Below are positions 1 through 64,000 of a DNA stretch of 64,000 nt, one piece after another. The stretch lies in NCBI RefSeq assembly GCF_000381745.1, contig NZ_KB906969.1, positions 1 to 64,000 on the forward strand, in the 5' to 3' direction. Position 1 is the first letter of the stretch. Every line of letters starts with the position of its first letter. This stretch comes from Psychromonas ossibalaenae ATCC BAA-1528 (lineage in GTDB: Bacteria; Pseudomonadota; Gammaproteobacteria; Enterobacterales; Psychromonadaceae). Both the position numbers and the translations under genes were made by a program. The notes beneath the pieces are model-generated. The model saw only the letters and a list, made by a program, of their open reading frames with translations, did no database searches and was not told the DNA's origin.

Positions 1-90
1 TAACGTTAAAAAACTACGTCTATGTTTACAATCCGTACCGACATAAAAACGATTGTAGAAGCTTCTTAAAACCAGCTAACTCAATTTTAA

Positions 91-116
91 GTCAAGCTAC
101 TTAGCTTGGCTTTTTT
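91..116 (+). terminator. Rho-independent terminator of a gene left of the window
   Basis: An 8-bp stem (91-98 with 103-110, one G-U pair) has a four-base loop and is followed directly by six T on the + strand. No gene end can be assigned with certainty in the first 90 bases, so the terminated gene probably ends at or just before the window edge. Confidence 0.7.
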
Positions 117-200
117 GTATCCATAATTGCCAAATAAAACTACGTTTGTCGGATCACCGCTATAAAAGACCTATGTAAATATTTTTATATAAAAACAAGG

Positions 201-368
201 CTAACGACAGCCTGCTTTGCCCTGCCTGAAACATTGCAATAACGACTCGTTACTTAATGTTTCTGCATTACTGAATTGTGTACTTTCAACAGCATAAGCC
301 GAAGCACTAAAAAGTGACGCAGCCAATAGAGCACTGGCAAATAAACTTATTTATTTACTTATATTCAT
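201..368 (-). pseudogene. Decayed small secreted peptide gene (paralogue of 8617-8811 and 8908-9090)
   Basis: Read on the minus strand, this stretch encodes a signal peptide (hydrophobic run ending SASAYA) and a short mature part ending in LLQCFRQGKAGCR. The reading frame is broken near its start. It has the same GGAGAG ribosome site as the gene at 8908-9090, and aligning the two puts the expected ATG at 362, where this copy has ATA. The fourth codon, TTA in the intact gene, is TAA here, and a second ATG is again ATA. An ATG at 368 gives only MNISK before the stop. The rest of the frame (201-350) is open and well preserved, so the inactivation looks recent. Function is unknown. A recoding event or a sequencing error cannot be excluded, but three separate changes make loss of function more likely. 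Confidence 0.7.
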
Positions 369-573
369 CTCTCCTTTACGGGTTTGTTAATAAGAAAATC
401 TGCATCTGAGAATTAACTCTTTTTATTCCCCGGGCTTACCTAATAAGCGTGATTTCTACACAACTCGATTTTCCTAATACACTGTATAAGACAGATTTAG
501 ATCACAAAAAAATTCACTGTATGAGGATGTTTTTAAAAACACCTTAATAAACAAATATATTTTTCTTCAGCCA

Positions 574-603
574 TAAAAAAAGGTAACCCGAAGGTTACCT
601 TTT
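574..603 (-). terminator. Terminator of the 5'-nucleotidase gene
   Basis: A perfect 11-bp stem (578-588 with 593-603) has loop CGAA. On the minus strand it runs into a stretch of T from 580 down to 574. It lies about 30 bases past the stop codon at 636. Confidence 0.85.
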
Positions 604-635
604 AAGTCTAAAGCTTATTTAAGTATCAATAGTGC

Positions 636-2450
636 TTATTCAGCAGCTGCTGGACAAGCTTTAAGAGACAGACCGCCAGATATATAATCAATATCGCCAT
701 CTACTGGGTTAAAATCAGCAACTAAAATTGACTCTTGTTTTTCGATGAAATCACGCAGTACCAAAGCATCTGCAATTTCTATAGAAGTTGATTCAATAGC
801 CGGGTAACCGTCACCGCCAGCGGCAAGGTATGTTGATAAAGAGAACTTATACTCTTTTGCTGCATCAAAAGCTTCACCACCAATTTCATTAATGGTAACT
901 TCTTGAGCGTCACAATCTACAGATAGCTTAATACCATCTAATTGAGCATACGAGCCAGCACCACCAGTTTTAGTTGCAACCTGGTTAAGGTACGCAATAA
1001 GATCTGTACCAGTCATAGTGGCATAAGCAACCATATTGCCGAATGGCTGTACGGTTAACACGTCACGATAAGTAATATTCCCTTCAGTGATAGAAGCACG
1101 TACACCACCCGAATTCATAATACCAAAATCAGCATTAACTAGTTCATATTTGCTTTGTGCTCTAGCAAGCAGATGACCTAAATTAGTCTGCTCAGAACGA
1201 ACGGTAGCTTTAACACCAATCAGCTCACCATCAGTAGAACCGATAACAACATCTAACAGTTCCTGTCCTTTTTCTTTGTATGAGCGTAATGCTTCCAGCA
1301 CACCAGTGTTTTCTTCAATTGCAGTAGTACCTGGAATAAGTGTTGTATTACCGTCCGCATCTTTATCAGGAGAACCATACTTATTAAGTACCATCAGATT
1401 AACCGGTACTAAGTCATAGCTTGCAAGATGCAGTTCACCATTAAAGTACTCGAAATCAGCACGGCCGACATATTTACCCCATTCATGGGCCTGCATTATG
1501 TAAGTGCCGTTCTGCTGATCTGGTGTACAGTCATCGCCACGATTAAAGTCCGCGTAGTTGTTAGTACCAGGTTCCATACAAACAGGGTCTTGAGAGTGGC
1601 CGCCGATAACAGCCTGCAGATCACCTTTCGTTACAGCACGTGCCAGTGCAACATCACCAGGCGCGTTACTTCCGCTAGTCTCATCGGCATAATGGCCCAT
1701 ATGAGTTGTTGCAAAGATCAGATCCGCTGTTTTAGCAGCTTTAATTTCTGCAATAACTTTTTTGATCTCTACTTTTGGATCCGTGAAATCAAGGCCGCTG
1801 ATATATTCAGCATTACCAATTTTAACTGTATCTTCAGTTGTTAAACCAATAACAGCTACACGCAGACCGTTTACGTCAAATATTTTATAAGGGTCAAAGT
1901 AGCGTTCGCCAGTTGCTTTATCGTAGATATTAGCTGCCAGCATCGGGAAATCAGCCAATTTACGCTGCATTTCCACTACATCTAAGGAATTATCAAACTC
2001 ATGGTTACCAACAGCCATAGCATCATAACCAATTAAGTTCATACCGATAAAGTCCGGCACGGCATCCTGCATATCAGATTCAGGCACACCTGTGTTGATA
2101 TCACCACCAGAAAGCAGCAGTACTTCACCACCTTCAGATTCAACTTCGGCACGAATCTGATCAATCAGTGTCTTACGAGCGGCCATACCATATTCGCCGT
2201 CATCACTCTGCCAGAAACGACCATGGTTATCATTAGTGTGCAACACTGTGAATGTAGTACATGCATCACCGGCTAAGGCACATGTCGATACTTCTGTCGT
2301 TGTAGTTGTAGTTTCCGTTGTTGTTGCAGTTGTCGTTACCGTATCTACCGTTGTTACTGCCGAGGTAGTTACTGTCTCATCATCATTACAGCCTGCTAAA
2401 GCAGCTAGAACAGCAGTTGCGACTAAACCTTTCATTAGCTTGTTTTTCAT
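636..2450 (-). CDS. 5'-nucleotidase/metallophosphoesterase lipoprotein (UshA-like)
   Basis: A probable outer-membrane lipoprotein that removes phosphate from nucleotides outside the cytoplasm. The signal peptide ends in the lipobox LAGC (Cys21, +2 Asn). A Thr-rich linker (about residues 29-55) follows, then a calcineurin-like metallophosphoesterase domain with the metal-binding motifs HTNDNHG, GGDINTG, GNHEFD and GGHSQD. The C-terminal 5'-nucleotidase domain contains NSGGVRASI and a GDGYP segment. ATG at 2450 is chosen because AAGGA lies 9 bases upstream; an in-frame TTG at 2459 would abut that site directly. At about 604 residues it is slightly longer than UshA because of the linker. It is divergent from the exeM-endA pair, which produces its likely substrates. 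The substrate (NMP, UDP-sugar or cyclic nucleotide) cannot be fixed from sequence. Confidence 0.9.
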   Translation of the reverse strand: MKNKLMKGLVATAVLAALAGCNDDETVTTSAVTTVDTVTTTATTTETTTTTTEVSTCALAGDACTTFTVLHTNDNHGRFWQSDDGEYGMAARKTLIDQIRAEVESEGGEVLLLSGGDINTGVPESDMQDAVPDFIGMNLIGYDAMAVGNHEFDNSLDVVEMQRKLADFPMLAANIYDKATGERYFDPYKIFDVNGLRVAVIGLTTEDTVKIGNAEYISGLDFTDPKVEIKKVIAEIKAAKTADLIFATTHMGHYADETSGSNAPGDVALARAVTKGDLQAVIGGHSQDPVCMEPGTNNYADFNRGDDCTPDQQNGTYIMQAHEWGKYVGRADFEYFNGELHLASYDLVPVNLMVLNKYGSPDKDADGNTTLIPGTTAIEENTGVLEALRSYKEKGQELLDVVIGSTDGELIGVKATVRSEQTNLGHLLARAQSKYELVNADFGIMNSGGVRASITEGNITYRDVLTVQPFGNMVAYATMTGTDLIAYLNQVATKTGGAGSYAQLDGIKLSVDCDAQEVTINEIGGEAFDAAKEYKFSLSTYLAAGGDGYPAIESTSIEIADALVLRDFIEKQESILVADFNPVDGDIDYISGGLSLKACPAAAE

Positions 2451-3262
2451 TTCAATCAATCCTTAGATTATCTTCACTAGTTATTTTCATATGTTCCACT
2501 CAAGAACAAAAGAACGCCATTTACAGACATCCTAACAAAGAATAATCGCAAGATATGTCAGTTTTATGAATAAACGTGAGCTGCGCATCTATTTTTTTTT
2601 ACAGCAGTCGCTAAGCCTATATAAAATATAAAAATGTTTTTATTCGTATGTGTTACTGATAAAAATTTGTGAACAAAGCGTTCGTAAAACATGTAATATC
2701 ATTGCAGCAAACAATAACTAGATTGTCATTTTGACAGTGCCAGCACTACCCCAGAAAGTCATCAATAAAAACAAATCAAATTAACAACAAAAACACAAGT
2801 GACTGATAAAGAACGGTTTAAATTAAATTTCGGGTCTAGTTCACATTCCTTGAAAGAGAATTTAAAAGCCCTACCTGGATCACAATAATTTATTGTAACA
2901 AAGTGTAATGTTCCATCCCTCGAAAATATACAGCAGTCTATTTTTGAAGAAAGATCGATGAAACATTGATAAATAGATGCCTTATAAAATTCTATTTTAG
3001 AATGTTTTTTCAATACAGCTGTTCAATAAATAGTGTGAAAAATACAATCACTACTAAGTTTCGGCAAATAAAAACTGTGTGAGCATATGTTTATCCGTAA
3101 CACATATGATAAAACTAACTACGTTAATAAAAATGTATTGAATAGATAGAAACAGGTTCATCAATCACCTAAAAATTTTTTATTAATCATGCACTATTAC
3201 TAATCAGTAACTGCAGTGAAGCCCTGTTACTAATGGGCTGGTTTTATATATAAGGACATAAA
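2451..3262. other. 812-bp divergent intergenic region
   Basis: This AT-rich spacer separates the divergent 5'-nucleotidase and exeM genes, so both promoters must lie here. A weak open frame at 2762-3013 (minus) starts with TTG, lacks a ribosome site and resembles nothing known to me, so it is not called. A short inverted repeat at 3219-3239 (AGCCC...GGGCT) lies just ahead of the exeM ribosome site AAGGA. No RNA gene was recognised. Confidence 0.5.
2724..2736. promoter_or_regulatory. Possible operator palindrome TGTCATTTTGACA
   Basis: A perfect 13-base inverted repeat (TGTCA, three bases, TGACA) lies in the spacer between two divergent secreted-enzyme genes. It is not arranged as the direct repeats of a Pho box. 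The binding protein is unknown and the site could be chance. Confidence 0.25.
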
Positions 3263-6200
3263 ATGAAAAAGAACTTTCTAGCTCTATCAATTGGTGCAGC
3301 ACTATCATTCGGTGCTCAGGCTGACATTCTCATCTCTGAATACGTTGAAGGCGGCGGTTACAATAAAGCCATTGAAATTGCTAACACAGGATCCGAAGCT
3401 GTCACATTAACAGGTTACGAGCTGGCTAAATCAACCAATGGTAACGGCGAGTGGGGCACTAAAATGGCACTTGACGGCATTACTATTGAAGCTAATAGTG
3501 TCTATGTGATCATGACTTCCGACTCAAGAGTAAGTGATGATATTAAGGCTGTTGCAGATACGAGTAATGATGTTGTCGGGCATAACGGTGATGATCCGAT
3601 GGCTCTGCTGAAAGACGGTGCTGTGCATGATCTGTTTGGTGAAATGGGTGATGTTGATTTCGCTAAAGACAAAACTTTTGTCCGTCGCGTTTATACACCG
3701 TCTGCAGTTTACAATAAAGCAATGTGGGAAGAATTTGCAAAAGACAATATTGATAACCTAGGTAAATTAGATGCAGGTCAGGAACTGCCTGAACCGGTTG
3801 TTGGAGAACCAGCAACGATTATGGCGCTGCAGGGTGACTCATGGGAGTCGCCTAAAACAGACGTAGCTAACGGCAAATATGTATCAGATGAGACCTTCAT
3901 CGTTGAAGGTATTGTTACTACGCTTGATTATGCCGGCGGTTTCTTTATTCAAGATGAAGCAGGTGACGATAACCCTCTAACATCCGACGGTATCTTTGTT
4001 ATCGGTTCAACTACCGGCCTGAGCGTTGGTGATAAAGTTGCAGTAACGGGTAAAATCAAAGAAGACTACGGCTGGACTAAATTAGATTCAACACTGGTAG
4101 AAGGGATCAGCACAGGCAACAGCATAGCGGCAACCCCTCTGCGTACCCTTGAAACAGACGAAGATTTTGATTTCACGTTAGAGCGCCATGAAGGCATGTT
4201 AGTTGCGTTTGATAAAGCTGCTGATATGCGTATTACTCGTTCATTTAGTTACGATTATGCAGGAAGCCGTAATAACATGGTGGTTGCTAATGAACGTATT
4301 AACATGCACCCTAACCAGTTAAATGCACCGGCGGCTCATGAAGGTGAACTAGACAGTGCCGCTGAAATACAAACAGACTGCAACCAGGACAAACGTGTTG
4401 TTGTTGAATCATTTGCTAAAGCTGCTAATGGTGTCGTGCCGTGGTATCCTGATTTTGGTAAAGAAAGTGCTGAGCAGAATGGCAGTACCGATGATTACCT
4501 GCGCATCGGTGACATCATTGACGGCCTAGAAGGGGTACTAACCTATTCTTATAATGACTACCGTTTCTATGTAACTAACGAAGCAACTAAAGAAACCTTT
4601 GTCCGTGAAGGTACTGACCGTACAGCGGCTCCTGTTCTTAAAGAAGGTGACCTACGTGTTGCGACCTTTAACGTACTGAACTACTTCAACTCTCCATTCG
4701 GCGGTGATGCAAATCCAACAGGTCAAAACCGCGGCGCAACAACTGCAGAAGACTTTGAAAAACAGGCAACTAAAATTGTAAGTGCGATGCTGGCAATTGA
4801 TGCTGATATCCTGGGCTTAATGGAAATTGAAAATAACGGTTTTGGTGACAACTCAGCTGTTGTAGATCTGGTTAAACGTCTTAACGCAGAACTTGATGCT
4901 GCAAACCAGTATTCAATTACTGAGCCACAAGCTGAAGAACTGACAGAAGGCTTTATCGGTACAGATGCGATTACTACCCAAGTGATTTTTAAAGCATCAA
5001 AAGTAGGCCTTGATACAGTACGTATTATTGAGATGCCGGAGCAGCATGCACCTGAAATCACCATCGAAATCGGCGGCAAAGATAAAACAGAAAGCGGTGA
5101 TAACTACATGCGTAATGCAATTACGCCGACCTTCTCTATTGCCGGTTCAGATGAAAAGCTAACTATTTCAGTTAACCACTTTAAATCAAAAGGTTCAGCT
5201 TGTTGGGAAGATTACGCTCTGCAGGCCGGCGGTGATCCGGATAAACAGGGACAGTGTGAAAACTTCCGTGTTTCAGCAGCTTACCAGTTAGGCAAAGTAA
5301 TGGCTGAGATTGAAGGTCATAAACTGATTGTGGGGGATTTAAACGCTTACGCTAATGAAGATCCTATTATGGTGTTAACTAACCGTGATAACGCACCGGA
5401 AGATTACGTATTGAAAGCTGCTCGTAATACGTCTGTTGGTGGTGTGGAGCTTCATGGAGATGACGGTGCAGTCATTACTGAATCTTACGGTTATGCCAAT
5501 GTAATCCGAGATATGCACCCTGAATCTCATAGTTACTCTTACAATGATGAAGTGGGTACGCTGGATTACATCTTAGCTTCTGCATCACTTAAGGATAAGA
5601 TTGTTGACAGCATGGACTGGAATATCAATTCATCGGAAACAACTTTATTTGAGTATCCGTCAAAATACACAGGTGACCTGCCTAAATATGATGATGCCTA
5701 CAGCTCATCGGACCACGATCCGGCAATTGTTATCCTGAACTTTGATGACTCAGTTGACCCAGTTGACCCAGTTGACCCAGTTGACCCGGTTGATCCGGTT
5801 GTAACACCTGAATTACCTGAAGAAATTGAACTGCCGGCTGAAGTAAAAGAAATACCGACTGCAGTCGTACAGGATGATGAATTCAAGGTAGCATTCAACC
5901 TGATTGAAGCCAATAAGGCGGCGCAAGCGGCTGGTAATGAAGCACTTGTTGTTGGTGATGTCGCAACATTAATCATCACTGACGGTACTGAGCAGATAGC
6001 AGTAAAAATGTCCAAAACTGTGAAAGAAGTACTAGATGCTGAAGACTTTACAGCGGGTTATGTTGAGTTTGAAGTTCCAGCTTTAGACGCCGGTGATTAC
6101 ACAATGACAAAAGTTATTCAGGATGCTGAAGGTACTCAGAAATTTGCCTCAGAAGCCGTATCTTTTTCTGCTGCTGCCAAGGCAGTTCCAGTTGAAACTG

Positions 6201-6355
6201 CAACAACAACAGCAACAACAGATACAGATACAGATACAGATACAGCAACTACTGTAACAACAACTACAACGGACAAAGAGGGTGGTTCAACGGGATTATT
6301 CAGCCTGATTGCTCTACTTGGACTTGGTTTCCTTCGCCGCAGAACAGCGAAATAA
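3263..6355 (+). CDS. exeM: ExeM/NucH-family extracellular nuclease with GlyGly-CTERM tail
   Basis: A secreted DNase of the ExeM/NucH type. Domains in order are: signal peptide (1-20, ending AQA); a lamin-tail domain (about 21-130; LISEYVEGGGYNKAIEI); an OB-fold-like segment (about 190-300); and an endonuclease/exonuclease/phosphatase domain (about 460-825) starting LRVATFNVLNYF and ending in the catalytic SDHDP motif near residue 815. Five VDP repeats (about 831-846) and a further beta domain follow. The C-terminus has a Thr/Asp-rich stretch, Gly-Gly near residue 1006, a hydrophobic segment and RRR. That tripartite end is the GlyGly-CTERM signal recognised by rhombosortase, so the protein is probably cleaved there and released or held at the surface. 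Start: ATG with AAGGA upstream. It is followed 60 bases on by endonuclease I. Confidence 0.92.
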   Translation: MKKNFLALSIGAALSFGAQADILISEYVEGGGYNKAIEIANTGSEAVTLTGYELAKSTNGNGEWGTKMALDGITIEANSVYVIMTSDSRVSDDIKAVADTSNDVVGHNGDDPMALLKDGAVHDLFGEMGDVDFAKDKTFVRRVYTPSAVYNKAMWEEFAKDNIDNLGKLDAGQELPEPVVGEPATIMALQGDSWESPKTDVANGKYVSDETFIVEGIVTTLDYAGGFFIQDEAGDDNPLTSDGIFVIGSTTGLSVGDKVAVTGKIKEDYGWTKLDSTLVEGISTGNSIAATPLRTLETDEDFDFTLERHEGMLVAFDKAADMRITRSFSYDYAGSRNNMVVANERINMHPNQLNAPAAHEGELDSAAEIQTDCNQDKRVVVESFAKAANGVVPWYPDFGKESAEQNGSTDDYLRIGDIIDGLEGVLTYSYNDYRFYVTNEATKETFVREGTDRTAAPVLKEGDLRVATFNVLNYFNSPFGGDANPTGQNRGATTAEDFEKQATKIVSAMLAIDADILGLMEIENNGFGDNSAVVDLVKRLNAELDAANQYSITEPQAEELTEGFIGTDAITTQVIFKASKVGLDTVRIIEMPEQHAPEITIEIGGKDKTESGDNYMRNAITPTFSIAGSDEKLTISVNHFKSKGSACWEDYALQAGGDPDKQGQCENFRVSAAYQLGKVMAEIEGHKLIVGDLNAYANEDPIMVLTNRDNAPEDYVLKAARNTSVGGVELHGDDGAVITESYGYANVIRDMHPESHSYSYNDEVGTLDYILASASLKDKIVDSMDWNINSSETTLFEYPSKYTGDLPKYDDAYSSSDHDPAIVILNFDDSVDPVDPVDPVDPVDPVVTPELPEEIELPAEVKEIPTAVVQDDEFKVAFNLIEANKAAQAAGNEALVVGDVATLIITDGTEQIAVKMSKTVKEVLDAEDFTAGYVEFEVPALDAGDYTMTKVIQDAEGTQKFASEAVSFSAAAKAVPVETATTTATTDTDTDTDTATTVTTTTTDKEGGSTGLFSLIALLGLGFLRRRTAK

Positions 6356-6377
6356 TCATTACCTGATTTAATTATAA

Positions 6378-6401
6378 GGGGGCTGAACAGCCTCCTTTTT
6401 T
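6378..6401 (+). terminator. Terminator/attenuator between exeM and endA
   Basis: A 7-bp stem (6378-6384 with 6389-6395, one G-U pair) with loop GAAC is followed by six T. It lies wholly within the short exeM-endA spacer, so endA is either read at a reduced level by read-through or has a promoter inside exeM. Confidence 0.75.
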
Positions 6402-6415
6402 ATGGAAGAAAAGAA

Positions 6416-7291
6416 ATGAAAAAAACAATTATCGCACTGCTGGCAGTGACCTCTTTTGGTGCGCAGGCTGCTAATATTCAAGCTCATGATCCGCATGTCG
6501 TTGCGCCGTTTTCAGTACTATGTAAAAAAGTAGAGCCGGTTGACCCGACGGACCCAACAGATCCTAATGACTATTATGCGGGAACTGAAAATCTGCAGGG
6601 TGCTGAACTTAAAGCCAAACTGAATCAGATTATCTCAACGGGTGTAACCAAACTGCCCTACTCTTCATCTGAATTCGATGTCTGGGATGCTCTGGCCGTG
6701 ACCGATCAGGATCCGGATAACGAGAATAATGTTATTTTAATGTACACAGGACGTTCACAGTTAATAACCTTTTCATCCAGCGGCAATAATGATCCGGATG
6801 CATGGAACCGTGAGCATACTTATCCGAAATCCAACGGCGGATTTAATGATAAAAGTGCATCAGGCTACACAGATATTCACCATCTTCGCCCGACCGATGC
6901 ATCAATCAATAATGAGCGCGGCAACCTGGAGTTTGATAACGGCGGCTCAGCAACCAGCGAATCGCCAGATGCCGGTAATAAAAAGACCAGCACCACATTT
7001 GAACCGCGTGATGCTGTAAAAGGTGATGTGGCACGCATGATGTTCTATATGGCAACACGTTATGAAGGACATGATCTGAAAACCCCGGATCTAGAACTGG
7101 TCAGCAGTGTGACTGATAACAGCACCGCAATGGGTAATGTCTGTACCCTGCTCGACTGGAACATACAGGATCCGGTTGATACATTCGAATCAGATCGTAA
7201 TGATAAGATCCAAAAAATCCAGGGCAACCGTAACCCGTATGTTGACAACCCTCAGTGGGCAAATGAAATTTTTGCTAAAGATTGTCAGTAA
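6416..7291 (+). CDS. endA: Secreted endonuclease I
   Basis: A non-specific periplasmic or extracellular DNase of the endonuclease I (EndA/Dns/NucM) family. A signal peptide (1-18, ending AQA) is followed by a short Pro/Asp linker (VEPVDPTDPTDPND). The His-Me finger nuclease domain has NREHTYPKS (about 131-139) and DIHHLRP (about 153-159, with the paired His). The family C-terminus has RNPYVDNPQWANEIF. The length of 291 is slightly above the usual 230-270 because of the linker. The linker resembles the VDP repeat of the preceding nuclease, which suggests that both are exported by the same route or share a common domestication history. Start: ATG with GGAAG upstream. The spacer to exeM holds a terminator-like hairpin. 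Confidence 0.93.
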   Translation: MKKTIIALLAVTSFGAQAANIQAHDPHVVAPFSVLCKKVEPVDPTDPTDPNDYYAGTENLQGAELKAKLNQIISTGVTKLPYSSSEFDVWDALAVTDQDPDNENNVILMYTGRSQLITFSSSGNNDPDAWNREHTYPKSNGGFNDKSASGYTDIHHLRPTDASINNERGNLEFDNGGSATSESPDAGNKKTSTTFEPRDAVKGDVARMMFYMATRYEGHDLKTPDLELVSSVTDNSTAMGNVCTLLDWNIQDPVDTFESDRNDKIQKIQGNRNPYVDNPQWANEIFAKDCQ

Positions 7292-7323
7292 CAGTAATAA
7301 AAAACTATCAATAAAAACCACAG

Positions 7324-7355
7324 ATAACAGCCTTTTTAATCAAAGAGGCTGTTAT
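7324..7355. repeat. Perfect 10-bp inverted repeat after endA
   Basis: ATAACAGCCT (7324-7333) and its exact complement (7346-7355) flank a 12-base loop 30 bases after the endA stop. No T-run follows on either strand, so it may act as an mRNA-stabilising stem or a weak terminator rather than a classical one. Confidence 0.5.
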
Positions 7356-7504
7356 ATCCCCCCCGGCCAGCATATTAAGTTTTACTGCCAGCATCTTCAA
7401 AACATCATGAGGTGATGGAAAGTTCAGTATAATTAATGTTTAATAGTATGAGCAAAAAGTAGTTCGCCTTTAATCTTTTCTAATTATTCGATGAGTAACA
7501 TTAC

Positions 7505-8485
7505 ATGTCTCAAATTAATACTAGCTTTAACGAACTCACCACTAACGATCAGGATCTGCTTACTGAAATTGCGGTTTTATATTATCAGGAAGGAGCAACT
7601 CAGGAAGAGATCTCAAAAAAGTTTTCTATTTCTCGTGTTAAAATCGGCCGTCTTCTACGCAGAGCAAGAGAAGAAGGCATTGTTGAAATTAATGTCAGGT
7701 ACCATCCAGTATACAGCGCACAGCTTGAACGCCGCTTAGTTGATAAGTTTAAGTTAAAACGTGCTCTGATCGCACTGGACCAGACAGATGTTAATGAGCA
7801 GCGTAAACAAGTCGCAATACTGGTATCAGGATTTCTCGCTAATAACCTTACCGAAAACAGTACCGTGGCCGTGGGTAAAGGCAGAAATGTCGCAGCCGTT
7901 GCCGATCATGCCGGTATAGTTACCCAACGCAACGCCCGCTTTGTCTGCGCACTTGGCGGTACACACCGCAGCGGAGACAGCACAAATGCGGACCATATCT
8001 GCCGACGCCTGGCAAAAAAATTCGGTGGTACAAGTGAAACATTATATGCCCCTGCATATGTTGATAATCCGGAAGTACGACAAACTTTTTTTGAACATGC
8101 TACCGTTGCAGAAACCTTAAATCAGGCAAGAATTGCAGAGTTTGCTCTGGTTGGTGTAGGTGATATGAATGAAAACAGTCACATGGTACAACTCGGCTGG
8201 TTTACTCCGCAGGAATTTGTGGAAGCCCGTATCAATCAAGGGGTTGTCGGCGATATAGGCGGTTTTGATTTCTTTAAACTCAACGGTGAAAATGCCAATA
8301 CAACCTTAAGAAGTCGTGTTATTGGTTTAGGCACAGACGATCTGCAGCGCATTCCAAATGTTATCGCAATTGCGACAGAAGATAGAAAAGTATTAGCTAT
8401 GCTTGGCGCCCTGCGCACCGGCAGTATTGATATACTTGCCACCAGCGCCAGCTGTGCAATGGCATTGCTGAGCATGGATGATTAG
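7505..8485 (+). CDS. SorC-family transcriptional regulator
   Basis: A DNA-binding regulator with an N-terminal helix-turn-helix (about 20-62; ATQEEISKKFSISRVKIGRL) and a C-terminal SorC/DeoR-type sugar-phosphate-binding domain (about 70-320; CALGGTHRSGDS, LVGVGDMNE, IATEDRKVLAMLGALRTG). The full length of 326 is typical. Family members sense phosphorylated sugars; Bacillus DeoR, which senses deoxyribose-5-phosphate, belongs to it. No sugar operon is attached. The nearest genes are the secreted nucleases, so control of DNA-derived nutrient use is a reasonable inference but is not shown by the sequence. An overlapping ATG in another frame at 7491 is a shadow. Confidence 0.88.
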   Translation: MSQINTSFNELTTNDQDLLTEIAVLYYQEGATQEEISKKFSISRVKIGRLLRRAREEGIVEINVRYHPVYSAQLERRLVDKFKLKRALIALDQTDVNEQRKQVAILVSGFLANNLTENSTVAVGKGRNVAAVADHAGIVTQRNARFVCALGGTHRSGDSTNADHICRRLAKKFGGTSETLYAPAYVDNPEVRQTFFEHATVAETLNQARIAEFALVGVGDMNENSHMVQLGWFTPQEFVEARINQGVVGDIGGFDFFKLNGENANTTLRSRVIGLGTDDLQRIPNVIAIATEDRKVLAMLGALRTGSIDILATSASCAMALLSMDD

Positions 8486-8536
8486 TCTTTATTAGTCACA
8501 ACATTTGCCTGTTGAAATAATTGCAAGTAATAGAAT

Positions 8537-8567
8537 ATAAAAAGCCAATCCATATAAGAATTGGCTT
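8537..8567 (-). terminator. Terminator of the small secreted peptide gene at 8617
   Basis: An 8-bp perfect stem (8542-8549 with 8560-8567) runs into a T-run on the minus strand (A-run 8539-8543 on +). The position just past the stop at 8617 fits that gene. On the + strand there is no T-run for the SorC gene. Confidence 0.7.
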
Positions 8568-8616
8568 AACAAAGCATCATTGCCGTTCGATAAGGCAAAT
8601 AGTCCTTATGGTCGTA

Positions 8617-8811
8617 TTACATGCTGCTGCCGCCGCGTCCGCTTTGCAGACATTTTATTAATTCAGGGCCATTTGCCTGATCAACATGTCTGCACGAACC
8701 ATATAACATTTGTTCGCTGCTAAATTGATTACTTTGCAGCGCGCTTACGGGAGCCACAAAAAGTGAAACACTCATTAACACAGCTGCAAATAAAGCAGTT
8801 ATTTTTTTCAT
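8617..8811 (-). CDS. Small secreted peptide, two cysteines
   Basis: A 64-residue protein of unknown function. It has a clear signal peptide (KK at the N-terminus, hydrophobic core, cleavage near PVSA-LQ), leaving a mature peptide of about 40 residues with two Cys (YGSC and LIKC) and a Gly/Ser-rich end. The ribosome site GGAGAG lies 6 bases before the ATG. Its neighbour at 8908-9090 and the broken copy at 201-368 share the layout: the same ribosome site, an exported peptide, and a C-terminal Cys motif followed by basic residues and Gly. The pair at 8617-9090 runs in the same direction with a terminator after the second gene. The two Cys could form one disulfide. Nothing in the sequence identifies it as a bacteriocin or pheromone. 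Confidence 0.7.
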   Translation of the reverse strand: MKKITALFAAVLMSVSLFVAPVSALQSNQFSSEQMLYGSCRHVDQANGPELIKCLQSGRGGSSM

Positions 8812-8907
8812 AGCAATCTCTCCTGTAAAATTGCATCGGCAGTTAAAAGTTCTGCGCCAGCTATGCGGCTTTAAAAATGCAAAGCTTAAACTGCCTGAGA
8901 CAGGATC

Positions 8908-9090
8908 CTAGCGGTCGCTTCCATCCATTCTACGCAGACAGACTAACTGTGCAGATCCGCTCAATTTCATACAATCGGTATAAACAACATCCTCATCGAG
9001 CATCTGGGTTGTAGACGCAGCTGAGGCCGGTACAGTGAAAAGCGCTGTAGTCATGATCACAACAGCATACAAACTCATTAACTTACTCAT
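8908..9090 (-). CDS. Small secreted peptide, paralogue of 8617-8811
   Basis: A 60-residue exported peptide of unknown function. The signal peptide ends near PASA-AS, and the mature part has two Cys (YTDC, LVC) followed by RRMDG. ATG at 9090 is chosen because AAGGAGAG lies 6 bases upstream; a longer in-frame start at 9129 would put that ribosome site inside the gene. The nucleotide sequence around the start matches the pseudogene at 201-368 almost codon for codon. The spacing of 96 bases to the next peptide gene suggests co-transcription. Confidence 0.7.
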   Translation of the reverse strand: MSKLMSLYAVVIMTTALFTVPASAASTTQMLDEDVVYTDCMKLSGSAQLVCLRRMDGSDR

Positions 9091-9292
9091 AATCATCTCT
9101 CCTTTTCGACTAAAAAAACACTTAAGCACATATACATAAGAACGAGCTACATCACATAAAATTTCAATTAAATGAATTTATTTTCGATTGAATTTTAAGC
9201 ACCATAATTGACAGTATAAATATTTAACTGATTAAAGGCATTCACAACAACCACCTTCAGGGTATAATGCCCGGCTAAATTCGGGAGTAACA

Positions 9293-10072
9293 ATGTCAAA
9301 TTATGAAAACCGCTTTGGTGGTATTAAACGCCTGTACGGCAGCAAAGCACTCAATAAATTTCAAAAAAGTCATGTCTGTGTGGTCGGCATTGGCGGTGTC
9401 GGATCATGGGTTGCTGAATCATTAGCACGCTCAGGTATTGGTAAAATCACCCTGATTGATATGGATGATATTTGTGTTACTAATACCAATCGTCAGGTAC
9501 ATGCATTAAGCGATACCATTGGTCAGACAAAAATTGAGGCGATGGCGGCACGCTGTAAACAAATTAACCCAGAGATTGAAGTGACCTGTATTGATGATTT
9601 TATTGATAAACAGAACTGTTTTGATTACCTGTCCAGCGAATTTGACTATATCTTTGACGGCATTGACAGCATCCATGCCAAAGTCGCATTAGTTGCTCAT
9701 TGTAAACGTAATAAATTTCCACTGCTGACCTGCGGCGGCGCCGGCGGTCAATTAGATCCGACACAAATTCAGGTGACTGATTTAGCACGTACCATACAGG
9801 ATCCTCTGGCTGCTAAAGTAAGATCGGAACTACGCCGCCATTTCAACTTTACCACCAACCCTAAACGTAAATTTAGAGTTAACTGTGTTTTTTCCACGGA
9901 GCAGTTAAGCTACCCGGATATGAACGGTGAAGTCTGCAAAGAAAAAGCTCAGTCAGACGGGTCAATGAAGATGGACTGCGCCAGTGGTTTCGGTGCATCA
10001 ACCATGGTAACAGCAAGTTTCGCTTTTGTGGGTGTCGCATTTATATTGAAGAAGCTGGCGAAACAAGCATAA
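9293..10072 (+). CDS. tcdA: tRNA threonylcarbamoyladenosine dehydratase TcdA
   Basis: An E1-like enzyme that uses ATP to close the t6A side chain of tRNA position 37 to cyclic t6A. The nucleotide-binding Rossmann motif VGIGGVGSWVAES lies near residues 30-43. A conserved DMDDICVTNTNRQ segment follows, with the YENRFGGIKRLYG N-terminus typical of TcdA (CsdL/YgdL). The length of 259 is normal. A hydrophobic C-terminal segment (FGASTMVTASFAFVGVAFI) fits the family. It stands alone with its own terminator-like hairpin downstream. Confidence 0.95.
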   Translation: MSNYENRFGGIKRLYGSKALNKFQKSHVCVVGIGGVGSWVAESLARSGIGKITLIDMDDICVTNTNRQVHALSDTIGQTKIEAMAARCKQINPEIEVTCIDDFIDKQNCFDYLSSEFDYIFDGIDSIHAKVALVAHCKRNKFPLLTCGGAGGQLDPTQIQVTDLARTIQDPLAAKVRSELRRHFNFTTNPKRKFRVNCVFSTEQLSYPDMNGEVCKEKAQSDGSMKMDCASGFGASTMVTASFAFVGVAFILKKLAKQA

Positions 10073-10093
10073 GGGCCTGCGGCTGAAAGTTAA

Positions 10094-10125
10094 ACCAATT
10101 AGCCAAACTAACTGGTCTATTTTTA
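10094..10125 (+). terminator. Probable terminator of tcdA
   Basis: An 8-bp stem with one mismatch (10094-10101 with 10109-10116) is followed by a T-rich stretch, CTATTTTTA. A second small GC hairpin (10163-10176, GAGGC/GCCTC) lies further on without a T-run. Confidence 0.5.
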
Positions 10126-10230
10126 TTTGGAAGTACAGTTTTAACCGCGCAACACAAGAGGCGAGGCAGAAGCCTCACTTCCTAAAACAGAATATAATAT
10201 TAAGCGGATTGGTATTATTCTATACAAGCA

Positions 10231-10258
10231 TAAAAAACACGCGGCTGAGGCGTGTTTT
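10231..10258 (-). terminator. Terminator of the NAD-glutamate dehydrogenase gene
   Basis: A 9-bp perfect stem (10234-10242 with 10250-10258) with a 7-base loop is followed by T residues on the minus strand, 11 bases past the stop at 10269. Confidence 0.8.
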
Positions 10259-10268
10259 CTGTAAATAC

Positions 10269-13200
10269 TTAAGCCTGAGAAAGATCCAGCAGCTCGCGCA
10301 GCGCCACCTGACACATACTAAATTCGGGTTTAGTGACCGCCAGCAGCGCATCAGTCATTTTCTTCCAGCGCTCAGAGAGAATATGGTGTGATGTATGCCA
10401 TTCAACAAAGGCCTGCGAAATATCGCAGCCTTCGGTAGTCATCTCTAAAATACGTTTAGTAATACGCAGCTGCTGCCATTCAAGATCATCACGCATCGAC
10501 TCCCTGGCAAGTGACTGCCAGTGATTATCAACGGGTAACTGGTTAAGCTGCTTAGCAATATCAAACAGTCTTAAATTTTCGCCACTGTGGAAATAGACCT
10601 GTACAGCCAGCTGCGGTTCAATTTCTAACTTGGATGCAACTGACAGTACACCTAACATGGCATAAACCTGATCCACACTAGCAAGAGAATGTGCAAGGGT
10701 TAAAGGTACACCGTCTTTTGTTAACAACTCTATTTCCTGTTGACGATGGGTAACAGAAGCGCCCATTAGAATATCATCAAACTGAGCAGCTAACTTTTTA
10801 AGCGGCTGCTGATACTGCTTAACCAATGCCCCGGTATCAATATCTCCGCGGTTACTGCGCACTAACCATCGGGTAGCATGACGTACCATACGTTTTAGCT
10901 TAGCTGTCAGGTCACTCTGCAGCTGTGATGATACTTTATGATCTAAACCTTCAATCTCCTCTAACACAGCTGTAAAAGAGAAAATATCCCGTGCGGCTAC
11001 CCAGGCTTTACAAACATCTAAAAATGAACAGCCTGCGCTCACCATCAGACGGTGCACAAAGGTCGGCCCCATACAGTTAAAGATATCGTTGCTTATTTGA
11101 GTGGCAACAATTTCAGTCACCAGCGGGTGCTGATGAACCTCTTTGCGGTACTTCTTAACCAGTGAAGCCGGGAAGATTTTCTCCGCTTCCAGGAGCAGAT
11201 ACGGATCATCTGCGACATTTTCATTCGCTAATGCTTCTTTCATTTCATTTTTGGCATAGGAAAGCATCACTGCAATGCTCGGACGGGTTAAGCCCTGCTG
11301 ACTGCTTTTACGTTCAAGAAGCACGTCATCCGTAGGAATAAACTCAAGGGCACGGTTAAGTTTGCCTTTCTCTTCTAAATCACCAATTAACCGGCGATAC
11401 TCTTCCAGGCGTTTGTATCCTTCCAGATAGGAAAGGCTGATGCACTGTGCCTGACGGTAATTATTCTTAAGCACTATTTTAGCCACTTCATCGGTCATAT
11501 TAACTAACCAGAGATTACGCTGCTTGACCGTTAAATCACCTTTTGAAACCAGTCTATCCAGCAGTATTTTGATATTAACTTCCAAGTCAGAACAGTTCAC
11601 ACCAGCAGCATTATCAATGGCATCAGTAAAACATAAACCGCCGTTTACCGCATACTCAATGCGCGCGCTTTGCGTCATGCCTAAATTACCGCCTTCGCCG
11701 ATTGCAGCACAGCGTAATTCAAAGCCGTTAACACGTAAAATATCATTCGCCTTATCACCGACATCGGCATGACTTTCCATACTTCCTTTAACATAAGTAC
11801 CTATGCCGCCGTTCCATAACAGATCTACCTGAGCTTTCAGTAAAATAGTAATAAGCTCCGTCGGTGTTATTTTTTTCTGATAAATATCAAAACGTTTTGC
11901 CATTTCAGGCGTTACCAGAATTGATTTTGCACTGCGCTCAAAGACACCGCCGCCCGCTGAGATTAAATCCCGGTTATAATCGTTCCACCCGGTTCTAGGA
12001 GTATCAAACAGGCGCTGACGTTCGCTGAAATTAGCTTCCAGATCCACTGGGGTCGGGTCAATAAATATATGCAGATGGTTAAATGCGCCCAGTAATGCAA
12101 TAAACGGCGAACACAACATGCCGTTACCAAATACATCACCAGCCATATCACCAATACCGATCACACTCAGCGACTGTTTCTGTACATCTTTACCTAACTC
12201 ACGGAAATGGCGCTGCACACTGATCCAGGCACCTTTTGCGGTAATACCCATTTTCTTATGGTCATAACCATTACTGCCGCCGGAAGCAAAAGCATCATCC
12301 AGCCAGAAATCTCTTTCTACAGCCAGTTCATTTGCAATATCCGAAAAAGTCGCCGTGCCTTTATCAGCAGCCACAACCAGGTAAGGATCGTCACCATCGT
12401 AACGCACCACATCACGAGGAGGTAATATCTCGCCTTTATTCAAGTTATCAGTAATATCCAGTAATGCACTGATAAACACTTTATAACAGCTGATACCTTC
12501 TGCCATAAACGTTTCCCGATCCATCGCAGGATTGAGCCTTTTGGCAACAAAACCACCCTTTGCTCCAACCGGCACAATGACAGAGTTTTTAACCTGCTGC
12601 GCTTTTACTAAACCTAATACTTCAGTTCGGAAATCTTCACGGCGATCTGACCAGCGTAATCCGCCGCGAGCCACTTTGCCACCGCGCAGATGCACCCCTT
12701 CGACACGCGGAGAATAAACAAAAACTTCATAATTTAAGCGGGGCAGCGGTATATCGCATATTTTGTCATGATCAAATTTAAAACTGATATAGGGTTTATT
12801 TGCTCCCTCGCTTTTTTGAAAGTAATTGGTACGCAGCGTTGCCATAATCAGTTCGACATATTTACGTATCACCCGGTCTTCATTAAGGTTAGTGACATCA
12901 TTAAGCGCGGTTAAAATCTTATCTTCCAATTTCTGCTGTTTTTCTAAATCGGCGGCTTTGCTCGGATCAAAACGCAGCTTAAACAGCTTCACCAGCTCTT
13001 TAACCAGTTTGCTGTGATCTAATAGTGTTTTTGCAATGCTGCCGTGACTGAAACCAAAACATAACTGCTTTAAATATTTTGCGTAGGCACGCAGCATAGC
13101 AATATCACGCCACGCCAGGCCGGCACCGAGAATAAGTTTGTTAAAGGGATCATTCTCCGTTTTTCCATACCATATCGATAAAAAGGCATCCGCAAAGACA

Positions 13201-15056
13201 ACACCATAAGCATTCGGGTCAAAATTATTCACCTGCGAGTAAATCAGGGTAAAATCATATAACCAGAAGTTCTTTTCACCGCAGGGAGTAACTTTGTAGG
13301 GGTATTCTTCGGCAACTTTTAAACCCAGGTTTTCTAAAATAGGAATCAGCTCCGAGAGCAGTAAAGCACCGTCCTGATGAAAAAGTTTTAGTTTCAGTTC
13401 ACTGCTGTTCGGTTCAATTGAGCGGTAAAAACGCAGCGTCATAGCACGTTTCTGATCCTTATATAAAGATTCGATACGTTCAATATCAGCCACCGCAACC
13501 CGAGAACTGAAAGTGTCCTGATAACTGCCGGCAAAAGCATTTGTATATTTTTTGTTTAATTTAGTACCTAATTCTTCACCAAAATGCTCAATTAAAGACT
13601 CATGCAGTTCATCACTCCACAGTTTCGTTAACTGCTTCATACGATCCTGAATAGCCTGCACTTCCAGCACTTCATTAAGCGGACTTTTAAGACGTAAAAC
13701 CAGGCGTAAACGCGCTAAGTTTGACTCGCTTAAATAGGTCTGAAAATCACTGTCGGTAACTTCCAGGGTGCGCCTGATAAGCTCTTCAAACTTAAGTCTG
13801 ACCTCAGTATTGTAAACATCACGAGGCACATACAAAATAGCGATAACAAACTGATTATGTCCTTCTGTACGCAGAAACAGTTTTAAATCTTTACGCTCCT
13901 GAGCATGCAGTACTTCCGTTACATTCTGCAGCAGTTCACTTTCATTGCATAACAGCAGATCTTCTACGGGATAAGTATAAAGGATCTGCGCAAGCTCTTT
14001 ATAATAATGCCCGCCTTGACTATAACCAGACTGCTGCAGCACATTGCTTAATTTATTACGCACAACCGGAATATCAACCGGCGTACCGCTGTAAACCGTA
14101 GAGGTATACAAACCAATAAAACGGTAAGCGCTGATGCATTCTCCATTTTCATTAAACTGCTTAAGATAAATAATATCCGGATAAGCCGGACGATGCACCA
14201 TAGCGCGTTTTGAGGCTTTAGTGAAAAACACCAGTGTATTTTCATTAAGCACTTCTACAGACTGCAGCTGGCTTGTTTCTCTTTTGAAATCAACACGTTT
14301 CAATAAGCCTAACTGACTTCCTTCGACAGACACAACCTGATCATCCTTAACAATCAGCTTTTCACCGGCAATAAAAGTGAAGTGATCTTTGAGCATCCAG
14401 GTTAGAAAAGTCTGCTGCTCCTGCAGATCAATAATATTCTTATTACATTTAGCGACTTTACTGCATTTTATAGCCTCTTTAACATAATTTTTAACCGCTT
14501 CAAAATCATCCACAACCAGAGCAACATCCTGCAGAGCAAGCTGCAGGCTGGCGCTTATTTCATCCCGTTCCGCCTCTGCACTGGTCTGATCAATTTCAAA
14601 ATAAAGCAGCAGCTCATTTAAATTTTCACCCTCAAGTGATTTCAATTTTCCGGTTTTACTACGCTCTACGGCTATTTCACTGTGAAAAACACGGTGAATC
14701 TTAATATTCTTCTCATTAATAATGAGTTTTAAGGTATCAATAACAAAAGGAATATTACGGCACAATACACTGATCACCGTATGTGCTGACTGCCATTCAT
14801 CCTGTTCGACATCGGGATTAAATACCCGCAGTTTAGCTTCGTCACACTTCCACTGCTGTGCTTCACGCCACAATGAAACAGTCAGACCGCATAAATCCGT
14901 TTGTGACATTTGTGTTAAATCTATGGTGGCAACATCACGATAAACATTGCCGATAAACTGCTTTAAGATCTTCTGTTCTCGTTCGGAAAAGTGTCGTTTT
15001 AGCCGGGAAAATACCTGCTCTAAAATATCTGATTTTTGATTGAGTCTTGAATTCAT
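10269..15056 (-). CDS. gdhB: NAD-specific glutamate dehydrogenase, 180-kDa class
   Basis: This enzyme converts glutamate to 2-oxoglutarate and ammonia with NAD+, a catabolic role. At 1595 residues it matches the large bacterial GDH class (about 1600). That class has a long N-terminal regulatory region, a central catalytic domain and a long C-terminal tail. The catalytic core includes LRGGKVARGGLRWSDRREDF, VPVGAKGGFV (substrate Lys, near residue 830) and GIGDMAGDVFGNGM of the dinucleotide-binding part. It is a single-gene unit, with an A-rich leader and its own terminator. Divergent or regulatory partners are absent. The start ATG at 15056 lacks a strong ribosome site, but the N-terminus (MNSRLNQKSDILEQVFSRL) looks right for the family. 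Confidence 0.95.
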   Translation of the reverse strand: MNSRLNQKSDILEQVFSRLKRHFSEREQKILKQFIGNVYRDVATIDLTQMSQTDLCGLTVSLWREAQQWKCDEAKLRVFNPDVEQDEWQSAHTVISVLCRNIPFVIDTLKLIINEKNIKIHRVFHSEIAVERSKTGKLKSLEGENLNELLLYFEIDQTSAEAERDEISASLQLALQDVALVVDDFEAVKNYVKEAIKCSKVAKCNKNIIDLQEQQTFLTWMLKDHFTFIAGEKLIVKDDQVVSVEGSQLGLLKRVDFKRETSQLQSVEVLNENTLVFFTKASKRAMVHRPAYPDIIYLKQFNENGECISAYRFIGLYTSTVYSGTPVDIPVVRNKLSNVLQQSGYSQGGHYYKELAQILYTYPVEDLLLCNESELLQNVTEVLHAQERKDLKLFLRTEGHNQFVIAILYVPRDVYNTEVRLKFEELIRRTLEVTDSDFQTYLSESNLARLRLVLRLKSPLNEVLEVQAIQDRMKQLTKLWSDELHESLIEHFGEELGTKLNKKYTNAFAGSYQDTFSSRVAVADIERIESLYKDQKRAMTLRFYRSIEPNSSELKLKLFHQDGALLLSELIPILENLGLKVAEEYPYKVTPCGEKNFWLYDFTLIYSQVNNFDPNAYGVVFADAFLSIWYGKTENDPFNKLILGAGLAWRDIAMLRAYAKYLKQLCFGFSHGSIAKTLLDHSKLVKELVKLFKLRFDPSKAADLEKQQKLEDKILTALNDVTNLNEDRVIRKYVELIMATLRTNYFQKSEGANKPYISFKFDHDKICDIPLPRLNYEVFVYSPRVEGVHLRGGKVARGGLRWSDRREDFRTEVLGLVKAQQVKNSVIVPVGAKGGFVAKRLNPAMDRETFMAEGISCYKVFISALLDITDNLNKGEILPPRDVVRYDGDDPYLVVAADKGTATFSDIANELAVERDFWLDDAFASGGSNGYDHKKMGITAKGAWISVQRHFRELGKDVQKQSLSVIGIGDMAGDVFGNGMLCSPFIALLGAFNHLHIFIDPTPVDLEANFSERQRLFDTPRTGWNDYNRDLISAGGGVFERSAKSILVTPEMAKRFDIYQKKITPTELITILLKAQVDLLWNGGIGTYVKGSMESHADVGDKANDILRVNGFELRCAAIGEGGNLGMTQSARIEYAVNGGLCFTDAIDNAAGVNCSDLEVNIKILLDRLVSKGDLTVKQRNLWLVNMTDEVAKIVLKNNYRQAQCISLSYLEGYKRLEEYRRLIGDLEEKGKLNRALEFIPTDDVLLERKSSQQGLTRPSIAVMLSYAKNEMKEALANENVADDPYLLLEAEKIFPASLVKKYRKEVHQHPLVTEIVATQISNDIFNCMGPTFVHRLMVSAGCSFLDVCKAWVAARDIFSFTAVLEEIEGLDHKVSSQLQSDLTAKLKRMVRHATRWLVRSNRGDIDTGALVKQYQQPLKKLAAQFDDILMGASVTHRQQEIELLTKDGVPLTLAHSLASVDQVYAMLGVLSVASKLEIEPQLAVQVYFHSGENLRLFDIAKQLNQLPVDNHWQSLARESMRDDLEWQQLRITKRILEMTTEGCDISQAFVEWHTSHHILSERWKKMTDALLAVTKPEFSMCQVALRELLDLSQA

Positions 15057-15189
15057 CTGAGATACCTATGCTTTGCCATGACTGGGGTGGAGTGAAGTGG
15101 AAATAATACCCTAAGGCTAGGTCAGAAAGTTTTTTAAACAAAGCAGAAGCGTGATGCAGATATAAATTTTAAATAATAATTTCAGGTAT

Positions 15190-15219
15190 TAAAAAAGGGA
15201 GTGCTGTTAACACTCCCTT
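15190..15219 (-). terminator. Terminator of the chitinase gene
   Basis: A perfect 9-bp stem AAGGGAGTG (15195-15203 with 15211-15219) and 7-base loop run into a T-run on the minus strand, 20 bases past the chitinase stop. Confidence 0.85.
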
Positions 15220-15241
15220 AACATTGCTTTTTTACAAAAAA

Positions 15242-18073
15242 CTACTTTTCAGCAGTCCGTCCGTAAGTTTTACCAGCAATTTCAAATGTGAAGTTAGTCG
15301 GTACCGGCATCGGCATATATAGACGAATTGCAATAGAAATTGTTTCACCCGGCAGCCATTTAACAGATCCCCAGCCGTCAGCTTTCAACTGCGCACCGAA
15401 ACGGTGGAAATCATTGGATAAACCGCCGACATTACCCATAGATAGTCCCGTTTCTGCTAGATTATCAACAGACCAGGTAACGCCTGAATACATATCGACC
15501 AGATTTACAATACCATTACCAGATGGAACAGCGTATGGCTTAAGCGTATCAGAGATCTGCGCATTCATCGGCACAGCAGGCGAAACATTAAACGCAATTT
15601 TAGCCCCGGACAGGTCAACCTCGGAGTTATTAGTTAACTTAAGCGCCACCTGAATCGGGTAGTTATCTTCACCTTTTGGTAAATAACCAACTAGATCAAC
15701 ATCTACATCCACGGTTTCCTGCGCAACAATAAAGTTCTCATCACCCGCTTTCACACCGTAAGGTGCGGCAGTTTTGATCATATTGTAAGCAGTATCAGTT
15801 AATGTGCTGCCGAAGTAGTAATAACCTTTACCATTTTGCTCCGGCGTTGAATAGTCACCCGCCATTTCCCAGAACATAATACCGCCTGCTCCCTGGTCAA
15901 TTGCATATTGGACTTTAGCTTTGTAAGACTTCATGTTTTCAGTAGAAAGGAATACTTTTTTCTCTTCATTCCATAACCAGGAAGCTTGTGCCAGCTCGTC
16001 GTAATGCTCAACGTAATCACCCGTATATTGAGCAGCTGCAGTCGTTGTATCGTGACCGTAAATGTTTACGTAAGGTGTAGGTAAGTTATCACGCAGGTTA
16101 TTAACGTGCCAGATAGGACTTGCACCAGCAAACATTTCGTTACCGTTGTTATCTGCATCAAACCACAAGTTATCAATACCTTGTGCGCCGTAACCACATG
16201 GAGCGCCCGCTTTAGGACTTAACGCATCAGGACCTAAATTACCGCCGGTACCTAGGTAACACTCGCTCTGATTCGGTAACGCAGCTAAACCGTTAAGACC
16301 GTTTGTACCGCCTTGAACCTGCTGGAAACCACGCGTGTAATATGGAAGGCCTATATTAATACGACCGCCCTGCAGAGCTGTGCGGAAATATTTGTAAGAC
16401 CAGTCAATATTTAAATATCCCTGACCGTTGTAGTACTTCGCATCGTTACCCGAGTAGATACCCGCATCAGCAATTTCGTTATCTACACCGTTGTCATACA
16501 GTGCTGCATTGTGACCCGCAAAGTGGTTCCATGCGCCGTGCAGATCGTAAGACATAATATTAACGTAATCTAAGTACTGCAGAGCCTGGAAACCACGGAA
16601 ACCACGCAGCAGGTAACCAGATGAAGGAGAAGCAATGGTCAGCATATAATGCTGCTGATCGGCGGCTCCCTGTTGATCAAGTTCACGACGTAATGCTTCC
16701 ATCAGCGCCATATAACCGTCAAATAATTTTCCACGATGTTTGTTTGAAATAGCCCAGTCTTCAGGGTGGCCCGCATCAGACATAGATGACGGATACTCAT
16801 AATCGATATCAATACCATCGAAGCCATACTGATTAACAAACACAGCCGCCGATTTTGCAAATTTATCAATGGCAGCGTAGTTAACCTCCCCCGTCGCTTC
16901 TTTGATTGTTAAGCTGTAGAAGCCGCCATCCATATAACGACCGGCATCATCAAAATGAGCACCGGTTTCAGCCCAGCCGCCAACAGATAATAATAACTTA
17001 ACGTCATGCTTCTTCGCGTACTGGTTTAATAAATTAAAGTGACCTTTATACGGCAGCGACGGATCCATTGCATTTTCTGCACCTTCCCATGTCATACCTG
17101 TTGCAGGGTTTTTCGGATCTGTTGTATCACCAATAGAAACTTCACCGCTTTTATTAATATGCGCAAATGCATAGTTAATATGCGTAATACTGTCCCATGG
17201 AATATCCGAGGCTAAGAAAGAAGGCTGACCGTTTGCTCCGTTTCTCCATGAAGTAAAGTAACCGATAATACGGCGCGGGTGGTCTGCCCCCATGATTTCA
17301 CGACCATCAGCATCGTAAACACTACAATAAGGCACATCAACACCAGGTGTTGCGTATAAACCTGCCGGACGACACGCTTCATCTGTACCAGGAATAACCG
17401 CATCAACAACACATAGACCGTCAACTAATGATGAGCCTTCTTCACAGACAGGATCAACCACATCAACAACACATTGGCCGTCAACTAAAGACGAACCTTC
17501 TTCACAAGCAGGGTCAACCACATCAACAACACACTCACCATTAACTAGCGATGAGCCTTCTTCACAAACAGGGTCAACCACATCAACAACACATTGACCG
17601 TCAACTAAGGACGAACCTTCTTCACAGACAGGACCAACTGGACCAGAGGGGCAGTCTACCGCCTCCCAGAACCAGGAGCCGGCTTTAGGCGCTTCCCAGA
17701 TACCGGGATTATTTTTCGCCTGAAAACATTCATTATTATAAGAATAAATATCACCGTTTGAGGCGTTAGTCGTACCGGCAATAAATTCAGGAACATCACC
17801 CGGCACTGGTGTCGGGTCAACTGGGTCAACCGGAGTATCACCGCAAGAAGCGGCATCCCAGAACCAGGAAGCCGTGCTTGGCGTTTCCCATAGGCCCGGG
17901 CTGTTTTTCGCCTGAAAACAGTCACCGTTATAGGAAACGATATCACCATTCGCGACAGTTGTTTCACCTGCAATATAAGGTGTGACTGTTTCAGCGGCAT
18001 TTGCAAATAGCGAAATTGTTGAAGACAATAAAGCAATGGATACTGCTTTTTTGGCTGGACTAAATGTAAACAT
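15242..18073 (-). CDS. Secreted multidomain GH18 chitinase
   Basis: Hydrolyses chitin outside the cell. A signal peptide (about 1-27) precedes two CBM5/12 chitin-binding domains (about 29-77 and 93-140), each with the aromatic signature FQAKN-PG-WE-P and SWFW. Next comes a linker of four 20-residue units, each with CEEGSSLV and a second Cys (about 145-224). The GH18 barrel (about 262-750) has the catalytic DGIDIDYE motif (about 419-426, acid Glu426). The C-terminal beta domain (about 780-943) looks like an accessory binding module. ATG at 18073 is chosen because AAGG lies 9 bases upstream; the ATG at 18082 would abut it. At 943 residues it is long for the family because of the linker and accessory modules. 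It is likely exported by Sec and then a type II system. Confidence 0.93.
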   Translation of the reverse strand: MFTFSPAKKAVSIALLSSTISLFANAAETVTPYIAGETTVANGDIVSYNGDCFQAKNSPGLWETPSTASWFWDAASCGDTPVDPVDPTPVPGDVPEFIAGTTNASNGDIYSYNNECFQAKNNPGIWEAPKAGSWFWEAVDCPSGPVGPVCEEGSSLVDGQCVVDVVDPVCEEGSSLVNGECVVDVVDPACEEGSSLVDGQCVVDVVDPVCEEGSSLVDGLCVVDAVIPGTDEACRPAGLYATPGVDVPYCSVYDADGREIMGADHPRRIIGYFTSWRNGANGQPSFLASDIPWDSITHINYAFAHINKSGEVSIGDTTDPKNPATGMTWEGAENAMDPSLPYKGHFNLLNQYAKKHDVKLLLSVGGWAETGAHFDDAGRYMDGGFYSLTIKEATGEVNYAAIDKFAKSAAVFVNQYGFDGIDIDYEYPSSMSDAGHPEDWAISNKHRGKLFDGYMALMEALRRELDQQGAADQQHYMLTIASPSSGYLLRGFRGFQALQYLDYVNIMSYDLHGAWNHFAGHNAALYDNGVDNEIADAGIYSGNDAKYYNGQGYLNIDWSYKYFRTALQGGRINIGLPYYTRGFQQVQGGTNGLNGLAALPNQSECYLGTGGNLGPDALSPKAGAPCGYGAQGIDNLWFDADNNGNEMFAGASPIWHVNNLRDNLPTPYVNIYGHDTTTAAAQYTGDYVEHYDELAQASWLWNEEKKVFLSTENMKSYKAKVQYAIDQGAGGIMFWEMAGDYSTPEQNGKGYYYFGSTLTDTAYNMIKTAAPYGVKAGDENFIVAQETVDVDVDLVGYLPKGEDNYPIQVALKLTNNSEVDLSGAKIAFNVSPAVPMNAQISDTLKPYAVPSGNGIVNLVDMYSGVTWSVDNLAETGLSMGNVGGLSNDFHRFGAQLKADGWGSVKWLPGETISIAIRLYMPMPVPTNFTFEIAGKTYGRTAEK
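17401..17640 (-). repeat. Four tandem 60-bp repeats in the chitinase linker
   Basis: Four units of exactly 60 bases (17401-17460, 17461-17520, 17521-17580, 17581-17640) encode near-identical 20-residue blocks with two Cys each. The units differ by scattered, largely silent changes, so the array is not brand new. In-frame gain or loss of units would change linker length without breaking the protein. Confidence 0.9.
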
Positions 18074-18946
18074 TTGTATCATCCTTAATTAAAATAAAAA
18101 CATTGATACCCGTTATCAGTCAAAATACATTTATGCACCTTGAATGATCACGGCTATAAACCAAGCATCAGGAGAGTAAAGCAGAAGAGGGAAAAAAGAT
18201 TAAAGGCAGTTTTATCTGGATAACTAAACAGAACTATCCCTGATAATACGCATCCGGCCACATCCTTGGTCCCAATAGTTTTACAACTTGCTAATACTAA
18301 TAAGCTTTTTATCGACACAACTAATTTCTCTGCGCGACATAACTAACAATCTTTTAGCTAATACTTATAAAACAAGCCTTCTAACGCTCAGTAAAATGAC
18401 TGATTCGAGCGATTTAAAGGGTACTAGCAGTTGTTTTTTTAATCAAGACATGACCTTATTTTGGATCTCGAATTATTTACCAACAAACAAAGTAAAATCA
18501 ATGTATTAGTGTTATTTTCGAGTGAATTTAGGTGTAAAGAAAACAATTTAAGTTGCTTTTTTGTGATCGAATTAACTAATAATTATCACGACTTACTTGG
18601 GTGATTGATGTTATTTACACCATTCCAGCCATAAATGAATAAAACTCATGCCTTCAGCAGCTCAATAAAATTATCAATATAAATCCCCCTAATAACACTC
18701 TGTACTATCGATTAATATTGGTAACAGTACAGATAAGCTAAATAGTGCAGACATCAGCAAAAAACCAAGATAAAAAATCATGCACATTTCGTTCAGCTAA
18801 ATTAATAATTACATTATGCTCCTCAGAAACAAAGTGGGGGCAGCTCCAATTTAGGTTTAATAAAGTAGTTAAAAAGAGGTATTATGCAGTTCATAATTCT
18901 GATTGTACCAATTATTGGAACAGCACATTTTCTGCGGATACTCATT
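18074..18946. other. 870-bp divergent intergenic region, chitinase/RND operon
   Basis: No convincing gene was found here. An open frame at 18288-18509 (+) begins without a ribosome site and has an ordinary AT-driven composition. The region must hold promoters for the chitinase (leftward) and the efflux operon (rightward). It contains one copy of a dispersed hairpin repeat (18106-18163). Confidence 0.5.
18106..18163. repeat. Dispersed imperfect hairpin repeat, copy A
   Basis: The core is ACCCGTTATCAGTCAAAATA, then TTGAATGATCACGGCTATAA, with the two halves nearly complementary (14-base arms, two mismatches). The same arrangement recurs at 31221-31267. This suggests a short repeated palindrome family in this genome. 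It sits just upstream of the chitinase start. Confidence 0.55.
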
Positions 18947-20059
18947 ATGATAAAAAATAGAAAAACGTTAACCTCTGCTGCCTTAGCTATAACTGCTTTA
19001 GTACTGTTGGGATGCGGAGACAAACAAGATAATCCGGATCAAGAATTACTACGCCCTGTACGTACAGCATTAGCAACAGAAGCTCCGCAAGGACTGGAGC
19101 TGCGTTTCGCAGGAACGATAGATTCAGCGTCTACAACCGCACTTAGTTTTCGTGTCGGCGGCACTATTCATCATTTTCCTGTAACAGTAGGGGCAAAGTT
19201 AAAACATGGGGATCTTATCGCTCAGCTTGATACAGCAGACCTAAACTTAAACTTAGAAAGAAGCAAAGCAGAACTTGCAGAATCCCATACTATTTTAGCC
19301 GCCAATCAGAGTCGTTTTAACCGCTTTTCCGATTTACATGCTCGACAGGCTCTTTCAGCAATGGACTATGATCTGGTAAAAGCCGAATATGAAGCTAGTT
19401 TAGCCCAGGTATCCCAAGCCGAAAAAGCCGTTGATTTAAGCCTGCGGCAAGTGAGCTATGCCAAACTAGCTGCTCCTGCAGATGGCTGTTATCTGTCTTC
19501 TACTAATGCTTCCGTAAATGAGAATATCAGTGCCGGCCACCGTATTGCCACATTAAACTGCGGCAATACAATGGAAATCACCTCAATTGTTTCAGGCGCA
19601 GTAGCAAACTTAATCACACTCGGGCAAAAAGTTGAAGCTATTATCAAGACGACTAAGGAGACCAGAGTAAATGCCACCATTACAGAAATAGGCCTAAGTT
19701 CAACGACAAGCGGTTTATACTTTGTCACCGCACAACTCGACCAGTCACAAGCGAATATCCGACCAAGTATGGCAGCTGAACTGCTGCTCAACAAAAGCTT
19801 CAATGATATAGAAAGCAGTGTGTGGGTACCTATGGTAAGTATTAATGAAGATCAAGGCGCACATTATGTGATGACCTTTGAAAGCGAAGACGGCATAAAT
19901 GGAATTGTACATAAAACCCCTGTTGAGGTCGGAAAATTCTCTCAAGGTTTTTTCCAAGTTAATAGCGGACTAGAAGTAGGGCAACATGTAATAACAGCAG
20001 GGTTAAGCCATATTTATGACGGGCTAAAAGTTAAGTTGTTAGTCGAGGATAATAAATAA
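18947..20059 (+). CDS. RND efflux periplasmic adaptor (membrane fusion lipoprotein)
   Basis: Links an inner-membrane RND pump to an outer-membrane channel. The chosen start at 18947 gives a lipoprotein signal with lipobox LLGC (Cys23); the longer frame from 18884 adds an odd hydrophobic leader and is not favoured. A biotinyl-lipoyl-like half-motif (HFPVTVGAKLKHGDLIAQLD) follows, then a helical hairpin (about 75-140), a second lipoyl half (LAAPADGCYL), and beta-barrel and membrane-proximal domains. The length of about 370 is typical. Its stop overlaps the pump start by one base (TAATG), which implies translational coupling. No outer-membrane channel gene is attached, so a channel encoded elsewhere, such as TolC, must be used. 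Substrates are not predictable. Confidence 0.88.
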   Translation: MIKNRKTLTSAALAITALVLLGCGDKQDNPDQELLRPVRTALATEAPQGLELRFAGTIDSASTTALSFRVGGTIHHFPVTVGAKLKHGDLIAQLDTADLNLNLERSKAELAESHTILAANQSRFNRFSDLHARQALSAMDYDLVKAEYEASLAQVSQAEKAVDLSLRQVSYAKLAAPADGCYLSSTNASVNENISAGHRIATLNCGNTMEITSIVSGAVANLITLGQKVEAIIKTTKETRVNATITEIGLSSTTSGLYFVTAQLDQSQANIRPSMAAELLLNKSFNDIESSVWVPMVSINEDQGAHYVMTFESEDGINGIVHKTPVEVGKFSQGFFQVNSGLEVGQHVITAGLSHIYDGLKVKLLVEDNK

Positions 20060-23000
20060 TGAATATCACGACTCTGGCCTTACGAAAGCAGCAGCTGATG
20101 ATACTGTTGATTTTCGCATCACTTGTCGCGGGCGTCTTTGCGTTTTTAAATATTCCTCAAGCGCAGGATCCTGGTTTTCCTATTCGAACAGCACAAGTCG
20201 TTACTACGTTTAACGGTGCATCACCACAACGAGTCGAAGAACTGGTAACTGACAAAATTGAAACAGCGATTCAGGAAATGCCTGAATTGGAAGGTATCAG
20301 CAGCCAGTCTAAAAATGGTGTTTCAATTATTAGTGTTGATATTCAAGATCAATATAAAGATCTTCGCCCAATTTGGGACAGCTTGCGCCGTAAAGTTGAT
20401 GCGGTTCAAAACGAGCTGCCTGAAGGTGCCGGACGCTCCGTTGTCAATGATGAATATGGTGATGTCTTCGGTATCGTTATCTCAATTGTGGCTGATGATT
20501 ATGAATACAAAGATAAACAAGAGATTGCCGACCAGGTTCGTGATAAATTTCTGAGAGTTCCGCAAGTTGGTAAAGTAGATATTTATGGAGAACAGGCTGA
20601 AAAAATCTATATCGAATATGATAACAGCCGACTAAAAGCACTTAACATTACGCCAACTTACATCGCTCAGTTTCTACAAAATAAAAATGTAATCCTATCA
20701 GGTGGTCAGTGGGAAACGCCCAGCGAAGTGGTTAATATAGAACCAAGCGGCAACTTAGAATCTGTAGATGCACTCAAAAAAACCTACATCCCATTACCAA
20801 ATTCAAGCGAGGTACTGCCGCTTGAAAATATTGCTCATGTATATCGAGGCTACGAGAATCCAGCACGCAGCTTAGTACATACCAATGGCTCACCAAGCCT
20901 CACCATTGCTATCTCAATGGTTGACGGCGGTAATATCATCAAACTGGGTGAAGATATTCAAGCGCAGCTCGATGAGTTTTTAGGCGTATATCCGTGGGGG
21001 GTAGACTTCGAAGTCATCTCTTTTCAACCTAAACTCGTTGCTGATACAGTAGACAGTTTTATGAGTAATCTGCTGCAGGCAGTCATTGTGGTTTCTGCCG
21101 TCATGCTCATAACACTCGGCTATCGAACCGGCATGATTGTCTCGAGTCTTATTCCGGTAACGATCGCGGCAACTGTCGCTATTATGTACTGGGCAGGGAT
21201 CGGTCTTGATCAGGTCTCACTTGCGGCGTTGATGATTGCGCTTGGTATGCTTGTCGATAACTCTATCGTGATGTCTGAAGGCATTATGACGCGGATGGAG
21301 CAAGGTGAAAAACCCTTTGATGCCTCCGTTAATACTGCAAATGAACTTAAAATTTCACTTCTCACTTCGTCATTAACGACTTCAGCAGCTTTCTTACCTA
21401 TTTTTTTAGCAGAGTCTACGACAGGGGAATATACTGCACCATTATTCACAGTGGTAACAATCACACTACTCGCATCTTGGTTCTTCGCTGTAACAATGAT
21501 CCCTATGTTATGTATGCTGTTCCTAAAAGTGAAGCTTAAGAAAAAAAATAAATCCAATACTGAGACGGAAAAAACAACATTGGATAAAGTGGAAAATATT
21601 TATGCCTCTCTGCTGCAGAAAGTGCTTAACTGGCGCTGGACCTCGCTGGCGAGTATCGGGCTGGTATTTATACTCGCGTTATATAGCTTTCGGTTTGTAC
21701 CGGTTATTTTCTTTCCTCCTTCAGAAGCACCTACGTTTAAGCTAGAGCTCGAGCTGCCGACAGGATCCCCCATTGCACGAACTCAAGAGGTGGTAAGCAG
21801 TATAGAGAGCTACCTTAGTTCCCTGACTGATGATGGTGAAAATTCAATGGGCTTAGTCAATTGGTCAGCGTTCATCGGTAATGGCGGCCCTCGTTATGTG
21901 CTGTCACATTCTACCAAGCCGGCTAGCCCAAACTATTCTGTATTTATCTTAAATACGAAAACAGGTGACGATGTCGAGCCCTTAATGAAGGCACTTGATC
22001 AACACATTTTTAGAAACTATCCCGATGTCAGCTATATGACGCGTAAAATTGAAAATGGTGCGGCTATCAAAAACCCAATCGAAGTTCGTATCATGGGAGA
22101 TGACAGTGAAACACTTTTGGGGATAGCCGGGACAGTAAAACAACAATTAAACTCAATAAAAGGTGTTAAAGGCATCAGCGACGACTGGGGTCTAAAAGCT
22201 AAGACTTATGCGGTACAAATTAATGAGGCAGAAGCACAGCGGTTAGGCATCACAAATAGTGATATTGCGGTGAATCTTCAAGCAAGCAGCAGCGGCTTAA
22301 AAGTTTCTGATTACCGTGAAGGTGAGGATATTATTCCTATCGTCATGCAGGCTAAGTCGAGAACCTCAAATTATATTGAGCGCCCTACCAGCGTTAATAT
22401 GATGATTCACGATGGCAGCTTTGTACCGATGGGGGCAGTAGTCACGCCTGATATAAAATGGGAACCGGCAGTCATTCCACGCCGCGATCGACAAAAAGCG
22501 ATCAGCGTGGCAGCAGGAATAGATTTTGATATGACTGCTGCTCAAGTAAACCGCAAGCTCGTGCCATGGTTAACTGAGCAGGCAAAAACATGGCCTACAG
22601 GTTATCGTTGGGAACTCGGGGGCGTTGCGGAATCATCAGGTCAAGCAAATAAGTCTATCTTCGAAAAACTCCCAATCGGGTTTATCATTATTCTTATATT
22701 ACTTATGGCTCAATTTAATTGTGTACGTAAATCTGCCATTATCTTAATGACTATTCCATTAGGCTTGATTGGAGTCTCATTCGGCTTAAATGTGATGGGA
22801 TCGTATATTGGTTTCATGACCATTTTAGGTATCATTTCACTTGCTGGTATTGTTATTAATAACGCAATCGTATTAATAGATCGTATTGATTATGAGAAAA
22901 ATGAAAATGGTTACTCGCCTTATTATGCCATTGTTGAAGCAGCAAAAAGACGGATGAGACCAATATTACTCACCACGGCGACAACTGTTGTGGGAATGAT

Positions 23001-23145
23001 TCCACTGTACTTAGGTGGAGGAGTCATGTGGGAACCAATGGCTGTTGCCATTATCTTTGGTCTTCTTGGCGCGACAGTATTAACACTGGGCGTTGTCCCG
23101 CTGTTATATTCAATCTTATTCCGTGTAAACACGAAAACCGCATAA
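20059..23145 (+). CDS. RND-family efflux permease
   Basis: A proton-driven inner-membrane exporter of the AcrB/HAE1 type, 1028 residues, with the usual two repeats of six helices and two large periplasmic loops. The start (LALRKQQLMILLIFASLVAGVFAF) is transmembrane helix 1. The helix 4 proton-relay region reads ALGMLVDNSIVMSEG, with Asp then Asn where AcrB has Asp-Asp; this variant is found in several HAE1 subfamilies. The second half has IISLAGIVINNAIVLIDRI. It overlaps the adaptor gene by one base. Substrate specificity is unknown. Confidence 0.92.
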   Translation: MNITTLALRKQQLMILLIFASLVAGVFAFLNIPQAQDPGFPIRTAQVVTTFNGASPQRVEELVTDKIETAIQEMPELEGISSQSKNGVSIISVDIQDQYKDLRPIWDSLRRKVDAVQNELPEGAGRSVVNDEYGDVFGIVISIVADDYEYKDKQEIADQVRDKFLRVPQVGKVDIYGEQAEKIYIEYDNSRLKALNITPTYIAQFLQNKNVILSGGQWETPSEVVNIEPSGNLESVDALKKTYIPLPNSSEVLPLENIAHVYRGYENPARSLVHTNGSPSLTIAISMVDGGNIIKLGEDIQAQLDEFLGVYPWGVDFEVISFQPKLVADTVDSFMSNLLQAVIVVSAVMLITLGYRTGMIVSSLIPVTIAATVAIMYWAGIGLDQVSLAALMIALGMLVDNSIVMSEGIMTRMEQGEKPFDASVNTANELKISLLTSSLTTSAAFLPIFLAESTTGEYTAPLFTVVTITLLASWFFAVTMIPMLCMLFLKVKLKKKNKSNTETEKTTLDKVENIYASLLQKVLNWRWTSLASIGLVFILALYSFRFVPVIFFPPSEAPTFKLELELPTGSPIARTQEVVSSIESYLSSLTDDGENSMGLVNWSAFIGNGGPRYVLSHSTKPASPNYSVFILNTKTGDDVEPLMKALDQHIFRNYPDVSYMTRKIENGAAIKNPIEVRIMGDDSETLLGIAGTVKQQLNSIKGVKGISDDWGLKAKTYAVQINEAEAQRLGITNSDIAVNLQASSSGLKVSDYREGEDIIPIVMQAKSRTSNYIERPTSVNMMIHDGSFVPMGAVVTPDIKWEPAVIPRRDRQKAISVAAGIDFDMTAAQVNRKLVPWLTEQAKTWPTGYRWELGGVAESSGQANKSIFEKLPIGFIIILILLMAQFNCVRKSAIILMTIPLGLIGVSFGLNVMGSYIGFMTILGIISLAGIVINNAIVLIDRIDYEKNENGYSPYYAIVEAAKRRMRPILLTTATTVVGMIPLYLGGGVMWEPMAVAIIFGLLGATVLTLGVVPLLYSILFRVNTKTA

Positions 23146-23175
23146 CGTCTTAAAATATTTACTCAAGGTCGTTAA

Positions 23176-23209
23176 TAAAAAATCCCGTAAAGTAGTAGTA
23201 CTTTACGGG
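23176..23209 (-). terminator. Strong hairpin after the RND permease gene
   Basis: A perfect 11-bp stem CCCGTAAAGTA (23184-23194 with 23199-23209) has loop GTAG. The T-run lies on the minus side (A-run 23176-23182 on +), so it would work best against leftward transcription, though it may also end the efflux mRNA. A related CCCGTAA hairpin terminates groEL at 27775-27799. Confidence 0.7.
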
Positions 23210-23369
23210 CTTAATCAAACCTTGTTAGCTACTATGAAATAATCAGAGCCTGATTTTACACCATACCTGCCAGAAAATGCCAATCAATTGATTTTAAACA
23301 AAAATACAGACAGAATGGTTAAGTATGAGGCTAAACTCCAAGCTTTGTATCCCTATACGCCTTGTAAAA

Positions 23370-23785
23370 CTACAAATTGGAAGCCAAATTCGCTATATCA
23401 CTACATTTTAATAATCGTTTAAATAAACGTACGGCAGCCCCTTTACCCTTGTGTTTTTGCACTAAAATATCAATTTTATCGCCACCTGAATCTACTGCTG
23501 GCAAAAGATAATGTAAAACGTCATTTATTTTTATAAAACTTTATCCAGATACTATGTATCACTAAGCTAACCACGGTTCTTTTTATTTGGCAGCCGTAAA
23601 TAGCACCGTATTTTTATACCACTAACGAACCGTTTCATAAATGACAACAACTTCCCTGCTACAAGCAATTCTTTAATATCACGCAAGCTAAGTATAAAGC
23701 GGTGATAAAGCCAAACTGCATGGTTGATAATTTGAATTGGGCAACGACAACCTGCATTTTCCATGCTGTTTGGGTATATCATCAA
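23370..23785 (-). pseudogene. Degenerate IS6-family transposase fragment
   Basis: Read leftward from about 23785, the sequence gives CPIQIINHAVWLYHRF then LSLRDIKELLVA, the characteristic N-terminal part of IS6-family (DDE) transposases. After a frameshift near 23655 the homology goes on with VVVIYETVR, KEPWLA, VLHYLLPAVDSGG, DILVQKHKGKGAAVRLFKRL and a stop at 23370. At least four in-frame stops interrupt it, and the C-terminal third is missing. The parts seen match the helix-turn-helix and the first catalytic Asp region of the family. No terminal inverted repeats were found. It is a mobile-element scar and cannot be functional. Confidence 0.8.
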
Positions 23786-24204
23786 TACAATTAAAAATTG
23801 ATAACCGCTCAGCAGAAGGGACTCCCACAGTCTTTATCATCAACGGTAGGCAGATCTTATTTTCTTGACCAAAAACAAAAACTATGCAAAACCATAAGAC
23901 TCTAGCTCATACCTGTAGGGTATTTATCCCTCAAAAACTCAAAAGTTGGTATCTGTCTCCTTCAGAAAATACTTAGGTAAATATCCCATTAATTAGCCAA
24001 AAGAAAAAATTTAAAACTTCAGGGCTAGAGGCTATTTTGCTTCAACAGTTGGCTTATATGAAGAATGGTTCTAGATTATATTAGAAACCAAGGCCAATAG
24101 AATGAACACAGAGAATAGCTAAAGTATAACTTTAGTCCTTTGAGAGCAGAATCAATAAACCTCCGGCTTTACCGACAGTAAGTTAACTAAGAGGATCATC
24201 TAAG

Positions 24205-24705
24205 ATGAATCAAGTTAAATTCAGTCTTTTTGTTTACTGCCTCATATTTTTAGTCTCCTTCTTCGATATTGTTATGGATTGGAAAACAATGGGAGGATTA
24301 AATTCACATATTCTCGTTGAAGTATTATCAGGAGTAATTGCTTTAGCGGCGTTTACCATTTTGTTTATATGGGATTTAAAAAAGAATAAACAGATGATTG
24401 TGCTCAAAAGTAGTTTAACCAATACCGAAAAGCAGTTAAGTGCTTCCCAGCTCCAAACCAAGAAATTAATAGGGGAATTATCTAAAATAATTCAAATTCA
24501 GTTTGATGAATGGAAGTTAACTAAAAGTGAAAAAGAGGTCGCTTTGCTGTTATTAAAAGGCTTAACATTGGATGAAATTGCAGGGATGCGCGAGACACGT
24601 GAAAAAACGGTACGCCAACAAGCGTCTAATCTATACAAAAAAGCCAGCATCGCTGGCCGGTATGAATTAGTCGCTTATTTTTTTGAAGATCTACTGATTA
24701 CTTAA
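24205..24705 (+). CDS. Membrane-anchored LuxR-type HTH protein
   Basis: A 166-residue protein with two predicted transmembrane helices (about 6-24 and 36-58), a helical/coiled-coil linker (about 60-100) and a C-terminal LuxR/GerE-type DNA-binding domain (about 106-166). The domain contains LTKSEKEVALLLLKGLTLDEIA and REKTVRQQASNLYKKASIAGR. It has no receiver or autoinducer-binding domain, so it would bind DNA from the membrane. It converges on the sulfide dehydrogenase-like pair and lies between two mobile-element relics. A role in controlling that pair is a guess from proximity. The start ATG is preceded by GAGGATC about 9 bases upstream. Confidence 0.75.
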   Translation: MNQVKFSLFVYCLIFLVSFFDIVMDWKTMGGLNSHILVEVLSGVIALAAFTILFIWDLKKNKQMIVLKSSLTNTEKQLSASQLQTKKLIGELSKIIQIQFDEWKLTKSEKEVALLLLKGLTLDEIAGMRETREKTVRQQASNLYKKASIAGRYELVAYFFEDLLIT

Positions 24706-24784
24706 TCTAAATGGAATCTCCCCTGCAGGGGGAATATACCAAATAGTTTGAATATAAAGAAAGGTTCAAAATTAATTGCCGATA

Positions 24785-26050
24785 TCACCCAAAGGTATCG
24801 TCAAACAAATTGCCTGCCCAATTAAACATCTCATTGTAATTATCTGCACTCGGTAACCCAGATGCAGGGTAACCAGCCCCAGGAACCAGCTGCATTTGTT
24901 TAGTCTCCGTATTGTATTCATATACAGCCGTCAGCCAACTAGCTTGGGTAGATGACACAGGGCTATAACAAGCCGAGTTTGTTTTGGGCTCTGGATCTAT
25001 TTGCAAGCCTTGCAATGAACGTAATATTGCATCTGCACACACTTTCGCTTCCGAGTTCCCCATATGACCGGCTTTTGGTTGAGCAGTTCCTTGTGAGTCA
25101 CCAATAATATGAATGTTACTTGCAAGGGTTGATTCATAATTCAATGGATTGACTGGCGCCCAATTTCCTATGTTTAAAGATGCATCAAAAATAATTTTTC
25201 CCGCTTTATGATTTGGAATGACATTCAATACTTTTGGGTTTAACGTATTTATTCCATTTATGGGATCATCATTTTCAATAAAAGTAACACTGCGAGTATT
25301 TGAATCGACACTTTGCACCACGGCATTAGGTCGATAAATAATTCCATAACCTTCAAACTGGGCATGGAACATCTCAGTTTCTACCGTTATATTTGCGTTA
25401 GCATCCAAAACAGTAACCACACAATTTGAAAAACCTTTGCTGTTTTTTAAATAATCAGCCACTACACAGGCGCGTTCATATGGTCCTGGAGGGCAACGAT
25501 AAGGCGATGCAGGTATCGTCATTACAAAGTGGTCACCATCAACCAATTCATCTACTTGAGTTTTTAATAGATTCGTTTGCACACCCGCTTTCCAAGCATG
25601 TGGAACTTTGCTTGAATCTAAACCAGGGATGTCAATAAAATCGATGCCCGGTGCTAAAATCAATCGATCATAACTTAGTGTACGACCATTACCGAGTGTC
25701 ACAACTTGACCTGTTTTATCAATGGAATCAACAGTAGTGTGAATCATATTGATTGCATATTTAGCACTGTGGCTGACATAGTTAAACTCTAAATTTTGGG
25801 TTGTTTTTTGGCCATTCAACACCAGGCTACTCAAGATGGGTGATATATAGGTTGGGTTTGGCTCAATCAATGTGACTTCAACAGCTAAACCTCCCCATAT
25901 TTTTAAATATTTGGCAGCGGCTGCTCCAGAAAACCCACCACCAACAACAACCACATGTGGGATCGCTGCAGCTCTAACCATTTGAGGAATCAATAACGCA
26001 GCCGTTCCAAAACCCATTGCCTTTAATAATATTCTACGTGAAATAATCAT
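24785..26050 (-). CDS. Flavocytochrome c sulfide dehydrogenase-like flavoprotein
   Basis: An FAD oxidoreductase of the FccB/SoxF family, which oxidises sulfide in the periplasm and hands electrons to a cytochrome c. The N-terminus SRRILLKAMGFGTAALLIP is a twin-arginine-type export signal. The FAD-binding motif VVVGGGFSGAAAAKYL and IEPNPTYISP follow. CPPGPYERAC holds the first redox Cys (about residue 186), and NSACYS holds the second (about 361). Their spacing of about 175 agrees with the known family disulfide. Other family marks are APGIDF and HAWKAG. The cytochrome gene ends 3 bases before its start, so the two form one unit. The true substrate (sulfide or another sulfur species) is inferred from family only. 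Confidence 0.87.
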   Translation of the reverse strand: MIISRRILLKAMGFGTAALLIPQMVRAAAIPHVVVVGGGFSGAAAAKYLKIWGGLAVEVTLIEPNPTYISPILSSLVLNGQKTTQNLEFNYVSHSAKYAINMIHTTVDSIDKTGQVVTLGNGRTLSYDRLILAPGIDFIDIPGLDSSKVPHAWKAGVQTNLLKTQVDELVDGDHFVMTIPASPYRCPPGPYERACVVADYLKNSKGFSNCVVTVLDANANITVETEMFHAQFEGYGIIYRPNAVVQSVDSNTRSVTFIENDDPINGINTLNPKVLNVIPNHKAGKIIFDASLNIGNWAPVNPLNYESTLASNIHIIGDSQGTAQPKAGHMGNSEAKVCADAILRSLQGLQIDPEPKTNSACYSPVSSTQASWLTAVYEYNTETKQMQLVPGAGYPASGLPSADNYNEMFNWAGNLFDDTFG

Positions 26051-26053
26051 CTG

Positions 26054-27082
26054 TTAATCCTCCTCTTCAGAACTTGGCTGGGTTGCTAACCACTCGGCTA
26101 ATACTATTATTTCTGCATTACTGTAACCGTGTGCTTGCGCTTCCATAATCGGTTCATCTTCTTCACCCGACTTAAACTCCTGCATCTCTTCTACGGTTTC
26201 AGAAACTGATTCACCTGTTATGCTGTCCCAGTCATTGGTTGAGTTTCCGTTCGTACCATGGCACTGGAAGCACTGTGAAGCGAGTAAACGACCAACTTTT
26301 GGTGTATATTCGCTAACAGGCGAGTAATATGGTATTTCCTCATCGTCATTATCTTCGATTTCATCCACATCTTTGATTCCATCGTTATCGTCATCGGTAT
26401 CGTATTGATCATCTACACCATCATCGTCATGGTCGTTATCGTCGATGTCATCAATATCTTTGATACCATCGTTATCATCATCTAAGTCTTCACGGTTAAA
26501 CTCACCATCGTTGTCATCATCTTCGTAGACATTCGGAATACCGTCATTATCACTGTCTAACACATCCAGCGTGACGATGACTGTCTGAGCACCGGCAGGG
26601 AAATCCACAGAAATCACAAGTGGTGTATCCACCACACTATCTCCATTAGCATCGATAATGCCTGTTGAATCTATCTCGAGTGGTACGTAACCTAAATTCA
26701 AGTTAACGGATGTATTGAAAAGAGAACTAGTAACACCATATGACTCAATAACAATTGGTGTAATTATTTGATTTTCTTCGCCTTTATTGGTAGTCATTAC
26801 TAAATGACAGTTCAAGCGAGAGGGAATGGTCAAACTAAATGAATGCTCAGTGGAACCGTCATCTATAGAATTAGCTGAAGAGTAACTGCCATCACTACAA
26901 AAGCCTTCAATAAAGGTGCCGGGTACTGTCCCGCTAACAATAGAGGTTGAAGATGCAGTACCTCCCACTGGATTAGAATCACCACCACCACCACCACCAC
27001 CACCACCATCACCACCACCACAGCCTGCTAACAACAATGCAGCAGATAAGCTAGTGAACATAAAAAATCGATGAGTTATCAT
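26054..27082 (-). CDS. Cytochrome c lipoprotein with Asp-rich calcium-binding-type repeats
   Basis: The predicted electron-accepting partner of the flavoprotein. A lipoprotein signal (LLLAGC, Cys21) is followed by a poly-Gly tract and a beta-type domain (about 45-170). An Asp-rich segment (about 175-245) comes next, with repeated DDDNDGI units of the thrombospondin type 3/EF-hand-like kind. The C-terminal class I cytochrome c has heme motif CFQCH (271-275) and a probable Met ligand in EPIMEAQA (near 312). The cytochrome part resembles FccA-type subunits (FQCHG-NGNS, FKSGE). Combining a surface-type lipoprotein, calcium-binding repeats and a monoheme domain is not the usual FccA layout. +2 Gly predicts outer-membrane sorting. 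It is the first gene of a two-gene unit. Confidence 0.82.
   Translation of the reverse strand: MITHRFFMFTSLSAALLLAGCGGGDGGGGGGGGGDSNPVGGTASSTSIVSGTVPGTFIEGFCSDGSYSSANSIDDGSTEHSFSLTIPSRLNCHLVMTTNKGEENQIITPIVIESYGVTSSLFNTSVNLNLGYVPLEIDSTGIIDANGDSVVDTPLVISVDFPAGAQTVIVTLDVLDSDNDGIPNVYEDDDNDGEFNREDLDDDNDGIKDIDDIDDNDHDDDGVDDQYDTDDDNDGIKDVDEIEDNDDEEIPYYSPVSEYTPKVGRLLASQCFQCHGTNGNSTNDWDSITGESVSETVEEMQEFKSGEEDEPIMEAQAHGYSNAEIIVLAEWLATQPSSEEED
26980..27021. repeat. Trinucleotide (ACC)n microsatellite
   Basis: A run of ACC triplets, broken once, encodes the poly-Gly tract just after the lipidated Cys of the cytochrome lipoprotein. Slippage would change the number of Gly residues and keep the frame. Confidence 0.85.
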
Positions 27083-27229
27083 TAATGACTCCTACTGATT
27101 TGTTTATTGATTGTAGGTTCCAGTTAGGCTCAAAACCTGCAGCCCCCTGAATCTATTTTGCGACATAAATATTAAAATATAAGTGAACTCTCTTCACTAG
27201 AACAGAGGACATATGTCTTGTTTTTAGTT

Positions 27230-27681
27230 TCTAATGAGATTTTTTTGGGGAAGGAGCTTCCTATACCAGAAATGGGGATATATGAATGTATTCAGGTCAA
27301 GTTCATCGGGCTTAACTATTGCTGCCCTATGTTTAACTTTTGGCAATGGCTTTAATATATCGCTCAACGGCCCCCTTAGGCTGGGTTACTTAGCGTTAAC
27401 CTATGCACCAGCAAATAACCAGACACTCGATTTATTACCGCTAATATATTAGGTGCCTTTTTAGGCGCACCAACCGCTTCAATGGCTAACATTAATTCCG
27501 AAATATGCCCTGCATTTATCTCTTCAATATGTAGATTACTTATACATTTAGAGCCAAGTTGTAACCATCGTTTAACTCTACGGCATGATCTTCTGAGCAA
27601 GAGTCTTTTTTGTTGTTCCCACCTGAACGTTTTACCATCAGGAGCGGATATATTTTTAACTTCTTGCACGGTTAAAACCAT
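27230..27681 (-). pseudogene. Degenerate tyrosine integrase (prophage/island type)
   Basis: From 27681 leftward the sequence reads VLTVQEVKNISAPDGKT, like the N-terminal domain of P4-type integrases. After divergence it continues with IEEINAGHISELMLAIEAVG, KAPNILAVINRVSGYLLVHR and LTLSNPA, which match the core-binding domain (IEARGA...RNPA in relatives). A frameshift then gives KGAVERYIKAIAK, the expected next block. Several stops follow, and the catalytic domain with the Arg-His-Arg-Tyr residues is missing. It marks an old island or prophage next to groEL. No adjacent tRNA or attachment repeats were found. Confidence 0.7.
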
Positions 27682-27767
27682 ACCTCCAGATAAAAAATCA
27701 ATCGATTAGGCAAAATGGTATAAGTCGGCACACAACAATTATGAAATGCTTTAGGAAGTGAAGTCAA

Positions 27768-27799
27768 TAAAAAAGCCCGTAAACTATAAGCTTACGGGC
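27768..27799 (-). terminator. groEL terminator
   Basis: An 8-bp stem GCCCGTAA/TTACGGGC (27775-27782, 27792-27799) is followed on the minus strand by a T-run (A-run 27769-27774 on +), about 35 bases past the groEL stop. Confidence 0.85.
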
Positions 27800-27833
27800 C
27801 TTTCTAGGAAGTGCTACTATTTAGGCAATACGT

Positions 27834-29516
<1,683 letters not shown>

Positions 29517-29543
29517 CTATTAAGAAAGCGTGCTGCAGTATTC

Positions 29544-29834
29544 TTATTCAACAACCGCCAGGATGTCGCTTTCACTTAAGATAAGCACTTCCTGACCTTC
29601 AATTTTTTCTGTTTTTAAACCGTAACCTTCACTGAAAATAACGATGTCTCCCACTTTTACGTCAAGTGGCTTTACTTCACCATTATCTAAAAGACGACCG
29701 TTACCCACGGCAAGAATTTCACCACGCGTTGATTTTTCAGCCGCACTTCCAGTTAATACAATACCGCCGGCCGAAGTTGTTTCCTGCTCAGTACGTTTTA
29801 AAATAACACGATCATGTAATGGACGAATAGTCAT
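29544..29834 (-). CDS. groS: Co-chaperonin GroES (Hsp10)
   Basis: The 96-residue lid of the GroEL chamber, full length. It starts [14 protein letters not shown], has the mobile loop [17 protein letters not shown], and ends ILAVVE. It is first in the groES-groEL operon, with a sigma-32-type promoter about 40 bases upstream of the start. Confidence 0.98.
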
Positions 29835-29876
29835 GGTTTTTCCTTAAAAATGTTTGTCTTTGGATGTACAAAACAG

Positions 29877-29903
29877 ATGGGGATTAAAAAATAGTTTATC
29901 AAG
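29877..29903 (-). promoter_or_regulatory. Sigma-32 heat-shock promoter of groESL
   Basis: On the minus strand CTTGATAAA (from 29903) is followed, after a normal spacer, by CCCCATCT (from 29882). It matches the sigma-32 consensus (CTTGAA, 13-17 bases, CCCCATnT) at nearly every position, with TGTCA just ahead of the -35. Transcription would start near 29869. Confidence 0.85.
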
Positions 29904-29935
29904 TGACAGAGTTAAAATTTTTTCATTAAGACCAA

Positions 29936-29966
29936 AAAAAACCTGTATTAACTATACAGGTTTTTT
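29936..29966 (-). terminator. Terminator between the 81-residue gene and groES
   Basis: A 12-bp stem (29936-29947 with 29955-29966) with A/T flanks on both sides could act in both directions. It insulates groESL from the upstream gene. Confidence 0.8.
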
Positions 29967-29992
29967 AAAAAGGCTATTTATAGAGAGTTAAC

Positions 29993-30238
29993 TTAAACGG
30001 CAGCGGGTCTCGGCTGCGATAATTCATTTATTATCTGATTAATCTCACTAACAGCTATCAGAATATTTTTTTCCGTCTTCTGATGCTGGTAAGCAACAAC
30101 CTTACCTTCAACCACCCTTAAGCGGCCTAAACCAACAATAAAAATACGACCGTTAAAAAAACCTTTTACAAACTTTGCAATTTGACGAGGATGATACTTT
30201 TTGAAACTTCTTAGCGTTATCGAATTTTTAATATTCAC
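29993..30238 (-). CDS. Small basic protein of unknown function
   Basis: An 81-residue protein that I do not recognise. It is basic at the N-terminus (TLRSFKKYHPRQIAKFVKGF), with a central GRIFIVGLGRLRVVEGKVV segment likely to form beta strands and an amphipathic C-terminal helix (ISEINQIINEL). It has no signal peptide. The ribosome site AAGGGA just upstream of the ATG and the terminator downstream support a real gene. It lies between fxsA and groES, all in the same direction. Confidence 0.6.
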   Translation of the reverse strand: MNIKNSITLRSFKKYHPRQIAKFVKGFFNGRIFIVGLGRLRVVEGKVVAYQHQKTEKNILIAVSEINQIINELSQPRPAAV

Positions 30239-30457
30239 ATTTATCCCTTATTATTTTTTGGACAATAAATCACATAACTAAAACACTAAATACTTTGAAC
30301 TCAATGAGTGTATTACCAATAGAATGCGCTAACTTATTATTATTTTTTGACAAAATAATGAAATTTAAACCGATTTCAACCCTTCTTTAGCAATACCTCC
30401 TCTACAAGACATCTTTTCCGTAATAATTACCCATTTCTGTGATATTCATCGAAAAAA

Positions 30458-30934
30458 CTATTTTTTATCATCCTTACGCTCAAACTCACCTTCAATAACA
30501 TCTTCTTCAACATGGCGGCTGCTAAAAGGAGAGCCGCTATGTGGTTGAGAAAATCCCCCTGACATAGCGCCGTGGGGGGCGAATTTAACATTCGCCAGCA
30601 GCAGCTGTGCTATTGCGCCTCGAATAGACGGCTGTAAAAGTAATAAACCACAAAAATCTGTCACAAATCCCGGGGTCACTAATAACACACCGGTAATAAT
30701 TAACATAATACCTTCAATCAACTGCTGTCCGGGCATTTCACCGCGTGCTATACGTTCCTGCAGCTGCTGTAACAGTTGTAATCCCTGGCTGCGTACTAAT
30801 GCCGACCCGACTAACGCGGTGACAACCACTAAAGCAACTGTCGGCCATGCACCTAAAAAACCACCTACTTTAACCAGAACAAAAATCTCTAATAATGAAA
30901 CGCTGGTAAAAACTAAAAATAATCTTGCAAACAT
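30458..30934 (-). CDS. fxsA: FxsA family membrane protein
   Basis: An inner-membrane protein of 158 residues. Its E. coli namesake, when overproduced, relieves exclusion of phage T7 by the F plasmid. Four hydrophobic stretches include LFLVFTSVSLLEIFVLVKVG at the start, GAWPTVALVVVTALVGSALV and EGIMLIITGVLLVTPGFVTD, with the family motif LVTPGFVTDFCGLLLL. A cytoplasmic charged tail (FERKDDKK) ends the protein. It lies upstream of groES, as in E. coli. Confidence 0.93.
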   Translation of the reverse strand: MFARLFLVFTSVSLLEIFVLVKVGGFLGAWPTVALVVVTALVGSALVRSQGLQLLQQLQERIARGEMPGQQLIEGIMLIITGVLLVTPGFVTDFCGLLLLQPSIRGAIAQLLLANVKFAPHGAMSGGFSQPHSGSPFSSRHVEEDVIEGEFERKDDKK

Positions 30935-31301
30935 GCTTACTCCTGATAAGGATTTAAAAAACTTTAATCTATCTTAATAATTAAATATGGACACATTATG
31001 ACAAATTCAAGGCCTTAGATTATATTTTGACCTGACAAGTCCAACTTATTGCTAAAAAATTCTTATTTTCATCACCTTATTAATCGACTCATTAGAACTA
31101 AAAAACTTCCCTGAAACTTGAAAACAGCTTTGCTTTACTTTCAGGACAGTTCTCAGCAGCGTGATTCACACGCTAAGCTTCAGTTATGTTAGTCAGCAAA
31201 ATATAAGAAAAGTTCAATATTTACCCGTTACCAGTCAAAATATACTTTGAATGATAACGGCTATAACAACACAAAGTGAACATTTGCTGTTAGCCAGCAG
31301 A
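30935..31301. other. 367-bp intergenic region with a dispersed hairpin
   Basis: No gene was seen. Contains a small hairpin (AGCGTG/CACGCT near 31155-31173) and copy B of the dispersed imperfect palindrome (31221-31267). Confidence 0.5.
31221..31267. repeat. Dispersed imperfect hairpin repeat, copy B
   Basis: CCGTTACCAGTCAAA and TTTGAATGATAACGG form 15-base arms with two mismatches around the loop ATATAC, flanked by TACC and CTATAA. It matches copy A at 18106-18163 in order and sequence, except that copy A has a longer centre. Confidence 0.55.
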
Positions 31302-32444
31302 TCAGGCCGTTTTCCATATTTTAAGGCACCATAAAACGGGTATTAACAATAGTGACATAATCAAAAATACCTGCCCTTGAAGCTGTTCATAGAAAATACC
31401 GGAGACATAGGTAAACAACGCCATCAACAGTCCCAGCGCCACTCCTGAATAAAGAGTCTGATAAGGCACCATATCGATATTTTTCTGCTGACTGATATAA
31501 CGAATAGCCGCTAAATGGGTCACAGCAAAAGTAAATGCGTGAAATGTCTGAACAACTGCCAGCAGATAAACATTATCTGTAAATGAGATCACCCACCAGC
31601 GGGCAATTCCTGCACACAAGCCTAACAGAATCATCTGCTTGATCGACCAGTTAGTGAACAGTTTTTTATTGAAACGCATCAATAGGACTTCAGCAGCAAC
31701 CGCAATCGCCCATAACCAGGCAATATTTGACTCGGAAATGCCGATACCTTTCCAGTAAATGGAGCTGAACGCATAATAAGCACCGTGACTGCCTTGAATT
31801 GAACCGACAACAATTAAAAACAGCAGAACATTGCGCTGCTTCAGCAATGAGAGAAGAGACTGTTTAACACCCTGCTCCTGCGTTTGTCCGTCATCTAACT
31901 GCGGTGTTAACTTTAATAAACTGACTGTCCACATAACCGCCGATGCACCGACAATCAGCCATAATATTGACGGCTGACCATACTCAACTATTAACCAGCC
32001 GATACAACTGGAGCCGGCAATAAAACTTAATGAGCCCCATAAACGAACCCGCCCGTAATCTAACTGAATCTGATTCACTAAGCGGGTACCAATAATATCC
32101 CCCAAGGGAACCAGCGGCCCGATCACAAAGTTAATCGTCAAAGTAATGACGGACAACCACAGGTACCCCTGCAGATAAAACAGAACCGCAAATGCAAGCA
32201 GGGTCAGAAAACTTAATACACGTAATAAACGCAAAATAGAAGAACCGCTGCTGACCAGCGGCAGTAATCCCATACTACTGACAAAACGCAGTACCAGCCC
32301 GACAGAAAACAGCAAACCAATATCTTCAGCGGATATTCCCTGCCCGGACAGCCACACGCCCCAGAAAGGTAAAAACACTCCCCATACAAAATAGAAAGCA
32401 ACAAAATAAAGGGTTAACCAGGATTTAGCAGCAACAGTAAACAA
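31302..32444 (-). CDS. MFS transporter, HcaT-like
   Basis: A 380-residue inner-membrane transporter with about 12 predicted helices. It belongs to the branch of E. coli HcaT (putative 3-phenylpropionate transporter) and related LacY/nucleoside symporter-like proteins. Clues are FVWGVFLPFWGVWL near the start, GPLVPLGDIIGTRL, and DYGRVRLWGSLSFI, a signature loop. It follows the beta-mannosidase gene in the same direction, 72 bases on, with a hairpin between. This raises the possibility of sugar or oligosaccharide uptake, although the family includes aromatic acid carriers. Substrate unproven. Confidence 0.85.
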   Translation of the reverse strand: MFTVAAKSWLTLYFVAFYFVWGVFLPFWGVWLSGQGISAEDIGLLFSVGLVLRFVSSMGLLPLVSSGSSILRLLRVLSFLTLLAFAVLFYLQGYLWLSVITLTINFVIGPLVPLGDIIGTRLVNQIQLDYGRVRLWGSLSFIAGSSCIGWLIVEYGQPSILWLIVGASAVMWTVSLLKLTPQLDDGQTQEQGVKQSLLSLLKQRNVLLFLIVVGSIQGSHGAYYAFSSIYWKGIGISESNIAWLWAIAVAAEVLLMRFNKKLFTNWSIKQMILLGLCAGIARWWVISFTDNVYLLAVVQTFHAFTFAVTHLAAIRYISQQKNIDMVPYQTLYSGVALGLLMALFTYVSGIFYEQLQGQVFLIMSLLLIPVLWCLKIWKTA

Positions 32445-32479
32445 CAGATACCTCTATGAATTAATGAGAGTTACAAATA

Positions 32480-32508
32480 AACAAGGCTGATAGTACATCA
32501 GCCTTGTT
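32480..32508 (-). terminator. Hairpin between mannosidase and MFS genes
   Basis: A perfect 12-bp stem (32480-32491 with 32497-32508) and 5-base loop are followed by TTTATTTG on the minus strand. It probably reduces or ends transcription before the transporter gene. Confidence 0.65.
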
Positions 32509-32516
32509 CAAAAGTG

Positions 32517-34949
32517 TTAAGAATAACTATGATACAAATCGTAAACCCTTAAGCCCTCTTTTAACTCTTCGAGTTCAGCCTCTCCAATATAAGCAATTGT
32601 TTGCGGTTCGCCAGGCAGTAAAGTAAAACTTGAATCAGTAAACCGCCCTGTTCCCTGATACTCTAGATGCACAAAAAATGCAGGGTTTTCTGCACTTATT
32701 ACAACTTCAAGTCCCGCTTGTGTTTCAATAATCTCATAGCTTATTTTAGGATCGGCAAATTCACACTGTTTCGGCTTAGCCGGAAAATAAGTATTATTGA
32801 AACTGACCTTGTTATTATTCAGATTCACATAAAAGAAACCTTCTGCCTCAAACCCGCTGATTTTCTCTAACGGCCAGGACCACAACTCAACATTTCCATC
32901 AGCCTCAACGTATCCTGATATCAGCTCTCGAGACAAAACTTCGCCGTTCCAGCTCTGCCAGAACAGCTCACCATCTAACTCAACGGCAGTTTTCGCATCA
33001 TTCACGACCCGCAGGGTTAAATGTGTTTCAGACTTCACAAATACCGCTAATAACGGTGCAAAAAAACGTTTCGCCTGATAATGAAGCTGTTTCCAGCGGC
33101 CGTCATACTCAATTGACGACCATGAACTCACCGGCCAGCAGTCGTTTAACTGCCAGTATAAAATACCGCGGTTAATCGGCTTACGTGAACGCCAATATTC
33201 ACTGGCTGTTTTAATAGCCACCGACTGCTGTACCTGACTGAGATAGAGCATATTTTCAAAACCATTGGGAAAACGATAATAACGGGTAAACATTTCGGTA
33301 ATAATGGAATTACCTTTGGCATTTTTCTGATGGCTTTCAAAGGACGGCGAAGTCACATTCCAGTCATTCTGCGGCGCAAATTTTTTCACCGTTGGTAAAG
33401 AGGGCCAGGATTGAAAACCAAATTCAGAGCAGAAACGCGGATTAACTTCGGTATAAGCATCAATAGATTTCCCTGAGTGCCAGACATCCCAGTAATGCAT
33501 ATCACCGCGGTTATCATCGTGCCAGGCATCACCAAAATCCAGTTCGCCGTTACAGGGGGAACTTGCCCAGAAACGTCGCCCGGGATCGGCTTGAGTAACA
33601 CTTTGTTCAAGCACTCGATTTAATCGGTCATAATTAACCACATATTTTTCGCGGTTAGCACGGGACTCCGGATACCAGCCGATTGCACCAATCACTTCGT
33701 TATCACCGCACCATAAAGCAATACAGGCATGATTTCGTAAACGCTTAACCTGATAGTCAACCTCAGCACTGACCTGCTTAATAAAATCAGGTGTTGAAGG
33801 ATATAACGCACAGGCGAACATGAGATCCTGCCAGACTAACAGACCTAATTCGTCACATAACTCATAAAAAATATCATGCTCATAAATTCCGCCTCCCCAG
33901 ACCCGAAGCATATTCATATTAGCGGCGGCAGCATCACTGAGCATCTGACGATAGCGCTGTTCACTATTGCGTCCAGGCATTGCATCTAAGGGGATCCAGT
34001 TAGCCCCCTTCGCACTGACCGGAAAACCATTAACCTTAAAGTACATGCTGGATCCGGTTTCATCCTCTTCAGTAATTAACTGCAGTTCCCGCAGGCCGAT
34101 TTTTTTAGCAATGACTTGTCCGTCGAGTGTCACTTTTAACGGATAAAGATACTGCTCTCCATAACCTGCCGGCCACCATCGCTTTGCCTCTGTGACAGTA
34201 AATGACACTACTGTTTTATTAGTCTGAATATCAACCGGGACTTCTATAATCTGCTCATTAAATTCAATAACAGCTGAACAGGTTGAGTTGCGCAGTGCTT
34301 TATAATCAATACTGACATTAACAGTACAGTTTTCTGCACACCATACCTGCTCTGTCTGCACTGCCAATAATGCTGTGCTCTCTACCGCCTGCAGAGTAAT
34401 ATCACCATACACACCCGCGACCGATAAACAGATGCCCCAGTCCCATCCAGCGTGGCACTGTGCCTTACGTAATGTATTCATATGCGGAATTTTATTATTA
34501 CCAACAGCCCAGGGAATTGGAAAGGGTAATTTTTCCGCCTGAGCACGGGCGGCAAGATCCGCACGTTTTAATAATATTTCAATGCTGTTTTTGCCGGGCA
34601 CAGCAAAAGGAAGAATATCTATATTTAATGCCAGAAACATATTGGAGCTGTCAGTCACAGCCTGTCCGTTAATTTTAATTTCAGCGATGGTATCTAAATA
34701 TTCAAGACTAAGTTCCAGTGAAGCAGCATTAAACACCGACTCAGCAAGCTCAAAAGAACGCTTCAGCCGCCATTCACACTGCCCGACCCACTGCACTTTT
34801 TTTTCATTATCTGCCCAGTAAGGGTCGACAATTTCACCGGCATCGAGCAGCGCACAATGCACATCGCCAGGTAACTGAATTGCGATATTTTTAATTTCAG
34901 GCTGATCAATGCAGTCAAGCAGCCATTCACCATTAAGGGAAAACATCAT
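32517..34949 (-). CDS. Beta-mannosidase, glycoside hydrolase family 2
   Basis: Removes terminal beta-linked mannose from manno-oligosaccharides. The 810-residue protein has the GH2 sugar-binding N-domain (SLNGEWLLDCID, WVGQCEWRLKRSF), an immunoglobulin-like domain and a barrel. The barrel carries RVWGGGIYEHDIFYELCDELG, acid/base Glu in WCGDNEV and nucleophile Glu in SEFGFQSWPS. No signal peptide is present, so it acts in the cytoplasm on imported sugars. Two adjacent ATG codons (34949, 34946) sit after GGAG. It pairs with the MFS gene downstream, and no local regulator was found. Confidence 0.93.
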   Translation of the reverse strand: MMFSLNGEWLLDCIDQPEIKNIAIQLPGDVHCALLDAGEIVDPYWADNEKKVQWVGQCEWRLKRSFELAESVFNAASLELSLEYLDTIAEIKINGQAVTDSSNMFLALNIDILPFAVPGKNSIEILLKRADLAARAQAEKLPFPIPWAVGNNKIPHMNTLRKAQCHAGWDWGICLSVAGVYGDITLQAVESTALLAVQTEQVWCAENCTVNVSIDYKALRNSTCSAVIEFNEQIIEVPVDIQTNKTVVSFTVTEAKRWWPAGYGEQYLYPLKVTLDGQVIAKKIGLRELQLITEEDETGSSMYFKVNGFPVSAKGANWIPLDAMPGRNSEQRYRQMLSDAAAANMNMLRVWGGGIYEHDIFYELCDELGLLVWQDLMFACALYPSTPDFIKQVSAEVDYQVKRLRNHACIALWCGDNEVIGAIGWYPESRANREKYVVNYDRLNRVLEQSVTQADPGRRFWASSPCNGELDFGDAWHDDNRGDMHYWDVWHSGKSIDAYTEVNPRFCSEFGFQSWPSLPTVKKFAPQNDWNVTSPSFESHQKNAKGNSIITEMFTRYYRFPNGFENMLYLSQVQQSVAIKTASEYWRSRKPINRGILYWQLNDCWPVSSWSSIEYDGRWKQLHYQAKRFFAPLLAVFVKSETHLTLRVVNDAKTAVELDGELFWQSWNGEVLSRELISGYVEADGNVELWSWPLEKISGFEAEGFFYVNLNNNKVSFNNTYFPAKPKQCEFADPKISYEIIETQAGLEVVISAENPAFFVHLEYQGTGRFTDSSFTLLPGEPQTIAYIGEAELEELKEGLRVYDLYHSYS

Positions 34950-35112
34950 TAAGAGACTCCTAAATAATAACAGGTGTCTGATTCTATGATCATAAAAGAG
35001 AAAATGAGCAGCGCTGGGAAGTGAAACTGAGAGCTTGCTAGGTATCTACAAATTATTGATATTCAGTGCTATAAAAATATTAGGCACAAGAAAAATTGAT
35101 GCTAGCAGGGCA

Positions 35113-35721
35113 TTAGTTGAACTCTAAGTTGCGTACCTGTACCGTGGTGCTGATTGAATGGGTGAAACTGCTGTCAGAAACCAGCTCTCCGGTTAAATTA
35201 ATTGATACACTGCGGATCGTAGAGGCGGCATTAGAAACAATGCTTTCAGAAAATTTCAGACCGGTAATCTTAATAAACTGTTTATCAGAAAGTGCAGTCC
35301 AGGTTCCAGATGAGTAACAATTACCCGCAAGCGGATCGACACCAGTGCCGAACTGAATTTCATTTTCAGGAGCTTCAAATCGAATCCCCATTTTATTGCT
35401 GTCAGAAATTTCAGAGGCGACATTATGATTATAATAATAAACAATACAGTTCTCGTCCGCGCTGTTGATTGAATCAACCGTTTTACTGCCGCCGCTGGCA
35501 ACCATAAACTCAGAACCACCAAAACCGGCGCGCCTGATATCCGTTTCCATAATAGACATAATTGACTGCAGATCAGTACGTAAACGTGAGTATTTGAGGC
35601 TTTTGCTTCCGCTAGAAATCCCGGTCACATATAAACCGATCACCATAGCTAATAATACAGACCCCAGCAGCAGTGCGATTAACAGCTCAACTAATGAAAA
35701 CCCATGATGCTTAGTTAACAT
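35113..35721 (-). CDS. PilW-like minor pilin
   Basis: A type IV minor pilin of 202 residues. A short leader and prepilin site precede the hydrophobic helix (GFSLVELLIALLLGSVLLAMVIGLYV, Glu at +5), and the IMETDIRRAGFGGSE block is typical of PilW. It overlaps the preceding FimT-like gene by 7 bases, so the two are translationally coupled. The rest of a pilV-pilX-pilE set is missing here. Confidence 0.85.
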   Translation of the reverse strand: MLTKHHGFSLVELLIALLLGSVLLAMVIGLYVTGISSGSKSLKYSRLRTDLQSIMSIMETDIRRAGFGGSEFMVASGGSKTVDSINSADENCIVYYYNHNVASEISDSNKMGIRFEAPENEIQFGTGVDPLAGNCYSSGTWTALSDKQFIKITGLKFSESIVSNAASTIRSVSINLTGELVSDSSFTHSISTTVQVRNLEFN

Positions 35722-36251
35722 TTTCCATAACCTAACTGAGCTTTATCAGGCGAACAAATCCTCAAGCGCATGGTTGACTGAATAACTTTCAGTTTCTGCC
35801 CCTGGGAGTTTGTAAGTCTCACACTGCCGGCATTAACACTGAATCTCATTGGACTATAGGAGGCCTGTTTGCCGCTGAAGGTAATATCGGAAGCTGAAGC
35901 TACCAACACTTTTCCGTCAGTAAGCTCTTGTATTTTTTCAGTTCCGTTTAACAGGCACGAGTCAGCAGTAAAGCAGTCGCAGGCAGGGAAAGTTGTCATC
36001 GCCATATCCCATTTTGTACTGTTTTCAAACTGACAAAAATGCACATAAACCTTTTCGTTCAATTTAACGGACTCGGTCTTAGCTAACTGTAAAAAGTAAA
36101 ATAGTCGCTCGCTATTATCCTGCAGTGCCTGCCGGGCAACTATTCCGCGATAAGAGCTAGTAGTAATGGCGACTAATATAGCGACAATTAAAACAGAAAC
36201 GAGTAATTCAATTAAAGTGAAACCGGTATTTTTGCATCTCTCTATTTTCAT
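35715..36251 (-). CDS. GspH/FimT-family pseudopilin
   Basis: A minor pilin or pseudopilin of 178 residues with prepilin peptidase motif GFTLIELLVSVLIVAILVAI (cleavage after Gly, Glu at +5) and a C-terminal GspH/FimT-type beta domain. It carries several Cys (ACDCF, SCLL, ICS, YGKC), which may form disulfides. Spacing of 33 bases to the upstream response regulator gene and a 7-base overlap with the downstream PilW-like gene indicate one operon. Confidence 0.82.
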   Translation of the reverse strand: MKIERCKNTGFTLIELLVSVLIVAILVAITTSSYRGIVARQALQDNSERLFYFLQLAKTESVKLNEKVYVHFCQFENSTKWDMAMTTFPACDCFTADSCLLNGTEKIQELTDGKVLVASASDITFSGKQASYSPMRFSVNAGSVRLTNSQGQKLKVIQSTMRLRICSPDKAQLGYGKC

Positions 36252-36284
36252 AAAAAAAACTCAGCAGATACTTAAAAGGGCAAC

Positions 36285-37904
36285 TTATATAGCCTTTAAC
36301 TCCTGTTCAAAAGAACTGTAACGTTTCTTCGACATATCATCGAGAGACTGCGATTCGATAACATTAATACACAGCTTGGCAATACGTTTTTTCTTCGAAA
36401 ATTCAACACTGACAGGCCAGCCTTTAGTCATTGACTGTGCTAGATTCAGTGACAACTGACTATTATTCGGCATAATCTCGAAGGCTTCAAGAAACACACT
36501 GGTTGACGCAGGATATAAACCACTGCGGTAGAGTTTTATACCTTGTTCATTAAGGCTGAGAAGTTTAGCTATCTGTTCTTTATTACTCTGTTTAACTTTA
36601 TTAATAAGCAGCAGATCACTCATAACTTCAATACTATTGTCATCTTCCGGAAAAGAGATCAGTGCTAGAATTTCCTCATATTTATCTGAGTTGCCTAATT
36701 CCAGCCAGGCTTTCGCTAAAACTAATGCGCTGTCCCGGCCGCATTCAATCACCATATCGATATTACAATCTGTTAAATTTTCTGAAGCAGGTTTTAACGC
36801 CCCGCGCATAATTGCCATCCGCGCTGAGACTATCTTTTCCAGCTCATAAAACTGCTCTTTATTAAAACGCAGCGAAGCACTTTTCAAGGTCGCCTGAACC
36901 TGTGAAAAAACTTTAGCCTGCTGCAGCTCGCTGCCGCCTTTGGCACGATCTAATAAACAGTGAATATAATTAAAATGATGATTAATATTCTCGTGTACCG
37001 AATGACGAGTATTATCCAGTACGGTTTTAAAACATCGCTGCGCGATTTCCCAATCCCCCTCCAGTAAAGAAAGATTTGCTAAAGCACGCTGCCTGGGGAT
37101 ATTTTTAGGAGATAGTTTTACCGATTCAACTAATATATCTTTTGCCTGCGAATAACATTCACGCTGGGCATAGATACTTGATAACCAGTTGAGCGCTTCA
37201 ATGCGGGTTTCTCTCAACTCGCAAAGTTCAGTTAACAGGGTCGCAGATTCGGTGTAATCTTCAAGGTGATAAAATGCAATCGCCTTACCCAGCTTTGCCC
37301 AGGAAAAATCTCGGTGACCTAAAATAGAGTTGTATAAATCCAGGGCCATTTTAGGCTGCTTAAGATTTAATAAAACTTCTCCTTTGAGGCGCATAATAGG
37401 CAGTGCATATTTTTGATGGAGCTTGCTGGCTCTGCCGCATTCAGCCAGCGCTTTTTTGTAATCACGTACAGCAAGTGCATCATAAATACCGCCGAGCACT
37501 TTACGTTTTTCTAACGACCTCACTAAACGCGCTTCTAGTGTTTTATAAGAAAAAGGTTTTAATAAATAATCATCCGGCTGCAGTTCGACAATACCATGAA
37601 TCACCTGTAACGCCGTTTCTGCGCTTATTAGAATAAATACAGTATTGGTTTTTAACAGATCTCTTAGTTTTAATTCTTCAAATAGCTGATAACCGTCTTT
37701 ACCTTTTCCTAAGTTAAAATCACATAAAATAAAATCAAATTTTATTTCTTCACACAATTCAACGGCTCGGTCACCATTACTTGCGACTGAAATTTCTTTA
37801 CAGCCCAACATCTGCAGCATGCCTTTTATAGCGCTTCTAATGGTATCGATATCATCAACAACAAGAACAGCCTGTGTAGAAAAGAAGTTACTGGGTAGTG
37901 CCAT
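36285..37904 (-). CDS. Response regulator with C-terminal TPR domain
   Basis: A two-component receiver protein without a DNA-binding output. The N-terminal receiver domain (about 11-130) has the acidic pair Asp17-Asp18, phospho-acceptor Asp62 (FILCDFNLG), and the Lys of DDYLLKPFS. The rest (about 140-539) is helical with tetratricopeptide-like repeats (for example ALPIMRLKGEVLLNLKQPK, KLGKAIAFYHLEDYTESA). The layout resembles VieB of Vibrio. No cognate histidine kinase is adjacent. Its place ahead of two minor pilin genes suggests control of pilus assembly or surface behaviour through protein contacts, which is an inference. Confidence 0.87.
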   Translation of the reverse strand: MALPSNFFSTQAVLVVDDIDTIRSAIKGMLQMLGCKEISVASNGDRAVELCEEIKFDFILCDFNLGKGKDGYQLFEELKLRDLLKTNTVFILISAETALQVIHGIVELQPDDYLLKPFSYKTLEARLVRSLEKRKVLGGIYDALAVRDYKKALAECGRASKLHQKYALPIMRLKGEVLLNLKQPKMALDLYNSILGHRDFSWAKLGKAIAFYHLEDYTESATLLTELCELRETRIEALNWLSSIYAQRECYSQAKDILVESVKLSPKNIPRQRALANLSLLEGDWEIAQRCFKTVLDNTRHSVHENINHHFNYIHCLLDRAKGGSELQQAKVFSQVQATLKSASLRFNKEQFYELEKIVSARMAIMRGALKPASENLTDCNIDMVIECGRDSALVLAKAWLELGNSDKYEEILALISFPEDDNSIEVMSDLLLINKVKQSNKEQIAKLLSLNEQGIKLYRSGLYPASTSVFLEAFEIMPNNSQLSLNLAQSMTKGWPVSVEFSKKKRIAKLCINVIESQSLDDMSKKRYSSFEQELKAI

Positions 37905-38256
37905 AGTTTGTTAATACCTAAAATTATTGGGAGCTTTCAAAGTTTAGCTGAACAGAGTATTTTCGCTATTAAATTAAGCGATTAAAGCAGATAACCTGCA
38001 GAGTATCACTGTTATTCTACCCTCCTGATAAATGTAATTTAAGCCCAGATCTTAGTTATAAGCAAACGGATCTACAATTCAGGAATAAACGCAGGCAGCG
38101 GCCTGGTATAAAGCTGGCAGTTACATTCTGACGGCTTAGCTCACGTTCTCTCTCATCGGTGAGCGGATGCGTATAAAAATGAATAAAAGAATGTCATAAA
38201 ACTGCAATGATTAATGCTTATTGTCACCTTACTAACTGTGAAAATAAGGAGATAAT
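37905..38256. other. 352-bp intergenic region, divergent promoters
   Basis: Lies between the leftward response regulator gene and the rightward DUF3545 gene. Contains a small hairpin GCTCAC/GTGAGC (38139-38164). No gene or recognised RNA was found. Confidence 0.4.
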
Positions 38257-38448
38257 ATGCAATACAACAATACTGACACTGATATTCAATTCATTACTGA
38301 TGAAGCACTATTTTTCATTCCTAAAAAAAGAACAGCTAAAACGAGAAAATGGCGCGAAATTGAAGCCGTAAAAGCCCGCCAGAAACTATCAAGAGAACTG
38401 CGCGATATAGATCAGGATTTTGATTACTGCAGAAATGACTTAGTATAA
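38257..38448 (+). CDS. DUF3545 family small protein
   Basis: A 63-residue basic protein of a family of unknown function found in marine gammaproteobacteria. The diagnostic part is TRKWREIEAVKARQKLSREL followed by an acidic end (DIDQDFDYCRNDL). No membrane segment is present. AAGGAG lies about 7 bases before the ATG. It has its own promoter region and shares a bidirectional terminator with rpoS, which it faces. Confidence 0.85.
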   Translation: MQYNNTDTDIQFITDEALFFIPKKRTAKTRKWREIEAVKARQKLSRELRDIDQDFDYCRNDLV

Positions 38449-38465
38449 GATTTAATACACTTAAA

Positions 38466-38500
38466 ATAAAAAACGCATCTTGTTAGATGCGTTTTTTTAT
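38466..38500. terminator. Bidirectional terminator of DUF3545 gene and rpoS
   Basis: A perfect 10-bp stem (38471-38480 with 38485-38494) has loop TGTT. It has a T-run on the + side and an A-run on the other side, so it serves both converging genes. Confidence 0.9.
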
Positions 38501-38562
38501 TTTTAATAAGCAGACACCTCAAAGTACAGCTTGTGCATCATGAGGCACATCTTTATTTCAGA

Positions 38563-39576
38563 TCAGATTTGAAATAAAGACTCTATCGATAATCCCTGCT
38601 CAGAAAGTACATCCCGCAGGCTTTTTAACGCTTCAACCTGAATCTGGCGAACACGTTCCCGTGTTAAACCGATCTCTTTACCTACATTTTCTAATGTTGC
38701 GGCTTCATAACCTAACAAACCAAAACGTCTTGCTAATACTTCACGCTGTTTGGGGTTTAAGTCTTCCAGCCAGTCAACGATACGCAGTTTCATATCATCA
38801 CTCTGCAGTTCATTTTCCGGTGTTGCTTCCTTACGATCTGGAATAATATCCAGAAGCTCTTTATCTGAGTTGTTACCGATAGGAATATCAACGGAGCTGA
38901 TCCGCTCATTAAGCTTTAATATCTTTGCCACTTCTTTTGCAGAGACATCTAATTCTTTAGCGATATCTTCTGCTGTTGGTTCATGAGTTAGTTTATGGGC
39001 GAGTTCGCGCGCAGTTCTTAAATACACGTTAAGTTTTTTAACAATATGAATAGGCAGGCGAATAGTGCGGGTTTGATTCATGATTGCACGTTCAATAGTC
39101 TGACGTATCCACCATGTTGCATAGGTTGAAAAACGGAAACCTTTTTCAGGGTCAAATTTTTCAACGGCCCGGATCAGGCCCAAATTTCCCTCTTCGACTA
39201 AATCTAATAGTGATAAGCCGCGGTTATTGTAGCGCCGGGAAATTTTAACCACCAGCCGTAAGTTACTTTCAATCATACGCTTACGTGAAACTTCATCTCC
39301 ACGTAAAGAGCGCCGGGCATAATAAACCTCTTCAGGAGCGGTTAATAATGGAGAAAAGCCAATCTCGCCTAAATAAAGCTGAGTGGCATCCATTACCTTT
39401 AATTCGCTGTGTGTGGTGGCTTTTTTAGCGGCGTCCTCTTTTTTACTGTCATCGACAGCATTCTCATCGATAAATGCTTCATCAACAAACTGTTCTCCGT
39501 TCAGTTTGTCATTATTATTTTCAAATTTCTTTTCGTTTTCATCTACTTCTAAATTATTCTCGTTTGCCTTAACCAT
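38563..39576 (-). CDS. rpoS: RNA polymerase sigma factor RpoS (sigma-S)
   Basis: The stationary-phase/general stress sigma factor, 337 residues. It has an acidic N-terminal region (about 1-55), region 1.2 ([20 protein letters not shown]-like), region 2 ([41 protein letters not shown]), region 3 and region 4 with the helix-turn-helix ([16 protein letters not shown]). It follows nlpD by 131 bases. As in relatives, the main rpoS promoter is expected inside nlpD, but I did not locate it. Its activator Crl is encoded at 59126-59518. Confidence 0.98.
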
Positions 39577-39707
39577 AGTTAAGCCCCCTTATAACGACCA
39601 AATTTTTATTAGTTGATAAACTAGTTATTCTGCTATGAACCCTATAACTTCCTGGTAACTTATAAAATTATATTTATTTCACACTAGGGTGTATCACGGT
39701 CAATTAA

Positions 39708-40574
39708 TTACCTCTTAGGTAAATAACGTAATGGATCAACCGATTTACCTCGATAACGAATCTCAAAGTGCAGCTGTACACGATCAGTTCCGCTGTCTCC
39801 CATTAATGCAATTTTCTGGCCCATTTTTATTGATTCGTTCTCACGAACTAATAATTTTTCATTGTGTGCATAAGCACTCAAATAATCAGAATTATGTTTA
39901 ATAATGATTAGATTCCCATAACCACGTAAACCATTCCCAGCATAAACAACTTTCCCTGATGCAGCAGCCTGTACAAATGTCCCTCTTTGATGTGAAAGGC
40001 TGATGCCTTTCATTCCAGCCTGTGATGACGAAAATGTTTTAGTCAGCCTGCCCTTTACCGGCCAAGACCAACCACTTACTTTTTTATTGGTGATTTGATT
40101 ATTCTTTACTTCTTTTTTATCACTCTGATTATCAGAATATGCTTTTGTATTTTTCTTCACAAGTGTCTGTGAACTGTTTTTAGCACAGCTTTGACCTGTG
40201 CAGCCTGTTTGTACTTTTTTGCTGCTTGTTTGTGAAGATAGATCACTGTTTACACTTACTTTTTTAACAGCAGTTGATTTACTTCTCGTGCTGCCGATTA
40301 GACTTAATACCTGCCCTTCGTAAATAGTATAAGGAGCGGCTAAATTATTACGGGCGGCAATAGTATTCACATCCATACCAGAGCGCCATGAAATCGCATA
40401 TAAGGTATCACCCGCTTTTACTTTATAGCTTTTTTGCCCGGTTATTTTGCCGGCGCTTTTATAATTAACACTTTTTTTACCCTGGGTGATATCCGCCACA
40501 GGTGCGCGCCCCCCCGGTGAAGAGCACCCGCTTAAGCTATAAATAGTAATCAATAAAAACAACAGTCTGTTCAT
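39708..40574 (-). CDS. nlpD: NlpD, amidase activator lipoprotein
   Basis: An outer-membrane lipoprotein (lipobox LSGC, Cys17) that activates the cell-wall amidase AmiC at the septum. A LysM domain (about 50-93; YKVKAGDTLYAISWRSG) is followed by a low-complexity Ser/Lys linker and a degenerate M23/LytM domain (about 170-288). Active M23 enzymes have HxxGxD. Here the segment reads SHQRGTFV without the Asp, as expected for a non-catalytic activator. It lies 6 bases after yqaA and just upstream of rpoS, the classic order. Confidence 0.95.
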   Translation of the reverse strand: MNRLLFLLITIYSLSGCSSPGGRAPVADITQGKKSVNYKSAGKITGQKSYKVKAGDTLYAISWRSGMDVNTIAARNNLAAPYTIYEGQVLSLIGSTRSKSTAVKKVSVNSDLSSQTSSKKVQTGCTGQSCAKNSSQTLVKKNTKAYSDNQSDKKEVKNNQITNKKVSGWSWPVKGRLTKTFSSSQAGMKGISLSHQRGTFVQAAASGKVVYAGNGLRGYGNLIIIKHNSDYLSAYAHNEKLLVRENESIKMGQKIALMGDSGTDRVQLHFEIRYRGKSVDPLRYLPKR

Positions 40575-40580
40575 AACGAA

Positions 40581-41162
40581 TTAATGTTTAAGGAAAAAAT
40601 ATAAAACGACAGCAGCTAGAATGGTTATCCAGCCTAAAATATCAATGTACTGTTTAAGCTTGGCTTCCATTTTCTCGCCGCCGAGCACCATTAAACCAGC
40701 CACCAAAAAGAAACGCAGACCTCGCCCAACCAGTGCCGTCAGCATAAAGGGTAAAAAGACCATAGCCATTATACCGGCAGTAATGGTAAAAACTTTAAAG
40801 GGAATCGGTGTAAAACTGGCAATAAAAATAACCATCACTCCCCAGTCAGCAAACCATGCCTGAGCAGTCTGCATCTTATTTTGATATCCCATAAACTCAA
40901 CAAAAGGCAACACTACCGGGTCATATAATGCATGGCCGATGTAATAACCCGCAGCTCCGCCCAATACAGAAAAAACAGTTGCTCCAAGCGCATAACGCCA
41001 GGCTAAGCTGCGTTTAGCAAGCGCCATCGGAGCAAGCATAATATCAACAGGAATAGGCCAGAAAACAGACTCAACAAAAGCGGTTAAATACAGATAAAAA
41101 GGCGCATATTTATGTTTTGACCAGATCATTACTTTTGCATATAGAGGGGAAAAAATTTTCAA
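40581..41162 (-). CDS. yqaA: YqaA family (DedA/VTT-type) membrane protein
   Basis: A 193-residue inner-membrane protein of the VTT/DedA superfamily, YqaA branch. FVESVFWPIPVDIMLAPMALA and GGAAGYYIGHALYDP form the reentrant-loop-like core, followed by FTPIPFKVFTITAGI and two or three further helices. DedA relatives take part in lipid flipping or proton-dependent membrane balance; the role of YqaA itself is not established. It is 6 bases upstream of nlpD, so co-transcribed. Confidence 0.88.
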   Translation of the reverse strand: MKIFSPLYAKVMIWSKHKYAPFYLYLTAFVESVFWPIPVDIMLAPMALAKRSLAWRYALGATVFSVLGGAAGYYIGHALYDPVVLPFVEFMGYQNKMQTAQAWFADWGVMVIFIASFTPIPFKVFTITAGIMAMVFLPFMLTALVGRGLRFFLVAGLMVLGGEKMEAKLKQYIDILGWITILAAVVLYFFLKH

Positions 41163-41304
41163 CGTTTTTCTCTTTTATTTAATCGTTAACCGTTTTTTAT
41201 ATCCAAATACACGACTGCCGAAGCGGCGCAGATAATTATCCACCTAACCTGGCAGTCAAAGAATTTATAAGCCGCGTGATTGAAATACAGCCGTTTATCA
41301 TTCT

Positions 41305-42372
41305 CTATTTTGTATTGATTAATTCACGTATCACACTGGTTGCATAACAGCCCGACGGTAAATAGAAATCGATTTTTACCACACTGTCATCAAGCCAGGA
41401 GCTTGAAAACTGTTCTGGAATCAGCAGTAAAGGACGGCGTTCCTGTTTTAAACCGTTTTTTGCCAGACCAGCCTGCAGTTCTTGATAAGGGCTTAGTAAA
41501 TCCGTCTCATAGGCTCGAGCATCTGACTCTGAGGTTAGTTCGCCAGCGCCCCATAAAGGAGCCGTTAAACAAATTTCACGCTCCAGAAGACGCTGCATAC
41601 TACTGTCATTAAGCTCTGTCAGCGGAAAAAACGAACGGTTTCCGACAAACTGTACACAGTCTCCCAGTAACGGCTGCTTGTATAAGTCATCTTTAATACG
41701 TGCTGATATCACCTGATTAAAAAGGTAGCTGCGTGCGGCACTTAAATACATACCGCGTTTAAAACGATCTTTAATTTTACGGCCCTGAAACATAGTTAAT
41801 GCAGCGCTGATATTATGACCGTCAAAACCGAAACGCTGTTCACCAAAATAATTAGGCACGCCCTTCTCTACTTGATAGATAGCTTTTTCCAGTGCTTCTC
41901 TGTCACTAATTTCACGTAATACAATGGAAAAATAATTACCGGCCAGCGCACCGGTTTTAATTTTTTTATTGTGGCGTACTACCTTTAAAATCGTCACTCC
42001 CTCGGACTCAAACAAAGAGAAGTCAGGCGTTATTTTTCCGGGTATATGCAGCGAAAACCACTGTTTAGTATCACCCTGACGATCTTTAAGACCCGCATAA
42101 CTGACATTGCGCGCAGGGATCCCGGCAAACTTAGCCAGTTGACGTGCTAAATACTGGGTATTTTCACCCACTTTCTGCACCCACAGACAAACATGCTCAC
42201 CTTCCCCGCTCAACTCAAACCCCAGGTGTTCCTGGACATTAAAATCTGCACATGATTGTTTAAATACACCGCGGCTTTGCGGCTCACCGTATAGATAATT
42301 AAAATCTAAGCTGAAGACAGGTTTATTATTTTCTGCAGCCGGGTGTTCTTGGTCATTACTTACTTGATTCAT
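41305..42372 (-). CDS. truD: tRNA pseudouridine(13) synthase TruD
   Basis: Makes pseudouridine 13 in tRNA-Glu. The 355-residue protein has the catalytic Asp97 in [15 protein letters not shown], the [10 protein letters not shown] motif and the TRUD insertion domain. Its ATG overlaps the ispF stop (ATGA, 4 bases), giving translational coupling. In many relatives surE and pcm follow truD; here 142 gene-free bases lead to yqaA. Confidence 0.97.
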
Positions 42373-42851
42373 TTTGTATTCTTAATTAATAAAACCACAG
42401 CGTGTGTTGCAATACCTTCACTTCTGCCGATACTGCCCAGCTTTTCTGTGGTTGTTGCTTTTACATTTATATTACCGATTTCAGTCTCCAGCAAAGATGC
42501 TATTTCCAGGCGCATCTCTTCAATAAACGGCGCCATTTTCGGCGTTTCAGCCACAATAGTCAGATCCACATTACCAATTCGATAACCTTTAGTCTGTGCA
42601 TGGTGAAAAACTTCTTTAAGCAGTGTGCGACTGTCAATCCCCGCATACTTCTCATCATTATCAGGAAAATGGTGGCCGATATCTCCAAGAGCTAACGCCC
42701 CCAGCACAGCATCACATAAAGCATGCAGAGTTACATCACCATCAGAATGAGCAATCAAGCCCTGCATATAAGGAATTTTAATACCGCCTATCGTAATCGG
42801 CCCCTGTCCGCCAAATTTATGCACATCAAAACCATGTCCGATACGAATCAT
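42369..42851 (-). CDS. ispF: 2-C-methyl-D-erythritol 2,4-cyclodiphosphate synthase
   Basis: Fifth step of the MEP isoprenoid pathway: closes the cyclodiphosphate and releases CMP. The 160-residue protein has zinc ligands in [11 protein letters not shown] and [15 protein letters not shown], the AHSDGDV motif, and IGHHFPDND. It lies 32 bases after ispD and overlaps truD by 4 bases. Confidence 0.98.
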
Positions 42852-42883
42852 GTTGATTTCCTTTTTTGTTTATAAGTTTTCAT

Positions 42884-43561
42884 TTACTGAGACAGATACA
42901 GCTCAGCCAGAATCAAATCTTCTTCCCGAGTTACTTTTAAATTATCACTGCGCCCTTCAACAATATTAACCGTCATTCCTGACATTTCCATTGCAGAGGC
43001 TTCATCGGTGATACTTTTCGGATGACTTGCCGTTTGTATCGCAGTTATTAACTCATTATTAAGAAACATTTGCGGTGTCAGCGCATGCCATAAATTTTCG
43101 CGGTCAACGGTTTCAATAATAAGCCCGCAGTCTGAACTGCGCTTCATTGTATCGCGTACCTTCGATGCCAGAATTGCGCCTTGTTTTGAAAGCTGTACAG
43201 AACTAATCAGTTTATTGATATCAGAACTGCGAATACAAGGCCGGGCAGCATCATGGACTAATACATAATCGTCTGTATTAACAACCTGCAGTGCGGCTAA
43301 TACTGAATCAACACGCTCTTTACCGCCGGTTACAATCTCTACTTTAGGATGCTTCGCAACAGCTAACTTTCTAAACCAGCAGTCATTATCAGCAATTGAA
43401 ACAATCACTTTATTGATTTCCGGGTGACAGATAAAAGGCTCAAGACTATGCTCGATAATCGTTTTTCCCAGCAGTTGTAAATATTGTTTAGGAATATCGG
43501 CACCGACCCGCTTACCAATACCCGCGGCAGGGATCACTGCCGTTAAATTAAATAAACTCAT
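42884..43561 (-). CDS. ispD: 2-C-methyl-D-erythritol 4-phosphate cytidylyltransferase
   Basis: Third step of the MEP pathway: joins CTP and methylerythritol phosphate. The nucleotide-binding signature PAAGIGKRVGADIPKQYL is near the N-terminus, and VLVHDAARPC and DEASAMEM follow. ATG at 43561 is chosen because GAGGA lies 8 bases upstream and the product then starts like the family. A start at 43585 would overlap ftsB and add a basic leader. The spacing to ftsB is 4 bases. Confidence 0.97.
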   Translation of the reverse strand: MSLFNLTAVIPAAGIGKRVGADIPKQYLQLLGKTIIEHSLEPFICHPEINKVIVSIADNDCWFRKLAVAKHPKVEIVTGGKERVDSVLAALQVVNTDDYVLVHDAARPCIRSSDINKLISSVQLSKQGAILASKVRDTMKRSSDCGLIIETVDRENLWHALTPQMFLNNELITAIQTASHPKSITDEASAMEMSGMTVNIVEGRSDNLKVTREEDLILAELYLSQ

Positions 43562-43565
43562 CAGC

Positions 43566-43844
43566 TTAATCCTCTTTCGGGACAATACGAAAAAAAGTCT
43601 CCCCCTCTTTCACTAATCCTAATTCATTGCGTGCTCGCTCTTCAATAGCCTCAGAGCCCTGTTTTAAATCATAAATTTCTGAAAACATCAGCTGATTGCG
43701 CTGCCTCAACTCTTCGTTACCAGCAGCCGCAAGCTCTACCTCTTTCTGCAGAACATGATTTTCCTGTAAGCCGTTTTTGCCAAACCACAAATGATACTGC
43801 TGCAGAGCCAGCAAAAAAATGAGCACAAGCATTAATAAACGCAT
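43566..43844 (-). CDS. ftsB: Cell division protein FtsB
   Basis: A single-pass inner-membrane protein of the FtsQLB division complex. From ATG 43844 it has 92 residues: a transmembrane helix (LLMLVLIFLLALQQYHLWFG), the conserved WFGKNG, a leucine-zipper-like coiled coil (about 25-60) and the C-terminal EERARNELGLVKEGETFFR motif. The longer frame from 43898 adds an unrelated leader ahead of the helix and is not favoured. It is first in the ftsB-ispD-ispF-truD operon. Confidence 0.95.
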   Translation of the reverse strand: MRLLMLVLIFLLALQQYHLWFGKNGLQENHVLQKEVELAAAGNEELRQRNQLMFSEIYDLKQGSEAIEERARNELGLVKEGETFFRIVPKED

Positions 43845-44074
43845 ATATGAATTGGTCCTGATGAAAAACAAGCGACAGTGAAAAGAAACTATTCTCACAC
43901 ATTAGCCTATAAATTCCTATGTGAAATAGGTATGTATCAGAGGATAGCCGATGTATTTAAGACTATTTAAACGAAGGCAGGAAACAGACACAGGTAAGCA
44001 GTAAAACCTTTTTCAAAAAGACAATATTTTGACGGATGGCGGAAAACCGTCAGGACTCATTAAAATTAAGCAAT

Positions 44075-44099
44075 AAAAAAGGCGCTAAAAGCGCCTTTT
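44075..44099 (-). terminator. guaA terminator
   Basis: A 9-bp stem AAAAGGCGC/GCGCCTTTT (44077-44085 with 44091-44099) with loop TAAAA has a T-run on both strands. It sits 20 bases past the guaA stop and may also guard the ftsB promoter area. Confidence 0.88.
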
Positions 44100-44120
44100 A
44101 TTAGGATAACTCAAAAGAGT

Positions 44121-45701
44121 TTATTCCCACTCGATAGTTGCAGGCGGTTTACCTGAAACATCATATACCACCCGTGAAATACCATCGATTTCATTGATAA
44201 TACGGTTTGATACATGACCGATTAAATCGTATGGAAGGTGCGACCAGCGTGCTGTCATAAAGTCGATAGTTTCAACACAACGCAGTGATACAACCCAGTC
44301 ATATTTACGACAGTCACCCATTACACCAACAGAGCGTACTGGAAGGAAGACCACAAACGCCTGACTTACTTTGTGGTAAAGATCCGCTTTATGCAGCTCT
44401 TCAATAAAGATAGCATCAGCACGGCGCAGTAAATCACAGTACTCTTTCTTAACTTCACCAAGAACACGCACACCTAAGCCAGGTCCAGGGAACGGGTGAC
44501 GGTAAAGCATATCGTACGGTAAACCTAACTCTAAACCGATTTTACGTACTTCATCTTTAAACAGTTCACGCAGCGGCTCAACTAAGCCCATTTCCATATC
44601 GTCGGGTAATCCGCCAACATTATGATGAGATTTGATAACATGCGCTTTACCTGTTTTAGAAGCGGCTGACTCGATAACGTCAGGATATATAGTGCCCTGT
44701 GCTAACCATTTTGCATTAGTTAGTTTTTTCGATTCTTCATCGAAAATTTCAACAAAAACATGACCAATCGTTTTACGCTTCACTTCCGGATCGCTTTGCC
44801 CCGCCATTCTTTCTAAGAAACGGTTTTCGGCATTAACATGCACAATGTTTAACCCGAAATGGTCACCAAACATGTCCATAACCTGCTGGCCTTCGTTTAA
44901 ACGAAGTAAACCGTTATCTACAAATACACAGGTAAGTTTATCGCCAATGGCACGCTGCAGCAGCATAGCAACAACTGATGAATCAACACCGCCGGAAAGG
45001 CCCAGGATCACTTCGTCGTCACCAATCTGCTCTTTCATGCGCGCAACCGCATCTTCAATAATTGAAGCAGAAGTCCAAAGTGTTTCACAGCCGCAGATTT
45101 CAACTACGAAATTACGCAGCATACGCTCGCCTTGGCGAGTATGGGTTACTTCAGGGTGGAACTGTACGCCGTAAAAACGTTTTTCTTCATTAGCAATAGC
45201 GGCAAACTGGCAGGTTGCTGTATTAGCAGCTGTAACAAAACCTTCAGGAATTGCAGACACTTTATCACCGTGGCTCATCCACACATCTAATAATGCATTA
45301 CCGTCGGCCGCAACTGCATCTTCAATAGACTTAAACAACTCACAAGGAGCCTGAACTTCTACTTGTGCGTAACCAAACTCGCCTTCACCTTCGCCTTTAA
45401 TAACCGCACCGCCAAGCTGGTGAGACATTGTCTGCATGCCGTAACAGATACCTAAAACCGGTACGCCGGCATTAAATACATATTCAGGAGCACGTGGGGA
45501 CCCTGCAGCAGTTACACTCTCAGGGCCACCCGCTAAAATAATACCGTTGGCATTAAAATCTTTAATATCCTGCTCATCAACATCCCAGCTCCAAAGCTCA
45601 CAGTAAACACCGATTTCACGGATACGACGCGCGATTAATTGTGTGTATTGAGAACCGAAATCTAAAATAAGAATTCGCTGTTCGTGAATGTTTTTGCTCA
45701 T
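44121..45701 (-). CDS. guaA: GMP synthase (glutamine-hydrolysing)
   Basis: Converts XMP to GMP using glutamine. The 526-residue protein has an N-terminal class I amidotransferase (nucleophile Cys86 in LGICYGMQ; His-Glu in [10 protein letters not shown]), an ATP pyrophosphatase with PP-loop [13 protein letters not shown] (about 232-244) and the C-terminal dimerisation domain ending [10 protein letters not shown]. It follows guaB in the same direction. A hairpin in the 186-base spacer (45729-45747) could tune expression. Confidence 0.98.
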
Positions 45702-45728
45702 TGGGTGATCCTTTTTTATAAAGAATAG

Positions 45729-45747
45729 AAGACGGTAAAACCGTCTT
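45729..45747 (-). repeat. Hairpins in the guaB-guaA spacer
   Basis: An 8-bp perfect stem AAGACGGT/ACCGTCTT with a 3-base loop lies 28 bases ahead of the guaA start. A second palindrome TTAACAG/CTGTTAA (45771-45787) lies closer to guaB. Neither has a good T-run, so they may be processing or attenuation structures. Confidence 0.45.
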
Positions 45748-45887
45748 AGTAATATTATTCAGCTGTCTGATTAACAGCAGCTGTTAACAATTCAAAAGCG
45801 CAGAAATTAGTTTAAGTCTGCTAACAGGCCGCATTGCCGCGCAAAGCGTAAACAACGAAACCTGTATCAGGATTGTTATTAAGGTGA

Positions 45888-47354
45888 CTAACTGCCAGAA
45901 CGGTAGTTAGGTGCTTCCTTCGTGATTGCAACATCATGCACGTGACTTTCGCCCATACCTGCACTGGTAATTTTCACAAACATTGCTTTGGTGTTCATCT
46001 CGTGAATTGTTGCACAACCCGTCAAACCCATTGATGAACGCACGCCGCCCATCTGCTGATGAACAATCTCTTTCACTTTACCTTTGTAAGCAACGCGGCC
46101 TTCAATACCTTCAGGTACTAATTTATCGGCGGCATTATCAGACTGGAAGTAACGATCCGATGAACCCGACGACATAGCGGCAAGAGAACCCATTCCACGG
46201 TAGGATTTGTATGAACGGCCCTGGTATAAAATGATTTCACCAGGAGATTCTTCAGTACCGGCAAACATGCTGCCCATCATGACACATGATGCGCCGGCAG
46301 CTAATGCTTTTGCGATATCACCGGAGAAGCGAATACCGCCGTCAGCAATAACCGGAATACCAGTGCCTTCAAGGGCTGCAACAGCATCAGAAATAGCTGT
46401 AATCTGCGGTACACCGACACCGGTAACGATACGGGTAGTACAGATAGAACCCGGGCCGATGCCGACTTTAACAGCACTACAACCGGCAGCGGCTAACGCT
46501 TTAGCACCTTCACCAGTTGCAACATTACCACCAACAATCTGCAGATCCGGGTAAGTCGCACGCGTTGCTTTAATACGATCTAATACACCTTGAGAATGAC
46601 CGTGAGAAGAGTCGATCAGCAGCACATCAACACCCGCTTCAACTAATGCGTCGATACGCTCTTCGTTACCTGCACCAGCGCCGACAGCAGCACCTACACG
46701 TAAGCGGCCTAATTCGTCTTTACATGCATTTGGTTTACGCTCTGCTTTACGGAAATCCTTAACTGTGATCATGCCTTTTAATTTATAGTTATCATCCGTT
46801 AATAATACTTTTTCAATGCGGTGTTTGTGCATTAAAGTTTCAACTTCATCACGAGGCGTATCTGATTTAGCGGTCACAAGGTCTGCTTTGCCGGTCATAA
46901 CAGCTGAGACTGGTTTTTCCAAATCGGTTTCAAATAAAACGTCACGACCTGTGATAATACCCACTAATTCGCCAGATGCTTCAACAACCGGGTAACCAGC
47001 AAAACCGTGCTGTTCTGTCAGTTGGCGTATCTGACCTAAGGTTGTTTGTGGAGATACTGTAACGGGATCTGCAACAACACCACTTTCATGGATTTTAACT
47101 AAACGTACTTGTTCAGCCTGCATTTCAATTGACATGTTTTTATGAATAAAACCGACGCCGCCTTCCTGTGCTAAAGCGATAGCAAAACGTGCTTCAGTAA
47201 CAGTGTCCATAGCTGCAGAAACAACTGGAATATTTAATGATATTGTTGGAGTTAGTTGGGTTTTTAAGTCCGCAGTATTTGGAAGTACAGTCGAATGACT
47301 TGGTACTAATAATACATCATCAAATGTTAATGCATCTTTGGCAATTCGTAGCAT
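45888..47354 (-). CDS. guaB: IMP dehydrogenase
   Basis: Oxidises IMP to XMP with NAD+, the committed step to GMP. The 488-residue protein has a catalytic barrel with [15 protein letters not shown] (nucleophile Cys near residue 303) and two CBS domains inserted after about residue 90 ([14 protein letters not shown] region). It also has the flap [18 protein letters not shown]. guaB-guaA order is conserved. Confidence 0.98.
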
Positions 47355-47390
47355 TGCAATATCTCACTTATAGTTGGGAGGATTTTCAAT

Positions 47391-47411
47391 ATACCCAAAT
47401 TACTTGGGTAT
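47391..47411. repeat. Palindrome related to the MITE-like element ends
   Basis: ATACCCAA, a five-base centre and TTGGGTAT form a perfect inverted repeat. The arms match the outer bases of the element at 47513-47775, so it may be a residual or solo end. Confidence 0.55.
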
Positions 47412-47512
47412 GATATTGCGGAGGGATTTTAATCCTTATGTGAGCTAACTACAATTAAAAATTCATCTGTTAAGCATATCTTTTTATCAATATATAAATA
47501 ATGCTAAGATTA

Positions 47513-47775
47513 ATACCCAAGCTACCCCAAGAGACAAGAGTCAGCAAGTCGATAAATGATGAGATTCTAGGCAGAAGGTTGACGATCTAGCCCGCTAAAT
47601 CAAAACCTTCTAACAACGAAGGTTATCGTTTATCGCCTTGTCCTTCGGAAGTTTAGCCCGAAAGCTAGCACTGCGCTGCAGCATTTGAAAAGGGAATTAC
47701 CATTCTCATCATGTTGCGCCTTGTTCTAGCATCCGGGCTAAACTCTGAATTTGCATCTTGAGGTAGTTTGGATAT
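47513..47775. mobile_element. MITE-like element, 263 bp
   Basis: The left end (47513, ATACCCAAGCTACCCCAAGA...) and the right end read from the other strand (ATATCCAAACTACCTCAAGA...) form an imperfect 24-base terminal inverted repeat with five mismatches. No coding capacity exists inside. The interior has a long imperfect hairpin (for example AACCTTCTAACAACGAAGGTT near 47609-47629). I recall intergenic repeats with such ATACCCAAG-CTAC-CCAAGA ends as common in Vibrio and Psychromonas chromosomes. A target duplication could not be fixed beyond TA. It would depend on a transposase elsewhere. Confidence 0.7.
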
Positions 47776-47813
47776 AACTCAATTTCCCTGCTAATAAATT
47801 GCGATAAACGATA

Positions 47814-49142
47814 ATGATCTCACAAAATAAGAATATCTATAGCGTCAGCAGCCTTAACCGCGCAGCTAAATCACTGTTAGAAACGGGTCTTGGCGTAATC
47901 TGGTTATCAGGGGAAATTTCCAATTTAACCATCGCGGTATCCGGGCACTGGTATTTCACCCTTAAAGATCACAGCGCTCAGGTACGCTGCGCTATGTTTA
48001 AAGGTAATAACCGCCGCAGTGGTTTTACCCCGAAACATGGTCAGCAGGTTTTAGTACGCGCAAAACTAAGCCTTTATGAAGCACGTGGTGATTATCAGCT
48101 GATTGTGGAAAGTATGGCTCCAGAGGGTGACGGTTTATTAAAGCAGCAGTTTGAAGCATTAAAGTGCCAGCTGGCTGCTGAAGGGCTGTTTTCTGAAAGC
48201 AGCAAAAAACCATTACCGCAGATTATCAAACGCATCGGTATTATCACTTCGTCAACCGGCGCTGCTCTGCACGATATTTTAAGTGTCTTAAAACGCCGCG
48301 ATCCGCGCTTACAGGTTATTATCTATCCGAGTCAGGTTCAAGGTGCCGGCAGTGCCGAGTCCGTAGCGGCGCAGATCCAGTTAGCTAATGCACGTAATGA
48401 GTGTGATTTACTGATTGTCGGACGCGGCGGCGGTTCATTAGAAGATCTATGGTGCTTTAATGAAGCAGTGGTTGCTTATGCTGTTTTTAACAGCCAGCTG
48501 CCCGTTATCAGCGCGGTAGGCCATGAAATTGATGTCACTATCAGTGACTTTGTAGCCGATATTCGCGCAGCCACCCCTTCTGCAGCGGCAGAACTGGTCA
48601 GTCAGAATAAGACTTTCGTGGAAACACAGTTACAAACATTATCAAACCGGCTTAAACAGGCAATATCTGCAGATCTGCAGCTAAAAGCACATCAGCAGAA
48701 TTTATTAAAACAAAAACTACTGCAGCACGATCCTAAGCATAAACTGCAGCAGCAGAGTCTACAGCTGGATGAGTTATCACTGCGTCTGCAGCATGCGATG
48801 ACTCGTAAACTCAATCAGCAGAATAATTATACTCAGCAGCTTCACGGCAGTTTAATGCAGCATAGCCCTGAGCAGACCATTAACATCGACCTGCAGAAAC
48901 AAACTCAGCTTAAAAGCCGTTTACAAACCGCAATGTTAAACAAACTTAAGCAGAGCGAAACAGATCTGCACAATAACATCACTCAGTTAAATACAGTCAG
49001 TCCCCTGGCAACCCTGGCGCGCGGCTATGCTATTGTTAAAGATAAAAAAGGTAAGGTAATCACAGATGCTTCACTATTGAATAGTGGTGATAATCTTAAT
49101 ATTCGCTTAGATAAGGGAGAGGTTAAAGCGCAGGTGCTATAG
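47814..49142 (+). CDS. xseA: Exodeoxyribonuclease VII large subunit
   Basis: The catalytic large subunit of exonuclease VII, which degrades single-stranded DNA from both ends. The 442-residue protein has an N-terminal OB-fold (about 10-100; WLSGEISNLTIAVSGHWYFT), the catalytic domain with GRGGGSLEDLWCFNE, SAVGHEIDVTISDFVAD and IRAATPSAAAELV, and a long coiled-coil C-terminus rich in Gln. The Gln-rich coil (about 270-390) is unusually repetitive but fits the family. It is divergent from guaB. Confidence 0.96.
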   Translation: MISQNKNIYSVSSLNRAAKSLLETGLGVIWLSGEISNLTIAVSGHWYFTLKDHSAQVRCAMFKGNNRRSGFTPKHGQQVLVRAKLSLYEARGDYQLIVESMAPEGDGLLKQQFEALKCQLAAEGLFSESSKKPLPQIIKRIGIITSSTGAALHDILSVLKRRDPRLQVIIYPSQVQGAGSAESVAAQIQLANARNECDLLIVGRGGGSLEDLWCFNEAVVAYAVFNSQLPVISAVGHEIDVTISDFVADIRAATPSAAAELVSQNKTFVETQLQTLSNRLKQAISADLQLKAHQQNLLKQKLLQHDPKHKLQQQSLQLDELSLRLQHAMTRKLNQQNNYTQQLHGSLMQHSPEQTINIDLQKQTQLKSRLQTAMLNKLKQSETDLHNNITQLNTVSPLATLARGYAIVKDKKGKVITDASLLNSGDNLNIRLDKGEVKAQVL

Positions 49143-49468
49143 CTATTCGGCATGTAGGGCGAGCAGACATTTAAACCGTCATTGTAGGGGATTTCGTCCT
49201 GACGGCGACTTACTTTTTCTCAACAGCAATAAAAAAGTAAGTAAAAAAGTGCCGTTCTGAACATTTTTTATTCTTACCCGCCCAACAACTTCTTAACGTA
49301 CCGCCTTTGAATGCACATCCCTGTGCATGCAAAGGCTAATTAAATCATCCATGATTTCTCTTGCTAAAGTTTTTGTACGTATAAGAAAAACGTAAACGGA
49401 AATTTTCGCAGCCACATTGGCTAGGAAATTATTAAATGACTAAGAGCCTCCAATTCAAGTTGTAATAA
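49143..49468. other. 326-bp gene-free region with repeat-like remnants
   Basis: Contains a block near 49180-49285 (GTAGGGGATTTCGTCCTGAC followed by repeats of AAAAAAGTAAGT) that looks like an eroded dispersed repeat. A 14-bp hairpin lies at 49304-49335 and a small palindrome at 49343-49358 (AAATCAT/ATGATTT). No gene. Confidence 0.45.
49304..49335. repeat. 14-bp hairpin after xseA/mshQ
   Basis: Arms 49304-49317 and 49322-49335 are complementary with one mismatch around TCCC. There is no T-run on either side. It lies between the convergent xseA and mshQ genes. Confidence 0.55.
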
Positions 49469-52400
49469 CTAATCGAAGGTCTGCAAACGGTAGATAATGC
49501 GGTCATTTCCTCGGAACAGTCCAAATGAAACTTCTCCTGAAATACATTCAGTTTCAGTAGGCGAACAAGCAACTGCATTGCCGTTGTCTAATAACCACGG
49601 AGCAACAGTACTTAAATCAATAAAATAATTTAAGTTTCCACGATCCTTTGGTGCAGAGAAATCAAAATAACTTACACCGCCAATCAGCGGGCTGTTTAAT
49701 ATTTTTAATTTCGTTGTACCTGTTTCAATCGTGATTTCATCTGCTCCATTTTTAATCGGACTGGCACTCACTTGCGGCATAGTTACCGTTGTACAACTGT
49801 CCTCTGTAAGCGGCACAAAGTGACTACCGTCATAATAAGTGGCTTGGATAGTGGTGCGAATCGGCTGAAATTCACTGCCGTAACCATTGCCGGCTTGCAG
49901 ACGGCCATACATTAAATCGCTTAACTCCCCTATAGAACATCTATCCTCGTTACAGGTGTCAGAAGAATTTGTCTGTAATTTTTCTTCATCAGTCCCTGTT
50001 AGCTCTATGCGATAACGAACTTTATTTGAATTTTCAAAAGGTCCATCAGGTACTATGTTATTGTCAGCATCAACGGTTTTTCTTAACCCCAAATTAAACT
50101 GGACTGTCGTATTAACATTATATTCTCCTTTCACCCAAAGTGCTTTATCATAAGCTTTGGACGAAAAGATACGATTAAGAGTACTGTTATCTTTATAGCC
50201 GGTCAGTTCCGTTCCGTCTACGGCATAAGCAAAATGCTTAAAGTCGCTTGCTACAGAGTAACCTAAGCCATGATCATAATTACTGGTTACTTGCGGTGTT
50301 TCATCTGTACTAACTTGAGAATAAGCTTTCATTGAATAACTCAGCGCTAATGCATCTGGCTCTCCGATATAGGTAAAGTCATTATCGCTGCAAACTGGGG
50401 CACTGCTAAAACTTCCCACAGTAAATGCTAAATAATCAGGATAAAAGCGTCCGACTAACGTATCGCTTTCCAAATCAATTTTGTTACCCAAAATTAAATA
50501 ATTTTCACTTTCTGCGCGCAAATTGATACTACCTACTTCACTAAATGCCATTTTAGGCGATACAGCAGAAGTTAATGTCACTTTAAATGGTTTATTACTT
50601 GGAGTATGCAATGTACCTTGCGCACCTGAAACTGGAAAAGCAATTTGATGACTAAACTTGATAATATCATTCTCGTTACTTCCATTAGCAAAACTAGGCG
50701 CAGTGACATAAATAGTATCATCAATTTTACCACCACAATTTGCAGCAGCAGCCGAAGTTTTATCATTGCCTGTATTTGTTTTACAATCAATAAACCCTTG
50801 CACCTCCACTGTAAACGTATCTACAGCATCAGGAATACCACTCTCATTATAAACGGGGTTACTGGCTCGAATAAAACCATCGCCAGAGCCTTCCACCAGA
50901 GGGATTTTTATACTGTTTTTTTGACCTAATACTTTGTTTATTTTCAAAAAAATCGGATTAACAATGGTTTCAACTGCCCCCTTTATTGTTGGGATATCAA
51001 CATCTTTTACATTTATTTTAACCTTTCCTGCATCGGGGTAATTAGCAGTAACCGTTGCCACGCCAGCAGAAAAAGCAACAGGCAACGCCACAGCATCTAA
51101 CTCCGTCTTGCCAATAGGCGTTGAGTTAATTTCAACCTGTTTACCTTCCCCTTTTACATCCGTTATATATTCAGACCAAAACGCTATATTTTCAGGTGAG
51201 TATAATTCACATACTTTTGTTTCTTGGTTTTCTTTAACGGCAGTTAAAATAAGTTCAAAAGGTAGATTTGCCGTATTAATACACGTGCCAAGCTCCCCAT
51301 TTACACAAGATGAATCCATTTTTAATAAAGAAGAACGAAAATTAATAGTCGTATCACTAGCCGCATCGCCGTTTTCAACCGTTATTTTTACACTTCCCAC
51401 ATCTGTGTGCAGTAAGCCGAACTCAACTTGACCAGTGTCATTTACATGAAACTGATAGGTCGCCTGCCCGTCATTTGAAGTGCCGGTATTTGTTAGCGTT
51501 CCTCGCCCGTTTAATAAACTCCACTGCCCCTTATTTGAGTCAGTTGAAAGGTTAACGGTCCCCGGGTAGCTGCCATCGATATTCTCACCCAAAAATACTT
51601 TTAAACCTATCGACTGCGCCTCACAGGTCAGCGCCTCAGGTGATGTAGTTATAACAAAATCATATTCAGAAGGCGTCACACCACATATAAATTTGTTTTC
51701 AATTATTGCATCATCTGACATTTTTAAATTAGCAGATGCTATACGCCCTTCAATGTAAGTATCACCATTTAATTCAACATTACCATCAGCATAGAGCGAA
51801 CCGCTAAAGCGAGCATTACCGTTAAAAGTTATCGTTTCCCCTGCTGCAAAAACAAACTGTCCAGGCAGAGCCGTATTACTCCTTTCAATACTGCCCTGAA
51901 TGCTATCGCTCTTACTAACAAACAAGTAAACATCCCCCTCTTCTACCTCTATCCGCGAGGTTTCACTAGTCACTCCTAAGCCGCCTATCGCATAAATCCC
52001 TTCATTTAAATAGACAGCGGCACCGCCAAAAACATTAAGCCTGTTAATACGGTATACCTGCTCAGGTGTTTGTGAAGAAAACGTTAATGTACCACCGGCA
52101 TATACGGTAATATCGCCAAAAGCAGTGCCCTTAAATTTATCCGTTGCAGAACCGGAGTCACCAAGTGTAATATCTAAACCATCTCCCCATAAGGCAACAT
52201 CAATGTTAGGTGCTTCAATTGTGGGGATAGTAAAAGAAGAAAGCTCAGAAGATTGATCCCCTGTACTCGTACACTGCACACCTTCCCCGCAACCATTGAC
52301 ATTGCCGTATAGCTCATGAGAGTAAAAATCAAATTTATCTGTGTCATCAATAATTTTCGAATTCCCCCACATGGTTAAATGACCACTGCTGCTGTAGCTC

Positions 52401-53200
52401 TGTGCAGCATCTTGAAAAATAGGACTACACTGTTCGCTTAATTCATCTACGGGTAAATAAATTGGAGCTAATGGAGGGGGAACAGGGGATCCATTTTCAC
52501 AAGTTTCACCGCTTATATCACTATTAACATTCCGCAAAACAATCCCGTCTTGGCTATAAACATCGCCATTTATTACTGCATTATTATTAAGGTAAACATC
52601 TCCTACCGCATAAATATTGCCGTTATATCGAGCATTAACATCTAAATAAACCGCACCTGTTACATATAAATTTTCAATGCGTCCTTCCACTGGTAGTGTT
52701 TTATTTTTAGCAACATAAAAATCACCTTCATGAAGTCTGTAATCACTGACATCTGGCGGATTTAAACAGTATGAATCACGCGGTTCAACCCAAGGACAAG
52801 CTTCCGCATGCCCATTCCAATTAACCGTAGAGTTATACTCAACTTGCTCTTCTGAATAAATATGACTGTTTTTTATCTGAGTCCGATTTTTAATCGTGGC
52901 CTTTTTAACGCTATAAAAAAGGCTGTTTATTATTTCAACATGATGCCTTACTATCAGTGTTCCAGTAATGTAAAAAGTAACATTTTCAATTTCTGCATAC
53001 TTTCTTATTTCTAAATCCCCATCAATATAATATTTTTTATTGGTTAATATGCTATAAGAATCTACATATGCGCTTGAATTAACCACATCCACACCGGGTT
53101 GGTTTTTAAAATCATCAAACATTGAAGGCACAGTGCAGTTTGCCCATGCTTGTGGAGTGACAAAAATAAATAGTAAGCACATCTGATAAATCAGTTTCAT
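49469..53200 (-). CDS. mshQ: MSHA biogenesis protein MshQ-like
   Basis: A large exported protein (1243 residues) at the end of the MSHA pilin cluster. The signal peptide ends near QAWA-NC. Two blocks of short beta-helix-like repeats follow (about 45-235 with ENLYVTGAVYLDVNARYNGN, and about 450-505 with GETITFNGNARFSGSLYADG). They resemble polymer-forming or bactofilin-like folds rather than the LamG domain of some MshQ proteins. The C-terminal two thirds are beta-rich with many Cys and include the FYPDYLAF segment of the DUF6701 region typical of MshQ. Its ATG overlaps the mshP stop (ATGA, 4 bases). Role in pilus assembly or adhesion is inferred from position. Confidence 0.82.
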   Translation of the reverse strand: MKLIYQMCLLFIFVTPQAWANCTVPSMFDDFKNQPGVDVVNSSAYVDSYSILTNKKYYIDGDLEIRKYAEIENVTFYITGTLIVRHHVEIINSLFYSVKKATIKNRTQIKNSHIYSEEQVEYNSTVNWNGHAEACPWVEPRDSYCLNPPDVSDYRLHEGDFYVAKNKTLPVEGRIENLYVTGAVYLDVNARYNGNIYAVGDVYLNNNAVINGDVYSQDGIVLRNVNSDISGETCENGSPVPPPLAPIYLPVDELSEQCSPIFQDAAQSYSSSGHLTMWGNSKIIDDTDKFDFYSHELYGNVNGCGEGVQCTSTGDQSSELSSFTIPTIEAPNIDVALWGDGLDITLGDSGSATDKFKGTAFGDITVYAGGTLTFSSQTPEQVYRINRLNVFGGAAVYLNEGIYAIGGLGVTSETSRIEVEEGDVYLFVSKSDSIQGSIERSNTALPGQFVFAAGETITFNGNARFSGSLYADGNVELNGDTYIEGRIASANLKMSDDAIIENKFICGVTPSEYDFVITTSPEALTCEAQSIGLKVFLGENIDGSYPGTVNLSTDSNKGQWSLLNGRGTLTNTGTSNDGQATYQFHVNDTGQVEFGLLHTDVGSVKITVENGDAASDTTINFRSSLLKMDSSCVNGELGTCINTANLPFELILTAVKENQETKVCELYSPENIAFWSEYITDVKGEGKQVEINSTPIGKTELDAVALPVAFSAGVATVTANYPDAGKVKINVKDVDIPTIKGAVETIVNPIFLKINKVLGQKNSIKIPLVEGSGDGFIRASNPVYNESGIPDAVDTFTVEVQGFIDCKTNTGNDKTSAAAANCGGKIDDTIYVTAPSFANGSNENDIIKFSHQIAFPVSGAQGTLHTPSNKPFKVTLTSAVSPKMAFSEVGSINLRAESENYLILGNKIDLESDTLVGRFYPDYLAFTVGSFSSAPVCSDNDFTYIGEPDALALSYSMKAYSQVSTDETPQVTSNYDHGLGYSVASDFKHFAYAVDGTELTGYKDNSTLNRIFSSKAYDKALWVKGEYNVNTTVQFNLGLRKTVDADNNIVPDGPFENSNKVRYRIELTGTDEEKLQTNSSDTCNEDRCSIGELSDLMYGRLQAGNGYGSEFQPIRTTIQATYYDGSHFVPLTEDSCTTVTMPQVSASPIKNGADEITIETGTTKLKILNSPLIGGVSYFDFSAPKDRGNLNYFIDLSTVAPWLLDNGNAVACSPTETECISGEVSFGLFRGNDRIIYRLQTFD

Positions 53201-53652
53201 AAATTAGTCGCCTCGACGGTTATTTGACGGCGTGTGATGATTTGTGAATTTTTACACTCAGCAGTGCTGACCACATTATAACGCGTGCTAATTCCCGCTG
53301 ACGCTGCCAGCGTATTACAAACATATGTCACGGTACAGTTATGGAAACCAGCACTACTAGGTAGAGCTGGCGTAATCACTGATCCCGTACACTGCGTCGC
53401 ATCTGCTGTAGAAGCTCCAAGCGGGAAAATATTAACCAATGCTCTTTCACTGCCAGAATAGGCCGACAGATAAGCACGAGCTGCATACACTTCATAGCTT
53501 GCCCCCTCTGCGCTGTCGCGCTGCAGTGACATTAAACTTGCTCCTAACAATGAGATCACAACAATCACAAAAACAGCCACCACAATTGCACTGCCGGACT
53601 GTTTTTTTAGCGCACCGGCACTTTGTTTACGGGACCTTGTTTTATGGTACAT
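53197..53652 (-). CDS. mshP: MSHA biogenesis protein MshP-like
   Basis: A small membrane protein of the MSHA cluster, PilX-like: SGSAIVVAVFVIVVISLLGASLM and the adjoining RAYLSAYSGSERALV. It carries three or four Cys in the C-terminal part. ATG at 53652 matches family length. A TTG at 53676 has a perfect AGGAGG 6 bases upstream, inside the mshO end, and could be the true start; 53697 is also possible. It overlaps mshO by 11 bases and mshQ by 4, so all are coupled. Confidence 0.85.
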   Translation of the reverse strand: MYHKTRSRKQSAGALKKQSGSAIVVAVFVIVVISLLGASLMSLQRDSAEGASYEVYAARAYLSAYSGSERALVNIFPLGASTADATQCTGSVITPALPSSAGFHNCTVTYVCNTLAASAGISTRYNVVSTAECKNSQIITRRQITVEATNL

Positions 53653-54397
53653 TGCTGATATGCAGAGTTTGTTCAACGGGCACCTCCTGTCCATCAAAAT
53701 CTAAGGTAAAGGAGACTTTCACTAAGCTGTTTCGCTGCAGGGAGGCTTCACTTGCCGAAAACCTGCCTTTCATATTTTCGCCCATCAGGTGTTTCTCTTT
53801 TCCATCACAATTTTCAGCACGAAACAGATCATTAGTACCTGTAAAATAATAACTTACGCTGTCACGAATGATATAAAGCCGCTTAGCAGGGGATCCCAAA
53901 GAGAAACCAGCATCATCGTTAAATGTTAAACGGCTATTGGTTGTATCGGATGTTAGCGGCTTAGCAACTTTTGTACTATCAAGATCAATAGCAGTAAGCA
54001 GGTAAACAACCGCTTTATCACCCTCTGCAAACCTATAATCCGCAACGGGGATAGTCGCGATTGTACCTGTTGCACTACTAATAGGATTGATAGGGAAATC
54101 CGCCGCGTAGATAGAGCTGGCAACAATCGGGGTAAAAGTCAGACACTGTCCGCCGGCTGTTACAACAGCACTATTAGGCAAAGCACCTGATACTTCGCGG
54201 CGCAGGCGTTCCATCACAAAACGCACACTGTTTAATGATTTATCACGTTCTGCAATATCAGTATAAATATCTACTCCACTGACAATATAATTACTGGTTG
54301 CAATACCTAATACCGATAAAATGATGATCACAATCACCAGCTCGATTAAAGTAAACCCTTTCTGTACAACTGATGTAACAGGCTTAAGAGAATTCAT
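53642..54397 (-). CDS. mshO: MSHA minor pilin MshO
   Basis: A minor pilin of 251 residues with prepilin site [20 protein letters not shown] and the RFVMERLRREVSGALPNS block typical of MshO. The C-terminal domain ends LTIDFDGQEV-like. It starts in the stop of mshD (TAATG overlap of one base). Confidence 0.9.
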   Translation of the reverse strand: MNSLKPVTSVVQKGFTLIELVIVIIILSVLGIATSNYIVSGVDIYTDIAERDKSLNSVRFVMERLRREVSGALPNSAVVTAGGQCLTFTPIVASSIYAADFPINPISSATGTIATIPVADYRFAEGDKAVVYLLTAIDLDSTKVAKPLTSDTTNSRLTFNDDAGFSLGSPAKRLYIIRDSVSYYFTGTNDLFRAENCDGKEKHLMGENMKGRFSASEASLQRNSLVKVSFTLDFDGQEVPVEQTLHISNVP

Positions 54398-55020
54398 TAA
54401 TAATTCCCCTTAAATGCAGAAAATAATATCTGTTCATCACTTGGCGTTCGAACTGTTACATCAATACGTTTCATCTGCTCGCCCGCATCCACCGTATCAA
54501 CTGCCAGCATAGAGTCATCAGCAACAACTGCAATTTGTATCCAGTAGTTCTGATACTGACCCGCTAAATTATTACCCAGCGCATCACCATAAGTAACCGC
54601 ATTAACAAAGCCGCTGGTGATAAAATCATCCACATCATTAAAGTCCTGATGCTGCCCGGCGGTTTCACCTGCATCAATGCCGTAAACCGTTGAACAGGCG
54701 ATCGGCACAGGCGTGCCGCTTGTCTGCCAGACGCTGCCGTCATACCACAAAGCGGCATCTCCCCATATTTCACCGCAACGGTAACGACCGCCATTATGAT
54801 CCGAGTTTTGATCATAACTGTGCGCTAGGATATTCTGCAGAATACTCTGTCCAAGCTGTGAAGCACGTAAACGGTAAAGCGGCTCGAGAGAGTCTTTACT
54901 TTGTGAAATCAGCATGGTATTCATCACCATCATAGCGATCGCCAGCACCACAATACCCACCACCAGCTCAACCAGCGTAAAACCTTTTATTTTTTGGGGA
55001 GAGTATTTGTGGTTATTCAT
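54397..55020 (-). CDS. mshD: MSHA minor pilin MshD
   Basis: A minor pilin with prepilin site [20 protein letters not shown] and the MshD-type block [23 protein letters not shown] at 55020 is chosen because GAGGG lies 8 bases upstream and the leader is then short. The longer frame from 55041 adds seven residues. It overlaps the mshC stop by 8 bases. Confidence 0.88.
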
Positions 55021-55540
55021 GAATATAGCCCTCGCTCTCAATATTAACGCTCAGACCATTATCGCCATCAAGCTTAATCTCAAAAGGGGTGGTTATCAGA
55101 TTATTATTAATAATTAACCGGCCCTGCAGGTCAAATCGATAATTGGCAGAACTGAGCATGTTATTAGGGTAGCGAACAACATTATACTGATTATATTCGT
55201 CACTAGCACAAACATCAGTCCCTGAAGACGGTAGACTACAAGACTCGTTATTTCGATAGGTATGCAGATGGTAGAAACACTTTTCTTTCACCACCAGCCA
55301 GTAACAGGCATTATCTACAGCACCCGCAGTAGGATCTGCGTTCATGCCCTGCAGCTGTACCAGGCGTAACCGTGCAATGAGCTGATCCTGCACGGTATAA
55401 TCTTCAAAACCTGATTTACTGACAAACTTAGGTACGGCAACCACAGCTAATACGCCAAGCACAATAATCACGATCACCAGTTCAATCAGGGTAAACCCTT
55501 GTTCTTTAAATATGGAATCAGCTGCAGAAATGCGTGACAT
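55013..55540 (-). CDS. mshC: MSHA minor pilin MshC
   Basis: A minor pilin of 175 residues with prepilin site [20 protein letters not shown], followed by [20 protein letters not shown], the typical MshC segment, and four Cys in the C-terminal domain. It is the first of the overlapping mshC-D-O-P-Q chain. A 288-base spacer with the mshA terminator precedes it, so it either has its own promoter or receives read-through from mshA. Confidence 0.88.
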
Positions 55541-55727
55541 TAAATATCCATCTATTTGTATTGTAAGTCTTAAATTATAACCCGATTTTCTAACTTAACC
55601 GCTTTTTATCCTCGTTACTGTTCTTTCTACCGGCAAGTAAATAATAAGCGACTAAACAGCTGAAATATTAAACTCTGCAAAGCTGATTGGTGGTTTTGAT
55701 TATTATTAAGGGAATCATTATGCAGGT

Positions 55728-55756
55728 AAAAAAATCCCGCGATATACGCGGGATTT
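55728..55756 (-). terminator. mshA terminator
   Basis: A perfect 10-bp stem AAATCCCGCG/CGCGGGATTT (55732-55741 with 55747-55756) is followed by a T-run on the minus strand. It would make the major pilin transcript mostly separate from the minor pilin genes. Confidence 0.85.
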
Positions 55757-55789
55757 AGAAACTCTGTATCAGTCATAAATACTTAACTA

Positions 55790-55818
55790 CTCGTTACCAC
55801 GCGGAGCGTGGGAATGAG
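55790..55818. repeat. REP-like palindrome
   Basis: CTCGTTACCACGC and GCGTGGGAATGAG are complementary except for two positions, with loop GGA. Palindromes of this consensus (CTCGTTCCCACGC...) are dispersed in many gammaproteobacterial genomes. It sits just after the mshA stop. Confidence 0.7.
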
Positions 55819-55828
55819 GTGTTAGTGA

Positions 55829-56296
55829 TTAACAACCCTCATCATGAACAGTAATTGTAGGTCGGGCAATACTCGTTGCTTCTAGATAAGTAACACGACA
55901 CTCTGCATCGTTACCGCTTTCATCAGCCCCTGAAGGAGCTCCCTCTGCAACAATGACTGCAGCAGTTGCGTCACCACCATCAGTAATAGTCCAATCTGTA
56001 CCCGCTAAACCTGCAGCGGTTCCCAACGCAGCACTTGTAGCTGATGGGTAACCAAACGTTGTAGCAACACCGTTAACTACTTGTTCCGTATTTAATTTTT
56101 CAAAACCATCAATAGCAGCCTTAGAATAAGTTAAAGTTGCAGCACCTTCTAGCGCACCTTTAAGGCCTTTCATAGCGGCTTGACGGGCATCGCCCTGCAG
56201 ATCGACAAATTTAGGCACAGCAGTAGCAGCTAAAATACCTAAGATGATAATTACGATCACTAACTCAATGAGTGTAAAACCAGATTGTTTTTTCAT
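55829..56296 (-). CDS. mshA: MSHA major pilin MshA
   Basis: The major type IV pilin subunit (155 residues). It has a short leader (MKKQSG), prepilin site [20 protein letters not shown], Glu at +5, and the MshA block KGLKGALEGAATLTYSKAA also seen in Vibrio MshA. Two Cys in the C-terminal part (AECRVT and DEGC) can form the family disulfide. Its own promoter and terminator suit a highly made subunit. The secretion half of the locus (mshI to mshB) is absent upstream, where proA lies instead. Confidence 0.92.
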   Translation of the reverse strand: MKKQSGFTLIELVIVIIILGILAATAVPKFVDLQGDARQAAMKGLKGALEGAATLTYSKAAIDGFEKLNTEQVVNGVATTFGYPSATSAALGTAAGLAGTDWTITDGGDATAAVIVAEGAPSGADESGNDAECRVTYLEATSIARPTITVHDEGC

Positions 56297-56411
56297 GATA
56301 AAAAGCCTTATATTTTTAAAAATTTATTTTCATATTAAGCACATAGTAATATTTATGCTTTCATAAAAATATCACTGCCGAATAAAAATTTTAGCGGCAG
56401 CATGTAATAGA

Positions 56412-56441
56412 TTTATAGCGCATTGCTAATTTAGTGATCAA
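56412..56441 (-). promoter_or_regulatory. Possible sigma-70 promoter of mshA
   Basis: On the minus strand TTGATC (from 56441) and TATAAA (from 56417) are 18 bases apart. The leader would be about 110 bases and includes a CTGCCG/CGGCAG hairpin (56375-56400). Confidence 0.4.
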
Positions 56442-56555
56442 GCAGCAAACACATCAACTACTGATAACTTTAGCATCAACCCAAAAGAAAAAAAAAGACC
56501 CGCAACATATATCATAAATATTTGATTTACAGTTAAGGTCTAATTATCTTTCCGC

Positions 56556-57803
56556 TTAAGAACGAATCAGATTGTCACCAATGCCAACCCATTTATAGGT
56601 AGTTAACTCCTGCAGCCCCATGGGACCACGTGCATGCAGCTTCTGAGTAGAAACGGCAACTTCAGCACCTAAACCAAATTGACTGCCGTCGGTAAAGCGG
56701 GTGCTGGCATTAACGTAAACAGCAGCAGAGTTCACCGCATTAATAAATTTATTTGCAATGCTGAAGTCATTAGTCAAAATTCCGTCGGAATGCTCAGAGC
56801 TGTGCTCACGAATATGCCCTAATGCTTCATGCAAATCCTGCACCACTTTTACGCCTAAATTAAGCGATAACCATTCACGAGAGAAATCACCCGGCTCAGC
56901 AGCCTGCGCTTTATCACCTAAAATCGCTTTGGCTTTCGGCTCAGCAACCAGGGTTACACCTAACGGCTGCAGATGCTCGGCTAATTTTTCTAAAAATTCA
57001 GGGGCAATGCTTTCATCCACCAGCAGGGTATCCAATGCATTACACACCGACGGGCGCTGTACTTTGGCATTTTCGATAATCGCAATTGCTTTATCAAAAT
57101 CAGCTGTTTTTTCAGCATACAGGTGGCAGATACCGATACCGCCGATAATAACAGGGATGGTACTGTTTTCTTTACAGAACTGCTGCAGACCAGAATTACC
57201 GCGCGGAATAATCATATCCACGTATTGATCCATTTTCAGGAGCTGACCAACCAAAGCGCGATCCGTATTTTCGATATACTGCACCGCAGTTTTGGGTAAG
57301 CCTGAGGCTTCAAGCGCATCTTGAATTATTTTGACTAATACCAAGTTAGAATGAATCGTTTCTTTGCCGCCGCGTAAGATACTGGCATTACCTGTTTTAA
57401 GGCAAAGTGCAGCGATATCAATGGTGACATTCGGACGCGCTTCATAAATAACCCCAATAACACCAACCGGTACACGACGTTTACACAGCTTTAAGCCATT
57501 TTCTAGAAGCTTGCCGTCAAATTCTTGACCAACCGGATCGGCTAAGCTGACAACACTGCGCAGATCGCCGATAATAGCACCTAAACGACTCTCATCAAGT
57601 AATAAGCGGTCTAATAATGCATCCGTTAATCCGGACTCGATACCAGCCTGGATATCCAGTTTATTCGCTTCAATAATCTCTGCCTGGTTCGCTTCTAACG
57701 CCAGCGCAATTGTTTCTAATGCTTCATTTTTTTTATTGCTGTCAGTAACGGCAAGTTCATAACTTGCTTCTTTTGCCAGCTTTCCGATTACTTGTAAATC
57801 CAT
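56556..57803 (-). CDS. proA: Gamma-glutamyl phosphate reductase
   Basis: Second step of proline synthesis: reduces gamma-glutamyl phosphate with NADPH. The 415-residue aldehyde dehydrogenase-type protein has [16 protein letters not shown], catalytic Cys in [16 protein letters not shown], and [16 protein letters not shown]. It lies 71 bases after proB in the same direction. Confidence 0.97.
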
Positions 57804-57874
57804 TAACTTTTCCTTTACTGATATGTATTTTCACGCAGAATATCGGCATAAAATGTATTCTGCATAAGATGATA

Positions 57875-58984
57875 TTATAACAACACTAAATCATCACGAT
57901 GAATAACGACGCGCCCATGCTCAAAACCTAAACAGGACTCAATCTGCTCGGAGTGCAGCCCTTTAATTTTTTCAATATCAATGCTTTTATAGCGTACAAC
58001 CCCACGTGCCAGTCCTTTACCGGCCTGATTGTTAATCACAACAATCGAACCGCGCACGAATGTATCCAGGGTGCCGGTAATACCTTTAGCTAATAAGCTG
58101 CTGCCGGAACTGACTATCGCTTTGGCTGCGCCGTCATCAACCACTATTGTGCCTGCAACACGAGAGCCTGCAAAAATCCAGTTTTTACGGGCTTCTAACG
58201 GGCTGTTTTCAGAAATAAAACGTGTACCAACCGCTTTATCTGCAGCCGCATCAATAATAACATTCTTTTTATGGCCGGAAGCAATAACCACTTCAATACC
58301 TGCACGGTGAGCGACACTGGCGGATTCAATTTTAGTCGCCATACCGCCTGTTCCCAGGCCGCCGACACTGCCGCCGGCTAATGCATGAATTTCATGGGTG
58401 ATCTGCTCAATTTCAGGGATCAGCTGCGCATCCGGGTTGCTGCGTGGATCTGCGGTAAACAAACCAACCTGATCGGTTAATAATAATAACTGATCAGCAT
58501 CTGCAAGTAATCCGACCAATGCCGAAAGGTTATCATTGTCCCCGACTTTAATTTCACTAGTCGCTACCGCATCATTTTCATTGATAAGGGGGATAATACG
58601 GTGCTTTAACAGAGTATTAAGCGTGTCTCTTGCATTTAGGAAACGTACGCGGTCATCAAGGTCCGCACGTGTTAATAACATCTGCCCGACATGCAGCCCG
58701 TATATTTTAAAGAGGTTTTCCCACTCTCTGACCAGCTGCCCCTGTCCAACAGCGGCTAACATCTGTTTATTTGCGATAGTAGGTTCAATATCAGGTTTAT
58801 TTAAATGTTCTTTGCCGGCGGCAATCGCCCCGGAGGTCACCACTATAATATGATGCCCTTGACTATGCAGATACGCACACTGGCGCACTAGCTCAACCAT
58901 ATGCGCACGGTCTAACTTTGCAGTCCCGCTAGTCAGTACACTGGTTCCTAATTTGACTACAATTGTTTTGCTGTTGCTTTTCAT
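57875..58984 (-). CDS. proB: Glutamate 5-kinase
   Basis: First step of proline synthesis: phosphorylates glutamate. The amino-acid kinase domain starts [14 protein letters not shown] and has [30 protein letters not shown] and [14 protein letters not shown]-like motifs. A C-terminal PUA domain (about 280-369) is present. ATG at 58984 has a GAG 7 bases upstream; a second ATG at 58996 (MRLS leader) cannot be ruled out. Proline feedback control is a family property. Confidence 0.95.
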
Positions 58985-59030
58985 GCTTAATCTCATTTAC
59001 AGTTACTTTTGCCACGTTTTTAAAAGCCCA

Positions 59031-59065
59031 TAAAAAAACAGCAACGAGGTTGTCGTTACTGTTTT
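59031..59065 (-). terminator. crl terminator
   Basis: A 13-bp stem with one mismatch (59035-59047 with 59053-59065) and 5-base loop runs into a T-run on the minus strand. It separates crl from proB. Confidence 0.8.
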
Positions 59066-59125
59066 CAGTATATCATTATTGATTCAATGAAATTAAGTAA
59101 AAATACATTTCAAGGTCTGGTGCCT

Positions 59126-59518
59126 TTACACTTCGGTTAATTCCGTTTGTAATTCCGTGAATGTTTTTCCGGTTTCTGTATCAATTAATTTTTGTAAACG
59201 CTCAATGAACAGTTCAAAAGAATGATCCAGCTGCTTTTGATCTTTTTTCGCAATACTTTCAGCAGCCCACTCTCCTTCCAGGTTATAACGGCCGTTAAAG
59301 CGCTCATATTCAAAGCAGGTGTTGTTTTCAGTGACTACTAACCACCAGCCGTAAAACTCTCTCTCTTCCGGCTCTTTTTCTGCATCAATACAAATTTCTA
59401 GACAGTCGAAATAGAAGGAAGATTCAGTTGACTGCAGTCTACGGAAATAGGGGCCTAAATCGGTGAACAGTTTAAACAACCGGCCGCGGGACGGACCAGT
59501 TTTAACAGTTGAAGTCAT
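59126..59518 (-). CDS. crl: Sigma factor-binding protein Crl
   Basis: Binds RpoS and helps it assemble with core RNA polymerase. The 130-residue protein has the family segments RLFKLFTDLGPYFR, FYFDCLEICID and EREFYGWWLV. It has a slightly longer C-terminus than the E. coli protein. It lies 46 bases after frsA, as in E. coli, and its partner rpoS is encoded at 38563-39576. Confidence 0.95.
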   Translation of the reverse strand: MTSTVKTGPSRGRLFKLFTDLGPYFRRLQSTESSFYFDCLEICIDAEKEPEEREFYGWWLVVTENNTCFEYERFNGRYNLEGEWAAESIAKKDQKQLDHSFELFIERLQKLIDTETGKTFTELQTELTEV

Positions 59519-59564
59519 AATTTTTATTCCTGATACAAAGGGATAGTGAAAGTTAATTTAACAC

Positions 59565-60824
59565 TCACTCCGCCAGATGTCTTGTTAACCATTGAGCAGA
59601 ATAACTTAAAGAGTTTAAATATGATTCAAAAATGGGAGGTTTATCAATAATGTGCGACTCCCCTTCACGGCTGGCATGGGCAATTAATTTTAAATCCTGC
59701 TCATTGCAGAGAATATCATTTTTATGACCAATGCTCAGCAGCGGTGTATTAATGCGCATACGTGCCAGCAGCCCCTGTTTTTTTAATGAAAAGGGTACGC
59801 AGTACTGATATAAAACCTCAACGCTGGAATTATTAATCTGCATACGCGATGCAATGCAGTCCAGGAGCATAGGAGGTAGTTTTTTATAATTCTCTAACTT
59901 ATCAAAAACACTGCCGACAGCGGCGCCCACACAGACAACGGATTTTACGCTTTTAGGCTCCAAAAAAGCTAAACGAGTGGCGATATTACCGCCGAAACGC
60001 ATGCCCATCAATGAGATACGATCATGATCGACCCAGGGTACATTTTTTAAATAATGAATAATCGCCTGGTGCAGATTAGAGGAATCCTGCTCAAGTTTTA
60101 TCTGCGATGAAAAGCCGATACCAGGCAGATCGACCGTCAGCATAGCAATACCGGCCGGTGCGAGATCTTTTTCAAACAAAGAAAACAGGTCACACTGCAG
60201 TGTATCCAGACCGCCGCTGACAATCACCACGGGCAGAATTGTTTCAGTATGCGGAAGATGTAAAAAACAGCTGATCTGCTTGCCTTTAAACGGCACTTTT
60301 ATCTCTTTTAACAGCGCATTATCATTATACTTAAATGCTTCGCGATAATTATTAAAAGCTAACACTTGTGCCTGAATACTTAATTCATCACCTTTGAGGT
60401 GCGGATAACTGGCCACGCTGTAAAACTGCGAAGCAGTATAATAAGCTTGTTTAGCTTTCTCTTTTTCGCCTTCTTTAGCAAACGCATTAGCCTGCTTCTG
60501 ATAGGACATGCCTTTCTGCGTCCACTCATAACTCCAGTTTCCCGGACGAAAACCGATAACCGTATCTAAAACATCTTCGTCGCTGCGCTTATTTTTTGAA
60601 ACTGAAATATGAGAAAGCACATCATAACAGTCGATAAGATCTAACCCCTGCCATGACCAGAGCATAAATTTTAATAAACGATACCAGCCGTCCTGCTCTT
60701 CACCGTCCATAATGACGTTATCCTGCTTATGATTTTTTTTGGACGCAGAGCTGGGAATAATTGTCGAAGTTTCCTGCACATGAAATTTATGGGCAAAAAG
60801 CGTTTTTGATAAATTTTCGGACAT
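59565..60824 (-). CDS. frsA: Fermentation/respiration switch protein FrsA
   Basis: An alpha/beta-hydrolase fold protein of the FrsA family (419 residues), reported to interact with the PTS protein IIA-Glc in E. coli. Motifs are GFRPGNWSYEWTQKGMSYQ, VSGGLDTLQ, MLTVDLPGIGFSS and a nucleophile elbow that reads GMRFGG. The Ser expected in a classical hydrolase elbow is Arg here. The E. coli family member also shows Arg-type elbows to my knowledge, so an esterase role should not be assumed. It precedes crl in one operon. Confidence 0.93.
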   Translation of the reverse strand: MSENLSKTLFAHKFHVQETSTIIPSSASKKNHKQDNVIMDGEEQDGWYRLLKFMLWSWQGLDLIDCYDVLSHISVSKNKRSDEDVLDTVIGFRPGNWSYEWTQKGMSYQKQANAFAKEGEKEKAKQAYYTASQFYSVASYPHLKGDELSIQAQVLAFNNYREAFKYNDNALLKEIKVPFKGKQISCFLHLPHTETILPVVIVSGGLDTLQCDLFSLFEKDLAPAGIAMLTVDLPGIGFSSQIKLEQDSSNLHQAIIHYLKNVPWVDHDRISLMGMRFGGNIATRLAFLEPKSVKSVVCVGAAVGSVFDKLENYKKLPPMLLDCIASRMQINNSSVEVLYQYCVPFSLKKQGLLARMRINTPLLSIGHKNDILCNEQDLKLIAHASREGESHIIDKPPIFESYLNSLSYSAQWLTRHLAE

Positions 60825-61002
60825 AAAGTGCTCATTAAAAAGTTAACCAATCAGCCTATAGACTACCGAGAATGTAAAAAAACAGCAATTACTGAGGCTC
60901 ATTCGTTCTGTTTTTCAGCTATTCTTTTTAGCTGGCTCAATTTTTTTCTATTTACTATGCCTACCTGGACCGTATCTTAGCTATTTGACCAAGGTAGCTG
61001 GT

Positions 61003-62967
61003 TTAAAGAGATGCCTGATGCGACTTCCTCAGTAATATTTTCTCCGCCTGTATAAGAGCGCTTTTTTCCCCCTGTAGTAAGATCACATCACCGGCTTTAA
61101 AACACACCTTTGCCGATATCACCACTTCTTCTCCACCGCGGCGGTGCAGCGATTTAATAATAATGTCCGCAAGATGAAACTGTTCGACATAACTGCCGAG
61201 CACCTCAGTATTTTCAGTCAGAGTAACCGCATGCAGCTGCTCTATATGCCAGGCATTTTTTTCTGTCTGACTCTCCTGCCCGTAATAAAAACCATGCAGA
61301 TGCTGGTATTTAGTTTTACGTTCACAATCTAAGCGGTGCATAATTCGGCTGCGCGGTACCCCGGACAAAAAAAGCACATGCGCCACCAGCATCAGGCTTC
61401 CTTCCAGAACCTCCGGGATGACTTCCGTCGCGCCGGCATCCTTGAGCATTTCTAATCCATTATCATTTTTTGTGCGTACCAGGACTTTGACATTGGGGTT
61501 AATCGAACGAATCTGCTCTAATAAAGTCAGTGAACGCTGCAGATCATCAAAAGTGATAATCAGAAGCCTGGCTTTTTCAATGCCGGCAATCAGCAGGATT
61601 TCACGGCGGCTGGCATCACCAAATTCAATCATTTCACCGCCCTCCCGCGCCTCTTTAACACGCATCGGATCCCGGTCTAAAACGATAAACGGCAGAGATT
61701 CGCTTTTTAAAAAACGTGAAAGAATCTGCCCGACGCGTCCGTAACCGCAGATAATGGTGTGATCATGAAACTGCCCGGGCAGTGTTTTTTGAAAGCCAAA
61801 TACTTTTTCAGAGTGATGCAGTACTTCGCGGCTGATATTGTGACTGTATTTAACCAGAACAGGTGTCAGCGACATACTGATCACGCCGGTCGCAATAATC
61901 AGCGATGCTAACTCTGCATCCAGCAAATGATACTTGTTGGCTAACGCAATAAGAATAAAACCAAACTCTCCCATTTGCGCCAGCGCAATACCAACACTCA
62001 GCGCCGTTGCCAGCTTCTCTCTCATCATTAAAACAGCCAGCGTGATGGTAGCTGTTTTAGCCAGCATCACGCCGACAACAACCAGCAATAACGTACTAAT
62101 ATTATCTATCAATATGGGAAAGTGTAACAAAGTACCTATGGAGATAAAAAACATCGCCATCAGAATATCTTTAAAAGGCCGAATATCAGCTGAAAGCTGA
62201 TGGCGGTAATGACTTTCAGCCAGCATCATGCCTGCCAAAAAAGCGCCTAAGGCCATTGATAAACCCAGCAGCTGGGTAAACCATGCGGCCAGCAGCGTAA
62301 CAAATAGAGTCGATAGAATAAAAACCTCATCAAACCTGACGCGCCCCATTTCATCGAAAAAACGCGGTAACAACCAGCGTCCCACCGATAATAATACCGC
62401 AACTGCAAATGCGCCTTTAACAAAAGCAATCGACAAAGGGATCAGTATTCCACCTTCGAGGGTAGGCATGGCAATAATAGGAATAATAATTAAAAATGGA
62501 ACAACAGCAAGATCCTGGAAAAGTAAAATCGCAATCGCCAGTTTTCCTGTTTTAGAATGCAGCCGCTGCTGATCTCCCAAGACCTTAACTATAATTGCCG
62601 TTGACGACATGGTTAATACACCGGCAACAGTAAACGACTCTACCCAGCTCATACCAAAAAATTGACTAAGCAGATAAAACATTAGAAATGAAACAATTAC
62701 CTGTAATGCACCGACACCAAATACAGATCGGCGCATTTCAATAAGCTTATTTAATGAAAATTCTAGCCCCAGTGAAAACATTAAAAATACAATGCCGAAC
62801 TCTGCAATCAGTTCTATCTCGTGATATGAGTCCAAGAAGTTAAGCAGGGAAGGACCGAGCACAAACCCAGTAAACAGATAGGCAACAATATTCGACAAAC
62901 GAACCTGTCGAAACACAATCACACTAATAATGGCAAAAGATAATAGTAATAACAGATCGTTCAGCAC
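61003..62967 (-). CDS. Kef/CPA2-type monovalent cation:proton antiporter with RCK domains
   Basis: An inner-membrane potassium or sodium efflux system (654 residues) with about 12-13 helices (about 1-385). It has GLEFSLNKLIEMRR, ILLFQDLAVVPF and GAFLAGMMLAES. A TrkA-N/RCK domain (about 400-520; IICGYGRVGQILSRFL, and EFGDASRREIL) and a TrkA-C domain (about 570-645) follow. It resembles KefB/KefC/YbaL in layout, but glutathione gating cannot be judged. The start is GTG (62967), with AGGAGG 11 bases upstream, a slightly long spacing. The KefG/F ancillary subunit is not adjacent. Confidence 0.9.
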   Translation of the reverse strand: MLNDLLLLLSFAIISVIVFRQVRLSNIVAYLFTGFVLGPSLLNFLDSYHEIELIAEFGIVFLMFSLGLEFSLNKLIEMRRSVFGVGALQVIVSFLMFYLLSQFFGMSWVESFTVAGVLTMSSTAIIVKVLGDQQRLHSKTGKLAIAILLFQDLAVVPFLIIIPIIAMPTLEGGILIPLSIAFVKGAFAVAVLLSVGRWLLPRFFDEMGRVRFDEVFILSTLFVTLLAAWFTQLLGLSMALGAFLAGMMLAESHYRHQLSADIRPFKDILMAMFFISIGTLLHFPILIDNISTLLLVVVGVMLAKTATITLAVLMMREKLATALSVGIALAQMGEFGFILIALANKYHLLDAELASLIIATGVISMSLTPVLVKYSHNISREVLHHSEKVFGFQKTLPGQFHDHTIICGYGRVGQILSRFLKSESLPFIVLDRDPMRVKEAREGGEMIEFGDASRREILLIAGIEKARLLIITFDDLQRSLTLLEQIRSINPNVKVLVRTKNDNGLEMLKDAGATEVIPEVLEGSLMLVAHVLFLSGVPRSRIMHRLDCERKTKYQHLHGFYYGQESQTEKNAWHIEQLHAVTLTENTEVLGSYVEQFHLADIIIKSLHRRGGEEVVISAKVCFKAGDVILLQGEKSALIQAEKILLRKSHQASL

Positions 62968-63303
62968 TATTCTAAAAACCTCCTAATTGACACAACTGTC
63001 AAATAACGCCATTTATATGTCATCAAATATTTTCAGAAAAAGAATACAAACAGTGAAATATTTTTAGATCTGTACCTAATAATTTTTATTTCATAAATGT
63101 TTCTGCCTGTAACATTTAAAAAAAGCAAATAAATTAATCAGTTATCTCGTCAAGTTTAGCCAGATAAAAAGCATTGCTTTAAGCATAGCTAATCCTCAGA
63201 AAATCATGGTAAATAAAACGTCAATTACAATTTTCTATTCTGGCATAGATTGTGCATTTGTTATTGCCGAAGCATTATTTTTTGTCAGATAGAGGGATTT
63301 ATT
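62968..63303. other. 336-bp divergent region, antiporter/diguanylate cyclase
   Basis: Divergent promoters must lie here. It is AT-rich and contains the palindrome at 62987-63002. No gene. Confidence 0.5.
62987..63002. promoter_or_regulatory. Inverted repeat TTGACA-N4-TGTCAA
   Basis: Two perfect 6-base arms lie just upstream of the antiporter ribosome site and could bind a regulator. The TTGACA arm could equally be a -35 element by chance. Confidence 0.3.
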
Positions 63304-64000
63304 ATGGAAACAATCACACAAGCAGAAGTTGGGGGATTTCCTATCAGCACCAACGTCTTTACAGTGTTTTCTAATGACTCGGTCTTAACACCTGAAAATA
63401 AACTAACCGTTCTCGAGCTGCTGCATGAATCATTGGACTTAAAGACCATGATGAACAGTTTTGCCTCTATAACGGCAAAATTTGTCCGCCCTTTTAATAT
63501 CAGTTTCCAGTCTGCACATGGTTTTTTCAGTTCCAAAATCGATACTAAATCGCATTACAGTAAAAGTTATAACCTGTCCTTGCCGTCAACCAGTGCGCGA
63601 ATAGGATCAATAACCTATCAAAGTGACAAGCCGCTTTCTGTGCAGGAAAATAAATTATTAACGGAGCTGCACAACCTACTGATTCCCAGTTTAAAACATG
63701 CATTAAAATTCTCTGAATTAAATTCCATGGTACTCAAGGATCATCTTACTAATATCGGCAACCGTGCTTATTATGATGAATGCTTAAACCGGGCAATTGA
63801 ACAAAGCAGCCGCAACCAGCAGGGCTTATCCTTAATGGTCTTAGACATTAACAGCTTTAAGCTTATCAATGATACTTACGGACATTTACAAGGTGACAAG
63901 GTACTGCAGGCTTTTGCCGGGTTGTTAACAAAAAGCGTGCGCACATCGGATATGGTGTTTCGCTTAGGCGGTGATGAATTTGCTGTTATTCTGCAGCCGG
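63304..64000 (+). CDS. GGDEF diguanylate cyclase, cut by the window end
   Basis: Makes cyclic di-GMP. The visible 232 residues start with a sensory region (about 1-150, GAF-like by layout; LELLHESLDLKTMMNSFAS, LSVQENKLLTELHNLL) and then the GGDEF domain (from about 160; DHLTNIGNRAYYDECL). The domain reaches RLGGDEFAVI (GGDEF at 222-226). An intact product-inhibition site, RTSD, lies five residues ahead of GGDEF (213-216). The ATG has AGAGGGA upstream. The frame is open to the last base of the window. Confidence 0.92.
   Translation, partial: METITQAEVGGFPISTNVFTVFSNDSVLTPENKLTVLELLHESLDLKTMMNSFASITAKFVRPFNISFQSAHGFFSSKIDTKSHYSKSYNLSLPSTSARIGSITYQSDKPLSVQENKLLTELHNLLIPSLKHALKFSELNSMVLKDHLTNIGNRAYYDECLNRAIEQSSRNQQGLSLMVLDINSFKLINDTYGHLQGDKVLQAFAGLLTKSVRTSDMVFRLGGDEFAVILQP

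Follow-up and report, generated by a model that had tools for sequence, protein, structure and literature searches.

A probable outer-membrane-tethered sulfide dehydrogenase cassette of Thiomicrorhabdus descent in Psychromonas ossibalaenae

The three-gene module and its products

Analysis of a 64,000-nucleotide stretch of Psychromonas ossibalaenae ATCC BAA-1528 (the window; contig NZ_KB906969.1, positions 1 to 64,000) revealed a module of three genes, encoding a flavoprotein of the FccB type, an FccA-like lipoprotein cytochrome and a LuxR-type regulator (Table 1). The reading frames of fccB and of the lipoprotein were found exactly at the coordinates given there, both on the minus strand, with the lipoprotein gene upstream and a gap of 3 bases between them.

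Table 1. Features of the module and of its surroundings in the window
Feature	Position	Strand	Evidence or remark
Block missing at this place in relative G023	18624-27833	.	9.2 kb, collinear flanks; holds RND pump and module
RND efflux pair, adaptor and permease	18884-23145		Same accessory block as the cassette
IS6-family transposase relic	23567-23785	-	NF033587 E 1.1e-5, residues 12-42 of 72 (31 residues), under family cut-off
LuxR/GerE-type regulator, 166 aa	24205-24705	+	Convergent to fccB; C-terminal HTH
Hairpin, possible terminator	24718-24734	.	Between stops of convergent regulator and fccB; pattern match only
FccB flavoprotein, 421 aa	24785-26050	-	Pfam domains, phmmer, redox cysteines, alignment
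FccA-like lipoprotein cytochrome, 342 aa	26054-27082	-	Motifs, structure model, fold and sequence matches
Lipoprotein: signal and lipobox LLLAGC	Cys21, Gly at +2		Motif
Lipoprotein: poly-Gly tether	Between lipobox and beta domain		Sequence
Lipoprotein: beta domain	About residues 45-172		pLDDT 73-94 by ten-residue block (residues 46-170)
Lipoprotein: TSP3-like Asp repeats	About residues 173-250		Blocks mostly pLDDT 62-83, last 42
Lipoprotein: single-heme domain	About residues 259-336		C271xxC274H275, Met313; blocks pLDDT 53-79
Integrase-like relic (weak), between module and groEL	27376-27681	-	PF22022 E 3.8e-4, under gathering score

Pfam analysis found the domains FCSD_central (5.4e-25) and FCSD-flav_bind (1.3e-8) in FccB, both over their gathering scores. 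When compared by phmmer with solved FCSD flavoproteins, FccB matched 3vrd_B (4e-64) and 1fcd_A (1.8e-62) along its length, and alignment showed it to be 40% identical to a solved FccB; identity as an SQR was dropped, the best SQR chain reaching 2.4e-9 against the 4e-64 of 3vrd_B. The motif CPPGPYERA is present, and C186 and C361 align with the redox-active cysteines C161 and C337. Both of these positions and that of E167 are conserved in all 100 rows of the FccB alignment (99 genome rows and 3vrd), and W391 in 99 of them. The alignment thus confirms the original prediction, made from the sequence alone, of a flavoprotein with this motif and both redox cysteines. To the eye, the start of FccB looks like a twin-arginine signal.

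The structure model of the lipoprotein has a mean pLDDT of only 69.8 and a pTM of 0.54; in its Asp-repeat part, DxDxDG-rich stretches are separated by three-residue helices. The heme domain found its best sequence match (6.5e-11), and also its top fold match, in the FccA chain 5n1t_B, which identifies the product of the adjacent gene as a c-type cytochrome subunit of the FccA type. At E ≤ 0.001 the fold search for the beta domain matched just two PDB entries, both of them FccA heme subunits, and the best other fold for the lipoprotein was the lipase 2zyh_A (E 0.010, rmsd 10.3). Lipobox, model and heme match together bear out the earlier description of a lipoprotein with poly-Gly, a beta domain, Asp-rich repeats and one CxxCH.

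In the alignment of 21 such cytochromes (A4), the lipobox cysteine, the CxxCH and the Met313 ligand are invariant (CxxCH and Met in 21/21), and all 20 lipoproteins with a complete N-terminus have a lipobox, followed at +2 by Gly in 19 and Ser in one. By motif, a lipobox cysteine behind a hydrophobic signal and with no Asp at +2 is that of an outer-membrane lipoprotein, and by the E. coli +2 rule the protein would be sorted to that membrane. A regex search found DxDxDG-type motifs at least three times in 20 of 21 beta-domain lipoproteins (range 1-12, five in the window), a set that takes in L101 and not L103, A4 itself taking in L103. The Pfam family TSP3_bac (PF18884) scored in just one of the 21 A4 members (E 0.041), and, setting aside cytochrome families and a weak match to a SoxA/TsdA cytochrome in two members, no Pfam family was found in more than one of them. 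A chance low-complexity Asp run was dropped on the presence of the motifs in 20 of 21 homologues and on a dN/dS of 0.155 over the 78 codons of the repeats.

The stalk is not present everywhere. L102 has a single DxDxDG motif, its inter-domain repeats being gone, and L103 has neither beta domain nor repeats and retains lipobox and heme. Since anchor and heme are kept throughout and these two lose parts of the stalk, the stalk is the variable part. The idea of a lipid-anchored, calcium-rigidified cytochrome therefore stands most firmly on its anchor: across these sequences the anchor varies less than the calcium-type rod, which appears dispensable, while rigidification by calcium is plausible. 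Asp-rich tails C-terminal to the heme domain were seen in L099 and L102, in the latter despite its missing repeats. A beta domain of the GTVPGT type also heads three other cytochrome lipoproteins (L029, L030 and L031), one bearing several CxxCH motifs, with no FccB within the few kb read around them.

The regulator was assigned to the LuxR type by its GerE HTH (PF00196, 25.2 bits, cut-off 23.5); NF047608 gave 78.8 bits, under its cut-off of 200. Two hydrophobic stretches lie near its N-terminus, peaking, as averages over 19 residues, at 2.06 (around residue 5) and 2.47 (around residue 37). In the model (mean pLDDT 81.3, pTM 0.44), helices span residues 3-29 and 34-102, and the C-terminal part consists of four helices. 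The regulator is probably membrane-bound. A promoter scan was uninformative, giving 7 sites against 10.2 in shuffles.

The flavin attachment site and the distribution of the module

According to two papers (PMC12010331, PMC3504083), the FAD of FCSD is covalently tied to a conserved cysteine. The residue aligned to this Cys42 is cysteine in 3vrd, 1fcd and 5n1t and proline in the window FccB (YxSPILS), which is therefore called an FCSD variant and not a standard FCSD. Judged from this substitution, its FAD probably lacks the customary thioether link, and the cassette enzyme seems to have a looser grip on its flavin than is usual. The lost cysteine, the LuxR-type gene and the recurrence of the pair in other genomes were not part of the original prediction. 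A canonical soluble FCSD was dropped as an identity because the partner has a lipobox and the cysteine for FAD is lost.

At the Cys42 position, the 100 FccB rows have Cys in 68, Pro in 29, Gly in two and Ser in one, counts that are not population frequencies, since the genome rows comprise the sequences that best matched our alignment, loci retrieved deliberately and 40 positions selected manually from the class-wide list. The window falls into one FccB clade of 30 rows (support 100/100) with Pro in 28; the two exceptions are L108 (Ser), a basal long branch flagged by the tree, and L109 (Cys). Cys42 was found to be lost in other FccB lineages too (L156 Gly, L157 Pro, L158 Gly). By a loose motif test, a lipobox-like partner accompanies 26 of the 29 Pro rows, 5 of the 60 Cys rows with a partner (seven further Cys rows, for which no partner was found, were excluded), one of the two Gly rows and not the single Ser row. 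The Pro rows without one are L101 (cut by the contig end), L107/L042 and L157. The statement that usual FccA subunits are small and soluble is thus broadly right. An independent-pairs test of Cys42 loss against a beta-domain partner, not against the lipobox, had only five pairs and was undecided, so the association between Cys42 loss and a lipoprotein partner may be plain inheritance instead of a functional link.

Pro at position 42 could alter the redox chemistry enough for a different substrate, and the clade lacking the FAD cysteine might use another sulfur species (polysulfide, thiosulfate or a low-molecular thiol) or work at another potential, beside an ordinary FCSD in the same genome. 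The distinctness of the Pro-type clade is consistent with this, as are two further observations: G289, a Thiomicrorhabdus genome, also holds two Cys42 FccAB pairs (L147, L148), and in five loci (L088, L090, L091, L092, L093) a second Pro-type FccAB pair, whose cytochrome is short and lipoprotein-like (143-147 aa), adjoins the module. However, no change was seen at the catalytic positions tested, other lineages have sporadically lost Cys42 as well and the base of the clade is occupied by the long branch L108; we consider another substrate or potential unlikely.

FccB and lipoprotein were found adjacent in 21 genomes: 17 of 32 in genus g225, taken as Thiomicrorhabdus; 2 of 24 in genus g1, taken as Psychromonas; and 2 of 5 in family f36. 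Full-length FccB is likewise present in 2 of the 24 Psychromonas genomes, the source genome counted, three of the 24 being less than 90% complete. Among 62 genomes of the g225 family, the lipoprotein profile matched 18, every one within the 32 of g225, and 17 of these 18 matches have beta domain and heme and adjoin FccB (the start of L101 being cut off); the eighteenth, G506 (L103), is limited to a lipobox, an acidic stretch and the heme. In a class-wide draw the profile matched 11 of 369 genomes, four of them (G000, G289, G107 and G369) with the full architecture beside FccB, three in the N-terminal and repeat part and four in the heme part. FccB is generally common, with matches in 123 of the 369 genomes at E 1e-50, and its frequency in heterotrophs is already known from an earlier study (PMC12345210).

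The regulator lies close to the module in 17 of 18 fetched g225 loci (16 of the 17 with a beta domain, and L103) and in both Psychromonas loci; in L099 it is 3 kb away. In L100, the only g225 locus without it, the contig stops 416 bases past fccB. No regulator was found in L104 and L105, the loci of the two f36 pairs.

The original prediction was to count as refuted if such partners proved common and already described. The architecture does recur, in more than half of the genomes of one genus as counted above, and no description of it was found in the literature searched, which lay mostly outside subscription journals; provisionally, we regard it as undescribed.

Origin of the cassette and selection on its genes

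The FccB tree pairs the window with P. antarctica (100/100) and places both with the g225 locus L087 (99/83) within the Thiomicrorhabdus clade. The lipoprotein tree agrees, grouping the same three at 100/99, and so does, with weak support (91/90), the tree of the regulator, built on 18 sequences including that of the window. At the sequence level the cassette is thus shown to descend from within the Thiomicrorhabdus lineage, and the donor lineage shared by the FccB and lipoprotein trees, and weakly by the regulator tree, suggests transfer as a unit. The three-gene cassette was apparently acquired from sulfur-oxidizing bacteria.

Comparison with G023, the closest relative by groEL (99%), showed that the 9.2-kb block (18624-27833) is missing there at this place. 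Positions 15001-18623 and 27834-33000 of the window are collinear in G023 with small gaps, and in place of the block G023 has 4.6 kb of other genes (L193 9642-14234), making this a variable block downstream of groEL. By reading of their sequences, the genes there comprise two MBL-fold-like genes, an SDR-like gene, a LysR-like gene and two small ORFs; no full FccB was found in G023. In P. antarctica DSM 10704 the cassette is on a 6.7-kb contig with different neighbours, so the cassette sites of the two species differ. The pair had been described as an island between mobile-element relics, which holds on one side, where an IS6 transposase fragment lies; the other side has just the sub-threshold integrase-like fragment, which found no match in NCBIfam or PHROGs. 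Composition is uninformative on transfer (GC 0.40 in the module, 0.415 in the window), a plasmid search returned 135 records, every one below 60% identity, and Rfam and tRNA scans found nothing.

Between the two Psychromonas copies, dN/dS by the Nei-Gojobori method is 0.106 for fccB, 0.196 for the lipoprotein and 0.154 for the regulator. Within the lipoprotein it is lowest in the heme domain (0.053), followed by the repeats at the value given above, the beta domain (0.276) and the N-terminus including the poly-Gly (0.361, from 34 codons). Purifying selection acts on each of the three genes and is strongest on the heme domain. The transposase and integrase-like relics flanking the cassette and the variability of the block would suit a non-functional import decaying in Psychromonas, a reading that three intact reading frames and dN/dS values of 0.106-0.196 make extremely improbable; it was dropped. 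With its redox cysteines kept and both fccB and the heme domain so constrained, the enzyme is probably active, as had been supposed from its appearance.

Proposed function and comparison with known systems

We consider it likely that the module is a functional, outer-membrane-tethered periplasmic FCSD, acquired horizontally as a self-contained cassette and passing electrons from sulfide to the cytochrome c pool. FccB would be exported folded via Tat, and its Cys-Cys/FAD site would oxidise sulfide to zero-valent sulfur or polysulfide. The electrons would pass from FccB to the one heme carried by its partner, an outer-membrane lipoprotein whose poly-Gly tether, beta domain and acidic calcium-type repeats may space the complex from the membrane within the periplasm, and onward through soluble cytochrome c to a cbb3 oxidase, for which ccoN was found over cut-off in the source genome. 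The LuxR-type protein, probably membrane-bound, likely controls the cassette genes. For SoxB and DsrA the source genome gave no match over cut-off (8 and 3 weak matches, respectively), and the control genomes also gave only weak matches, none passing; sulfide oxidation would therefore stop at zero-valent sulfur unless other enzymes take over.

A lipoprotein of the outer-membrane type, bearing a long acidic spacer, would also fit the same enzyme displayed outside the cell, the stalk placing it toward extracellular sulfide, sulfur or other cells, and the occurrence of the beta domain at the head of other cytochrome lipoproteins (L029, L030, L031), the multi-CxxCH one included, points the same way. 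However, FccB looks by eye like a Tat substrate and would thus be released into the periplasm, and the three-gene module has no secretion or conduit gene; a search for an MtrB/PioB conduit was silent in the source genome, and likewise in all control genomes. Display outside the cell is in our judgement very unlikely, and the earlier idea of electron transfer at or outside the cell surface is left unsupported.

The tethered periplasmic enzyme would be an FCSD subgroup that differs from the textbook enzyme in anchor, flavin attachment and gene neighbour, and that shares at least one genome (G289) with a Cys42-type FCSD. A study on Thioalkalivibrio (PMC6382920) calls it open what a sulfur bacterium gains from several copies of fccAB, a question now testable in one strain, and the natural variants L102 (no repeats) and L103 (no repeats or beta domain) are ready comparisons for the role of the stalk. 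In an Arctic spring, 99% of the fccAB transcripts are reported to have come from Thiomicrorhabdus sp. GH6, be they of the cassette type or of another (PMC10494364). The Psychromonas case suggests a single cassette as a route by which a bacterium can gain sulfide oxidation. Tentatively, one may go further and see in it a transferable class of membrane-tethered sulfide dehydrogenase, with non-covalent FAD, its own membrane-bound one-component regulator and an acidic calcium stalk that would fix how far the enzyme stands off the outer membrane (or display it outside), giving one-step sulfide oxidation to a bacterium without Sox or Dsr.

Among known systems, the bacterial TSP3 repeats (TSP3_bac) share DxDxDG-rich stretches with the cassette lipoprotein, the family scoring in one of 21 members, and weakly. 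Membrane-bound FCSDs are reportedly on record from Thiobacillus sp. W5, by Visser in 1997, and from Ectothiorhodospira vacuolata, by Kostanjevecki in 2000. Going by the titles of these studies, both are membrane-bound, as proposed for the cassette enzyme. The closest system is FccAB (1fcd, 3vrd and 5n1t, the last from Thioalkalivibrio paradoxus), with the same FccB domains, redox cysteine pair and adjoining FccA-type heme domain, the 102-residue partner in 5n1t being the nearest single-domain FccA. Unlike FccAB, the cassette has as partner a lipoprotein with a beta domain and Asp repeats, proline in place of the FAD cysteine, and an attached LuxR-type gene.
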